A stretch of DNA of 64,000 bases. Origin: Thermothelomyces thermophilus ATCC 42464. Lineage: Eukaryota > Ascomycota > Sordariomycetes > Sordariales > Chaetomiaceae. Shown here piece after piece: positions 1-64,000 of the stretch (its first letter is position 1; the number at the start of each line of letters is the position of its first letter). The position numbers were made by a program, and so were the translations under genes. The stretch covers positions 3,224,001 through 3,288,000 of the forward strand of contig NC_016477.1 in NCBI RefSeq assembly GCF_000226095.1, read 5' to 3'. The notes under the pieces were generated by a model, which saw only the letters and a program-made list of their open reading frames with translations, was not told the origin of the DNA and searched no databases.

Positions 1-104
1 GAAGGGCAGGAGTGTTGCATTTGGGAGAGAAGTGCCATCCCCGTCGTCTCCCAGCGCAATTCCCCCCACGACCCCTTTAATACATGCTCGATCCATCCAC
101 CAGA

Positions 105-239
105 CTAGCGACTGGATGGGACGTAGTGCGTCTCCTGAGTGCAGCAGCTCGCACTGAGGACGTGTCCGCAGTTGATGCACTGCACGTGGGTATCCGGGTT
201 GTTGTCCCACTTGCAGTCGCAGCAGATGTAGCGGATCAT
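105..239 (-). CDS. Small zinc-ribbon-like protein, 44 residues
   Basis: I do not recognise this gene by name. The frame encodes 44 residues with two CxxC pairs (Cys6/Cys9 and Cys21/Cys24), an aspartate-rich spacer and a CC pair at 32-33, the spacing of a small zinc ribbon of RanBP2 type. ATG at 239 is chosen because the upstream part of the frame is low-complexity and looks like intron. A donor (GTAAGT, minus strand, from 442) and a TTCAG acceptor ending at 261 outline a 182-nt intron that probably lies in the 5' UTR. Similar tiny CxxC proteins are common and uncharacterised in filamentous ascomycetes (family knowledge). A larger protein with an upstream exon cannot be excluded, but joining the upstream frame to this exon gave no open reading. 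Confidence 0.5.
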   Translation of the reverse strand: MIRYICCDCKWDNNPDTHVQCINCGHVLSASCCTQETHYVPSSR

Positions 240-720
240 GATGGTGAAGGCGGGTGTTTGCTGAACCAAAGAAAATGAGGAGAGGGGGAAGCGAGTGTTA
301 GCTGGTATATGGCAAGATAAATAGGTAGGTAGTGGATAAATGGGTGAGTATAGGGGGAAACAAAGGAGGGGCAGGGGGTATTCGCGCGAATATGTTGTTT
401 CTCTCGTTCTCAGGACACGAGGATAGACGAACAAACACTTACAGTTCGTCTGGTCTCAGGAAGTCTGGGCCTGTATTCTGATTAGAGCGTGACAGACAAT
501 GGAGTTGGCTGGGATGGGATGAGCGCAGTATCCGTACTCTGACATGCCACAGTTGTCTGGGATAATATGGCTGATGGGTGATGACGATGGAGCACGTCGC
601 ACTGAAGAGTGATGATATTTGGAAAATGGATAATGGGCTGGTTGTATTCAAGTAATTCTCGAGTTCCTTGTCTCTGTCCGCAAGATTTCGATGCTCTCTG
701 GAGCGCAAGCACCCCAATAT

Positions 721-2664
721 ATACTAAGAAACCTTCATGGTAATTTGGCTGAGCCGGACCTTGTAACTTCCAGTCTGGCGGTCAGAGAAGAGCATCGCAG
801 CAATGTTCATGAGCGAAATACACACCGAGATGGCTTCTCGACCAATCGAAGCTTGTGAGGCAAAGGGAAAGCCAGAATGCCAAACACAAGGTCCCGTCAA
901 GGGGAGGGGGGCAACTCACGGGTATTCACAAAGGTCCTCTTGAACTCATCATGGCAATAGGAGTCGAGTGGACCTTGGGCAAGGGCGTTGCTTGTTTCTT
1001 TGAGGCCCGAAGAATTGACATTCTTCGGTGTGAGTGAAACAAGTGTTGAGTGAATGGACAGGAAGAAGACGGGGACGCTTCACTCTAACGCTGACCGAGC
1101 ATGGGCCGGTTGAGGTTCATTTCTCAATGTCCAAGCCACAATGGAAAGCAGAGATTTGCTCCCCCAAAAGTTTTTAGAACCAAGATGTGCAAACACTTGT
1201 CGATGGACGGGCAACACTGGGGGCTCAGATGGAATTGCCCGGTAAAACTTTCAGAGGTTTCCAGAGGAGAGAGGGCCGGTCCGGGCAAGGTGAAACAGCC
1301 ACGTTGCTCTCAGGGTTATAGTTTCGTTCCCAAGTATGTGAGCACTGGTAAGGACTTGGATGGAAAGCGCAACATCGGTAGAGATAAGTTTCCCCTAGGT
1401 TAGGTTTCCTGTCAGAACCTTGGGCCAACAATAACAATGACGACGACGTCTCGGTGAATATGTTTACCAAGACAGGTCTCAACAATGCTTGGTCAAGCTC
1501 AACTTGTAGAGACGGCAACATCGCAGCAAATGCGACCCATGGCTGCGTCACAGCAACACAACCCCCCCCCCCCGCCCCCGGCGCCTCTCTCGAAGCGGCG
1601 AGAGACGGGGCGACGCCGCGGTAGGTCTAGGGCTTCCTGTCCCAAGAGACTCTATTTGAACATCAACATATTGGATGGCTATAGGGTCCGCGTATACGGG
1701 TCGGCATGAGATTCCCCCATTTGCTTGCCATGCTCTTCTTGTTAGGGTTTGCCGTGTGTATAGTTCGGTGATGCTAGCTCTATGGCCATGGCTATAGGTC
1801 ATTGACCGTAAACTCAATGATCAACTGCAGGGAGCGTACTATTGATGCAACCGCTTTGCTCTCCCCGAGATTGTACGAACTAGAGGTGTGGATTCTGAAA
1901 GGCGCGAGGCCTCCCGCTACGCACATACAGGCGGCGTGTTCGCACGCTGGAATTGCAAGGGAAAGGGCGGGGGAAAATCAAGGGTAACGAGGGGGGACAA
2001 GGAGGCTATTTAGTTTTGCAGACTCACTTGTTGCAGCTCGTATAAAACGGCTAGAAAGAGACTCTCTGCAAGCAGCTAGTAATTGGTTACACAAAGTAAC
2101 CAGCTTCCACCCCTTTTGAGAGATACTAGCGAGTATTCTCATGACGGCAGCTGCCACCACCTTAGGCGCTCTGCGGTATCTCGAATAACGCCGCTGTGAT
2201 GGTCATCGGTTTGCGGGAAAAACAATACGCCCTTGCTTTGTCGTGGGCATCCCAATGGATTCTGCACCGAATGATATCGCTCAACTATCGCCATTTCAAT
2301 ACAATGGAAGTGTTCACAGTAAGTTGCGAGCACCATGACGTGGGTGGAGGCTCTGAGAAGGAAAGTTCGGTAAATAATTAGGCTAAGTGCCTTTCCGATG
2401 GTGAAGGTGAGACAAGGGTTTTAGCTCTTGCCCTCTTAAAAAAAGAACGTTTTTATCACATGATAAGCAGTATCTTTTTGAGACAACGAGCGAAATGAAA
2501 TCTTGCAACTACTAATCGAGATCACTACTCGTAACTTCCACAGAGCTGCTGTTCGGTGTGCTTTTGAACCTCGCCGCGTTATCGTGAGAAACTGAAAGGA
2601 AACAGTTGGTCGGTGAGCCAGCCAATAAAAGAGGCAGTGCCATGGCCCGGCCCGTTTTGACCCT
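721..2664. other. Gene-free stretch
   Basis: Open frames here are short, overlap on both strands and lack a recognisable domain or credible splice pattern. A C-tract lies near 1561-1575. I see no supported gene. Confidence 0.5.
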
Positions 2665-3066
2665 CTGTGACCGCCAAAAGCCAAGTCCCCTCTTACTACA
2701 GAGGCCACACCAAGCCAGAGACCACACCACCACCCAAATTTGACAGCCAGGTAGAGCAAGGTAGAGCCAGCGAAGAGCTTCAACCCCCAATATTAGCCTA
2801 ACCCCTCTACACGCGTAATGATTATATAGATAACTATATACTTTAAGATATATAAATTCTCACTCTATTACCTGCTTAATGATATAGGTAATATTTAATA
2901 GAAAACTTGGGTCTATAGATTTCTAAATGTCTATTCTAAATATTTCTTAGCATGTCTTGGTATCTTTCTAATAAAAAGGTATTTTTTAACTATCAAGATT
3001 TCTTTGTACGGATTACATACAGGCCCAAGAAACTGCAACAGAGGACTTGGCGTTTGGCGGCCACAG
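2665..3066. repeat. Imperfect inverted repeat enclosing an AT-rich island
   Basis: The left arm (2665-2693) and right arm (3040-3066) are reverse complements with about 25 matches over 27 positions and one 2-nt gap. Between them, about 2800-3005 is strikingly AT-rich, unlike its surroundings and like the RIP-mutated block at the right end of the window. This may be a relic of a small inverted-repeat DNA element. No transposase frame is present and I found no clear target-site duplication, so the class is not established. Confidence 0.45.
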
Positions 3067-3646
3067 CTGAAAATGACCCGCTCCCTGGTTAACCAACTGC
3101 CGACCGCGGCACTTCCTGCCCTAGTTTGCAAGGTTGGTTGCCGGCGCCGATGTGTTTCAACATCCCGTTCCGTCTGGCCCCCAACTCCCCTAGTTCTTCG
3201 GCCTATCAGGTCCCATCTCGCGGCCGGGCCTGTTTCAGAACGCCAAAGGAACCAAATTGGCGCCCCAACAGCGGGCCTCGACAAAAGTGTATCTACATGT
3301 ATGTACACATGCGCAACTAAGATCTAATTGTGAGCACTGGTCTTCCCGGGTATAAATCATGCGGGATACAGTATTTATTCGCTGGCGTCCTGTTCGTTGT
3401 TGCCAAGTCTCGAGTATGGTTTTCTTGGCATGCTTGCACTCGTTCACGCCTTCTTTGATAAGGTTTCATTGCTCACCACGAGCTCTGATTATCTATCTTG
3501 GATTCGAGTGATCATTTTTGCAGGTATCACACTCAGTGCACGCCCTTTAAGACTTGACCTTCGAAACAGACAGTTCCCCGCACATCAACCGTCGAGTTCT
3601 TGTTACACCAAGTCGAGTCCGTGACCAACCAACCAACCAAGCCAAG
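3067..3646. promoter_or_regulatory. Upstream region of the membrane-protein gene
   Basis: No coding frame is supported. A TATAAAT-like box lies near 3350-3356, about 300 nt before the ATG at 3647, and the 3' half is pyrimidine-rich with CAAC/CCAACC tracts, as in fungal leaders. Promoter assignment is inference. Confidence 0.3.
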
Positions 3647-4206
3647 ATGATCCAAGGCAAGATGATGAGGTCCCGCGACTGCGTGCGAAACGACCCCTAC
3701 TTCTCCCTCCTCCACTTGGCCCAGTTCGCCCTTGCCATCACCGTTTGCGCCCTCTACGGCATCGACATCGACCGCGCTCGCAAGGCCAGAGTCTACCCCA
3801 GCGACGAATGGATCTACGCCGTAATTGTTGGCGGTTTCTCTGCCGCGACCGTCGTTCTGTACTACTTTGCCTCTCTTCGCCGGTCCACCTTCGTCTGGGT
3901 GTCCCACTTGGTGCTCTTAGTCATGTGGGCCGTGCTCTTGGGCATCTTTGCCAAGGTGAGTGAGCTCACCCCTCTCCGTTCCAGCCTCCCTCCCTCCTTT
4001 CGCGCTTACAATGCTTGAGGTGAAGATGTCTGGAGAACGAGCCCGGCTGACTTCCTGTCTAGATGTTCATCAACGTAGATCCCCACGGAAATGACGACCT
4101 ACAACGCATGAAGAATGCCCTGTGGGTGGTGTTCGCGAGCACTGCTCTCTGGTTCATTGGCTTCTTGGCGTATTTCATCAACTGGCGCCGTCACAGGTAC
4201 TACTAG
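3647..4206 (+). CDS. Small MARVEL-like integral membrane protein
   Basis: Two exons (3647-3955 and 4063-4206) are joined by a 107-nt intron with a GTGAGT donor and CTAG acceptor, giving 150 residues. Four hydrophobic helices are visible: around residues 20-34, 55-75, 85-102 and 120-140. Their order, with a polar loop rich in basic residues after the first helix and a short basic tail (WRRHRYY), matches the compact MARVEL-like membrane proteins of filamentous fungi. These are thought to sit in plasma-membrane or vesicle membranes, and their biochemical role is unknown. ATG at 3647 follows a CAACC-rich leader. The in-frame ATG at 3662 and an upstream frame from 3554 are alternatives. Membrane topology is clear from sequence; the family name is inference. 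Confidence 0.75.
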
Positions 4207-7200
4207 AGTCGTTTCGCCAGCCGGGTTTTGGGCGCCGGGTAGGGGGCTCGGGAGCGTATAGACAGTTCAGGGGCAATATTGAAGACGACATACACGACAT
4301 TAGCTAGGGATAGGAGGGGGGAGATACCTACATGTGGCAAAAGCACGGTGTTTGGGGTGGCATATGGACGGAGGATTAATCCTGTGGTACTTCGCGTCAT
4401 GGTTTCTGACACTTTTTGTCCCCTCGCAAGTTGAAGCACATTTCTCTTGCCTTGGCGTTATAGAGGAGTTTTGGCACCTTAGGAAGGATATAAGGGTTAT
4501 CATACTCAGGTTAGCACTATCATTAATGAGATTTACTGAGGGTAACATACCGAGAGTCCTGCTACAAACATACCTTGCACTACGGAACGCAGTTGGTTAT
4601 AGATATACCGAAGCCAATCGTCATGGTGTGAATCCGTTAATGGACGGCACACTATAGTTGAGGTAGGTACGCAGTAGTATTGCACGGAGTCAACTCGTGG
4701 TAGCCATGTATGGATTGCTAGCCGCCGTGCTGCTTGTTTCATTCCGCCACTACGGCCTGACGTCATCGTACCTAGAATGTCTCTCAGCGACCCTCCGAAG
4801 TCACACTTCAGAATCACGACATCGAACACGCAGCAAGGTGAACTCGACGCTGCTTCATCAGGATTCACCCTTATGGTGTCGGCGTACAATTGATGCCTGC
4901 ACACCCGCACCCAGACACACACCACAATTTTAGCGCTTGGTGCGGAAGTGAGTGGACCTGGACATCGACTTTGTGGGATGTATGATGGAAAACACTTTGA
5001 CCGCCAAGCCGTCGATCGCTCAGTGCTTCAGTTGCAAGCCGCCGCTCCGATTCCCTCGTCGAGTGCAGCCAGCTATAAAATCAGCGAAACCGCCAACCAA
5101 AATGCTCGTTAGAGTGTGGGAATTGATAACGAACCCCGGGCGTGTTTTTCTCCTTTTAGGTATTCCATTCTTTGTCCTTCGAGAACGAGACCTGTGTATG
5201 TATGTACTGTACAAAGTATGCAGGTGCCATGGCCTGGGGGTCGAATTTTCAGGCTTGAAACAACAGCCCATTCAGTTTGTCCTCTAGGCCAACGCGACAG
5301 GTCTCGAGACACAGCAGAGTAATCCGTGCGTGTCGTCTTACGCTGTTTGCTTTGACACTATCTGAAGGAGCCCACCCGTCCTGGTCCATCATTCCAACCG
5401 CCGCGGAGCATCAAGATGGAGGGGCACCTTTTCCCTCCTATCTACCCCGCAATCAACTTGACGATTGACGGCGGGGTCAAGGGCCGTTGGGAGTCGCTAG
5501 GTGATCGTCGATTGCGATTTCGTCTTTTTTTTTTTTTTTTTGGCTGCCACCACCCGTCCCCCAAGGGTGAATGTATGTACATACCATTGCGCACACCCTG
5601 AGCGTGTGTGCGCCGGGGTGGTGCGGCGTTGGGCGCTGATGCTCGTGGCTTGTTGCAGCCCATGACCGTGCTATGTTCGCCGTTGTCTTGCGGGATTTGC
5701 GGTGATCAGCATCCAGGGTTTCGCTTCCCAACCCACCCGCTGCCACCAGGGGGCTGGCGAAGTGCGTTTGCCCCACGGACCGCATGCCATGAACAATCCA
5801 CCACTAATGCATACTGCCTGGTGGAGTGTAATCCGTATCCTGGAAACACGCATTATAGTGGTTCCTACATACATAAGCTAAAGAGTAGCACTGACTCTCT
5901 TGCCGTTAGGTCCCGACGCACATTGACGTACATCCTGGAGCAGTTTGAATCACACTTATGTTGTAACTACGGATTACCCGGTGTGTTCTTGGATGATCGA
6001 GGTTCCCTGGTTTCCGTGGCTCCCCTGCTTCAAGGTGGGCCCTTTCCCGCTCCCGGCACGCCTAGCAACACCTGGAACCAGGAGGCCTGGATAAGGTATA
6101 TACTATACATACATAAGTCTTAACGGATTATGTAGGTACATAGAGTTCACACCTTACATGTAAGAGGTATACTAGTAGATGGGTACGTTCATAATATTTG
6201 CACACCACACAGTACTGCGGAGATCGGTTGTCGCTTACAGACGAGACCACCGTTGGTTAGTTAGTTGCTCAACCTTGTATCTCTCACCGCGTATTGTAGT
6301 TATGGAATGATCGCCAGTGACCCCTCCAACTCGGCCCCCCTCCCCCCCCACCAAGACCCTTGGATATGCTTGCCCCAACTCGTGCGAGGAGCAGGGATCT
6401 TTGTAGTGGGGCGGCAGACAATCCTGGTCTTCATCCGTCCGCAGGCAACCAGGGCTGGGTTCTGTTTTCCCAGTGACAGTGAAATGCAGAGGACACCCAC
6501 AAAACGGGAATGAACTTTTGAATGTTCTGTTCTTAATCCCAAATGCCCAAATTCCCTGCCATGCAACGTCAACAAACCTCCCCAAGCTCGACACGCCATC
6601 CGCCAACACCAGGCTGACCGTCTTCTACAAGAGAACCGCACTTGGCTTCTCCTAACCGTATTATCTCCGGCGGTTAGTTGCGTTTGCGCCCACGCTCTGA
6701 GCTAGATCTGGGTTCCATGGGAGGCCCTTGGTTGACAACTTCCTTAACTGACTCGAGGCACGAAAAAGCATCCCACTTTCAGTTATTGACGCCAACCAAA
6801 CTCTATCAGCGGCTCTGCGACGCGCCCAGAACTCGATTAGTTATTGCGAGAAGAGGACTGTGGCCGGGCTGGACGGAGTACTGGCCACCATTTTCCAGGG
6901 CGGGATCCGGGAAGACGTACGTACACAGAGTACCGGAGGATTTGGAGGATAGAGATACCCCGCGGCTGCACAAATCACCTATACCTGAGGTATGTCGACG
7001 CCCAGAACACCATCGCGCTTCCGTGTTATAAATGCGCCCACGGGTGCAACACGCAAGTTTCCTTGTAGTACAAGGCCGAGGAGTGGGCAGTTATGTGAGG
7101 GCGTTCTGTAGGGCGCCTTCCTTTCCTGGCAGTTCTTCTGACCTTCCGAGTCCTCCAACATCTGTTTCGTTCTTGCACTTTCCTAGAACCGTCGAGAGTC

Positions 7201-7335
7201 TTCAAGTCTTGCGTCGAGAGCTGTTCGCTGACTCAAAACTTAGGCCGCTTAGGTCCTCTTACACCCGCGCCCTACAGATCTCCATGTTTGCGACGCCTTG
7301 GATTGAACCGTTCCACCTTGCCGCATCCTCGCAAA
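4207..7335. other. Gene-poor stretch with simple repeats and dispersed motifs
   Basis: About 3.1 kb without a supported gene. It holds a T-tract (about 5525-5540), a TGTATGTACATAC-type motif near 5572, and two copies of the decamer TACGGATTAC (5828-5837 as complement, 5968-5977). Open frames on both strands are short and look random. Confidence 0.5.
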
Positions 7336-9136
7336 ATGGAAGGCCGCACTCATTCCTTCAGACTGCCGCTGCCAATCCCGAGGCGCCCCACGCACCAGCG
7401 GACCGCTTCAACCTCCTCCGAGGCCTCGCATGCGTCGACCGCTTCGCATAGATCGAATGACTCGGAGGAGCAGTTCATCCTGTCTCCCGCCCACACGCCC
7501 GCGTACGAAGACGCTCCGCCTCGCGCTATGGTTTCTCGGTTTGCGACCGACCCTTCGGCGGCTAGGAACGATCTTCTCTTGGGCAAAGGCACGTTGCCTG
7601 CGCTCCTGTTCTCTCCCCCAGCGGTCCTCCGCCATCCATCTTCTTTCCCTTCCGGCATGCGCCTTGGTGGTCACGTGTCCCTCGCCGCGGTTTTTTTTTC
7701 GTCGTCTGCCCATGCAAACAACTGCAGGCCAAAGAGCAGGAAATTCCAGAAACAAGTGTGTCTGTGAAACCGGCCTTGGAGAGAGTCATATAAACCCGCG
7801 ACAAGCAACACTCTACGGATTGCAGCGTATTCCGTATAGGGGCTGTTGTGGTACCTGCCAGGGGCGACCCAGGACTGCCCATTCCGGATCGCGGGGAAGT
7901 GGGCTTCTGTGGGGGACCCCCCACCTGCTGGGCCCCTAAGTGTAGTAGCCTACACAAGGCCGCTGGGCCAAAGTTTCAGGGTCGCCTGAGACGCATTTCC
8001 TTTTCAGGCATTCTTGGCTTCTCTTATGATCGTAAGCCACTGCTAAATTGATGGCTTCTCCCTACAGAAGTGAGCGCTCGCCCACGAACATTGGAGAACA
8101 TCCCAAAGTCGCCAAATTACCCTAGAGTTGCTCCGGGAAGCTTCAGCAGACCGTTGGGCTTCGAATTGCCTGGAATTGGAAGCAGAAGCCAGAGGACGGA
8201 CCCAGCCTCTGGTGCATCCACATCTCCCGACCTCCCGCCAGAACCCCTTTCAGCGAGGGGAGACGTTCCTGGGTATTACCACCTATTGATACTCGCCCTG
8301 AGAGCCTTATTACTAACCTGAAACTCTTGTGCAGAGGGTATTTCCCACTTCATGAAGACCCAGAATCCCGCATTCACTTCCCCCACCCCTTCCACTGCGA
8401 CGCTGAAATGGCCAGAAAGAGCTCCCAGAAGAGAGCCGCTGAATCAAGCAAATCTGGGACAGAGCCCCGGGCTCTTCCGGCTACGCATGCTCCTCGGCCT
8501 GAGCAGGCGCCCTTGAGCAACCTGACATCGCCCGACACCCCTATATCGTCGTACATACCGAGCGGTCACCACGATGATGTGGTCCTCCCGATGGGGAAGT
8601 ACTACCCTTCCAACTGGGAGAAAAGGCACGGGAAGACACCGCAGAAAAGCCGACCGCCGGCAACGACGCAGCCTGCGGCGCCAGCGATTCGTTCCGAGCC
8701 TCAGGTGCCCAAACACCCGCTGGGAGACCAAGCGCACCATCACCGACTCGACTCCGATGTCAAGCGACAGCTGCAGCAGTACCAGAGAGACATGGTCGCG
8801 CAGGCCTCCATGGCCGCCAGCGCCCTTCTAACCAGCAGCGGCTCGGCCAGTTCATCAGGCGCCTCGTCCCCGAGTGGGCTTCCCCCGTCACTACCACGGG
8901 GACAGTTCGCCGCCACTTTCCTCAAGACGCACAGGCCGCTCTCGCCGCGACTGCAGCCCGTCGGAAGTCCCGGCCCTGTCACGCCCATGTCGCTTGAATC
9001 GGATTGCTATCTCGGTCTCGGCTCACCGGCGGGCGGCGCCGCCATGGATGCCTCCGAGTTCTCAGGCAAAGGGAAACGGCGCGAGAGAGACTCTGGCTCG
9101 TCGCCCACCGTCGAATTGAGCGTCGCTTCGATTTGA
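7336..9136 (+). CDS. Unrecognised serine/proline-rich protein, three-exon model
   Basis: I do not recognise a named family. The last exon (8335-9136) is secure: it is open, carries an ordered block around residues 235-250 (GKYYPSNWEKRHGK) and a predicted helix containing VKRQLQQYQRDM, followed by a Ser/Pro-rich tail. The intron before it (8273-8334) has a GTATTA donor, a TACTAAC branch site and a TGCAG acceptor. The middle exon (8068-8272) starts after CTACAG. The first exon from ATG 7336 is Ser/Thr-rich. Its 3' end is uncertain: the only junction I found that keeps frame with the next exon uses a GC donor at 7589, giving a 479-nt GC-AG intron and a 419-residue protein. The first exon could instead belong to another transcript. 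The protein is probably disordered and possibly nuclear (basic KGKRRERD near the end). Confidence 0.55.
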
Positions 9137-9896
9137 AGGAGGTATCTGGACACCATGTTGTGCCAACGGCAAGACGGCCTTCTCTTATGTCTCTCCGAAT
9201 TTCTTTTGATACCCCAGCCTCCATATAGACGGCGACGGAACATGGGTACATGGGTGATACCTCCCAGGCATGACTAAGGCGCGGCGTTTTCTGTGTTATG
9301 CTTTTGAGCGATGTAGCGAGGGCCTGGTTTTGATTAGCCTTTCACTGTTTCTTTTGTGACTGCTAGCGAGATTGACTGAGTTGAGAGTGTGCTAAGACCG
9401 CTCCCTCGGCAATATTCATACAGCCTTGGCGAGTATCGCAACCAGAAGAAGTAGACCAATGATGACAGATGAGTCCAGCGGATTCTCGACAACACCGGGT
9501 GTGTTCATAATTCAGAAATAAATTCAGAAATAACCCTTCTCGGTGGACTGACGGTGCCGAAGCAGGGTCAGCGGTCTCTGGATAGGACAGAATTTGACGA
9601 TCTACACCAAATCAACCTGTGATTCCACTACTGCAGCCTCTTAAACAATAAACACCCGCAAGGACCATGAGATTAACATAGTCACAATACCCCTCAAGCT
9701 GTTTTCCCGTTCCCTTGACATTCTATGACATCCCCCCCCCACCCCTCCCAGGATGCCCTTCCGAAATATCCAACGACATGTCCCATACGCTTCTTCAACT
9801 TGCTGTCCACAACCAACAACCCATTCATTATTAGTGTATTGTGAAGAAGTCGAAAATGCACATCTTTATCGGCAGTACCATGAAAATCATGATCAT
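9137..9896. other. Convergent intergenic region
   Basis: About 760 nt between the 3' ends of two convergent genes. It contains only 3'-UTR-like sequence and a C-tract at about 9731-9740. No gene is seen. Confidence 0.5.
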
Positions 9897-11712
9897 TCAT
9901 AAAGGCTTGCAGTAGTTGGCAGGGAAACTACCCTTGACGCCATCGAGCTCACCGACCCACCTGCAAGCGAACAAACATAACGCCGTTAGCAGTCAGCCAT
10001 GGTCTCGAGTGATTCCTGTACACTTTCACCGAATTGGTGAAAGAACGCGGAAGGGCGAGAAGAAGGTTGTTGGGCTTGGAGGGGAGAGAGAGAGAGAGGG
10101 AGAGCAGCGTACCAGTCCTGATCCGTCTCGGTCCGCTTCAGCACCCGGATCCTGTCCCCCTCGCGAAACGACAGGTCCCCGTCGCCCTGGCCCGCGAAGT
10201 TGTACGTCGCGACGACCCACTCGTCCGGCTTGTTCGTCGCCGCCCGCTTGGGAGGGGGCGGCGGAGGGGGGGGCTTCTTCTTGCCGAGTACTGCGGTTGC
10301 GGTGGTGGTGGTGGCGGCGGCGGGGGTCGGGAGAAACTGCTGCTGTCGCTGTCGCTGTTGCTTCTCCTTTTGTGGCTGTTGTTGTTGTCGTCGTTGTTGT
10401 TGTTGTTGGTGGTGGTGGTGTAATGAGGGAAAGTAGGAGGAAGAGGAGGAGTCCTGTCGCGGCTGGTTCTGCGACGGGGTCTGCTCTCCGTTGATTGCGG
10501 TCCGGCTCACGGCGGCTCCGCCCAAAATGGTCGCCGTGGTGAAGTCGGTCGCGTTGGTGTAGTCGGCCCGCTGTTGGTCGAGCGCCGAGCTCGAGGTCGA
10601 CGGCGAAGGGGAGAGCGCCGGAAGCATGCGCTGTCGTTGGCTGGAAATGAGGCCCGTCGCCGAGCGCCGGGGTCCGTTGCCGACGCCAATTGGTTCTTGA
10701 TTTTGCGGCTGCTGGTGATGGTACTGATGGTGATGCTGTTGTCGCGTGGACTTGCCGCGCGCGATGAAACTGATGGTCTCGATCTCGCTGCGGACGGGCC
10801 CCAATGCGCCGTTCCAGATGGCGACCACCTCGTCCATCGGGGGCGGCGGTGAGGGGAATCCAACCTCCTCACAGTAGGTGTGCAGCGTCGTGTAGTAGAG
10901 CCCTAGCAGTCGGTTCTGGATCATGACCAGGTTTGATAGCAGCGGAGTGACCAGGCTAAACGCCGCGTGGATGATGGGCGGCAGTGTCTCTTTGAGGTGC
11001 TCGTCGGCAATGCCAAATTCCTGTCCTACTGGTCAGCTTCTCAGATCAAACGAGCCAGGTAAGTATGGGATGGGGTGCCGCTCACATCCGCGGCTCGCGC
11101 CATCTCGGCGTCGGCTTTCGCTAACGCAGTCTCCTCCTTGGAACTCCGTCCCGGCTTCCGCTGGAGCTTCAATGCCTTGTCCTGGGCTTTTTCGTAGTCC
11201 AGCCGCTTATTCTCCCGCTTCTTGATGGTCTTGCGAATGGGCGCGATACAATCGCGGGCATCAGCTGCGGGCTTGAGGATATGCTCCTCGATCATGAACA
11301 TCTCTTCCAGCAGGTCCGCCTTGAGCTCGGTGTACGCCTTTTTCAGTCGAAAGGTGCGTTCCAATTGAAGTTGCGGAGTCGGGACGGCGTGCCGCGATTG
11401 TCCATCAGAAGCTCCGGCGATGGGGTCGTAGAGGCCTTCATACTCGGTCACTACCTGCAGTTGGGCGCTGGCAAGAGCAGCCCAGGAGTCTCTCCACATC
11501 CTCGCATTGTCAATAATCTAGAGGGATGATCATGTAAGCCAGCTACACGACGAGCAAAATCACGTTAAATCTGAGTCATTTATTTTTTTGTTCTGTACCT
11601 TTGCAAGAACATTGTCGGCGTCTTCGTAATCGTTCAAGAGAACAGCAACCTTGGCATTCTCCCCCGGGCCTCTGTTCAGGAGCTTGCCAAACTGTCGTTG
11701 CATAGACTGCAT
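9897..11712 (-). CDS. RVS167: Amphiphysin-family BAR-SH3 protein (Rvs167-like)
   Basis: Four exons on the minus strand (11712-11599, 11517-11086, 11020-10113, 9960-9897) give 505 residues. Residues 1 to about 235 form an N-BAR domain beginning MQSMQRQFGKLL and containing the conserved EYEGLYDPI segment. A long Gln/His-rich linker and a run of eight prolines follow. The C-terminal 60 residues are an SH3 domain (VVATYNF, DLSFREGD, the WW pair, and GSFPANY), and the last intron splits the SH3 codon for the first Trp of that pair. Known role of the family: binding and bending plasma membrane at endocytic sites and cortical actin patches, partnered with Rvs161. The start is fixed by the typical MQSMQRQ N-terminus; ATG at 11703 is three codons in. 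The third exon uses the second of two nearby AG acceptors, which restores frame. Function by homology is firm. Confidence 0.9.
10265..10425. repeat. Trinucleotide-rich tract in the BAR-SH3 linker
   Basis: Runs of GGT/GTT/GCT-type triplets on the plus strand encode His, Gln and Pro homopolymers in the linker of the minus-strand gene. Such tracts are likely to vary in length between strains. Confidence 0.6.
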
Positions 11713-12578
11713 TTCGTAGCGGTGCCGAGAGTTCCAACTACCAAACTGAGATTGTTTCACTTGGAAATTTGCGAAACAAGGAGCGCGTCCCTGGTACCTC
11801 AGCGGCTTTGTCGAGCAAGCGTCCACCACATACAAGTGCGCGGCATTGGCGATTTGCGATCACAGAAACCAATATTCAGAAGAGCTCAGAGTGTGGCCAA
11901 TGCAGTGTCGGAGAAAATGTGAATTTTAGGGATCCGGAAAGAAATACGGATTACGCCAGTTCGGCACATGCGCCAGCTCTGTCTCGCTTCGTTGGCCCAA
12001 AGGACGGCTCGTCCGAACAATGTTGGGGTGGCACAGCCCCAAAGCACTCGAATCTTGCATAAGGGGCAACAAGAAACCTGCAAGTCCGAAACTCGAACCT
12101 AGCTCGACTCTGCATTGGCATCAGAAAAGTGGTGCGCACGCTCGGTACGGTATGTCGAGCGTGGGATTGACCCCTCTAAACGGAGCACAGTGGCGGTTCT
12201 GGTTAGCCAAACAACCGCATCTTGCAACTTTCTGCGGGAAGCAATGCTCATGGTTGGAGGCAAAACCAGGTCAGGGACGCCAAAGCAGCCAACCGTTGGG
12301 TCAGGATCGTTTGACGGAGCGGGGCATTATTTTAGCCAATCAAAAGCCCTTGTTACTGCATAACTGGAAGGTGGGGTAGGCGGGATCAGGTGACAGCGCG
12401 TTCCCTGGATACACGCGTCAGGGAGTCGCCTCGCGTCATTCTCGCCAGGTTCGATCAAGCAGACGGCCACGGGCACAAGCAGCAACGGGCCATCCAGAAA
12501 CTGGCCGCACCCACACAACTCTCTGGTATTTTTCTTGTCGAAGCGATGCCATGATAGCGACTCACACGTCTGTCGAAG
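11713..12578. promoter_or_regulatory. Divergent promoter region between RVS167-like and DUF2439 genes
   Basis: About 870 nt separate the two ATGs. One copy of the decamer TACGGATTAC lies at 11945-11954. No coding frame is convincing. A shared bidirectional promoter is inferred from gene orientation only. Confidence 0.35.
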
Positions 12579-15500
12579 ATGCCGTCTATGACCTCCTCGC
12601 GGCCAGCTCCTGCGGGCTCATTGGACTCGGGCAACGGTGGACGCAGCGCCGCGGTCCTCGAGTTCATTTGCCTCTTTACCCATGACCTCCGCAAGAAGCA
12701 GAAGAGATGGGAAGACGGCCGCCTCAGATACCATACCTTCAACAAGCGCGTCATGGTCTACGATGACCGCGGCAACTTTGTCGGAGATCTGCATTGGACA
12801 CGTGAAGAAGAGTTTGGTGAAGGCGAAGAAGTTCAGCTGGAGCACGGGACCGCCATTATTCAGGTCATGGACTGCGTCGGCCGCAAAGAGCAGGATTTAT
12901 CGGAGTTGTTGGACAAGAGGGCGAAAGAGAAGGAACAGCGTCAAGCACGCCTTTTGGGGTGTCCGCCCCTGGCCGGCCCATCACCGACCACCCCCGTTGC
13001 TGGACCCCGCGCCCAAGCACATTTTCAAACTCGTCACCGGCCCTTAAATCATCTGCTGGGGACCCCGACAGGACACTACGGCCGGGCCGTGGTCCCGGCC
13101 GAGTCTCCATTCGAGTTGCGGCAGAAAGCCGATGGCAATGCGAACGACAGCCCCGACTCGCGTCCTTCGAAACGGAGTAGACGCGACATAACACCACCGA
13201 GCAAGAAGGGTTATGCTCAGAATTTATTTGGTGCTACATTGTCATTGTCTGCTGTTCCACTGAGCTCGGCCCCCCTGCGACGATCAGCGAATTCCACCTA
13301 CCGCGAGCAAGACACATCGACACCTCAACAACAACCTGGGGAAGATGCCAAACAAGGAGTCAACGATGAAACCAGGCATAACGGACAACTTGCAAGTGGC
13401 GTTCGGGGTCCATCTTCTACCACTTCTGTGAATTCAAGTTCACCGAAGAAGGCGGTTGCGGCGCCCTCCGTAAGAACAGGTGAGGAAGCTGGTGGACGCG
13501 AAGATAGGATCTCGCTTCAGTCTTCATCAAAGAGTCTTCTTTGGTCTCATGGAGGGAAAGCAGTCCCAAGGCCGCAGAGCGGAGGGTGTGAATCGACCGA
13601 AGGCATTGGCCGACCTACGACCTCCATTGGCAAGAGTGGGTTGTTGACAGTTGCCGCCCGACGGTCAGAGGACCAGTCGCGAGTCCAAAGCGAGGAAATG
13701 GCCCAGCGTATACTGGAATTTTCCAAGGGAACCTGTCATGGCGAATCGAGCACCAACGCGCAAGCCAGCGTGCCAGGGTCTTCGCGCTCTCAAGCGATTG
13801 TCCTGGACGAAGCCACGAGCATTGAATCAAACCCGAGACAAAGATTCGGGGAACCTAGGCGAGAAGTGAATGAGATAGCTGTTCCTCGCCACGACTCTCT
13901 GGGCGAGGCACCAAAGTCTTCCAAGAGTGACGGATTGCCGCGAACGGCAGTTGAAACCCAGACTGCCGAACCGAGGCCGACGGGGGAGGACTTTGAAGAT
14001 GCCCAAAGGCCGCCAATGGAGGAGAGAACGGAGCTGCGACTAAAGCGCCGACAAAAACGTGGCCTCTTGCTGCTTTCCGAGCAGAGGAATCGAACAAAGC
14101 AACCACGATCACAGGGTGCGCCAGCCGACGAGTCGAACCCCGCAGGCAGAGACATAGAGCGGCCTGTCCACTCCGTCGCGGTTGAACCAAGTCTTGGAGC
14201 TGCCTGTCAAACTGCCGACGCTACCTTGTCGGCGCAACAGGGTGGATCAGGTCCTTCTTCGCCCGCTGTTTCCGAGAACTCCTCAGAAGAACTCGATCCT
14301 CTACCGCCACAGCCTTCACCACATCAGGATAGCCGGCGTGGAAGTAAGGTTGGGAACAACGCAGATCCGTCGATGCTGCAGGTGGGAACTACCACTTCAA
14401 CTGAGCCTACAGAGAGACCAGTACATCCTGCAGGCGCGTCAAAACCAGACAATGATACCGGCGCCGAGGAAAGTGATACTGAGGAACTACCGCGTTCTTA
14501 TCGGGACAGGAGGATGCGATTGAGGGCTAAGGCTTCTGCACGAGCTCCCGATGAACCGGACGACTCAGGTGGCCTCGACGAAGAAGCATTATCGGAAGCT
14601 CAGACAGAGATTCCAACGTTGAGGCCCTCGCGCCGGACTCGCAAGACAGAGTGTATGGATGATCAGGGGTCGGGTCGCCCGAGGAAGAAGGCTCGAAAGG
14701 TCGACTCCGAGGATAGTGCCAAAGAGCTGCCTGGGGCTCAGGTTAAACCACGACTAGCCAAGCTCAGCAGGAAGAGCGTCAAAAGCAGGGAGATTTTTGG
14801 GCTTGTACCCTCCTCCAGTCCTCCTGCCATATTGGCGAATGCGGCCCGAGCAGTTGTCACTGAGGATCGGGGAGGACCATCTCCAGTGTCGGGCCGACCA
14901 CAACCATCCATTCCTAAGTTGGCGATTAATTCTCATGAAGCTGCTCCGCCTGCTGTTCAGCAGTCCGACTCGGATCCTCATAACAGGGCGAACGGACGAC
15001 TGGATGAGACGACCCGAAAGGACCAAGCGACAGCCACTGCAGTGCTACAGTCTGGTCATATGACGCGCCGAAGCGTCGCCCGCCCGACACCGAACGACTC
15101 CGCCGTAGGAAGCGGTAATGACAAAGAAATGGTTGCACGAGCCTCCACCTCCTCCGGGCCCCAGGGCATTACCGCACCTGAAAAGGCTGTTGCTCAGGCG
15201 ACATCAAGGCCGCAAGGTGACACCGGGGAGAGAACACCCGCAGCGCCTGCAACGGACAGCGAAGTGCTGCAACCACGGTCAAACAACGAGCAGCCACGAT
15301 TGCCAGAACAGCCTCAAGCGCCTATGAACAATCCTGCCGACGTCGGGCCCAATTCTCGTGAAACCAAGATGAACGCGATGCCACGTCCAGATGGACCAGC
15401 AGCTGGGTCTGCCCGCCCCAGAATAGCCAACCCAGCGACGCGGGGCCGTAAGGCTGCGTTAGAGTCCGACGCCGCAGGCCAAGTTCCTCGGTCCATCCTG

Positions 15501-15692
15501 CCCCCGGAGCGAGCCCCTGCGTTGCTCGAAGGTACGCGGGGGTTACACGTACGGCCGGAACCCGCCGCCGCCGCCCGCGAAAGTGAGCGTCCCAAACGGC
15601 AGATGAGGTACCCTGGCTTCACGTCAGCAAAGGGGGGCGGGCCCTGGAGTCGGGAAGCACACGATCTGCTGGAGAGCGCTCGGCCCGAATGA
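12579..15692 (+). CDS. DUF2439 protein of the Mte1/Dbl2/ZGRF1 group
   Basis: A single uninterrupted exon of 1037 residues. Residues about 25-110 form the DUF2439 domain: a beta-rich module starting AAVLEFICLFTHDLRKKQKRW, with YHTFNKRVMVYD and LHWT motifs. Family knowledge: S. cerevisiae Mte1, S. pombe Dbl2 and the N-terminus of vertebrate ZGRF1 share it; they work with the Mph1/Fml1/FANCM helicase at D-loops and stalled forks. The remaining 900 residues are charged and disordered, rich in Ser/Pro/Arg, with several basic nuclear-localisation-like runs (for example RPRKKARKVD) and acidic patches. The final residues (GGPWSREAHDLLE) look like a short conserved tail motif. No helicase domain is present, so it resembles the yeast, not the vertebrate, form. 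ATG at 12588 is an alternative start. Confidence 0.8.
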   Translation: MPSMTSSRPAPAGSLDSGNGGRSAAVLEFICLFTHDLRKKQKRWEDGRLRYHTFNKRVMVYDDRGNFVGDLHWTREEEFGEGEEVQLEHGTAIIQVMDCVGRKEQDLSELLDKRAKEKEQRQARLLGCPPLAGPSPTTPVAGPRAQAHFQTRHRPLNHLLGTPTGHYGRAVVPAESPFELRQKADGNANDSPDSRPSKRSRRDITPPSKKGYAQNLFGATLSLSAVPLSSAPLRRSANSTYREQDTSTPQQQPGEDAKQGVNDETRHNGQLASGVRGPSSTTSVNSSSPKKAVAAPSVRTGEEAGGREDRISLQSSSKSLLWSHGGKAVPRPQSGGCESTEGIGRPTTSIGKSGLLTVAARRSEDQSRVQSEEMAQRILEFSKGTCHGESSTNAQASVPGSSRSQAIVLDEATSIESNPRQRFGEPRREVNEIAVPRHDSLGEAPKSSKSDGLPRTAVETQTAEPRPTGEDFEDAQRPPMEERTELRLKRRQKRGLLLLSEQRNRTKQPRSQGAPADESNPAGRDIERPVHSVAVEPSLGAACQTADATLSAQQGGSGPSSPAVSENSSEELDPLPPQPSPHQDSRRGSKVGNNADPSMLQVGTTTSTEPTERPVHPAGASKPDNDTGAEESDTEELPRSYRDRRMRLRAKASARAPDEPDDSGGLDEEALSEAQTEIPTLRPSRRTRKTECMDDQGSGRPRKKARKVDSEDSAKELPGAQVKPRLAKLSRKSVKSREIFGLVPSSSPPAILANAARAVVTEDRGGPSPVSGRPQPSIPKLAINSHEAAPPAVQQSDSDPHNRANGRLDETTRKDQATATAVLQSGHMTRRSVARPTPNDSAVGSGNDKEMVARASTSSGPQGITAPEKAVAQATSRPQGDTGERTPAAPATDSEVLQPRSNNEQPRLPEQPQAPMNNPADVGPNSRETKMNAMPRPDGPAAGSARPRIANPATRGRKAALESDAAGQVPRSILPPERAPALLEGTRGLHVRPEPAAAARESERPKRQMRYPGFTSAKGGGPWSREAHDLLESARPE

Positions 15693-18319
15693 GGCCACGG
15701 TGGCTCAGTTTCCCCCCCCCCCCCCCTTCCTCCCGCCGCCTGGTATTGGGCCCCCAATCCCCTCTTAGCTGATCGGGGAAGCCACGAGTCATCGTCAGAT
15801 CGAGAGACACGTGCCTAGTTGGGTGTCGTTTTGCTGCAACCATGTTGTTCAAAGTAGGTCTCGCTACTTCCGGAGGCGCAACCGAGGCTATGATTACTCT
15901 TGCCGATGAGAACGATGAAGTAACGACTAGAGAATACCCCGCGAGGAGGAAATACATTCAACGTTGGAACCATGCACATCAAACATGATCACCTTCTATT
16001 CGTGACTACCTACTGGATCGACTTTGTTTCCCTGAGCTGGAAGATCATGCCTTGGAAACTGCTTGCCCGGCCTTGCGGTGACCCATACTCCCATAAAGCA
16101 AGCCCAAATTCCTCACGACATTATGATGCTTCTCTTCGGTGTGCTGACATACTTGGTTACCTCGTCAGGTCAATCAAAACCGGCCGGCCGTGGGCGAAAG
16201 GGTGACGTTTGGGCCGTTGTCTGCCAGCAAGTGCCAACGCTTGTTGCCCAAGTGAGTCCATTGCAGCTGACACGGCAACTCAGATCCCTCAGATCCCCGC
16301 CGCCGCATTGGAGAAATCGACTTCATCAGTACCACCCTCTCGGGATCCTGCGCCTGTCCGGGCTGTGTGGAGAGGTTGAGGGGTCGGCATGGGCGGCTCC
16401 TGCAAGGTTCTTTCTCGCGCGAGGGCCTGAAAGAGCATTACACAGTACACAGTAACCTAGAGCTTAAAGGGCCCCCCTCCCAATCGGAAGTAGCCCCGCA
16501 AGGGGCTGGGTCTCCGTGAAGCCCGCGGCACCTGTTTTGTGTTACCCATCTCGAACCTTGTGCAATAGGTGTCGGGCGTCATCTGTGCTTGTCATTGAGC
16601 GTGTGCAAAAAACTGGGTAGGGGAACCCGGTTGCCACGTTGGGCTGCAAGAGGGGCTCGCTACCTTGCCCAATGGCGCAGCTGGGCAATCGGTGACAAGT
16701 CGGAACCCTCCGGTACCTTCATTTGTTCTTTGAGATTCCTCAGCCTCGCCGCCGGTGGTGGTTCGTACCAGGAGCTGCTCGCCGTGCCTCGGAATATCCG
16801 CAAGTACTATGTATGCTTTGCGTTGCCACCTGACGACCCCGCTGCCATTGATCTCCGATCGTCGGTGGCTCTCAATGGCTCTCAAAAAGACAAACGGGGA
16901 TGGCTATGCTGCGATTTGGAGACAGCTGATTGCGAGAGGCAGCGCAGCGAGAGAACTCGGTCAAGGATGACTCGGATTGCCAAGAGCCCACGCGTTCCGC
17001 ATCGTTGTTAGAACCGCGGAAAAGAGAGTGAGTGCTCAAGGACGATCACGAGTTTCACAAAGAGACGGGATCTCGAGCTGGTTTTGGAGGGGAGGAGACA
17101 TGGCGTACGTATGCTGGGCTTATTGTAATGGGAAAACGGGATCACGTATGTATATCTCGAATTTGCTGCTGTTGCGGCCCTCGAGTGCGCTGCTCGATTC
17201 CCATACACCCTGAATTCAGCACGAATTACGGTTATGACGTTCAAGGCTTGGCGTACAGAAAGCAGACACGGGTTTGGATCCGGATGGTCATGAGGAGTAT
17301 GTATGTACTGTATGTATGTATGACACGTATACGCTACGGAGTACATCCATTCAAATAACCCGTGGCCCACCCCCGCAATCGCCCGTGTGGTGATGCCGCA
17401 AGCGGGGTTTGCCCGTTTTAACCTTCACCTCGCCAACGCCAAGGAGCTGTGTGGTTCGCGAACTAGGTCGGTACTCTGCTCGCCTTGCACTCACAGATGT
17501 ACATACATGTCATAGCCTCACGGGTGCTGGCAGCTGATGCATCGTTTCCGGTTGCACCAGGTTCACGTTCCCCCGTCAGGCCTCCATGGGAATGCTGCCC
17601 AGGCATTCAGACACATTCACACCCTGGTTGCCTTCTCAGGCAGCTCAGGAGGCAGAAGGCTGCGTTTCCCAGCTTACCCAGCAGTTAGCTGCAACCTGTG
17701 GCACTGATCTTAAAAAAAAAAAAAAAAATAACTACTCGGCCAGGTGGTGTAGGTCGGCAGCGGCTCGCCGGTGCCCGTGAACAGCATGCAGCCGAGGGCG
17801 TTGACACCGTCGAAGACGGTGTTGTCAATGAAAAAATAACTACTCCGACCGCTTCAATTTTTTATACACCGCACAGTTCCCTTGATTTGTGTCAAATTTC
17901 CACTCTCATTTTCCTTGGTTCTTACCAATCGACCTCACGGCGACGTCGCCCGAGCCGGGACGCCATTTCGTCTCTTGCCGGGCGAGCGTGAGGCCTTGAA
18001 TGTTTGAGACGGTGTCTGCCCTCCGATTTCGCCTTGCTCGAGGACGGCTCACAGACCAGCAACACAGCATCCACAACTTTTAAGCTTGTTCTTCCTTTCT
18101 TTCTTATTTGGGCCCCTTTCCCCCTTTCTCTTCTCCGTTTATTCGACTCTGTGTTTTGGAGTATGCTTTCGTTGTATACCTCCCTGACCCGCGGCCGTAT
18201 TACCGTCTCGATTTCATCGCTCTATCGGCAACTTGCTTTTGAACTATTACGCAGCCTTGTGATGCTGTCTAGCCCCTTCGCCGCTTCCGCTTACGATACC
18301 AGCGTACCTCAAAGTTAGC
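15693..18319. other. Gene-poor stretch
   Basis: About 2.6 kb. It holds a C-tract at about 15712-15726, an A-tract at about 17713-17727, TATG/TACATA repeats near 17300-17340 and a TACGGAGTAC motif (17335-17344). The last 300 nt are pyrimidine-rich and probably the leader of the next gene. A 140-codon frame near 16589-17011 has no recognisable feature and is opposed by equally long antisense frames. Confidence 0.5.
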
Positions 18320-19724
18320 ATGCCCCCAGGCTCGAGACGCCCGTCTACCTCACACCAGAAGCCCTCCGGCAGCATGGTACGGCAGCATTCTAGCCGGAGC
18401 GCGGTTGACCAGGACCCAATCATCCCTACCCCTGAAACCCAAGAGCTCTACAACAGGTGGAGGGTGATGGAGGATCGGCTCACAGCAGAATCCCTGAGCC
18501 AAATTCCAAATGACCATGCAGCCTTCCTCTATCCTCCCTCGCCGTCGCAAGCTACGACACAGTCTCAGGCCAGCACTGCGTACTCCACTGCGCAAAGCAT
18601 GGATGATATGGACGCGAGGGACCCGTCGCGACCCGATAAACCGAAGCGTGGCCGCCAAGGCCCGTTGACGGGTCCGAAGAAGCTGAAGACCAATTTGATG
18701 CGCAAACTGAAAGCCTGTAAAGAGTGCCGCGAGCGCAGGGTGGAGGTAAGAAGGCCGGATCCACTCACCCACCGACGTTGCTCTCACCCCGTTGCTGCTA
18801 ACAGCCGATTCATTAGTGTACTCACCGGAATCTCACTCTCTTCGAGCAAGAGTATCAGAGGCGGAAGCAAGCTCGAGCAGCAGCGGACCAAGAGGTCAAC
18901 ACCGGACCCCACAATCTCCAAGCTACACTACCATCCCAAGATGCTCCGTCTCAGCAGAGATTAGGGCATGAGGCCGACTTTGACGGCATAGGAACCGGCC
19001 AGATTCAGCTCTCAGACCCATCCTTGAACCCTTCGCGTAGAATCCTGGTTGGGAGCGAGGACGCACATACGGAGACCGACCTTTTGCAGGATAACCGAAT
19101 CAGGGTCCGACCTTACGTGGCAGCACTCCTGTCCTCGTTCGAAGGCACCGGCCTCCCTACATCCACCAGCCTTCCCGCATCTACCCATACCGCCGCCTAT
19201 ACCGCCACCCCGTACATGACCCTTACCCCGCCTCAGCCCGTTGACAAAGACAAACTGATAGGCAAACAACGCGCCCCAAGGAGCAGAGAATGGGTCTGTC
19301 ACGGGAGCTACGGCGAGTCTCGGACGTGTATCCAGACATTCACAGACTTGTCAAGTCTGATACGCCACTTCAGAGATAGCCATGCCCAGTTCTCCGATCA
19401 ATGGTTCAGCTGGAGCTGCGCTATGTGCAAACTAGACGTAGCCGAGACCTTTCCAGAGGTCCCTCCAAGCGAACCCTGCCCCCAGTGTCGCGACCCGGAG
19501 CCATATACCTGGCTCAGATGTTGCTGGGGGAAGGTGGCCAATCCTTCAGCAGGACCTCAGCCGAGTTTCCCCAGCCGCGTTCCAAGCCGAGACGGCTCGT
19601 CCTCGAATCCTTCTTCGTGGACCAACCTTTCATTTTTAGGCCCTTCCGGAGGGGGCTACGGCTACTACTCTCCCACCATGTCCTCCTCGGGAAGTCTCTG
19701 GGGGTACTTCTATAGCGGGGGCGG

Positions 19725-19757
<33 letters not shown>

Positions 19758-20373
19758 TCAGGCTTATTATGCCTCCTCACCCAAAGTCCCGCCGCCGACA
19801 ATGATGGGCGCCAGGTCACTTGCGTCGTCGTCGTCCTGCGCGACGAGGCCGACACTACTTCCCCTCCTCGCCTATTTCTGGCCCCCGTCGCCCCGGTCTT
19901 CCTCCTCCTCCGGGACCGGCCGACCGGACGGCAAACCGTCGTCGCTAGCGCGCCGAGTCTGTCCCGCCGCCGTCGTGCTCGCCGTCGTCGCCCTCGCCCC
20001 GCTGCTCGGCCGCTGGCCGTCGCCGCCGCCCGCCTCTCCGACCCTCCCTGGCGGCGTCGCCATCGGCGTCGACGCCGCCGAGCGCGCCCTCTCCGGCATC
20101 GCGCGCTCCGCCGCGCGCGGCGGCGGCGACGACCACCACCACCACCACCTCCTCCGCCGCCCCAGCATCCTGGAGCTGTCGATGGCCTGCATCGCGGCCG
20201 GCCTGGTCGCGTCGTGGGTGTTTTGGCACGTCAGGGACCGGTGGTGCGGTCGGCGGCGGCCGTCACGGTGGTGGGGTCCTCCTCCTCCCGGTGAGGCGGG
20301 ACAGCTCGAGCCGGACCCACCGCCGCCGGCGCGGGTGCAGGTGCAGGTGCAGGTGCAGGTGCAGGTGCGTTGA
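18320..20373 (+). CDS. Half-Zn2Cys6 plus C2H2-like protein with C-terminal hydrophobic segments
   Basis: Two exons (18320-18745, 18817-20373; 71-nt intron, GTAAGA donor, TTAG acceptor) give 660 residues. A basic region with LKACKECRERRVEC has the CX2CX6C spacing (Cys133, 136, 143) of the first half of a Zn2Cys6 cluster, followed by His145. No second half is seen. Residues about 302-331 resemble a C2H2 finger (Cys303, Cys313, His326, His331), and two CxxC pairs follow (about 343-346 and 363-366). A 14-glycine run is at about 443-456. Two hydrophobic stretches lie near residues 523-541 and 597-614, long enough to span a membrane. DNA binding is suggested by family, not shown. The intron interrupts the zinc motif between Glu142 and Cys143, so a model without it would miss the motif. 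Confidence 0.7.
19717..19758 (+). repeat. GGN run encoding 14 glycines
   Basis: Fourteen consecutive GGN codons, mostly GGC, in the zinc-motif gene. Likely slippage-prone. Confidence 0.8.
20335..20364 (+). repeat. Five tandem GTGCAG units at the 3' end of the gene
   Basis: Five exact 6-bp units encode alternating Val-Gln just before the stop codon, a beta-strand-like or tail microsatellite. Confidence 0.8.
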
Positions 20374-22843
20374 GTTTCGAGGGGACTCACTGCTCGACTA
20401 ACGGACGGAGTGTTTTTTATTTTTCTTTCTTGTTTCATTTTTTTTTAATTTAAAATTTCATTTTGTGGAAAGAAGGGGGAGCAGGCGCGGTACGGGCGTC
20501 GCGATGTTTCTGGTTCCATCTTGGGCTGTTTCCGAAAGGGTTTGGTAGGTAGGTGCTGGGTGGATTATTTGCTTATCGCGCTCTCATGCCATCTTGGTTT
20601 CTTGTCCTCTTCTTGGGTCTCTTTGTTATCCATTGCTCCTTCTTCGTTTGTTAGCACGGCGCAGTTTCCTCCTTTCCTTTTGACAAGTGCATTAGTAAAC
20701 AGGGTGGCCACGAAATGGTCGGCGCAGGGATTTGGTGGGCTTGGCTGCATGGTTGGGCGGAGGATTGACCTGGTTTGCATTTCCTTTCGTCTCATTAGCG
20801 TCTGGACTTTGCAGGCTATCAGAGCCTTGCCATCATCGGTTTGTTCTGCTTGTGCCGGTTAGGTGGGTCAGCAGCGACCTCGGTGGGAGCGTTGCCGGGC
20901 CTTTCCCTTTTTCTATTTTTTCTTTTCCTTTTTGTTTTGTTTCGTTTTTTTGTTTCTGGCTTTTGTCAACTTTTCGGAGTTTGGAGTTTTGGAGAGGGAT
21001 ACGTTGTTCGTCTTGAGATATATCAGAACCTCAACTCAGTGTTCTGTCGCGGAGGGCAGTCCTGTAACTAACGGGCCGATATGGATTTAGCGGGAGTTTG
21101 AGGACAAGGGCATGTGATTTTGGGGGTGCTTCAAGAGAACTCTTCGTTGAGCAATCAACAAACCATTGGATTCTTTTATTCACTTTAAAAACTTCACCCT
21201 CTGGTTCAAGGAAGGTGACATGAGGAAGAGCCTGTGGAAAGCTTGAAGCCAACCTTGAAACACTGCCACTATGCTAGCACTGAGAGACACCAAGCACCTT
21301 ACTGCTTCTGGCAGCTGAATGGGGCACTGCACGCTTCGGCGGGTGACGATTCAATGGAGTCCCGAGGTGCTACCCCAATATCGATTTGGAGGAGTCATCC
21401 TGTATTTGAGCCAATAACGTACTCCGTAGAGGCATTTCGTATCTGCCTCTTCTCAAACCCGAGTCGAAGGATGCACTGGCTCAATTGACTCAGCTCAATT
21501 GCGCGTGGGGTAGCACAGGAGGGAGACGGACTCGACACTGTGTAAGCAGGGTCGGCGCGATTCCCGCTTCTCCACACAATACTATGTACATACATACGGA
21601 AGTAGTTCGTTGCTTGCTACACTAATCCGTACACTACACTAACTTACCGTATCTCGAAGACAGGCGAAGGCAACAGATCTGTCCGCCTCGGAAAGCGCCT
21701 CGATTGCGCTTAGCCATGCTCTGCTTTCCAAGAGAGGTAATTCATCGATTACTCTGTAATCATACGCACAGAAACCTTGGAGGCCGCCGTTTACAAGGCA
21801 ATTGCGAGCGCCAACGTTACCGCACTTCTTCACTCGGTGCTGGAACCGCCTCCTTGTCTCTCTCGAGCGATCAATGGCAAGAACTCGAGTCCAAATGTAT
21901 CGCTCATATGGCTGGTACTGTGCGGCAAGGTCGGAGCGCGACCTTCAGCAACAGGGCACCAGAATGGTTGATTGACTCATCCGACGTTAGCCAATTGAAG
22001 CCGTTTTCATGGCGGTGCGGCATCACTGGCATGAGCCGCTTCGCTCGGGTCAGACTGAGGTTTCTCTTCGTGTGGGGCAAGCACTTGCATGGGTTTACTC
22101 GCCGTGTTCTGCAACCATGCAGGTCATTTCTCCGCTCCGGCTCGTCGGTCAATGGTACGGGCGACAAGATATTTTTCTGTATAGCTGCCAAGGTGGACAT
22201 GCTCAGACTGCGCTCTCGAGATGAGAGGCTGCGCAGAAAATTGTCCGACTCCATGTACCTGTCCCGCGGCCCAGAAGGGGTCGCGCTATTCCTGATTGAG
22301 CTCGCCGAAATGCTGGGGGAGACAACCTTCGCTGCCTGCGCCTTGAAGTCCTGGCTCACAGTTGCAGCAGCTCTTGTGCCAGAAGGCAGTGAAATATCGG
22401 CCTGACTCCTCCGGACGCAAGTTTTGTTCTTTCCCCCCTTTCCTTCCCGTCGAAAACTCAAGGTTTAGTCGGTGCATTGCCTGGCTGCTGTCACGCTGTT
22501 CCCGGCGTTGCTAATTCCAACATTTGCGACCCCCAAGGTAGGTAGTGCCTGAGTTCAGCATCTTCAAGCACCCCGCCAACGCTCACCTCACCGCAGACTC
22601 GGCAAAGACTGAGCTCCTGGAGCTGGCAATCACTGAACCAACCAACCAACCAACTCCTGCACGTGAGCAGGAAACCTCTCATTGGATCGCCGAAGAATCA
22701 ATCATCACTCCTATTATCACAAACGGCTTTGTTTGAATACCAGTTTTCTCGAGCCGGATCTTGCGCAACTCGGTGACATTTCCAACCTTCTCCACTCCAC
22801 CTCACTCTCGACCCCGTACATTACCTCCGACGTATCAGTACCG
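20374..22843. other. Gene-poor stretch; possible long leader of the next gene
   Basis: T-rich sequence around 20410-21000 is probably 3' UTR and terminator of the upstream gene. A 233-codon frame at 21704-22405 has an antisense frame of nearly equal length and no domain I can defend. GTACTCCGTA lies at 21419-21428. The segment 22500-22843 is CAACC/TCAC-rich and leader-like. Confidence 0.45.
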
Positions 22844-25273
22844 ATGGCCGGAATGGCCCGACACGGCTCAGTCGGTGCCTTCAACGGGTTCTCCGTGTGC
22901 CAGCCGGCACTCGGAGCCGCCCTGCAGTGGCTCCCCGCGATTGGCACCCCGGAGCTCGACGAGATGATCAACGCGCTCCTCCCTGGCCCTGCTTCTATCC
23001 AGGACAAGCGCGCTCACATCTCGATGGACTTTTTTGAGTACTCCCGCCAGACCGGAGAGACATTCAAGTTCTACCCTGTTCCTCTGGGAACCTTCACCCC
23101 TGTGACGGCCTCGCCGGCGACCTCCACCCTTCACGACTCGGGCTACGCGTCGAGCTTCAACCATTCTCCCGCACTCTCGGAGCAGGGGGGTTCCTGGACA
23201 CAATCCCCCGCACCATTTGCCCCGGCGGTCTTCGACGCAAAGACCAAGCCACGGTCGTCTGCCTCCAAGAAGTCCAGCGCTTCCAGCTCGCGGCAGCAGA
23301 AAATTGACTTTGCGAATCACCCCGGCATGCGTATCCTGACCAAGGATGGCCGGGATGTCACCAACTCTGCGTCTCGAGGCTGCAAGACCAAGGAGCAGCG
23401 GGACCACGCCCACCTGATGCGGATCATCAAGGCGTGCGATTCGTGCAAGAGGAAGAAGGTCCGCTGCGACCCAAGCCACAGGAAGCGCAACGCCTCGCAA
23501 GCTTCCACGGTGCAGCCTGAGCAGAAGCCTGCCAAGAGGGTAAAGAAGGCAGAAGAGCCGAACCAAGCGGCAGCCTTGGACCCCCCGATCGACTTGACTG
23601 CTGCAGAGCCTCTCACAGCCGAGAACCTCCCTTTCCCAACCGTCGACCTCGGCTTTCCTCCAGAGTCGGAGGACTTTTGGAACGAGTTCATCACCCTTGA
23701 CCAGGAGCCAGTCGCAGCTGCTCCTGTACCTGCGCTTGATGACTTCATCTTTGATTCATTCACCGACTTTCAGAGCTTCTTGTCCCCGAGCTCTGGTTCA
23801 TCCGCAACTTCGCCCTCCCAAGTTCTCACCCCAGTCACGCCAGAACGGGCTGTCGCCTCGCCGATTGTCGCACCCGACCACTCCATCAAGGTCTCCGGGG
23901 AAGCCTCGCCTCAAGATCCGGCCGTTCCATACCTTAATCCGGGCGTTGCTCTTGGCACCAACTACCTCGACTTCAACCTGTATTCGCCGGGCCCTGACGC
24001 GTATGACGAAGACCCTGTTCTCCAGATGCGGGATCTCGGCAGCCAACAACACTCTCCACAATCGACTGCCTCCGCTGCTGACAACTTCCTCGACCATAAT
24101 GCACCTAGCGTCTCTGCAACGCATGTTGACGTGAGCGCCCAGTCGCAAACATCCGCCAGCCAACCGTACGGCGCAGCGGGTCACGCCACCGTCTCGCCGC
24201 TTGACCTTGCCCGGTATTACGATCCTGGAGACACGCGCCATCATGATCCACAACCCAGCACCCCTCGGGTATCCACGAATCGGAAGACGATGACCAATCA
24301 CAGCAGGCTACTACAAGAACCTGTTGTCGATCATGGCTGCTACAGGCGCGTTGATGCCAATGAATCGGGCGTCATTGCTGCTACTTCCGCCCAGTCTCCG
24401 GTTGCTCACGCTTCGTCACCGGCTGTCCTTAGCAGCTATGCCAGCGCTGTGGCTGCCAACGCCCCGCAGCCGTCGGTTAGTCCGAGCAGGGACCCTAGAT
24501 CCAGGGTAATATGTGTTTCGGCACCTTGCGGCGGATCGCACTCATCAGTCCGCTCACGTGCTCCAACCAAGGCAACTCAATCCGACGTGTTAGTTTCTGG
24601 CGCATATGCTAAGTCATCAGCGCCAATTGCTACTCGTCATGGCGGATCGCCACTATGTTCAACGGAGGCCGCATTCTCAGCAGCGGCCGGTGTACCGTCT
24701 CAACACACGTCTGCTGGCGTCGCCGTCCGTGCCGTCATGCCAAGTGGCGCACGCTGCTCGGCGTCCAGTCAACGGCTGGCCGGCCGTCAACCCGGATTGT
24801 CCGCCGTTCTTGATGGGCAGCATGTCACGCAGCAGCAAGACGCTGTTGCCGTCATCAATGCCGTTCGGGCAACCATGCTGCTCTCGACCCTGCCGACGCG
24901 GTGCAACGTTGCTGGAAAGGATGTGACTGTCACCACATCCTGCTTCCAGCTTGCCGTGTTCGGTCTTGTCTCCTTCCTCTGCGCCTGCGCCTTGCAAGCG
25001 CACCTGGCACGTCAAGTCAGCCTCGTCAACATCCTTGCCATTACAACATTATCACTGGCCCGGCTGGCACCTCGGTGCTCCGGGCTGCCGGGCGCGGCAC
25101 GGGCCGCCTCGAACACCTTGCCGCCACCAGCGCAGCCTGGCGTCGTGGACAATTTCTTGTCCATGATCCAGCCTGTGGTCACCGGGAGCTCCAAAGACCA
25201 ACGGTCTGCGCTCTCGCGATGGGCCAGGGGCATCTTGCCTCGCCCACCGTTGGTGAGGACATTGAGGGTGTAA
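22844..25273 (+). CDS. Half-Zn2Cys6 protein with C-terminal hydrophobic segments
   Basis: One exon; 809-810 residues from ATG 22844. The frame is open upstream to 22682 but lacks a better ATG. A conserved block (GCKTKEQRDHAHLMRIIKAC) runs into CDSCKRKKVRCDPSH: Cys198, Cys201 and Cys208 have CX2CX6C spacing with His212 after it, as in the neighbour at 18320-20373. The second half of a Zn2Cys6 cluster is missing. The middle is acidic and Pro/Ser-rich, activation-domain-like (DDFIFDSFTDF). Near residues 699-740 there are two hydrophobic stretches, including FQLAVFGLVSFLCACAL, that could anchor the protein in a membrane. Related sequences with the KEQRDHAHLMRIIKAC block are widespread in Sordariomycetes (family knowledge) and are annotated only as hypothetical or zinc-cluster-like. 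Function is not known. Confidence 0.75.
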   Translation: MAGMARHGSVGAFNGFSVCQPALGAALQWLPAIGTPELDEMINALLPGPASIQDKRAHISMDFFEYSRQTGETFKFYPVPLGTFTPVTASPATSTLHDSGYASSFNHSPALSEQGGSWTQSPAPFAPAVFDAKTKPRSSASKKSSASSSRQQKIDFANHPGMRILTKDGRDVTNSASRGCKTKEQRDHAHLMRIIKACDSCKRKKVRCDPSHRKRNASQASTVQPEQKPAKRVKKAEEPNQAAALDPPIDLTAAEPLTAENLPFPTVDLGFPPESEDFWNEFITLDQEPVAAAPVPALDDFIFDSFTDFQSFLSPSSGSSATSPSQVLTPVTPERAVASPIVAPDHSIKVSGEASPQDPAVPYLNPGVALGTNYLDFNLYSPGPDAYDEDPVLQMRDLGSQQHSPQSTASAADNFLDHNAPSVSATHVDVSAQSQTSASQPYGAAGHATVSPLDLARYYDPGDTRHHDPQPSTPRVSTNRKTMTNHSRLLQEPVVDHGCYRRVDANESGVIAATSAQSPVAHASSPAVLSSYASAVAANAPQPSVSPSRDPRSRVICVSAPCGGSHSSVRSRAPTKATQSDVLVSGAYAKSSAPIATRHGGSPLCSTEAAFSAAAGVPSQHTSAGVAVRAVMPSGARCSASSQRLAGRQPGLSAVLDGQHVTQQQDAVAVINAVRATMLLSTLPTRCNVAGKDVTVTTSCFQLAVFGLVSFLCACALQAHLARQVSLVNILAITTLSLARLAPRCSGLPGAARAASNTLPPPAQPGVVDNFLSMIQPVVTGSSKDQRSALSRWARGILPRPPLVRTLRV

Positions 25274-26247
25274 ACCCCCGGTGTGTGTGCGCATGCGTGT
25301 TTTGATATGACTTGTAATGGTTTCCTGTTTTGTTGCAAGCGAGTGCATTTTGACTATGATACCCCCGGGTCGGATTGAGACATGCGGTCGTCCTCTTCTC
25401 TTCTCTTGTATATACTATTTTCAGAGTTCGCTCTGTTGCCCAGATGGTTGGTTGAGCGTGGTTTGTTGGTATGTTAGGATCGGGAGGAGGACGGCTTGGT
25501 GGACTGTGAGGACTTTTGACTTTTGAGTCTGAGGGGCGATGCTCTCTCTCTCTCCCTGCCGTTGTTTTCTGGGCAGGGTAGCGCCGCCTTTTTTGGCTTG
25601 ACAATTGAAGGTCCTCGCAGACCATCGTAAATTTTACTTGACTGTCCCTCTGCTTGCCGTGATACTGTTTCCGATGCGTTCATGTTGCCCTTGGGATGCA
25701 TCTTTGCGAAGGATGTGCGACCATTCTGGTGCTTTGCTTGCATGAGGTTAATTATACGGATTACAATCTACTTCGTAGGGGGTTTCCCAATTCGGGTTGT
25801 CGTACAGTACGTTTTGCACCCCGGTACGGATAACCAAGGTTCCTCACAAGGTCGGTTTTTGCCGTGGACCCACTCTTTTTTTTCTCGTCGATTTCGGAGC
25901 CACTTCACTTTTGATCGTGCTCCAAGGCCACATGTGCCGTGGGGTCATAGACGACATCTTCTTCAAGGTTTGAAATAGGCATGTCAAACGCACCCGGGCC
26001 CTTGCATTGACTCTAGACGGCTGGGTGGCTCGTGGCCTGCTTGAGAAACCATCTATCTATCTATCTGGTTGAGGTGCTGGCATGGCACAAACAGCTTCTT
26101 TGTTGTTCAGGCAAATCACCCCTAGCTCGTTTCTCAAGCCTTCGTCTTGAACAACAGCACCCGCCGTTGATTCACATATCAATTGAAAGCGGCTTGGGTT
26201 GAGTTGTGACTGTGCAGAGTTGGGATAAAACATTGCAAGGCGGAAAA
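25274..26247. other. Intergenic region
   Basis: Holds a TACGGATTAC decamer (25755-25764), a CT tract near 25540-25556 and a short CTAT repeat (about 26049-26065). No supported gene. Confidence 0.5.
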
Positions 26248-28152
26248 ATGGCAGCCACGCTCTTCGAGTCCGTTTTGGCCATCGGCCTCAAAACCACCGC
26301 GTTTCTGCAGTCGCTCTTTCTGTTTCCTTTCAACACGGTATTGCGAGTCGTGCAGCTTTCCCCCAGTTTCCGCCAAACAGACCAGCCAATTCTGCCCTGC
26401 TCAACCTCTGGCCCTACTGGCCCTACTGGCCCTACTGGCCCTACATCCTCCTCTTCCGCCGGCGAGGCCCGCAACATCAGTAACAACAAGGACGACGACG
26501 TGGGCGACGGCGGCTGCCACAACGAGACCGGTATGGCACCCGCCGCATCCGCATCCGCATCCGCCTCTGCGGCCTCTGCGGCCTCTGCGCGAGTCTCCAG
26601 CATCGTCCCTGCTCTTCCCCGCGCTCCTCCCTCTGGGAGAGAAAATCACGCCCCGGCTGCGGACACTCCGGTGAAGGCCGACGCCCAGCTAGACGCCGCG
26701 CTCTCCCGCTTCGATGCCAACGGGGCGGGGCTGGCAGGAGAGACTCAGTGGCCGGGTGCGCTGCAAAGCGTAATCGACGGTACAGGAAGCACCACAGGCG
26801 ACGGAACCGGCAAGTCAACAGCCCATGACGGCACTGCCTTGCCGCAGCAGCAACCTGATCGGGTCAACTCGGGCGACGGCACTCCCGAAGGGGTAACACG
26901 GGCGCCTCCGGTCCCCTTGACGCATACGGTTCCTCAGACTAGCAGGCTGAAGGAGACCGCACCGACAATGCAGCCGGACGGCCCGACGGTGCAGGTCAGC
27001 GCCAAGAGGGAGACCCCGGAACAGGCAGCGGAAAAGGCCATGCACAGCCGGTTTATGAGGGAGGCTCTGAATATGGTAGGTTTTGCGTGCGGGTACAGCC
27101 CCAAACGTGCCGCTGACATGGTGCAGGCCAGACTTGCTCTCAGAACCAATGAGACGCCCGTCGGCTGCGTGCTTGTTTACAAGGGACGAGTCATTGCCCG
27201 AGGGATGAACGCGACCAACGTCACCCGTAACGGGACGAGGCATGCGGAGCTCATGGCCATATCGGCCTTGTTGTCCTACGCCCCCGCCGCCGACCTCGAG
27301 CCAGCGAAGGGCGCTGCTGCCATGGACAAGGCAACGGGAGGGAGAATGCCCCTGGGCGACCGGACGAACGAGACGCAGGTTGCCGAGGAGACCAGCACCT
27401 GGGGCGACGTGGACCCCAGAGACGGCCACCTGTATCCCTACGGACAGAAGCTGCACCCCTCCCCCCGTGTGGACCCGTCGGTCATCAGCGAGTGCATCCT
27501 GTACGTCACGGTCGAGCCTTGCGTCATGTGCGCATCCTTGCTCCGGCAGCTTGGGATCAAGAAGGTCTACTTTGGCGCCGTCAACGACAAGTTTGGCGGA
27601 ACCGGAGGTGTGTTTAGCATCCATAAGAACTCACCTTACTCGATGGCCTCGGCGCCTCCCTCGCCCGCGCCCCAGAACGGCAAGGGCATCCCGAGACCTG
27701 TTCTCGAGCCCCGCCCCGCGTCGACCGACGTGGTCACGGAGAAATCGACGCCGGCGGACGGAACCAGAGACGAGGAAGACCTCTGTCCCAATCCCATTGA
27801 CACTTCGACGCTTCCTGGCGACGGCGGTAACATTGAGCGTGGATACGAGGCCGAAGGAGGCTGGGGCCGAGACGAGGCCGTGACCTTGCTGCGACAGTTT
27901 TATGTTCAGGAGAACAACCGAGGTCAGTGCTTCCGTGAACCGAGTATCCCATCTCGTGTGTTAACTGACGTGGGTGCAGCACCTGTCCCGAGAAAGAAGG
28001 AAGGCCGAGCTGCTCGTTTAGCGGCTATGATGGAGCGTGACGGCCGCCCGATCGACATGAGCCTTATATCGCAGGAGGAGAACTCCGGAACGAGCACACC
28101 TGCCAAGCAAGAGTCGGCAGCTGGCGAACCGGCCGAGTCCATAGCCGCCTGA
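26248..28152 (+). CDS. TAD2: tRNA adenosine-34 deaminase catalytic subunit (Tad2/ADAT2)
   Basis: Three exons (26248-27075, 27127-27922, 27980-28152) give 598 residues. Both introns (51 and 57 nt) are multiples of three without stops, so an unspliced reading stays open; they have GTAGGT and GTCAGT donors, branch sites (GCTGAC, TTAACTGAC) and CAG acceptors. Removing the first joins EALNM directly to ARLALRTNETPVGC, the family motif. Zinc and catalysis: HAE (27241-27249) and PCxxC (27517-27531). Known role: with Tad3, deaminates adenosine 34 to inosine in tRNA anticodons. The gap between HAE and PCxxC, over 80 residues, is longer than in yeast. The N-terminal 250 residues are poorly conserved, with a hydrophobic start, a GPT repeat and Ala/Ser runs. 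A later start near 27040 (MHSRFMREALNM) is possible. Confidence 0.85.
   Translation: MAATLFESVLAIGLKTTAFLQSLFLFPFNTVLRVVQLSPSFRQTDQPILPCSTSGPTGPTGPTGPTSSSSAGEARNISNNKDDDVGDGGCHNETGMAPAASASASASAASAASARVSSIVPALPRAPPSGRENHAPAADTPVKADAQLDAALSRFDANGAGLAGETQWPGALQSVIDGTGSTTGDGTGKSTAHDGTALPQQQPDRVNSGDGTPEGVTRAPPVPLTHTVPQTSRLKETAPTMQPDGPTVQVSAKRETPEQAAEKAMHSRFMREALNMVGFACGYSPKRAADMVQARLALRTNETPVGCVLVYKGRVIARGMNATNVTRNGTRHAELMAISALLSYAPAADLEPAKGAAAMDKATGGRMPLGDRTNETQVAEETSTWGDVDPRDGHLYPYGQKLHPSPRVDPSVISECILYVTVEPCVMCASLLRQLGIKKVYFGAVNDKFGGTGGVFSIHKNSPYSMASAPPSPAPQNGKGIPRPVLEPRPASTDVVTEKSTPADGTRDEEDLCPNPIDTSTLPGDGGNIERGYEAEGGWGRDEAVTLLRQFYVQENNRGQCFREPSIPSRVLTDVGAAPVPRKKEGRAARLAAMMERDGRPIDMSLISQEENSGTSTPAKQESAAGEPAESIAA
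26410..26445 (+). repeat. Four 9-bp GGCCCTACT units
   Basis: Near-exact tandem units encode a Gly-Pro-Thr repeat in the N-terminal extension of the Tad2 gene; the last unit differs by one base. Confidence 0.75.
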
Positions 28153-28726
28153 CCTCCCAACAAGAAGGTGAGGTGTTGAGGTATCCGCATAACACGTTTT
28201 CAGGAACCTGCTTCTAGGCATGATCTTGTCCGGCAGACTGTCGAGGTCAAGACGGAGTATGAGGACTGTTCTCCCTCGGTAGGAAGCAGTCAAGTCGCGG
28301 TTCATCCTCCATCAAGGCCGCTTTGGCAAGCCACGTTTTTATGTATACATTGCCAAATTCAGGGTAAGGACAAGATGTCACGGACGCGTACATATCATGG
28401 AAAACTCGCAGTTCTGACTTCCGTTTGCAGAACCCATCAGAACGCCTCAGCCGTCACTATGAACGCCTCAGCAGAAGCATAGCGACGGCAGCAGCAGTTG
28501 GAGTCCCGAGACTATCTCGAAGCATCATTTGCACATTTTGTGTTCGAGCCAGGGCCATTCCATTCCCCGGACGATCCATATCTAGCGGCTTCCGTTAGCA
28601 CATTAACTACTTGCACCCTCGGTGGGGCATGTACCATTGATTCATAGATAGTGTTGCCACACGGTTACGAGATGAGAAACGAAGCATGTCGCCAATCTTA
28701 TACCTTCCAGGCTCTTCTCACGCATT
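28153..28726. other. Convergent intergenic region
   Basis: About 570 nt between the stop codons of the Tad2 gene and the minus-strand GFA-domain gene. Only 3'-UTR-like sequence is seen. Confidence 0.5.
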
Positions 28727-30118
28727 TTACTCTTCTTTGTCCCGATGCCGTTCATGTCCACGATGCGCTCTCCCCATTCCCTCCTCCAGAGCCCGGATAA
28801 CTCTCTCTCCCCACGCCTTGGCCGCGCCCGTCCGGCCCTCTCCAGCCTGCTCGGAGAAACTGACCCTTCCGGTCCACCACTCCAGCCAATTCTCTGCCCG
28901 CGCGCCACCTCTATCCCCACCCTCGGCCCTCAGCAAGCCCACGCTGACGTCGATGAGATCGGGCCGGAACTTGTCGTGCCAGAAGACCGTGGCGCCACAG
29001 CGGGCACAGAACTCGCGCATCCGCCCGGGGGAGGACTCGTATTGCCTCAACGGGGTCCCGGGGGGGAGGGCGGCAAAGTCGAGCGGGACGGGCTGCCGGC
29101 AGTTCCTCGTTATCGACGATGGAGTTTGGTGGTGGATGAGAATGTTGCGGCGGGGGATGAAGGCCCACGTCTGGATCTCAAAGCCCGAGGTCAGCCGGCA
29201 GCTTGGGCAGGCGCAGGTACCGGCGAGGTAGTAAGCGTAAGAGGACCCGTCGCTGCCCCCGCGCTCGTTGTCGTCCTTGTCCTCGTCCTCGTCCTCGTCC
29301 TCGTCCCTGGGCCCCCGCGAGCGGAGATACCACCGCTCGTGGGCCGGGTTGGCGACCACGGCCGGCGACGTGCTGGCGTAGGCCAGGAGCAGGTCCGGGT
29401 AGCCCGAATCCGGGTTCAGCGGCGAGTCCTTCGGCGCTGGCCGGGTTATGCGGAGGCCGATGGAACCGCAGTGGCATGCCGCCAGGAGGGTGTCGCCTTC
29501 ACCGCCGCCGCCGCCGCCGCTGCTGCTGCCGTCGTCCTCGTCGTCGTCGTTATCGACGGTTCCTGCCTCTTCTTGATTTTCTTCTTCTTCTTCTTCCTCT
29601 TCCTCCTCCTTACCATCTGAGAGCCGGGAAAGCCCGGCCGGCAGCCAGACTGCCAGCCCGCCGTCCTTGGTGTCTCGGACGTGCCGGTGGCGCCATTGCT
29701 CGGGCAACTTGTATCGTTCCTTCTTCTCCCCCTCCCGCTTCTCCTCCTCCTCCTCCTCGTCGGGGACGTGGGTGATGGTGCCCGTCGCTACCTCCCACTC
29801 CCACTCCCGTTCCCCGGCGCCAGCAGAAGCGGACGGGCGCCGGGCGCGGAAGACGTGGCATCCGCAGGTGGAGCAGAAGTATGCGGTGGTCGTGGGTGAG
29901 AGTGCGTACGCTTCCAGCCCCGTGGTGGCGGTGGCCGGCGGCGGCGAGACCGGGGCGTACGAGGCGCACAGGACGCCGGTCGTGCGGCGGCAGGTGCTGC
30001 AGTGGCAGAAGAACGCGTCGGAGAAGACGCCCCGGCTGCCTCGTGCGCTCAGCGTCTGCCGGGCCGCGCCGCAGTGGCACGAGATGGTGATGGAAGTGCT
30101 ATTAGTTGGGGAGACCAT
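28727..30118 (-). CDS. Double GFA (CENP-V/Mss4-fold) domain protein
   Basis: A single exon of 463 residues from ATG 30118; the frame continues nine nt upstream only through a TTG codon. Two copies of the GFA zinc fold are visible. The first has ISCHCGAA (Cys14, Cys16), FFCHCSTCRR (Cys38-43) and YFCSTCGCHVF (Cys82, Cys85). The second has AACHCGSI, CACPSCRLTSG and FCARCGATVFWH. They are separated by Glu/Asp-rich inserts coded by GAG/GAC repeats (for example about 29576-29616 and 29280-29305 on the plus strand). The GFA family is named after bacterial glutathione-dependent formaldehyde-activating enzyme, but most fungal members, including tandem forms, have no proven reaction. Probably cytosolic, as there is no signal peptide. 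Confidence 0.8.
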   Translation of the reverse strand: MVSPTNSTSITISCHCGAARQTLSARGSRGVFSDAFFCHCSTCRRTTGVLCASYAPVSPPPATATTGLEAYALSPTTTAYFCSTCGCHVFRARRPSASAGAGEREWEWEVATGTITHVPDEEEEEEKREGEKKERYKLPEQWRHRHVRDTKDGGLAVWLPAGLSRLSDGKEEEEEEEEEENQEEAGTVDNDDDEDDGSSSGGGGGGEGDTLLAACHCGSIGLRITRPAPKDSPLNPDSGYPDLLLAYASTSPAVVANPAHERWYLRSRGPRDEDEDEDEDKDDNERGGSDGSSYAYYLAGTCACPSCRLTSGFEIQTWAFIPRRNILIHHQTPSSITRNCRQPVPLDFAALPPGTPLRQYESSPGRMREFCARCGATVFWHDKFRPDLIDVSVGLLRAEGGDRGGARAENWLEWWTGRVSFSEQAGEGRTGAAKAWGERVIRALEEGMGRAHRGHERHRDKEE

Positions 30119-30665
30119 GGCTAGCAAGGTTGGATGGAGGGAGGAATTGTGAGAGAGGGCTTATGTGTGAGTGAGAGACGGAGAGAGAGAGAGTGTGTGA
30201 GATAGGCTTGAAAAGGCTTAGGAAGTTCTTGGGGTTAACAAGTGATGTGAGCGGCCTCTTAAAAATATATAGACATATTATAAGCCAAGGAGGAACTTCC
30301 AGTCCTGGTAGCAAGTCGTCCCGGCTGCGACAATCCGCTAGGGACCGACCTTCAGCCGAAACGCGGGCCGCCACTCCGCATGTATGTATGCACAATAAGG
30401 AGTCCTTGAAAGCGCAAAAGTGACGTTGCGGGGTGTCAGTCAGCAGTCGGGACCAAAATTGGCCGAGTTGCAGCCGTTTGATTGCCTGTCGCTGAGCAAT
30501 GATTTGTTCAAGAGAGGCTGGGTAATGTGAACCACACACAATTCCACTCAGGAGACTCTTCTCATATCTTGAACAACCGCTCGAATTACGTGAATATGCT
30601 ACATCCCCAACGTTCTATTCTCACAGATACATGCTTGGAAAGAAACAAAAACCAAAACATCGCAA
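30119..30665. promoter_or_regulatory. Upstream region of the GFA gene and 3' end of the transporter gene
   Basis: About 550 nt; a GA/GT-rich leader tract (30165-30200) precedes the GFA start on the minus strand. No additional gene is seen. Confidence 0.35.
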
Positions 30666-32828
30666 TCAAGCCGTCTTCTCATCCCGGCCCGTGGCCACGG
30701 GCGCATCCCGATCAAACTCGACCGTCTTACCGACGATGCGCTCGGCCACGCCCTCAGTATCCGAGACGGAGGGCTGGGGTGACCTGCGCCAGAAATGCTT
30801 CGGGTCCTTGGCTAGACGGCCGACCCACGGGGGCATGATGCCGCCCTCAGAGCGCCAGGTCCAGGGCTCCTTGAGGTCCTTGTTGGGAGGCACGATGCGG
30901 CCGAAGGAGGCCTTCTCGATGAGCCAGACGAGGGTGTTGAGGAGGATGTAGAGGCAGATGCCGCCGATGAGGCCGTCGGCGATGGAGTAGGTGAAGGGCA
31001 TGAGGGCGATGGTGACGAAGGCCGGGACCGAGTCGCCCAGGTATCTCCAGTTGATGTCGGTGGCGGCCTGGACCATCATGGAGCCGACCAGGACGAGTAC
31101 GCAGCCGGTGGCCCAGGGCGGGATGGAGGCGAAGATGGGCGCAAAGAAGATGGAGATGAAGAAACAGAGGCCTGTCGACATGGCCGTCAGGCCCGTCTTG
31201 CCGCCCTCGCCAATGCCCGCACCGGACTCGACGAAGGCGGTCACGGGTGGAGTGCCCATCACGGCACCGACCGCGATGGTGAGCGAGTCGACCATGTAGC
31301 TATGTGGAGTGTTAGTTTTTTAACTATCCATCCGCGCGCGTGAAACCCGCCGGGGGAAAGGGGGGGAAGACGTACGCCCAAGTGGAACCCTCGAAATCCT
31401 GGGTGACGGGGTCGACGAGGCCGGCGTAGCGAGCCATGGAATAGAGGGTGCCGGTGGTATCGAGGATGTCGACGTAGAGGAAGGTGATGAGGGCCAGGCC
31501 AAACTGGCCGCCGTAACCTCCGATATCCCAGTGTTGGACGTTCAACACTTTCTGGATCGGGTGGAAGTCGACAACCTTCTTGAAGAAGTCAAAGTTGCTG
31601 TTGCCGAGGTCGGTGTAGGGGAAGTAGGTGACGGCGGTCGTGCGGGGCCAGGAGATGATGGAGACGAGAATGATTCCGGCGATGATGGCGCCCTTGACCC
31701 GGTACAACATCAACATGACGGTGAATACGCCGCCGCAGAAGATGCCGACCCACATCATGGGGCTGCGCATCTTAACGCTGTCGGGACACTGGCCGTCGGC
31801 GCCCTTGAGCTCATCGAGGCAGCCGGCCAGGGCGATGGGCACGGAGGTGCCGCCGACGATGAGACCGATGCCCTCGGCGTAGGTCAGGCCGATCAGGGTC
31901 AGGAAGAGGCCGATGCCGACGCTCGTGGCCAGCTTGATGCAGCGGGGGATGACGCGTGCGAGCCATTGGCGCAAGCCGAGCGCCGCGAGACCGAAGAAGA
32001 TGAAGCCCTCGATAAAGATGGCCGTCAGGGCGACCTCGAAGGGGACCGGGCCGGTCCCGTGCTTGCCAACGACCGTGTAAGCAAAGTAGGCGTTCAAGCC
32101 CATGCCTGGGGCGACTCCCACTGGGCTGAAGACACTAGGTGTTAGCCTCTCAACAAAATCCTTTCCCTCCCATCCCCTCCCCTCCTCCCGATTTCTCCCT
32201 CTTGGAAAGGCTGGAACATTGGCCGAACTACTTCTGTTCATGCCGGCGTTCGCGACGTACAGATTAGCAAAGAGACCCATGCAGAAGGTCCCGAGAGCCG
32301 AGATGGCTGCTGTGGCCGTGACGAGGTCCTTCTTGATGTCGGCCTTGCAGAGGAGGTATTCGGTGTTGTTGGCGCAGGGTATCGCGCCCGCGGTCGGTGG
32401 CTCACGGCACACACAGGTGCCTCCAGTCTCGGACACGATGCTGGCATTGACGGCAATGATGTAGCTGCGAGGAGGAAAGAAAGAGATGGTCAGTGTCTCT
32501 CGTACGCCCATGCCCGCCTCATCCTCTTCTCCCTCCACAGCCACTCTCCGGCTCGGCCTCAACAAGAAAAGAAACATAGGAAATGGGGTTCTTCTCACGC
32601 CATGGCAAAGAAGGTGGCGATTCCGGCTCGCATCTCGGTGAGGAAGTAGGAGCCCTTCCTCTCTTTCGGCTGTTGGATTGGGTTAAGGCAAAGCAGCCTT
32701 TAGCATTCATTGCTCGGGCCCCCTCAGGCACTGCTGGAAGTGCTCACATGTCCACATCCGTCCAGCTTGAACCAGCGACCGACCGGACTCTTGGCGACCG
32801 CCCGGTTGGTGGTCTCTATCCAACCCAT
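30666..32828 (-). CDS. azgA: AzgA-type purine (hypoxanthine/adenine/guanine) transporter
   Basis: Five exons on the minus strand (32828-32748, 32669-32599, 32464-32261, 32125-31376, 31299-30666) give 579 residues, almost exactly the length of A. nidulans AzgA. All four introns have GT-AG ends (GTGAGC, GTGAGA, GTACGT, GTACGT donors), and the last three interrupt codons after the second base. The start MGWIETTNRAVAKSPVGRWFKL, the GMGLNAYFAYTVVG segment and the SGAGIGEGGKTGLTAM segment are hallmarks of the family. More than ten hydrophobic helices are visible. Known role: proton-coupled purine uptake at the plasma membrane, distinct from the UapA family. All signature residues I checked are present, so it looks functional. 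Confidence 0.92.
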
Positions 32829-35800
32829 CTTGACGGTCGTTGTTCGTTTATATGCTTGGAGAAGCCACGCAGGGCGACCACGTTCAGGAGTGGTGCTAAG
32901 TAGTATGGAGTGGTTGAGGTCGGGTTACTGCGTGAGACGGAAGAAGAAGACGAAGACGATGTACTATGTTATGATGGCGATGCCGGAAGCAATGGTGATG
33001 GTGAAGCTTTCAGCGAGCCTGGCTACCGAGAGCGCGTTGCTGGTGAAGCTTCGACCTTCTCAAGAACGATTTGTGTGGCGATCATCCGACCTTTTTAAAA
33101 ACAAGAACGCGAACTATTAAGGGACCCTTTAGCGCGAATCGCCGGGACTTGAGAGAAATGTTAAAAAAAAACTCGCGGGAAAATTCTCTTATCAGTATTC
33201 CAAGTTCCAAAACTGGAGCTCCCATCTGCTCGCCATCCCACCGGGAGTGGCCACTCGCAGGGACCAGCTCCGCAGTTAGCTTGCATGGAGGAGCTTGCTA
33301 GGGTTCGGCAAGCCATTCTGTTGGTGTTCGGAAAGCTTTTGGGGTTGGAATGGCGAGGAGGGGCTGCATGTGCTGCCGGCCGTGCCTTCCCTCTCCGCTA
33401 CGCAGCATGTCAAGATCTGCATGCCACTGCACTACTACATAGTACACTAGTGTTGTGCTAGTTCGTATATGTAAAGTACATACGGTAATCTGCTCCCTTG
33501 TCACCTCTCTGATCGTGATATTACCCCCCCCCCCCCCCCGAGGTTCGACGTCACATTCATCATGGGGCCACGAACGTTGCAGCTCCACTCCGTGAGTGTA
33601 GCCCAGATCGCACACATTCATCGTCAACATGATCATTTAAAAGTTTCTGTGGCGTCTGTGGCCATTGAGCTTCCTTCGCAAAGCAGCATCCTCGAACGTT
33701 GGTTGATTGGAACACCCGTCGACGGGGGATGATGGGATGACCTATTGGGTTGGACCCTGCTCTCCAATTCTTTTCTGTGCGTTGCCGTCGTCGGAACAGG
33801 CGCTAAGCACAAAGTTTGCCTCGGTCGGCAAATGTGGGTCGCCAAGTCCTGCACTCCGCCCTTGGAGCACAACAACTCGCCCACTCTCTCCCGCATCTCG
33901 CCAAAGATAAGACAAGGCTCGAAGATGGGCACCACCCACCCACCCTGCCACGCCACGCGACAGCAACGGCAGGCCCCTTGTCAGCTGAGACATTCCATCC
34001 GCTGCGTCCAAAGATAAACGACAAGGCTGGCGGCGCGGCCCCCCCCCCCTTCCCGGGGGCTGTCGAAAGACAAGCGTGCGGTCCCGTCCGAACTCGTGGC
34101 GGCGGGGTAAGACAATCATATTGCGCTGCGCGTGCCCATGTGCGCCCGCACAGGTCATTTCCGCTTTCCCGGGTTTGGCCTCGCCCTCCCGGTTCCCGGC
34201 CTACTCCGGGTCTCTCCTACTATCGGCGCATTCCCCCGGAGCTACGCATCTTCACTTGGAGTAGTGTACTTAGTCGTCACCAACGTTATCGCCCGGAACG
34301 CGGTGGTCCAAGACGGGAGTGGGGCACTTTGGCTCCTTTGGACCCTGTGTTTCGGTGGCGCGCCGGGGTGGCCCTGGCGCGTTTTCTTCTTACATCACGG
34401 ATACTCTTAGCAGAAACTCGCCTATCTATCAATCTATCTACACTATGCAGAATAGAACACTACGCAGTACGGAGTGTCTAGCGTATGAACATATGGGGCA
34501 CATATATACATTGATTACTACTTTCGATTGAATCCGTATCTGCGGGCCCCTTCAGTCTCCATCTCTTCACCCTACAAGGTGTCCTTGCTAATAGATAAGT
34601 CGCGAGGCCCTCCTGGTCGACGACCCTTGGTCTAAACGTCCATAAGTAGAGTTTCAGGGAGTTTGGCGAAAACGCTGAAACTCTCCTGCAGCCCTCAGTT
34701 TGAGAAATGGTGAAGCAGGTGCTCTGAGAGCGTGCATTTGGATACATCATGTTTTCTCTTTCCTGGATAGCTTCGGTCCAGGTACTGTACATACCTGACC
34801 GTTGATGCCGTATTTGGGGGGTTGGGGGGGGGTTGATGGTTACTGGCCAGAGTGAGTTGTGCTGCTCAAAAGAACAAGAACATTGACGAGTAAGTCAATG
34901 GAGAGAGAAAAGAAGCAGACAATTCCACAATTCAATGGCTGCGTAACCTCTTGAAAGGCCGTAGGTGGCGTTTCCTGTGCTTTCAATTCCTGATTTGTCG
35001 GCTTACTAATTAGGCTCCAACTCTGAGACCGAAGATCAGGTCCGTATCCTCCCAGGCGGGTAATTAAAAATACCTAAGGCATCCTTAGCTCCCACTCGAG
35101 TATAAGCACGTATTGATGCGAAGCTTTAACGACCGAGTCTCTGAAATGTAAATTCACTGAAGAGCGAAGGAAGGAGCTTCACTTCTACATAAAGGGTTAA
35201 TCCTCCAATATTTATCCGAGCGGCCATTGGGTGCCATACTTCTGGCCTCCCGCGGTGCACTTTCCCTCTAAATATATCGCCTACAATTGAGGTTGCATCC
35301 GCCATAGAGGCGTGACTGGAGCTGTAAGTCTCTCGCAGTTGGTTTGGAAATATCCCGACAATGTCGAGCCTACAGCCTAAATAACTGAAGCGAAGCGTCA
35401 TACTTACTGTGGGCTTCGACGAGAGGTGCGCGAAGCGTACACCACAGTCAAGGTGTTTGATATACTCGCTGTTGGCTCTCAATAGCTTGAACACGCGATT
35501 ATAGGCGTAGCCCGGGATGTGTATTAACTAATAATATATTTACACTTTTTATACTCACTCGTGTCGAGCCTTTAATTTTGTGATTAATTACTAATTAAAC
35601 CAACGGGCTCGAGGCGGTTGACTTGGTCCCTAGTCAACGATAACAATGATATAACAATGCAACTGGTTTCTCCTACTTGATATGATTGGCATTTGGCTAT
35701 TTGGGTCGTACCTTCTCTCCTGGAAAGGCTTCGGGGATACTCTGGAGGAAGTACCACCGGGCAAATCCTGATGACTCTTGCTAGAAAACCAGGCATTTCG

Positions 35801-37245
35801 TGAACCAGTTCTTTGAGCGCAATTCCGAGATTGAATCCTTAACAGCCACGTACTGCAACTACTACAGTATTCCGTTTTGACGGTTCCTCTTTGTTTCCCG
35901 TGGCTTTGGCCCCCTAAAGGTGCCCGTTTCACCTAGGGAGTGAGTGATACTAACCCTCTACGGTTCGCTGCTAAAATCTAATTTAATAGAAGGGCATGCA
36001 TAGGTCCTTCTCTTTCAGCAGTGATATGACTCCCGGTATTCTTTTCGGCGCATTCCATCATTCATTTCGGGAACCTAAGTATGCACAGTACAGAGCGATG
36101 TGAGATCGGGCAGGGGAGATGAGGGCCATTGGCCCAGAACTACAGATCTACAACGGAGACTTGACATGAGCATGCCCATTGAGATCCTTGGGTACACTCT
36201 GGCTATGTTGAACTAATTACGACTTGTTGCGACCATGTCTATAATCGCAATATATGAGTCGGAAATTCCGGAGGCATCAGAGGACCTAGGCATTATCCAC
36301 AATCGTCAACGGGGGATATAGGTTTCGAAGGGCAGTCTGGCTCAAGAAACACATATTGCTTCGCATGGTTCAAAATGGTAACGCTCCGCATCAGACCCCA
36401 TACTCCTCGGGGGGGTCTGGGCCTTGTCCCTTCTCCCATCATTACTTGAACCAGGCGCCAGTCACAAATCGACACACTCTCGGGATACTGACTTTCATGT
36501 TGGCAAAGACCCGTTGGTCCCTGAATCGGAGCTTTCCCGGATCTGCGCAACCCGTACCTGCGGAGTCTCGTCCGAGGAAAGGGATCATTATGGCCACAGC
36601 GGAACAAAGTTAATTAATTACGCATATTCGCACATCGACGTGAAGAACCTCATGGGAGCGGCTACGCAGCAGCAGCAGAAGCATCATTATGTTCTAGTAG
36701 CGCGGTTACAACAACCTGGTTGATCGGCCGTGCGGCTACGGTTCTGGATGAAGCTGGTAAAAACCCGATTGGGGCGCTTCATGGGCATTTGCCTCTCCCG
36801 CCTCCTAGCAGGGTCGCATTTGGAGGCTCGGATGCGAAACTCGGCGACCAGCCTTGGTTGACCTTCTCCAACTCTTAGGCTTGGCTATGGCTTGGCCTCG
36901 AGACCTTTCTCAATGCAGCCCCGGGGAAGTATTAGCTGACATAGCTCCATTGGGAAGTGCCTCGGTGGCATACTGGAAAGGGGAACCACGGCAGATGCGT
37001 TGAAGGTTCGTGCCCGGGTATCCGTCTCCAGCTTAGCCTTTGTTTCTACGTGTTCCGTGTAAGTCCTGGGTCTGCTCCTTTGAAATATAAATAAGCCGGG
37101 AGGGCATCAGGACATGACCTCTACCTCTCTGTAATCAGACGCTGGTGGCTTCCTCCCACATATCGGGGTTAATATTTATTAGCTCGTCATTGTCTCTGCG
37201 CGCCTTGCCGCAAAACATCACCCGTATATTGCGTATCAGCAAACA
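32829..37245. other. Long gene-poor region
   Basis: About 4.4 kb. A C-tract lies at about 33524-33539. Open frames at 33600-34500 occur in five frames at once and look random. The segment about 34950-36100 is less GC-rich and has scattered TTAATTA-type sequence (35520-35600), suggesting an old decayed repeat, but no family is recognisable. An apparent GTAAGT at about 35402 (minus strand) is not enough to build a gene. Confidence 0.4.
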
Positions 37246-38256
37246 ATGATCTCGGTTCCTGCTCTCGCTCTGGCCCTTCTGGCCGCCGTCCAGGTCGTCG
37301 AGTCTGCCTCGGCTGGCTGTGGCAAGGCGCCCCCTTCCTCGGGCACCAAGTCGATGACGGTCAACGGCAAGCAGCGCCAGTACATTCTCCAGCTGCCCAA
37401 CAACTACGACGCCAACAAGGCCCACAGGGTGGTGATCGGGTACCACTGGCGCGACGGATCCATGAACGACGTGGCCAACGGCGGCTTCTACGATCTGCGG
37501 TCCCGGGCGGGCGACAGCACCATCTTCGTTGCCCCCAACGGCCTCAATGCCGGATGGGCCAACGTGGGCGGCGAGGACATCACCTTTACGGACCAGATCG
37601 TAGACATGCTCAAGAACGACCTCTGCGTGGACGAGACCCAGTTCTTTGCTACGGGCTGGAGCTATGGCGGTGCCATGAGCCATAGCGTGGCTTGTTCTCG
37701 GCCAGGTAATATTGATTTTGTCATCCTGTCTTTTTTCTTCTTCTTCTTCTCTTTCTTCCCTCTGGCATTCTTCTCTTCTCTTCTCTTCTCTTCTCCTCTT
37801 TTGTTTCCCCGTCATTTCCCCCCACAAAGAAACACCTGGACAAGCCAATGACATCCATTAATATATATAAATGCAGACGTCTTCAAGGCCGTCGCGGTCA
37901 TCGCCGGGGCCCAGCTGTCCGGCTGCGCCGGCGGCACGACGCCCGTGGCGTACCTAGGCATCCACGGAGCCGCCGACAACGTCCTGCCCATCGACCTCGG
38001 CCGCCAGCTGCGCGACAAGTGGCTGCAGACCAACGGCTGCAACTACCAGGGCGCCCAGGACCCCGCGCCGGGCCAGCAGGCCCACATCAAGACCACCTAC
38101 AGCTGCTCCCGCGCGCCCGTCACCTGGATCGGCCACGGGGGCGGCCACGTCCCCGACCCCACGGGCAACAACGGCGTCAAGTTTGCGCCCCAGGAGACCT
38201 GGGACTTCTTTGATGCCGCCGTCGGAGCGGCCGGCGCGCAGAGCCCGATGACATAA
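37246..38256 (+). CDS. Secreted feruloyl esterase (CE1-type, type B/D-like)
   Basis: Two exons (37246-37705, 37877-38256) give 279 residues. The first 23 residues are a signal peptide (hydrophobic ALALALLAAVQVV, cleavage after Ala-Ser-Ala). The mature part starts GCGKAPPS. The alpha/beta-hydrolase nucleophile motif GWSYGG places Ser139; Asp187 (in GAADN) and His244 (in GHGGGHVPDP) complete the triad. Cysteine spacing (Cys25, 127, 150, 170, 208, 230) fits the disulfides of this family. Known role: cleaves ferulate and related esters from arabinoxylan and pectin side chains during plant cell wall breakdown. There is no carbohydrate-binding module or Ser/Thr linker. The 171-nt intron is longer than usual here and carries a CTT/TCTCT tract (37731-37800). 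Confidence 0.9.
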
Positions 38257-38897
38257 GCCCGAAGGAAAAAAAAAAAAAAAAAAAGATAGCCCAGCCCACA
38301 GACCTGGCAGACTGCTCTCCAAAGTTGGAAGCCGGAGAGCTGGTGCAGGAGGAGGTGGGCAGGGAGATGGGCCGGTCAGATCGTGCTGCGGAAGCGAGAG
38401 TACTTGCCGGGGCTCAAATTAGTGGAAGGGACACTATCTGAGAGGAGAGAAAGGGCTTCGGTGGGAAGAATTGAAGCGCGCTCGCGTGTTATGAGAGTTT
38501 TGAGAAGAAACCTTGGTTGCACGACGTCAGAGATCAGTCATATTACACTTCCCCAGCCAAGTATGTATGTACATAGCTTACCAGTACTGGCCTGAGTACC
38601 TGAACCTTCTACATCCGCCCCCTTCCAAGCGCAGGTGACGGGCTCCCATAATCCACCCAAGCTCCGTCTATGCTAACGAACCGATCGATTCGCGTGGTAA
38701 CATGATGCTACTCGATCGTGATCAGCCGACCAGACACCGGGTTGGCAGCGCTTTTTTCTCTCCCACTCTTCACCCCTCAACCCCCTCTCCATTTGGGTTG
38801 GGTCCCCTTGGTCAATGGGAAGAAAGCAGCCTTGGATTTGCTGTCCAATTTGGAACAGGGGTTCTGTTGTTGAGTCGACCCGATTGGTTTGTTTGTC
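38257..38897. other. Convergent intergenic region
   Basis: About 640 nt between a plus-strand stop and a minus-strand stop. It starts with an A-tract (about 38267-38284) and holds a TATGTATGTACATA motif near 38560. No gene is seen. Confidence 0.45.
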
Positions 38898-40145
38898 TCA
38901 TCCCGTGACGACGACGTCGAAGATCTGCAGATTCCCGCAGTAGTCGCCAATCGCGAGCTTGGTCCCATCGCTGTTGAACGCTGCCGCCGTGATGGTTGGG
39001 CCCGTCCGGGGGAACTCTCCCCTGAACTTGCCCGTCTGGACGTCCATGACGTCGAACCCTTCCTCGTTGCGGCAGGCCAGGTAGCGGCAGTCGGGCGAGA
39101 TGGCGAGCGGCCACCCCTCGCCGAGCCGGACGGCGTCCAGGTTGTAGTTGTGCACCCGCCCGCTGTCGAGGAACCACAGGACCACGTCCCTACCCTAGAC
39201 CGTCACCACCAGCTTGCCGTCCCCGGACACCTGCAGGAGATTCGCCGGCGCCCGGGCCCCGATCTCGATCTTCCTGAGCGTCCGGCCGGTCGTCACGCTC
39301 GTCACGCGCACGAACCCGTCCCGGCCCGCGCTCACCAGCGCCCGGCCGCCTTGCTCCGACACGGGCAGGAACGCCAGCTGCGTCACCTCGGCCTGGTGGT
39401 GCATCAGCACGCCGACCACTCTGAGGTACGTCTCCCTCGCCCGCGGGACCTGCACCACCATGACCCGGCTCGGCTCGAGCATCGACACGCCGGCCAGCAG
39501 CACCCCGTCGGGGCTCCACGCCACGGGCGCGCACACCGGCGCGTCCTGCTTGGCCAGCCGCTCCCGCCGCGCGAGGTCGTAGAACTCCAGCCGGCCCATC
39601 AGCGTCCCGTTGGAGTCGTACGGGCTCGTGCTGGGCAGGAGGAACGGACAGGCGACCACCAGGGGTTCCGGCGCGGAGGCGGAGGCGGAGGCGGAGGCGG
39701 AGGCGGAGGCGGGCTTGAGGGCGAACCCGCCGTTGAGCCGGATTCCGTGGCTGGACCCGCCGGACCCGACGGGGTCCTGCAGCCGCTGGCCCGTGGTGGC
39801 GTTCCACACGAGCAGGCCGAACACGGCCTGGCGGCTGAAGGTGCGCGAGTTGACGGCCTTGGGTGCCATGGCTATCAGGTGGCTGCCGGCGGGCGAGAAG
39901 GCCAGCTGCATGATCTCGGTCTCGAGGTAGGGCCGCAGCGCGCCCGCCTTGACAAAAACCATGGTCGTGATGTTCTCGGGCGGACCCGCCGGCTCCTCCT
40001 CTGGTGGGTCGTCCCAGCGCCTTTGCCGGGCGCTGCTGGTCGTGCTTTGCTGGTCCGTCGGCATGGCGGGGCCGGGCACCTCGAGACTCTGCTCGAGGCT
40101 CTGCTCCAGGTCCGCCGTGAAGCGCGGTGGGAGTTCGGTGGCCAT
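38898..40145 (-). CDS. WD40-like beta-propeller gene interrupted by an in-frame TAG
   Basis: From ATG 40145 the frame codes 316 residues, then meets TAG at 39197-39195, and continues in the same frame for 98 more residues to a stop at 38898. Sequence on both sides is propeller-like: blades with GDGKLVVTV, VVLWFLDSG, ISPDCRYLACRN and FNSDGTKLAIGD, and MQLAFSPAGSHLIAMAP nearer the start. The break falls inside a blade where a tryptophan (TGG) would fit, so a single G-to-A change is the simplest explanation. No intron covers the stop. Alternatives are a truncated but still functional protein, stop read-through, or a sequencing error. Near residue 160 there is an Ala-Ser repeat coded by six GGAGGC units (39675-39710 on the plus strand). 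I cannot name the family member. A TGTACTGTACAGTACATA-type region lies just upstream (about 40208-40252). Confidence 0.6.
39675..39710. repeat. Six exact GGAGGC units in the WD40-like gene
   Basis: A 36-bp perfect hexanucleotide run encoding alternating Ala-Ser on the minus strand; likely length-variable. Confidence 0.85.
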
Positions 40146-41084
40146 GGCTGGCTGGTGCGTATCGTCGTGGTTGGGCAGTTGGCGGGCGATTACCAGGTTC
40201 ACGGGTTCTGTATGTATGTACATATGTACTGTACAGTACATACATACAGTACTCTTAAGAGCCAAAACGCTGAGGTGACGCCGTTGAACTATTACCCGTC
40301 CTTCTGTGTGTGCATGCTGCGCTGGTGTCGTACAGCTTATGCCAATCGCTCACTAGTTGTCAATTGTGTAAGGAAAAGAATGCCTAGGTACGGAGTACCA
40401 CATGTACGGAATTGTGTAATCCGTATTCCGTTTATAACTGGATGCTAGGCTGATCCATAAACGCGTCGCGATTGCCGGGCGGCATGATCCTTATGGCACT
40501 GCAACGCGGCGTTCAAACCTGCGCCACGGCTTTCGGCATTTCTTATGGCAGCTGGCTCAGCTGGCACAAGTGCAATTTCATTGGGAGTTTGGATGCAGCG
40601 GAGTTGGAGTTAGAACCGAATGAGAGCAGCCCGCCAAGAGAGGCTCAGGCCTGTTTTTGAGGTTGACATTTCTCCGGTTAGTCCGGCTAGCCCCCATGCC
40701 GCCGAGGAAAAGATTCAAGAGTTCGAGTAGTGGGGCCGAGATTGTATGAACTTGGTCTGCAAAGACAGAGAGGTTCGAACATAAACAAAGGAAACACATG
40801 TGCCATGTATGTAATTGTTGCTTTAGCAAGAGCAACTCGGTAGAAAAGAGCACCGAGCGGTGGTGTGGCCCCCCCCAACCCGGCATCTTCTCCGGTTTGA
40901 TCCTGGACCGGAATGGAGACGATCACAGCGGAGCAGTGTTCTGTTGCGCTTCAGATAGTCGGGATGACAAACTCCACGTAACGGATTCCTGCTGAGGAGC
41001 CGATCACTTATACGCATCTCACAGGGCATATTCACAGCCTGATCTCTGAAGCGATTTCTAAGCCTGAGCATCGGTGTTGGCAGG
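40146..41084. other. Intergenic region with palindromic TACATAC and TACGGA motifs
   Basis: Contains nested TACATA/TATGTA repeats (40208-40252), TACGGAGTAC (40389-40398) and GTAATCCGTA (40416-40425). No supported gene. Confidence 0.45.
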
Positions 41085-44000
41085 CTACCTGCTGCTGATG
41101 TGCTGGATGGCAGTAAGCCACTTTTGTTCGTCAGACCTATGGCGGGATTGTCAGCGAGATCTGCAAGCAAATGGGAAGCAGTGCGGACAACTCACTTGTC
41201 GAACTTGAGCAGCTTCCCCAGCACGGGTACTAGCTGCGCCCGCAGCCGGTTGTCCTTCTGCTCCAAGAACTGCAGCAGGATCGTCTTCAGATACATGGTG
41301 TCCTGGTTGCCGCCGCCGCCCTGCTGCGATCCTGTCCCGCTCACGCTGCCGGACCGCGTCGAATCCATGGAACTCCGGTGGGAGCTGGCGGCAGCCGGCG
41401 ACGACAGCCTGGACTGCAGCGACTTGGCCTCCTTGGCGAGCTTGTCATACCGCAGCCGGTAGTCATCCAGCGCGCGTCGCAGTTCGGCGTTCTTCTTCTC
41501 CATCTCCCGGACCTGCTGCTCCGACCCGTCCAGCGTCGCCCTCAGGTTCGACACCGTCGTGCGCATCTCGGCGACCTCCGTTTCCGCCCGGTCCTCGTCC
41601 GCCTCCAGCTCCTCCCTCCTCCGCCGCCACTCCCGCTCCCGGTGCTCCAACTCGTCCTTCTCGCTCGCCAGCGCCTTGACCTCCCTCTCCAGGTCCCGGA
41701 CCCTCTGCCGCAGCTCCTCCGTCTCCCTGGCCTTGCGCCGCGCCAGCGCGCTCGACTCGTCCTCCAGCCGGTCCCGCTCCTCGATGGCCGCCTCCATCTT
41801 GGCGCGCATCTCGCGTACCTTGCCGTCGGCCCGCTCGTCCACGTCCGCCAGCAGCCGGCGCATCGTCTCGGTCTCGCGCGTGCGCTCGCCCAGCATCTTC
41901 CGCGCCTCGGCCAGCTCCTCGTCGAGGCTCTCGCACTGCGCCTGGCTTTCTTTGAGCTGAACGCTCAGCTCGGCCGTCTGGTCGCGCATGCTGCCCAGAA
42001 GGCTCTGCGCGTTGCTGTACTGGCTCGCCTTGAGCTCGAGTTCTTCGCGAAGGATGGTCTGTTCTTTCTTCAGCCGGGCTGCCTCATCCTCGAGCTCGCT
42101 GATGCGAGGGCGCAGCTTGGCTGCTTCGTCTTGGATCCGTTGGAGCTCGCGGGTCGCCTTCTCCTCGCGAGCCGAGATCTCGATCTTCTCGGCTTCGGAA
42201 CGCCGGAGGTCGCGTCCTGCGATGCGCTTCTCATCTTCGAGGCGGAGCCGTGCGTTGGTTTCTTGCGTGACTTTGTCGTTGAGCGTCTTGATTTCGCCTT
42301 CGCGGTCGGACGCGAGGCGCTGCGCCCGGCTCAACTCCGCCTTGAGCTCCTTCTCCCGCTTCTCGAGGTTGCGCAGCTCGGCCGTCTTTGCCGCAAGTTC
42401 GTCACGTGTGGTTTTGAGTGCGGCCGAGTCTTGCCGCAGGCTCTTGAGTTCGGGCTGCGCCTTCTGCAGGACTTCCCGAAGTTCCGTGAGATCCTTGTAC
42501 CGGGTCTGGGCCAATTGCTGCGCGGCAGCCAAGTCGGACTGCAGTGTCGCAGACTTCATCTTGAGGTTTTCAAACTCCTCCTTCAGAGACTCATGCTCGC
42601 TCTGAAGTTCCGTGTTGCCTTTGGCTGCGGATGCCGAGGTTTCAACCTCCTTCTCGAGCTCCGCGATACGCTCCTTTAGCGCTCGTTTTTCTGCTTCTAG
42701 CTCCTTGATCCTCTCCTTTGCTTCCACGTGATCCTGACCAATCGTCATCAGATTCTCTTGAAGGTTCTCAATCTCCTCTCGCAGGTCCTCTTCCGTCTTG
42801 CGCTGTTTCGATAGCCTCTCTATCCGCTGATCCTTCTCCGCCAATTCCTCTTGCAGTCGGGCCAACTCTGCCTGCAGCTCATCATATGCAGATCCTTCTA
42901 CTGATGATAAAGCCGGCTGGTCTCCGGTTGACGCCTCGCTGGGAGTAGGCTCGGTGGCGGTAGTAGCTGCCGAAGCGCCACCCTTCTTCTTTTTCTTGTT
43001 CTTCTTCTTGCCGCCGCCGGCTGGGGGAGGAGCCAGAGATTCTCCTTGGATTGGCGCCGAGCTTGCGGGAGACACAGCAGGAGTCGGTGCCGACTGTGTT
43101 TGTTTGATGAGCTCCTCGATCCTGGATTCATCCTCAGCCTTGGCCTTCTTCAACGTCTCGATCTCCGATGTGAGATTCTTGATTTTCTCATCCAGGGAAG
43201 ACTTGGCCTCGCCTGCCTTCTTCAACTCGATCTCCAGCTCCTTGCTCCGGTTTTCCGAGGTGGTGAGCTGAGCTTCTTTCTCTTTAACTGCCTCGGCGGC
43301 TTCGCCTTTCGTTTTCTCGACCTGCGCTTCAAGATCTCTCAGCTTGGTCTGCGCCTTATCCAGACGCTCGCTAAGAGTTGAGATCTCCGTGTTCCTGGCC
43401 TCGAGTTGTTTCTCGACGGCGGCCTTCACCGCAATGGCATCTCTAGTTTCGCTGAGCTCCCTCGTAGTGTTCTCGAGGCTCTCAACGAGGCCAGCGCTGT
43501 GTTCCTTGGCAACAGACAGTTCCTCCTTTAGATTCTTGACTTCGGCTCGGAGCTGCTCGACCTCTTCCGACTTCTTCTGAACTTCCGCTTGAAGCTGGGG
43601 AATCTCGTCGTCAAACGAGAAGAAAGTTTCCCCGCTTTCGCCTTCCGCAGGCTTCTCCCTTGGTGACTCGGCTTTCTTGTCGGTGGTCGTCTTCTCCTCC
43701 GCAGGAGCTGTGCCCTTCGTCTCTGGTGTAGGGGCCTTTTCTGGCTGGGCAAATTTCAGAGCGGTAAGTTCTTCCCTCAATCTCGCCAGCTCCTTATCCG
43801 CCTCATCTGCCTTCTTCTTGTAAGTCTCCTTCTCGCTTGTTACGCGTTTCAGCTCCTCCATGACCATGTCGCCTTTCAGGTTGATCTGGTTCAGATACTC
43901 CACGAGGGCTTCAGGATCCCTGATGGATGTGAGCGGGGTGTTTTCCTTGAGGGCCTTCTCGAATGGTTCTATGGACTTTGCTCGGCTGTGTGCGATGCGG

Positions 44001-44705
44001 TAGGAGCGTAAGAGTTCTAAAAAAGTCAGTCTTGGGGTCCTGGAAGGATGGGCCAGCTGGGGCAAGGGCCGTGCGAACCTGGGTATGTGTTCTCCAGCCT
44101 TTCGAGTTTTCGTAGTCGAGCCCGCACTTCTGCAGGCAACTCCGATGGCGCCGCTGTGGCGGCAGGCTGGCCCCGATCCGCGTTCTCGGCACCGGCTTTG
44201 CTTGCCACTCCATTATCGCCGGCAGAGTCGCTAGAGGCTTCGTTGACGGAAGTGCCAGCACTGGGCTTCGTTGCGCCGTTCTCGGAACCGCTAGCTTTCG
44301 CATCTTTTTCTACAGAAGATGGGGTTGATACCCGCGTAGGGCCGTTCGAGTCGTCCATATCGTCGATGACAAAAGCGGCCTCAAAGACAGCGGGATCCGG
44401 GTTGGTTCCCTCGCCATTGCCATTGCCGTTCTTGCCTGTGAGGTCTTCACTCGCTTTCTTGGCTGGCCTAGAGCGCCGGGCCGGGGATTGAGTTCCTGCG
44501 GTGCTCGAAGATCGTGACCGGCGGGTTTCTGCGCTCGGGTGTGTCGACGCAGACCTGTGCGATTCCAGACTTGCTCGTTGTCTCGCTTGTTCTTCGGCGA
44601 TCGTGCGATCAATTGCGCCCTTGAGCCTCTGCCATGACCATTGTCAGTTCCGGCGGCGGGGGGTTTAGTTGTGGGAAGCTGCAGCCATCTACATACCTGG
44701 AACAT
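41085..44705 (-). CDS. IMH1: GRIP-domain golgin (Imh1-like)
   Basis: Four exons on the minus strand (44705-44697, 44628-44079, 44016-41196, 41136-41085) give 1143 residues. The first coding exon is only 9 nt (Met-Phe-Gln); splicing it to RLKGAIDRTIAEEQARQR gives the usual golgin start. A conserved block near residue 180 (PELLRSYRIAHSRA) is restored by the second intron. Nearly everything from about 200 to 1030 is heptad-rich coiled coil (Glu/Lys/Leu/Arg), with a short KKKNKKKKKGG break. The C-terminal GRIP domain (YLKTILLQFLEQ, LVPVLGKLLKF, ending in EQKWLTAI) is split by the last intron. Known role: docks through Arl1-GTP on trans-Golgi membranes and tethers endosome-derived vesicles. The second intron's donor (GTTCGC) is weak, but the frame and family motif support it. 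Confidence 0.9.
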
Positions 44706-45700
44706 GGTTGCGGTTTACCGGCGATCCAGAAACAGCTGCAAGGTCTCGTTGTCCTTTTCAACGTGTTGCGCAGATCGGTTGCTTCGATGCGCAGTGGACA
44801 CCATTCCGATTCCCACTGGAGCGCACTGTCTGTAACACAACTGAGGGAGGGAGCTGCAAGCGTCCCGAGGCAGCGAGATGGCGAAACAGCCGATAATTTG
44901 GGTCAAGAAACAAGAAGACGAAGCGTTACTTTAATTTCCTGTTCAGAACAGCTTCGCCATCCCTGCTGGGTCCTTGGGAGCTTATGATGTGGATTTGCGC
45001 TGCCGCTTAACCGTACGAATTCACATTCAGCGCCCGCCCAGATGTCCTGCTCTGGGCTGCATGGGACCCCTGTCGCTGAACGTGTGCTGAAACTGCCGCC
45101 GGCAGCAACCATGTGGAGAAAACTAGCGCCCCGGTTGCAAATACATAATCCGTATATACGGATTATTTTACTGTACACGAGTTATGACTACACAGTAGTA
45201 CGTAGTACGTTAGTACCTTGGTGCAAAATATGATTATCGGATAACTCTATACCTGAGCAGCCTACGTCTGATTTCGACATATGAGAGGATGCCGATGCCT
45301 ATTAGCCTCGTGTCACAAACATGCGCGTGTCTTCGAGAGCTACCGCTGACACTTGGATGGGCTATTGTCTGATTTTCATGTGACTTAAAAGCAGCAGACT
45401 GGAAGTCATGCGCTGCTGCTGGACTAAGAACTCCCTGTTTCTGCATATCGTTATAAGCATGCCAATGAGGTCACCGTGCACAAGCTTTTGAGCTTCCCTG
45501 TCATCTTTGGCTCGGGTGTGTTGTCACCTCCGTGACTGGGGGAGGCGAGCTGCAGCATCCGCCATTCACCGCAGAAACAACCGTGATCGGTTGTCTCTGG
45601 CGAGCCAAATACACCTTCCTTTAAATATCTTCCCCCTAATTCTTCCCCTCCGTCTTTCTCATTGCTTCTTTCGCACGACCGACTTTCGGTTCCAGCAAAG
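44706..45700. promoter_or_regulatory. Divergent promoter region between golgin and lunapark genes
   Basis: About 1 kb. A perfect 20-bp palindrome, TAATCCGTATATACGGATTA, lies at 45146-45165. Two genes of the ER/Golgi system start outward from here. A shared promoter is inferred from layout alone. Confidence 0.4.
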
Positions 45701-46922
45701 ATGGTTTCATTCTGGCCATGGGGGGTACGTAGTCTTTCCCACCGGACTCGGGCGGCGGTGAGAGGCCGCAGTCGCGAAACACTAGGACTAACGAAAGCTC
45801 CTGCTATAGAAGGATGATTCCTCTCCGGCTTCCTTTGAGAAAGCCCTTTCCGCTCTTGCTGCCAAGATCACGACCACCCAAACGCAGCTCGACCAGACTC
45901 GGGCGAAATCCAGACGGGTCAGGGTTCTAAGCACGCTATATCTGGGGTTTGCATACTTGGTTTATGGAATTGTCTTGATTCTGGTGGTGGGATGGAAGAA
46001 TATGGGACCTTGGGAATGGACAGGCATGGCGGGAGGCCCGATCGTCATCACGGCAGTCCGCACCACCACCACCGCCCTCTTCGAATACCGCATTGAGCAA
46101 CTCAACGCGCGGCTCAAAGAGTACCAAGCAGAGCGAGCCAAGACTATCCAGAAGCTGAAGGATGCAACCAAGTACGATTCGACCCTTGAATTGCTGGAGA
46201 AATACGGCGGGGTCGAGAACAAGCAGAAGAAGGAGGGAAAGGCGACCGAGGAAAGCGGCGACGCGGGTCAAAAAGAGGGAAGAGGCAAGGCGAAACACCA
46301 AGGATTGCCGCAACGTACAAACATGCCACCACCGCCCACTGCGAACATCCAGCGACCAGCTGTACCCGGCCCCAGCACGCCCCAGCCCAGGCCACACAGC
46401 CGGCTAGGCGCACCGTCCCAGCCGGAACTAGCCCAGCTCGACATGGACACATCAGCCGAGTTTGCACCGAATGCGTTTGACGGAAGGCCCCCACCCGCGT
46501 TGATGCAATATCCGCCAGCGACCGTGGCTCCTCCGGCCGAGTCGCACTGGTACGACCGCATCCTCGATACTTTGCTGGGCGAGGACGAGACAGCAGCCAA
46601 AAATCGAATTGTCTTGATCTGCTCGAACTGCCGCCTCGTTAACGGGCAAGCGCCACCCGGGACCAAGTCATTGTCTGAGCTGGGGATGTGGAAGTGCATG
46701 GCTTGCGGCGCTCCGAACGGGGAGATGGACGAGGGCAAGCGAATTGTGCGGGAGGTGTTAGGAGCACGCGCCGCAGAGGTCAAGGCTGAGTCAGCAGACG
46801 ATGATGCGAGTAGAAGCTCAAGCGACCTTGTTGAGGTGGAGAAGGATACGCTCGAAGCCAAACCAGAGAAGAGTTCGGGCGCCGAAGGACCAAGGAAACG
46901 GAAAGGACAAGGGGCTCAATAA
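45701..46922 (+). CDS. LNP1: Lunapark homologue, ER junction protein
   Basis: Two exons (45701-45724, 45810-46922; 85-nt intron, GTACGT donor, TATAG acceptor) give 378 residues. The 8-residue first exon (MVSFWPWG) is typical of lunapark. Two hydrophobic segments near residues 46-68 and 78-93 form the hairpin that sits in the ER membrane, with a coiled coil just after (EQLNARLKEYQAERAKTIQKL). A Pro-rich linker follows. The C-terminal zinc ribbon has Cys pairs CSNC and CMAC within the characteristic WYDRILDTLLGED...NRIVLICSNC context. Known role: stabilises three-way junctions of the tubular ER network, acting against Sey1/atlastin and with reticulons. All four zinc cysteines are present. The gene is divergent from the golgin gene about 1 kb away. 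Confidence 0.92.
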
Positions 46923-47112
46923 TCGCACCCGTTCGTTGTTCACTCACTCGTTTTCTTTCTTTCTTTGTCTGTTTGTTGTCTGTATGTCTTTGGGACCACA
47001 AGAAACACTTTTGCTTTGCCACGAATCATTGGCCTTATACCCGTTGAACAGGCTGCCTTGTTTCACAATCAGATCATATTGTTCATCTATTTACCCTGTC
47101 CACAGCTATACG

Positions 47113-48048
47113 ATGGAAACTCAAAGGTATCACAAGTGTCATACCAGCGGTCTGGAAAGTATAAAAAAGAACTTCGCTTTCGATTGTGAATATTTCGGCA
47201 CAGTCAGGTCAGTTGCCCGGCACGTTGACGCACTTCACAGACACACAGAGACAATGGCGTACGACCGATACAACCCATACGGGTCATCTCCGTACGATGC
47301 CACCGATGGTTATGGTGCCACCGATGATTATGGTGCCACCGATGGTTATGGTGCCCCCTTTAGGACCGAGGACCGAGAATACGGCCAGGAACATCGTGGG
47401 AGACATTGGGATTCATATCATCAATCTTCCCGGCCTCGCGACAGCCACCGCAACCGTGACCGTGACCACAGGAACCGTGACCACAGGGACCGTGACCACA
47501 GGGACCGTGACCACAGGGACCGTGACCACAGGGACCGTGACCACAGGCGCCGTGAGCGAAGCCGGCCCCCTGAAACAGGCCGCACGCGCCCAGCACCTCG
47601 GCAGGAGCGTGATCCTCTCTACGGTGATCCTTTCACGAGAGATGGGGGACGCGATCGTGCCGGCGGCGCTGCCCGAGCGGGCGTGCCCATGGACGACGAG
47701 TCCTACCGCAGCCTCCGTACCCGCGTGAGATCGAGGATGCAAAACGGCTCGGGCTTTTCCCCCGGGCGGTTCGAGAAGCTGTTTGCCGAGGTCATGAACG
47801 ACATGGGATATGCGTCCTTGAATGACGGCCCGACCACGCCTCGTAGAGCAGGAGGAGGCGGGGAAGCAAGGACGGATTATGACAGCTACATCCCTCCTGG
47901 ATCTGGGTATGCGCCCGGCGCTCGCAGTGCTGGGGTTTACCCCGACGGCAGGCGGCAGCGGCCGACCGCGCCGAGGCAGCAGTTCCAGTATGAGTATGTG
48001 GGAACGACGGGCCCGGATGGCGAGATCATTGATGGGTACGAGAAATGA
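47113..48048 (+). CDS. Unrecognised protein with Arg-Asp-His tandem repeats
   Basis: I do not recognise a family. One exon; 311 residues from ATG 47113 or 264 from ATG 47254, which is followed by the low-complexity MAYDRYNPYG and is the better start since the upstream part looks like leader. Three 18-bp units (47302-47355) encode Thr-Asp-Gly-Tyr-Gly-Ala repeats, and six 15-bp units (47461-47550) encode an Arg-Asp-His pentapeptide array, giving a strongly charged RS-like middle. Residues after about position 170 (from ATG 47113) look more conserved: SPGRFEKLFAEVMNDMGYASL is helix-like. It starts about 190 nt after the lunapark stop on the same strand. The charged repeats suggest RNA binding, which is inference only. 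Confidence 0.55.
   Translation: METQRYHKCHTSGLESIKKNFAFDCEYFGTVRSVARHVDALHRHTETMAYDRYNPYGSSPYDATDGYGATDDYGATDGYGAPFRTEDREYGQEHRGRHWDSYHQSSRPRDSHRNRDRDHRNRDHRDRDHRDRDHRDRDHRDRDHRRRERSRPPETGRTRPAPRQERDPLYGDPFTRDGGRDRAGGAARAGVPMDDESYRSLRTRVRSRMQNGSGFSPGRFEKLFAEVMNDMGYASLNDGPTTPRRAGGGGEARTDYDSYIPPGSGYAPGARSAGVYPDGRRQRPTAPRQQFQYEYVGTTGPDGEIIDGYEK
47302..47355 (+). repeat. Three tandem 18-bp units
   Basis: Units of ACCGATGGTTATGGTGCC, in frame; the middle copy has one substitution. Confidence 0.85.
47461..47550 (+). repeat. Six tandem 15-bp units
   Basis: Units of CGTGACCACAGGGAC; four are identical, the first differs by one base and the last by two. The phase is kept, so gains or losses of units would keep the frame. 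Confidence 0.9.
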
Positions 48049-49064
48049 GTCCCGGTAGAGCCTTGTCGTCTCGCAGATAAGCGCAGGCCATGACGGTGAG
48101 TGGTTTGTTTTGATTCTTGCGATCGAAGTTGTTTTCATGCTTCGGGCTGCAAACGCCCTGGTTGGGCCGCAGGTGAGCAAGACAAATCATATTAGTTCAA
48201 CAATTTCGTAAATAGCAACAAGATCTTATTCGTTAGTTTTGTTACACCTTCTGTGGATTCTTGTGTTGGGTTGCCCGTAACCCAATTGCTAATTAAAGTG
48301 CCGCGTTACGAAAAGCACCGTGTCGGTCCACGTCGTCGACGAAATGCGCTCCGGGGCGCCGCCTGAAGCGTCGAAGCCAGTTTTGAGGTGGCCATCTGGC
48401 ATGGCGCGCGATTAGTCGGGCCTGATGCGACCTCGGTGATGGCATCTCCAGAGCAAATCGTTTCCGTCTCCTCATACTGACCTATTCCGTATTGGAAGGA
48501 GCTCCTTTGCCCGAGCTGCCTGTTTCCGCTCACCACGTGGTTGTTCACCAAAACACTGCGAAGATGGAGAGCCAGGCAAGCACTTCACACTTCCACACAA
48601 CCTGCAAATCGGGTCGCTCTAGATTCGCTCCTTCCATTAGCAGCCAAGAAGCTGTTTGCCCTACCCACAGAAGCCACGAAAGCCACCTTGAAACCGGCCA
48701 CGAAAGCTCTGATTATTCAATCTGCCTTAGCCGACTCGGTGCAGCCCACACAGGCAAGGCCACAAATGTGCTTCTCTCTTATTTGGCCGATTTCCCACCC
48801 TACCCTTTTTCCGTGAATCTTCGTGCCTTGCTACCCAAGTTTCCTCTCATGGCTAAACACAATGCCTGTTCCAGTATATTTTACCATTCTCTTCTTCCCC
48901 TCGTGGGAGTTTCCTTCTCTTCTCTCCCAGGTTTTCTCTGCCAGGTGAACTGCCCTCCATGACCTTGTTCGATCTTCTTTTCATTACCTTCTTCCCAATG
49001 TTTGAGACTCTCTTTCACATCCCTCAAGGCGTCGCAGCTGTGCTGCAAGAGAAACTCAGGCAAC
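48049..49064. other. Intergenic region
   Basis: About 1 kb without a convincing gene. Competing frames around 48490-48960 overlap in two phases. The last 150 nt are CT-rich and leader-like. Confidence 0.45.
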
Positions 49065-50894
49065 ATGGACCCCCGCGACGACCCAAGCACTACCACCACT
49101 ACCACCGACTACGATTCAGGTGATAGTGTAAGCGTGGACTACGTCTATGAGGGGGAGAGGTGCCCGGGAGAAAGGAGGACAAAAGGGGCGAGCCCCAAGA
49201 GGAAGAGATCTCCCAGACCGAGACCCCGTGGAGCTGCAAGATGCACTTGCGGAGCCGGTCAGAGTCGGGTGCATGACGATGACGAGATTACTGACTTTGA
49301 AGAAACCTCGGGTACCGAGGAGGAACGGAAACACCAAAAACTCGCAGCGAAACCTAAATCATCTGGGTCTGCGACTGCTCCGGGATGCCACTCCAAAGAG
49401 CGCCATAGGGTTGACAAGCCGAAGGCAACTGGGGGCAGGAACCGGCGCGAGCCGTCTCCCTACATCGAAGACTATCCTGACGAACCTGCACGACCGGCAA
49501 TTCTTTTGAGGGAACACAAGATTATGAGGAGGTCGTCGACCTCCGAGACGAAGCGTGTGAGGCCCTCCAAAGATGGATCGTCATCATCTGGCTCCCGCGG
49601 TAGGTCCCCGTCAGAGGAACCTCCGCCGCCGAGGCCATCTCGCCGGTTCTCTAAAGAGTCTCCTCCACGCCCACGACATCACAAGCGGCACACCGATGTA
49701 CACAGAACGCATCAAAGTGAGTTTATTCGATCCGAACATGCCATGCTGGAGATGCGGAGCTGACGTCAATTGGTAGGCAAATCGTCTGGCTCGGAAGCGC
49801 TCGACGACTTCCAATCCGACTCTGGTGGGCCTGACCCAGCTACGCGCCACCCACGACGTGAGTGCCCGGAACCAGCGACCATGGTTTCTCGCAGTTCGGC
49901 AGGGAGTGGAAGTCGACAACCGAAATACTCCTCGTCCTGGCCACTGCCAGCCGGGGCCCACCTCCGTCAGAGGCGTCTCGGACGTCATGACCATGCTTAC
50001 GACAGTGGAGAGGAGAGCGAGGAGGAGCGGTATCACGACGAGAGTAACTGTGAAGAGCACCACCGTCCAAGAGGCACCCGGGCGCCGTCGTTTCGAAAGA
50101 GGAATTCCGATCGGGAGCGGGTCCAAGACCGACAGTCATCACCGCCAGCAAGGCATGAACGCGCACGCACGAGACCGTCTCCTCCTCGGCACCACCCAAG
50201 AACCGTTGTTAGTCATGCTAGCATGACAACGACGGACAATGGCTGCCGTTCTGTTGCCACATCATTGTGCGAAGTGTGGCGTGGCGATACTGACGACTGG
50301 GAATCACCCTACACCTCGGCTAGCGAGGGTGATCATGAGGCGGGTATCGAAGAGCCCATCAGACTCCTGCGGATGGAAGACCAGCCTCCGCGTAGCTCCT
50401 CCCCACGTCTGCTCCCGCCGCAAGGTGATCGAGGAGAATTCGAATTCCAGGCGCTGAATCGCCCTTTTCCTTCGAACCCCTACCAGTCATATAACCCTTC
50501 AACAACACACACGGAGGAACGTTGCGCCGGTGCCATCCTTGCGCCCTGCCGCAGCCCTGCATGGGTTTACCGGTCCGCCAACAGGATCCTTCTCCATGAT
50601 GATGAAGAGCAGCCCCTGGCCTTGACCATGGAGCCAGATGTGATGACGGATGACGAGGGCAACACTCACGACCTGCGCCCTCAATCTCGAGCATCTCGCT
50701 GGCCGAGACCTGGGCCTCTACGAGGCTGGACACAGCCCCTCCCGCCGCGGTCCCGCACCGCCTTGCCGGTCTTCTCAGCAAGGGAAGCACGAGAGTTCCT
50801 GTCGCCGAAGCCGACGAGAGCGGAGCGGTTTGACTTCGGCGCATGGGGTTGTGACCGTGCCTCGAGGAGCTCACTGGCTCCAGGATTGCTGTAG
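49065..50894 (+). CDS. Unrecognised basic, disordered protein
   Basis: Two exons (49065-49716, 49777-50894) with a 60-nt intron (GTGAGT donor, GCTGACG branch site, GGTAG acceptor) give 589 residues. No domain is recognisable. Composition is Ser/Arg/Pro/Glu-rich with RS-like and KRKRSPRPRPR-like runs, DDDE acidic patches, and a final segment (FSAREAREFLSPKPTRAERFDFGAWGCDR) that looks more ordered. The clean splice and consistent codon use on both sides of the intron support a real gene. ATG 49065 (MDPRDDPS) is preferred over the frame opening at 49002. Nuclear location is a guess from its basic runs. Confidence 0.6.
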
Positions 50895-52093
50895 ACCAGT
50901 GTGAGTCGCCCCTCAGGGGGGAGGGGTGGGGTTGCCTGGTCCAGCGCTTGGAGCCTCATGGGGAATGGTTTCCGAGGCGTTCGGTAGAGAAAAAAGAAGC
51001 TGTGGTGGCTCACGCTGCCTGATGTGGCGTTTGGGAGTTGGGGCGTTTTCTTTGCGAGATTGTGTTCTGAATTTTTGGTTTTCCCCCCTCTGCATCATCC
51101 GGAGTTTGGAGTCTCAAGGATGATACGGAAATAGATTGGGCATCACACACGCACACACACACACCGCACCCTTAATTATTGGAGAGATTCATTATTTTTT
51201 GGTTTCTGGATCGATTCTAATAATCGGGGCCATAAGAGACTGGATTGGGCATGGTATGACTTGGATAGAGAAAACCAGATTTTGCATGGGAAGGCGTTTA
51301 GGGAGGCAGATTGCGTCAGGGTTGGCTCTTAGACTGGTTGGGTTTCCGGGTAATATGGGAAAGTTCCTCTCCAAAAGTGGTTTGCCTACAAACCACATCC
51401 ACGCTCGTTACAGCTATTTCCTTGCGTATCTTAGATCTTCTTTTCTCATCATTGCAATTAGAACTACCATAGGTATAGCTGGGTTCTGCTAAAGATACCT
51501 AATACTTGAACTCTTCCTAGAAGTCACACTGCTTTACGCTATTCTCAGTCACGTTAAGATAGCACATGAACCATGTGTGCTTTATGCGTACCTTATTCTA
51601 GATCCCCGGACTAGAATAGCTCTGCAAGGAGCGGCAGAAGACATTCAATATCGTGGTTTGTTCCCCATGCTTTCTTTGACCACGTCCCATTGCATCTGCG
51701 GAGAATGCACATTCAGTTGTACCGAACCGCGAGCGCCTGACCGTGGGAGTGTGACAACACAGGTTTTGATATGCCCTGAGCAGAACCCGGTCAATTCATT
51801 CAAGAAAGGGGGCTCCACGAAAGCTGGAAGCTACTACGGAATACAAGGACGCTCTTGAAACAAAGCCAACAGCGGTTTATTGAACTTGGGAATCCCATGC
51901 TGGGGTCACAAGCTGTGCACAGCAGAGATGGCGCTCGCAGCTTGGTACACCTAACGCATGAGCCTACATAGTATATAAAATGTACTTGTGCGGCATGGTT
52001 GTTACCCTCCTGGCACGCCGTGGCCCTTCATCAGCTTGCCTCAACTCGTTGAGAATCTTAGCTTTGCAATCGCAGAACAAGTCCCTAATTAAC
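50895..52093. other. Intergenic region
   Basis: Holds a CA repeat (about 51148-51167) and moderately AT-rich sequence. TATATAAAA at 51972-51980 lies about 115 nt before the next ATG. No gene is supported. Confidence 0.45.
51972..51980 (+). promoter_or_regulatory. TATA box of the repeat-protein gene
   Basis: TATATAAAA directly abuts an ATG at 51980, so transcription should begin downstream of that ATG. This is the reason for choosing ATG 52094 as the protein start. Confidence 0.5.
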
Positions 52094-53200
52094 ATGGCCA
52101 ACTTCCTGAGCCCCTGGGAACGCCGCAATGGCGTTCGCGTCCTGCTCACCAGCGACGCACTGCAACGCGTGGTTGGCACAGAATCGGGTGTGTCGACTTC
52201 ATCAACCCCTGCGAGCCGGCCCGACTACAGCAGTTCCCGTCCTCATAGCAGCAGTCCAACTGCGGCCGCCCTCGGCTCCCCATCTACCTACAGGGGCTCA
52301 GCTTACGACGTGGCTTCCTCCCGGCCCGGCTCGCCCTCGCCGTGCGAACACCGCACCACTTCAGACTACCCCTCGACCTCCTCCCCTGTCCCTGCCCCCT
52401 CCGGCTTCCAAGACAACCCAACGCAAGCCCTGTCCGCGGACCGCTGGACATCCACGACGCCAACTCACGAAGGCCACCTCGACCTGCCGACGTCAGCACA
52501 CCGCACGCCTACCCAACCAACCCCCCCTCCCCGGAGCCCTTCCCCGTGGTGGTCTTCCCTGCCGGTCTACCTCCACCCGTACGTAAGCAGCGACACTGAC
52601 CAACCAGATACTAGCACTATTAGCGCTGTTGACAGCGCCACTAATAGCACCGCTGCTGCCCGCGACCGCTCGCCCGTCCTCGGACCGTCGCACACGCCTC
52701 CGGACCAGACAGCGTTTGATTCTGCCTACGACTCGTTCGTCTACTGGGATGATGAAGGCGCTGGCACGAACTACGGCGGGTCTACGCCTCTAGACCAGAC
52801 AGCGTTTGCTTCTACTTACGACTCGTTCGTCTATTACGATAATGAAGGCGGCGGTATAAACTACAGCGGGTCCACGCCTCTAGACCAGACAGCGTCTGCT
52901 TCCGCCTACGACTCGTTCGTCTATTACGATAATGAAGGCGCCGGCACGAACTGCGGCGGGTCCACGCCTCCGGACCAGACCGTGTTGGCTTCCGCCTACG
53001 ACTCGTTTGTCTATTGGGATGATGAAGGCGCCGGCACGAACTACGGCGGGTCCACGCTGACGACGGAGTACAGGTCCGGGCCACGGGGCGGTGATAATAG
53101 TGTTGGTGGTGGTGGTGGTGGTGGTGGTAGCCACGGCGGCGGGGGCGGGGGGCAGAGGAGGGAGAAGGACCAGCGCTGGACGCAGCAGCAGCAGCAGTAG
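52094..53200 (+). CDS. Repeat protein with four 30-residue tandem units
   Basis: One exon of 368 residues from ATG 52094; not a recognised family. The N-terminus (MANFLSPWERRNGVRVLLTS) is followed by a Ser/Thr/Pro-rich region. Four tandem 30-residue units follow (52694-53053), each with the pattern DQT-x-(5)-YDSFVY-x-D-x-EG-x-G-x-N-x-x-GS. Then come a poly-Gly run and a poly-Gln end. The units are acidic and aromatic. There is no signal peptide or membrane segment. The gene is the last one before the AT-rich retroelement block, starting about 400 nt beyond its stop. Similar aromatic-acidic tandem repeats occur in disordered, phase-separating or surface proteins, but I infer no function. Confidence 0.55.
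   Translation: MANFLSPWERRNGVRVLLTSDALQRVVGTESGVSTSSTPASRPDYSSSRPHSSSPTAAALGSPSTYRGSAYDVASSRPGSPSPCEHRTTSDYPSTSSPVPAPSGFQDNPTQALSADRWTSTTPTHEGHLDLPTSAHRTPTQPTPPPRSPSPWWSSLPVYLHPYVSSDTDQPDTSTISAVDSATNSTAAARDRSPVLGPSHTPPDQTAFDSAYDSFVYWDDEGAGTNYGGSTPLDQTAFASTYDSFVYYDNEGGGINYSGSTPLDQTASASAYDSFVYYDNEGAGTNCGGSTPPDQTVLASAYDSFVYWDDEGAGTNYGGSTLTTEYRSGPRGGDNSVGGGGGGGGSHGGGGGGQRREKDQRWTQQQQQ
52694..53053 (+). repeat. Four 90-bp tandem repeats
   Basis: Units begin at 52694, 52784, 52874 and 52964 with ACGCCTC. They keep exactly 90 bp and reading frame and differ by scattered substitutions. Confidence 0.95.
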
Positions 53201-53425
53201 CAGCAGGAGCGGGAGGAGGAGGAGGAAGAGGAGGAGGATGGATTCGGATCTCGGGACCGGGCGTGATTCCGGGTGGGAGTCGGGGTCGGAAGGCCGGGGG
53301 ACCGAAGCTGGGTTTTTTTGATCCCTCTCGCCTTCGTCTCGATATGTTTGTTCCTCTTGTGTTTCGTCAAGAAACATGAGAGTGGCGAACAGAATAACAT
53401 GAACAAGATTGGAAAAAAAAAGAAG

Positions 53426-53457
<32 letters not shown>

Positions 53458-53591
53458 GGAAGCCTAATCCCCACTGGTTGGGGAAGTCAGGGCATTAGTT
53501 AGTCACATCGCGTACGTCAATGCATTCTGTTTAGGGCGGGAAGTTTATTTTTTGCCCTGGATTAATTACCTACTAGAGCAGGTGACTCGTA
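53201..53591. other. Boundary region with a GA tract
   Basis: GGAGGA and A-tracts and a GA microsatellite (about 53432-53458) follow the last gene. Composition is still near the gene-region average. No gene is seen. Confidence 0.5.
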
Positions 53592-54863
53592 TGTTAATTA
53601 ATACTCCATTTGTTTCTTCTCTTGCCAAGGATACTGTTTCGGGCTCCTCGCCTTTGGCTTTCCAGGTGTCGGAAGCTATGGAGCTTCCAAACGTATTAGC
53701 CACGCGTTTGCCACAGCTGTATGAGGCTGTTCAACGCATTAGCCAGTCCCTTTGTCTATAAATACCACTCTTTTTGTCTCCTTTATAGATAGCTTTAACA
53801 AGGCACTCTTTCCTTCGTATAGCCACCTACTACAGATACTGCTTTCAACGCTCCCGGAAGCTTATCACTACGTTCGGCAGTTATAAGCCCGGCGCCTTGA
53901 CTGCTCCTCTGCCGACGTATCTTCAATATTAGTAGTAGCTTCTTCTATTACGAACTCTCTTACCCTGCTTTAATACGCTTTTAACGACGTATCTGTCTAT
54001 TATATCCGAGATCCTAGTTGAGACTTCTATATACCTTATAGGGCCTAGTTCCTAGAACTTATAGTATATTAAACTATAGTTATAGGCTAAATTTATCGGT
54101 ATATAGGGATTTGTTAACCTTGATAGTGACTATAAGCTAGATCTGGAAGTTCTATAATGCCTAACCTATAAGTAAGCTAGAGATAACCTTATCCTAGCTT
54201 CCTAGGAGTAATTCTAAGAAGGATTATTACCCTCGATATTTATAGACTTAATACCTTTTAATATAGCCATTATAGCCGAATTTGTATAACTATAAGACTC
54301 CTTTTATAAAGATATCGTATATACTATAGATATTAGTAAGTAGATAGGATAGCTATAATACTAGCTAGTGTATATTATAGATCTTAAACTTTATAAAGCT
54401 ATAAAAGCATATAGGAAGAAGGATATTAACCTTATTAGGGGGATTATCTAGGCACTTTGCTCTATATTTATACTATCCATTATAACGCTTTATATAATAG
54501 TTACTATATAATATATAGCTAGTCTTAATATAGCTAAGCGTTTAGGAGTCAATCTATAGTGCTAGATTTATAACTTTAATATCGCCTTTTAGTAAGCTAT
54601 CTAATATAATATCCTAAAAGTGTAGGGTATATAAGGACTTTATGCCTTTCTTAATACTATTGCTATATATATTCTACTAACCTAGGTAGTAAATAAGAGG
54701 ATAGAAATCGAGCTTACTAATAGTATAGAATAGCTACTTCTAGAGCTTAATACCTTTATTACAATAGCCGAGATCCTAATTAATAATAATATATAATCTA
54801 GAGTCTCTCGGAAGTATAGAATCTTCTTAATAACTTATATACTAATACTTCCTATAGCTTAAA
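53592..54863 (+). mobile_element. Left part of a Ty1/copia-like relic (tentative)
   Basis: AT content rises sharply after about 53,800. A TG-initial sequence at 53592 and a TATAAATA near 53757 could be the 5' LTR of a copia element whose pol region appears to the right of the inserted gypsy element. The internal part is strongly RIP-like and carries many breaks. Assignment to the same element as 62346-64000 rests on the 5-bp duplication at the insertion and shared composition, and is inference. Confidence 0.4.
54859..54863. repeat. Target-site duplication, left copy (TTAAA)
   Basis: TTAAA directly precedes the left LTR and reappears at 62346-62350 directly after the right LTR, the 5-bp duplication usual for Ty3/gypsy insertion. 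Confidence 0.85.
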
Positions 54864-55262
54864 TGTCACGATTTGGCTGCATAAGGCAACCCGGCAAGGC
54901 GCACAGAACCAATCAGGAACCACAAGACCTAAGGACCAATCAGGAAGTGATCGCAGTGATCGCACTTCGACCAAGACAAGCACTTGGGTAACGATCGCAG
55001 GATCGTAGCAGCGATCGCACGATCAAGACTCAAGGGGGAAGGACAAGGAAATTGTATATAGTTACTCGTTCTGGTGAACTCTAGGAGTTCACCAGTAATA
55101 GCAATTACAACTTACAGTACCCTAACATTATAAGGAGACAACTGAAGTGTTGTTGTAAACCCTTTGGCTTTACCGAATCCCTTAGACGACCTGCTTGCTA
55201 GCTCCGCTCAATCTACCTTCGTCTAAACCCTTTTAGAAGAAGTCTAAGTTAGGTTCGTCATA
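54864..55262 (+). repeat. 5' LTR of the gypsy element
   Basis: 399 bp beginning TGTCACGATTTGG, the same length and start as the 3' LTR. Confidence 0.95.
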
Positions 55263-58200
55263 CGTTGCTATTACTCCCTTTGTTCTATTATAGTTCAGAA
55301 CGGAGGTGACTTCGACCTTGATACCGATATAGCTACTGACGTTATGGCCGAATAACTGCTTGCCTAGCTTGGTCAACTCTAGCAGCAGATCTAGGAGTTA
55401 GACCAGAGAGATAAGGCTACTTAAGCTCGAATCAAGGAACTCGAGAACAGCGAAAAGTACTCGTAGAAATTAATTAACAAGGCTTATACCAAAATCGAGA
55501 CGCTCGAGACCGTCAAAGCGAGCCGTATCAAGATCGAACTACCTAGTAAATATGGAGGAACTAAGGAGGATCTCGTAGGATTCCTGACAAACCTCTAATC
55601 CTACTTCCGGCTTAATAATGACAAGTTTCCGGACGAAAAAGCTAAAGTCCTTTACGTAGCTACGAGACTAGAAGGCAAGGCACTTAGATGGTTCAAGCCT
55701 ATATAGAACGACTACCTCACTAAGGAAGACGAAGACGACCGAGATATATTTATATAGGCAGTCTTCTAATCTTACGATCGTTTCGAAGAAGAGCTTTAGA
55801 AGGTTTTTAGTGATAAAGATAAGAAAATCTATATATAAGAAAGACTTGCTAATCTCCGACAGACCAAGTTAGTAGCCTCCTATACTATATAGTTTAGATA
55901 GGATATGTTTAAGTCTTAGCTTAACGACGAGGCGTTAATGCAATTGTTCTATAACGGCCTAAAGGAAAAGGTTAAAGACGAGCTATATAAGTACGATTAA
56001 CCTGAGACTTTAGACAAATATATCGTACAGGCTATCAGAATCGATGATCGGCTCTATATACAAGAGTAGCAGAAATAAGGTCAAACGAATAGAACTATAG
56101 TCAAAGCCAATAACAAGAAAAAGCGAACGTACGTCAGTACTTTATATAGGATGTACCCTAGAGCTATAGATATAGATATAGCGTAGAAGCAGGACCGGAA
56201 GAAGATGACCAAAGATAAGTCTAATGTTACCTACTATAACTACGGAAAGAAAGGGCACTATAAGCGAGAATGTCGAAGCCTAAAGAAAGAGTAAAAGCCA
56301 GTCCCTAGAAAAGAAATCGCAGATATCGACAAAACCACCAAGAATGTTACCGAAGTAGTAGCCACGAGCTACAAAGACAGGGGCAGTGACACGGACAGTT
56401 TTGGACACGACGGCAACGGTGAAGACGAACAAGTACCGTATTCCGAACTGGTCACTGTGAACCTAGAGACGGGTCTTGCTAAATGGGACACGACCGGAGA
56501 GTACGTACCGCTAATTTCGATTCTCCTAGCCTTAGGGCAGTGGGGTTTTACAATTATACAGAGGCGGGATAGATCGTAGACGACTAATACCTAAGGAACC
56601 GAAAGACCCGGACCTAATGTTCTATTCCTATAGGAACAAATTAAAGAGTACTGTAACAAAGTTTTCTAGCTTAATACGGAACTACGTAAACGAGATAAAC
56701 ATTTGACTTAACTTGCCTAATAGAGCGATAAGATAAGGGACAAGACGAGGGAACTCCAATGTATCGTAGAAACCATTAAAGGAGAACAGCTTATAGTATA
56801 TAATAGACCTGATAGCTATACCAAGTGCTTTAACGATTAGCAACTTAGTAACGACGTACAGAACCTAGAATATCAGTTTATGCGCGCGAACCGCGGAAAA
56901 GACAAGCATACGTAGGAAAGCTACTAGAAGAAACACCCCTACCTTAGCATTAGAGTACCTACGGTCTACGTACAGTGGGAAGGATTTAGGAGAGAATTCT
57001 GATACCTCCCAGGCAACGCCACGCGATTATACCCTTGACATGAGGCATATACGCAAGTGCCCTAGTTCTAATGTATAGTATACAAATGCTAATACCACTT
57101 CCGCGACAAATTCGAGAATAACTACTAGCCGACCTAATAAGAAAATGAGGACAGAAGCTTACGCCCGGTAGAATAGGTCTATAATACAGGAAATAGAGCG
57201 GCCGAATTGCTCTAGAAGATTAAAGACCGGAGTCTAGAAAGCATTACGATAGTTCTAAAACGAGCCTAGCCTAGGTACTGCGGAATAGGACGAAATATAT
57301 AGGACTTATACTAGAGCAACGATTGCCTCTACCACGCAGACGAAAAGAAGTTGCGAATTCGGGAGCTTCAGATGAAGCTATAGTACGCACGACGGAAAGT
57401 AGAACGGACCCAATGGTAGGAAGCCGTAAGCACTCAATGGCTTATAGAAATGAGCACGATAGATAAAGCCGCTATCAGCCGAACGACTAAAGAGGTTAGC
57501 ACTGACCTAGGAAACGGGTCAGGGCCCTTCGAGGGGCCCGAAAACCATTAACGCCTGCATAGCGGCGAGTGGTAGCGTAGTACAGGAGGAACTGCCGTAA
57601 GAGACCACTATATCGAGACCTCCCGGCGGAAACATAGGAAGTCGCTGCGATCTTTGGACAACGACGGCAGGACAAGCGACTATAGATAATAGCATAATGG
57701 AAACAGCACGAAATGCTTGTACTAGTAGATAATAGAGTAGAGATAAACCTGATTTCGCCAATGCTTATAAATTAGCTATAGATACCCTAGAGAATAAAGC
57801 AGAAGTATGGCATAGTCAAAGGACTATTTCTAACGTAATAGGTACGTAGGGAGACTAAACCGATTGATATCACTATAGCAGGGAAGACTATAGTAGTCGT
57901 ATTTAATATTATAGATATAGGCGACGACAAAGATATAATATTAGGGTTACCATAGTATAAAGATTACGACCCGGACATTAGCTAGAAGAATGGTAGCTAC
58001 CTACGACCCTAAATAGAGTTGTATTCGACTAGCAAGATAGGAAGCGTATAAGGATTGCGAGAGGACAATGCTTAAGGGAAGGCATATCCTATAGATCTAC
58101 CGTAAGAGACAGATAGTAGTAGACAGACTACTACAGACTCTAGAAGAAGCAGCAAAACGACAATAACGATGTAATAAGAGGAACGAGCTAAACCGTCGAT

Positions 58201-61200
58201 AGCTATTCTCTCTATTAACAAATGTGGAGCATTGTAATTAGAGCAGTAAGTCGAGATAGGAGAAATCGCTAGCATCGCTATAGACGGAACCAAGTTCGTA
58301 TACTATTAGAAAACTGAGAGACAAGACAAGACTAGGGAAGTACCGAAGGAATACGAAGGACACCTAGCATTCGAACCGAAACATCTAGAAGGATTACTAG
58401 AATATAGCCTATAGGATTACGAGATTAAGCTTAAGGAAGGAGCATGACTAAAGTTCTTCAAGATTTACTATACGAGCTAGATATAGAATAAAGAACTTAA
58501 GCAATATTTGGAGGAGAACCTTTGAAGAGGATATATTTGCCTGTCGATATCGCTAATAGGCTACCTAATCCTGTTTATACCTAAGAAAGATGGAAAGCTA
58601 CGATTATACATCGACTATTGGTAACTTAACGAACAGACCATGAAAAACCGATACCTGTTACCGCTAATCTTACGGCTCCGAGATCAGTTAGCAGGAGCCT
58701 AATATTTTACGTGTCTTGACTTGCCATTGGCCTACAACCATATACAGATCAAAGAAGGCGATAAGTGGAAAACGGCCTTTAGGACACCCTATAGCCACTA
58801 TAAGTACCTCGTTATGCCATTCGGACTTACAAACGCGCCGGCAACGTTCTAAGCCCTGATTGATCAAGCTATCCGACCCTTTCTCGACAAATTTACGGTA
58901 TATTATCTTAACAACATACTTATCTTCTCTAAGACGATAGACGAACACTGGAAGTACGTAAGAGCAATGCTAGACGCGCTATACGCGTATAAGCTATTAG
59001 TTAACAAGGAAAAGAGCAAATTCCATGTTAGGAAAACGGTGTTTTTAGGGTACGAAATATCCTTAGGACAAATTCGGATAGAACCTTCAAAGGTTAAAGC
59101 TATCAAGAATTGGCTACGACTAACGACAATCACGGAAGTACGAAGCTTCATTAGATTTGCAAACTTCTACCAGATATTTATTAGGAACTTTAGAGCGATC
59201 GCACAACCTTTACACAAACTTACCAAGAAGAACGCTGAATTCTAATAGGAAGAGTAATACGAGTAAGCATTTACGTAGATCCGTGACGCCATTACTAAAG
59301 ATCTAGTACTAGTGCTACCAAACCCTAAGAAGCCATTTAAGGTGGAAACGGACGCTTTAGACTACGCTATCGGAGGATAATTAGGATAACGAGACGAATA
59401 AGGGAAGCTACATCTTATAGCCTTCTTTTTAAAGAAGCTTAATAGACTATGTCTTAATTATCTAATCTACGACAAGGAACTACTTGCGATTGTCGAAGCT
59501 TTTAAGGAATAGCGACTATACCTTAGTAGTACGATTAAACTAGTATAAGTATATACGGATTATAAGAACCTACGATACTTTATAATGACGAAGGAGCTTA
59601 ACGGATAACAAATACGATAGGTAGAATTCCTTGTGGAATTTAACTTTGAGATCTGCTATAAGAAGGGTAAAGAAAACGCACGAGCAGATATCTTAAGCCA
59701 ACGAACGGGTTATACGGAAGAATAGACAGAAATAACACCACCGTTATTCAAGGAACGGACAGACGGAACGCTATATTACGAAACGCAGATACCCGTAGAA
59801 GATAATCTACTTGACTTATTCCTAGAATGTTACGTAATCCTTTGAGAAGAAAGGATTAACGAGACATAGTATCAAGCAGCACCCGGACCAGTGGTACCTA
59901 ACGGAGTGGAAGAAAAAGATGGGAAACTCTAGTACCAAGGCAAAGCGTATATCCACAACAAAGATCAATAGCTATAAATGATTCGAGAGCTCTACGAATC
60001 GAAACTCGGAGGATACAAAGGAGTCACGAAAACTGTCGTATAAGTCAAGAAACACTACGACTTTCTATAGTTAACGGCACGAGTTAAAGAAGTCGTACGA
60101 AACTGCGACATCTGTAACCAAAGCAAAACGGCACGACACAAGCCGTATGGGTTACTTCAGCCACTGCCAACACCTGACAAACCATAGAGCTCGGTCACGA
60201 TAGACTTCATCACGAAGCTGCTAGAATCTAAAGACATAGCCACAGGAGTAATCTATAATAGTATTCTTACTATAGTAGATTGCCTGACTAAATGGGTATA
60301 CTTCTTCCCCTATAAGGAATCCTAGATAGCTAAATAGCTGGTAGACGTAATCTATCGGCAAGTTACATCAGTGCATGCTTGGCCGTAAGAATGGATTACC
60401 GACAGAGACACCAAATTCGTATCGAAGTTCTAGCAAGCGTTAATGTGACGATTAGGCGTTAATAGCAAGCTATTAACGGCATATCACCTATAGACCGACA
60501 GACAAACGGAGTAACTAAACCAAGTCATCGAATAGTATCTCCGTTCTTACGTTAACTATTAGCAAAACGACTAGGTCATGTTGTTGCCAACAGTATAACT
60601 CGCTTATAATATAACGCTAACGGAAACGACTAAGGTTATACTATTCTTCGCGAACTACGGATATAAAGTAGACCTTAGACAAGGACTAGAGATCACAGTG
60701 CCAAGAGCAGCAATCAAAGCAAAACAAATATACACACTATATAAAAAGCTTAAGAAAGAACTCGAGTTCGTCAAAACAAGGATAAAGAACTACTACGACA
60801 AATATAGGCTCAAGGGACCTTGCCTAGAGAGGGGAGACAAAGTTTACCTAATCTCACGACACCTACGAACCAAACGACCAAGCGAGAAGCTAGACTTCAA
60901 AAAATTAGGACTATTTGTTATCAAAGAGCAAATCTCGATATCTAACTATCGACTATCGTTACCGTCATCTATACAACTACAGACGGACGTTTTTCATATT
61001 TTACTCTTGGAACTAGCGCTAAAGGACACCAAGATTGCTATAAACATCGAAGTAGAGGACAAAGAGGAAGAATAGGACGTCGAAGAAATTCTAGATTTAC
61101 GTATCGTTAATAGAGAACTGTAATATCTGGTCAAATAGCTTGATTTTAGACTAGAAGACAACTTATAGGAACCTGTCAAGAACCTAAATTGCCCTAAGAA

Positions 61201-61313
61201 ACTTTAGTAGTTCTACCAGAGGAACCCTAATCGACCGAAAGCGACGAACCAGAGACCAACCCGAAATCGGCTAGCAAGGACGGATCTAAAGGAACTTTAG
61301 GATACATGGTATC

Positions 61314-62006
61314 CTAAAGCTGTCCGAAATCGGCGGACAGGCAAGATAGGGTCGAAGAGGACGCAGTAACCCCAGAAGCCTCCGCTACCGCCGCCGCTAT
61401 AGCCTCCTTACGCTCTACTCGCTCCAACTCCTCCACACTGTCAATACCCCGAGCAATAGCCCTTATCATCTTCTCAAACCACATGCGTTTTTGTTTCCGA
61501 AGACGAAGGACTCGCTCCTTAGCAGCTATAAGTTTATCCTCAAGTTTCTAATGCTAAGCCGCGATAGACCGAAGCTAAGCAGGGGAGACGCTAAGAACGT
61601 CACAATTCGAGCGTTTGTTGCGGACGCATTCTGCGCATCAAGAAGAATCGGCTTTCGAGACCTCGCATGAACTGAGGCCTTTAGACTCACACGGCGAGCA
61701 AGGACGCATCATTAAAAGGCTATCCGAAGAAAGAATCGCCACAAGAAGGTGATTAGCACGAAGAGTCGATGTAGCAGGTTTAGATTTCAACTTCTTTCTC
61801 ACACGATCAGCTATCTTGACAACATCATAGGAAGGCAAAGGAGGGAAGAAACTAGGAAACGCAATTACGTATAGACAGGGGATGTTAGCGCTATTTGAAA
61901 CGGACCGGAGTCTTTCAAGGACGAAAGACCTAAAGGAGGGGCATCGTGTCACGATTTGGCTATATAAGGCGACCCGGCAAGGCGTATAGAACCAATCAGG
62001 AACCAC
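61314..62006 (-). other. Antisense coding capacity near the 3' LTR
   Basis: On the strand opposite to gag-pol, between the integrase end and the 3' LTR, there are open stretches with protein-like composition: a coiled-coil-like piece with VLRLRKQKRMWFEKM and SVEELERVER around 61400-61540, and a second stretch at 61638-62006 that runs into the LTR. GC content and codon pattern are better kept than in the surrounding element. This is a broken part of the relic, not a working gene. Some LTR elements carry an extra antisense frame at this place (family knowledge); identity here is unknown. Confidence 0.4.
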
Positions 62007-62345
62007 AAGACCTAAGGACTAATCAGGAAGTGATCGTAGTGATCGCACTTCGACCAAGACGAGCACTTGGGTAACGATTACAGGATCGTAGCAGCGATCG
62101 CATGATCAAGACTCAAGGGGGAAGGACAAGGAAATTGTATATAGTCACTCGTTCTGGTGAACTCTGGGAGTTCACTAGTGATAGCAATTACAACTCACAG
62201 TACCCTAACATTGTAAGGAGATAACTGAAGTGTTGTTGTGAACCCTTTGGCTTTACCGAATCCCTTAGACGACCTGCTTACTGGCTCTGCTTAATCTACC
62301 TTCGTCTGAACCCTTTTAGAAGAAGTCTGAGTTGGGTTTGTCACA
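61947..62345 (+). repeat. 3' LTR of the gypsy element
   Basis: 399 bp, about 93% identical to the 5' LTR; the ends are TG and CA. Confidence 0.95.
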
Positions 62346-62350
62346 TTAAA
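62346..62350. repeat. Target-site duplication, right copy (TTAAA)
   Basis: Matches 54859-54863. Confidence 0.85.
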
Positions 62351-64000
62351 AGAGCGGTAAGGAAAGAGGTAGAGACTTATATGCTTAGTAGTATAATATA
62401 AGATATCCTTATAAGTATCTAAGATATCTATAGGATCTAGTAGATTATTATATGCTTAAGTAAGCTATCTATAGTAACGAGTAATGCTTATACCTTTCTA
62501 ATAAGGAGTATAAGAGGATTTGCTAAGAGCTTGACAAGCCAAAGTAGGCTAGACTAAAAAATCAACTTATTACTAAGTAAGGGAAGCTATCCTATTTTAG
62601 GTAATTAAGGGCAGGATACCTTAGTTCCCTTAATATATTAATTATTAGCCCTTAACTACTTAGCAAGCTTTCGACTTACTATAGGGCATTTAGTATAGTC
62701 GCTCTATAACGCTATCCTCTCTCGGAAAGCACTCTACTAGACTTATATAGCGCGACCTACTTGGTTAATAATAAGAAGTTCCTTTTGCCTAGGACGTTCG
62801 TTAAGGTAGAAGATCCTAAGTTTGTTAAAATAGGTATAATAACCTTTCCTATTAGTAAGAGGGGTACTTAGGTAATTAAGAACGTTCTAGATAGACTATA
62901 TAAACCGCGTACTAAGAGCCTAACGCTTAAGAATATCACTATTATTAAAGGTTTCTATATTAATATTATCTTAAAAGCTCTATTACTTAAGGTAGGCGCT
63001 TAGTACTATAGCTTAGATTGCTTACTATGTTTTGGAACGCTAGAAAATAACGTCATCCTTTACAAGTTAGAACGTAAGTATAATCTTACCTTCCTCGAAT
63101 ATAAGCTACTTTCCTATTACTCGAGCTTCCTAGACTACGTCTTAATTAGTAAAGCAGGTATTATAAATATTTATATATTCTTATAGAATATGTTTGCTAT
63201 ATATAGTAGAAGGTCCTAGATATAAGCGTTACCTACTATAAAAGAGGATACCGAGGATCTTTGGCACTTAAGAGCTAGCTACCCTGGACTAGAAGCGTTA
63301 AAAGCGCTTATTAATAACGCTAGAAACGTCTATATCAAGGGGACGGTATATATTAAGTATGAGAGCTATATTTATACTTATATAAGCAAGGTTATCTCCA
63401 GGAAAATACCACCTAAGCAGAAGTTGGTATACCTATTCTAGCAAGTAGCCTAGGATCTGTTCGACTATCCTAAAGCGATTAATAGATCACGATAGTTACT
63501 TATAATTATTGACAAGTATAGTAAGAAGCTCTTCCCTTTCCTCTTAATGACAAAGTCGTTAGACTAGATTATAGGAGTTATCTAGAACTTCGAGAGCTAG
63601 GTAAGACACTAATATAGGCTTACTATTCAAGATTAAGTAGGATAACGATACTATAACGATCAGTTTAGCAAGGTACGTACCGATATACTACTAGACTTAG
63701 GCTATGGAAAGTAGTATTAATCTTAAACTCTTACCTTTATATACCTACGAGCCTAATAGACTAGTAGAGTAAGTAAGGCAGGAGCTAATCTTATACTTAA
63801 TCAAGATGCTTAATAGTGCGAATCTACCTATAAAGCTCTAGTTAGAAAGCGTATAAGTGGTAGCGTACTTATACGTAATAAGCCTAAGCTATACTTACTC
63901 GTTTAGAACTCCTAACGAAGTGCTCTATAGCTAGTTTAAATAGTATTTTCGCTAGTATAAACCTAGCTTAATAATTATATTAACTAGCAACTTATACCTA
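62346..64000 (+). mobile_element. Ty1/copia-like relic, right part, running off the window
   Basis: AT-rich, RIP-like sequence with recognisable copia pol pieces on the plus strand: protease-like sequence around 62740-62990, a pre-integrase stretch (WHLRASYPGLEAL) near 63260-63300, and integrase core-like sequence from about 63430 onward, ending with a stretch resembling the integrase 3' half near 63760-63940. Gene order is that of Ty1/copia (integrase before RT). The element is broken in many places. It is older than the gypsy insertion that splits it. Confidence 0.75.

Follow-up and report, generated by a model that had tools for sequence, protein, structure and literature searches.

The question raised by this locus of Thermothelomyces thermophilus ATCC 42464 is what kind of proteins are encoded by two neighbouring genes that each carry only the first half of a fungal zinc cluster and a hydrophobic C-terminal region. 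Positions are those of the window, meaning the whole stretch of 64,000 nucleotides that was analysed. Both genes lie on the plus strand, with 2.5 kb between them, and in each of them the zinc module comes first and the hydrophobic tail later. The gene 1 model, predicted from the sequence, was the splice pair yielding the longest frame, and gave a product of 660 aa from two exons joined over one intron (18320-20373). The gene models and the codon-score windows in which the frame of the model scored highest were as follows.

18320..18745, plus strand: gene 1 exon 1, residues 1-142 (3/3 windows)
18746..18816, plus strand: gene 1 intron, GT-AG (GTAAGA...CTAAC...TAG), phase 0, adjoining the codon of the third Cys on its 5' side
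18817..20373, plus strand: gene 1 exon 2, residues 143-660 and stop (8/12 windows)
22844..25273, plus strand: gene 2, a single intronless exon, 809 aa and stop (15/19 windows)

The preliminary description had given both products a single CX2CX6C followed by His, lacking the second half of the cluster, and two hydrophobic stretches near the C-terminus, and this was confirmed by the motif listing and the hydropathy analysis. Listing of all Cys positions and motifs found exactly one CX2CX6C per protein, CKECRERRVEC at residues 133-143 of gene 1 (with His 145) and CDSCKRKKVRC at residues 198-208 of gene 2 (with His 212), and no second CX2CX6C anywhere in either protein. Each half-cluster is preceded by an upstream part, and together they form the module considered here.

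18644..18715, plus strand: gene 1, upstream part of the module (KRGRQGPLT...LMRKLKA), from the genome module searches
18716..18825, plus strand: gene 1, half-cluster CX2CX6C-X-H, residues 133-145, the intron falling within this span
23372..23434, plus strand: gene 2, upstream helix part of the module, a helix in the predicted structure
23435..23479, plus strand: gene 2, half-cluster CX2CX6CX3H, residues 198-212, matching PF00172 under its cut-off

Neither protein fits the six-Cys pattern CX2CX6CX5-12CX2CX6-8C that the portion of PMC6471507 consulted gives for PF00172. The profile aligned to gene 2 over its positions 1-14 of 39, scoring 11.8 bits where the cut-off is 21, and the Pfam search showed no PF00172 match in gene 1. 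No Pfam or NCBIfam family reached its cut-off in either protein, the NCBIfam query for gene 1 being exon 2. When sequences of solved structures were searched, gene 2 had no match and residues 1-387 of gene 1 had two at chance level (E 0.99 and 1.2). The fold model of the gene 2 module was of low confidence (mean pLDDT 63.6, from 4 sequences), and Foldseek comparison of the fold models with the PDB gave no significant match, one being listed at E 6.4. A split cluster of the Sut1 type was ruled out by the single CX2CX6C of each protein; Sut1 and Sut2 of budding yeast are zinc-cluster proteins in which the spacer between Cys 3 and Cys 4 exceeds 60 residues, according to the part of PMC5412356 available, so that both they and the window proteins depart from the usual 5-12 residues, but the window proteins lack any second CX2CX6C.

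Searching the genome with the module located a third half-cluster gene on another contig. Its block, used as query, retrieved both window genes, with an E of 8.6e-4 for gene 1 and of 5.0e-6 for gene 2, and the similarity of the modules goes beyond chance. The homologous unit at the three loci consists of an upstream basic, helical extension and the first half of the cluster; the third gene also has an intron that agrees with that of gene 1 in position and phase. The three cysteines, the His and the basic stretch are retained in the three separate genes, the His lying at most four residues past the third Cys in 3/3 proteins, after a one-residue spacer in gene 1 and a three-residue spacer in gene 2 and the third gene. 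The earlier view of these motifs as half-clusters was supported and strengthened; the half-cluster is a homologous module that recurs in the genome. This retention, in window proteins that otherwise align nowhere else, argues against the idea that the half-cluster is a decaying relic binding neither zinc nor DNA, in proteins that act through the finger and CX2C pair (see below) and the tails. The loss of three of the six Cys ligands and the failure of both proteins to reach any Pfam cut-off would suit such a relic, which we nevertheless regard as improbable.

Two further genes, on contigs 3 and 4, bear the same upstream extension followed by six cysteines, and in both of them the last Cys spacing is 11, an unusual value compared with the usual 6-8. 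The contig 3 gene was reached from the block of the third gene at E 0.0045 and from that of gene 1 at E 0.017; a hand-made consensus matched both six-Cys genes at E 1.4e-7 and 7.5e-5, values that come from a biased query. For the contig 4 protein the PF00172 score was 18.8 bits, under the cut-off, in one search and 25.7 in another. Common descent of the half-cluster module and the six-Cys cluster proteins is tentatively favoured by the extension and first half that they share, as far as a module too short for a firm tree allows, and the best reading of the half-cluster is a probable derivative of Zn2Cys6 that has lost its second half. The genome holds 125 PF00172 matches, and seven places were read, picked for a match that ended early or came in two pieces; the GPL extension was absent from the upstream stretches printed for these seven. 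At four of them (L054, L055, L056 and L060) the third Cys is not closely followed by a fourth in the frame. An intron after the third Cys seems likely there, and since it is only likely, further half-clusters may exist at these places. In viral contigs two stretches fitted a pattern, neither of them encoding a relative.

Whether genes 1 and 2 arose from each other can be judged from the same comparisons. Their common strand, the 2.5 kb spacing and the identical order of module and tail would be expected of a local tandem duplication that has since diverged, and the preliminary description had proposed divergent copies of an old duplication. The similarity is confined to the module region, where the best stretch had E 1.3e-5, everything else being at E 0.075 or worse, so that the proposal could hold at most for the module of about 40 aa and fails for the rest of the proteins, which cannot be aligned. 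Even at the level of the module, each one has its closer match in the third gene, which lies on another contig, and not in the adjacent gene, with 13/39 identities between genes 1 and 2, 19/39 between gene 1 and the third gene and 17/41 between gene 2 and the third gene. A genome search with either window block found the third gene and never the neighbour, and the intron shared by gene 1 and the third gene is absent from gene 2. As the likeness is limited to the module and each module is nearer to the third gene, a local duplication is not supported and appears very unlikely.

The C-terminal hydrophobic stretches were defined by hydropathy and by an insertion-energy scale, the second of these being an approximation.

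19954..20010, plus strand: gene 1, hydrophobic stretch 1, residues 522-540
20167..20223, plus strand: gene 1, hydrophobic stretch 2, residues 593-611
24938..24994, plus strand: gene 2, hydrophobic stretch 1, residues 699-717
25016..25072, plus strand: gene 2, hydrophobic stretch 2, residues 725-743, marginal

The highest 19-residue hydropathy peaks started at residues 522 (KD 2.08) and 593 (KD 1.94) in gene 1, and at 699 (KD 2.07) and 725 (KD 1.54) in gene 2. By hydropathy, gene 1 would have two putative transmembrane segments, and gene 2 one, with a second that is marginal. Two separate windows of KD>=1.9 appeared in 0/4000 shuffles of gene 1, and two of KD>=1.5 in 11/4000. The second stretch of gene 2 is called marginal because shuffling often gives two windows of KD>=1.5: this happened in 581/4000 shuffles of the whole protein, 131 of them with the windows within 100 aa, and in 1266/4000 shuffles of the tail. 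For gene 1 a membrane anchor is plausible, for gene 2 it is weakly indicated, and it is more likely to be real in the former.

The same stretches might instead be buried helices, or oligomerisation or activation segments, of soluble nuclear regulators whose module binds DNA or chromatin. Control ORFs often have such windows, with at least one of KD>=1.5 in 15/31 and two within 100 aa in 2/31, and on the Wimley-White scale the stretches of both genes were no stronger than those of the controls, in which peaks of equal strength were common. The marginal second stretch of gene 2 points in the same direction, and so does the third half-cluster gene, which showed no such hydrophobic stretch in the pieces tested, so that the tails do not define the group. 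Against solubility, the gene 1 pair exceeds what shuffling produces, and on the approximate insertion-energy scale both window proteins had a close C-terminal pair of segments compared with 1/31 control ORFs, a soft figure because these ORFs are often short (43 to 933 aa), probably being cut by introns, and may stop before the C-terminus. A soluble nature of both proteins is a tentative alternative, nearly as probable as the best explanation given below.

Whether the tails are translated was examined by codon usage and by a scan for introns of 45-500 bases with fixed donor and branch patterns. Over 19300-20373 and 24000-25250 the scan yielded one candidate of the GT-AG type with a branch site, which spans 24001-24108 of gene 2, lies upstream of the tail and is in phase; it would remove neither tail. 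Tails made of intron sequence were rejected, as no scanned candidate takes one out. The codon evidence for the tails was mixed. In gene 1, third-position GC of 0.81-0.95 over 19777-20256 speaks for the tail. Against it, the frame of the model was not the best by codon score in 2/4 windows from 19777 on, nor by synonymous-codon score in the last three windows (19777-20256), the latter being a weak score: for the deaminase gene next to these, although it belonged to the training set, it ranked the frame first in only 11/15 windows. In gene 2 the frame was not the best in four windows spanning 24524-25063, and over 24404-24763 the GC of the third position was 0.46-0.47, compared with 0.70-0.72 in the second.

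Taken as a whole, the best explanation, to which we give a probability of about 0.38, is that genes 1 and 2 would encode divergent relatives of the fungal Zn2Cys6 regulators, with a one-zinc half module and a C-terminal hairpin membrane anchor. The common His suggests that a single zinc might be held by three Cys and one His (a C3H site), an arrangement that would present the cluster's first basic helix to DNA or chromatin. Less surely, the hydrophobic pair could insert as a hairpin into the nuclear envelope or the ER, leaving both protein ends on the nuclear or cytosolic side, and the anchored protein could be an envelope-bound chromatin regulator or a latent factor freed on demand. Release by proteolysis as in SREBP would be speculation by analogy. 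The accessible part of PMC4863583 describes proteolytic activation of the fungal SREBPs SrbA and Sre1, and a bHLH domain in SrbA; the window proteins may resemble them in having a putative DNA-binding part at the N-terminus and hydrophobic stretches nearer the C-terminus, but no HLH or other SREBP domain was found among the Pfam matches of either protein (E up to 10). That these genes represent a whole fungal class of membrane-held regulators, in which Zn2Cys6 has lost its second half to leave a C3H module for one zinc (CX2CX6CX1-3H) and a C-terminal hairpin provides the anchor in the ER or nuclear envelope, is unlikely.

Zn2Cys6 proteins are a very large family of fungal regulators, and the profile by which they are counted places both window proteins under its cut-off. 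They resemble PF00172 regulators in the first cluster half, the basic stretch and the upstream extension shared with two six-Cys genes of the genome, and differ in lacking the second CX2C..C half and in having a His after the third Cys. The half-cluster proteins are a modest, real variant. Should the half module bind DNA and one zinc, half a cluster would be shown to suffice, and the working of the cluster could be tested with it; should the tails prove to be membrane anchors, the proteins would represent another kind of membrane-held regulator, absent among the literature matches listed. Searches of open-licence PMC for half, atypical, incomplete or truncated clusters, and for membrane-held fungal factors, showed no title or abstract start with this arrangement among the matches listed, a scope within which the negative does not show that the arrangement is unpublished. 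One factor considered, MtTRC-1, a Cys2His2 protein with a coding region of 1,377 bp in the part of PMC9552611 available, was excluded as gene 1 or gene 2 by this length.

With the contact surface halved, binding by the proposed one-zinc module would need dimers or helper domains, and gene 1 contains two candidates for the latter, both from the motif listing.

19297..19383, plus strand: gene 1, C2H2-like finger, C-X9-C-X12-H-X4-H, residues 303-331
19417..19488, plus strand: gene 1, CX2C-X16-CX2C pair, residues 343-366

Neither these two motifs nor the third gene and the six-Cys relatives had been mentioned in the preliminary description. The finger matched DUF7892, zf-Di19 and zf-C2H2_4 of Pfam under their cut-offs, and the fold model of its region was beta-beta-alpha at low confidence (mean pLDDT 42.1, from 1 sequence). 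Nine dual-specificity factors of Aspergillus nidulans, in which a single Zn cluster comes after two C2H2 domains, are described in the section of PMC5415576 consulted. Gene 1 is like them in combining a cluster-derived module with a C2H2-like finger, but in gene 1 the half-cluster comes first and is followed by one finger-like motif with a 9-residue loop.

Genes 1 and 2, which lie next to each other in the window, represent a known kind of regulator in a variant form that is real but modest. Their models are as follows:

18320-18745 and 18817-20373, plus strand: gene 1, two exons separated by a GT-AG intron (GTAAGA, CTAAC, TAG), 660 aa
22844-25273, plus strand: gene 2, single frame, 809 aa

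The motif listing of each protein contained exactly one CX2CX6C, followed by a His one residue on in gene 1 and three residues on in gene 2, confirming the half-cluster without a second half proposed in the preliminary description. Neither protein reached the PF00172 cut-off, and both lay outside the six-Cys Zn2Cys6 definition. When the module (half-cluster plus its upstream basic extension) was used as a query against the genome (38,744,216 bases, seven contigs, the window being within contig 6), a contig 1 locus, here called the third gene, was matched by the modules of gene 1 (E 2.5e-4) and gene 2 (E 0.033), and its own module in turn recovered both, gene 2 with E 5.0e-6 and gene 1 with E 8.6e-4. 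The upstream stretch, three Cys and His were common to all three. The third gene reads GPLTALQRERAHLIRKIGACPDCRRRRVA, intron, CHPNHHNMTW; this phase 0 intron, immediately ahead of the third Cys, is shared with gene 1 and missing from gene 2. The third gene (L022:1432-3275, about 3945931-3947774 of contig 1) seemed to run on past the module into a further region that resembles a caspase-like domain containing the stretch DCAYY. No Pfam family was found in the pieces tested, and the module may have different partners from gene to gene.

Two genes of contigs 3 and 4 (L023 and L065) carried the module's upstream stretch (RGRKGPL... and RRRGPL...) ahead of six Cys, both with the GPL extension and the spacing CX2CX6CX5CX2CX11C. 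These clusters are themselves unusual, because their last gap of 11 is wider than the final CX6-8C given for the family in PMC6471507. The favoured reading derives the half-cluster from this six-Cys subgroup, and we infer that the second half was lost rather than gained. The genome holds at least three half-cluster and at least two six-Cys genes, both counts being lower bounds.

Among known systems, Sut1 and Sut2 have their Cys 3 and Cys 4 separated by more than 60 residues (PMC5412356), a long split not present in gene 1 or gene 2. Gradual loss of C2H2 halves from Aspergillus nidulans factors combining a Zn cluster with C2H2 is described in passages of PMC5415576, in which half Zn-cluster loss was not found. 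Among the open-licence PMC papers listed in searches for the half-cluster arrangement, none described it in its title or the opening of its abstract.

An old duplication of the two neighbours had also been suggested. Only the module region aligned in the pairwise search (E 1.3e-5, 146 columns, composition correction off), the remaining stretches giving E 0.075 or worse, and in the genome search up to E 10 neither module had that of its neighbour among the matches listed. Local duplication is unsupported. Over the aligned module, 13/39 residues were identical between genes 1 and 2; the third gene matched gene 1 at 19/39 and gene 2 at 17/41. The two genes may lie side by side by chance or because of a very old event. 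Neighbouring frames at 12558-15689, 26203-28149, 28730-30160 and 41195-44212 matched the ZGRF1-like helicase N-terminal domain, cytidine/deoxycytidylate-type deaminase, GFA and GRIP families, and no pathway common to them and the two genes was seen.

The predicted hydrophobic tails of both genes are probably translated, because the frames are open to the end, and in the stretches scanned for introns no branch-site candidate able to excise either tail was found. By a codon score whose training set was nine other long frames within the window, the stated frame ranked top of six in 3/3 windows of gene 1 exon 1, 8/12 of exon 2 (exceptions within 19417-19716 and 19777-20076) and 15/19 of gene 2, whose four exceptions (24524-25063) include the first hydrophobic stretch. 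A synonymous-codon score gave 2/2, 5/11 and 10/19, and is the weaker measure, the deaminase frame next door being top in 11/15 though in the training set. By this score the frame was not top in the last three windows of gene 1 (19777-20256), where third-position GC was 0.81-0.95; in gene 2 it fell to 0.46-0.47 over 24404-24763 and was 0.69-0.72 in windows covering the hydrophobic part. Between the two genes, a 259-aa open frame (21626-22405) had a slightly coding-like synonymous signal in windows over 21840-22319, without a Pfam match up to E 0.01.

Hydropathy (KD, 19-residue windows) peaked at residues 522 and 593 of gene 1 and 699 and 725 of gene 2. Two windows of KD>=1.9, as in gene 1, arose in 0/4000 whole-protein shuffles; for gene 2, two of KD>=1.5 arose in 581/4000 (131/4000 within 100 aa) and in 1266/4000 tail-only shuffles. 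Controls were drawn from the 30 best loci for PF00172 plus three more (33 in all), and two of these were dropped for want of a one-frame intact cluster. Among the 31 stop-to-stop frames (43 to 933 aa), which may contain untranslated sequence and were probably often cut by introns short of the C-terminus, windows of KD>=1.5 occurred once or more in 15 and in pairs within 100 aa in two. On an approximate insertion-energy scale, one or more segments at <=2.1 were present in 9/31, and a pair within 100 aa occurred in 1/31 but in both window genes; three pieces of the third gene had no segment at <=2.5. The Wimley-White scale did not separate either tail from the controls. Flanking charges would allow a hairpin with both ends cytosolic or nuclear. 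Of the membrane-tethered regulators first proposed, a putative membrane part is plausible in gene 1 and weak in gene 2; the bolder reading, in which one-zinc regulators held at a membrane form a class of their own, is improbable. As to the accompanying comparison with SREBP, PMC4863583 presents SrbA as a bHLH factor activated by proteolysis, and Pfam found no bHLH in either protein. A 241-aa full-cluster frame of contig 1 (L032, around 2398228-2398317) had a very hydrophobic pair, which may be intron read-through or a second tailed factor.

As further putative zinc motifs, gene 1 contained a C2H2-like C-X9-C-X12-H-X4-H pattern (residues 303-331) and two CX2C pairs (343-366). Pfam gave only sub-cut-off matches in this region (DUF7892, E 0.029; zf-Di19, E 0.37; zf-C2H2_4, E 4.3), no second copy was found in the genome at E up to 10, and a low-confidence model had beta-beta-alpha order. 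Ahead of the tail, 14 glycine codons stand in a row (19717-19758, residues 443-456).
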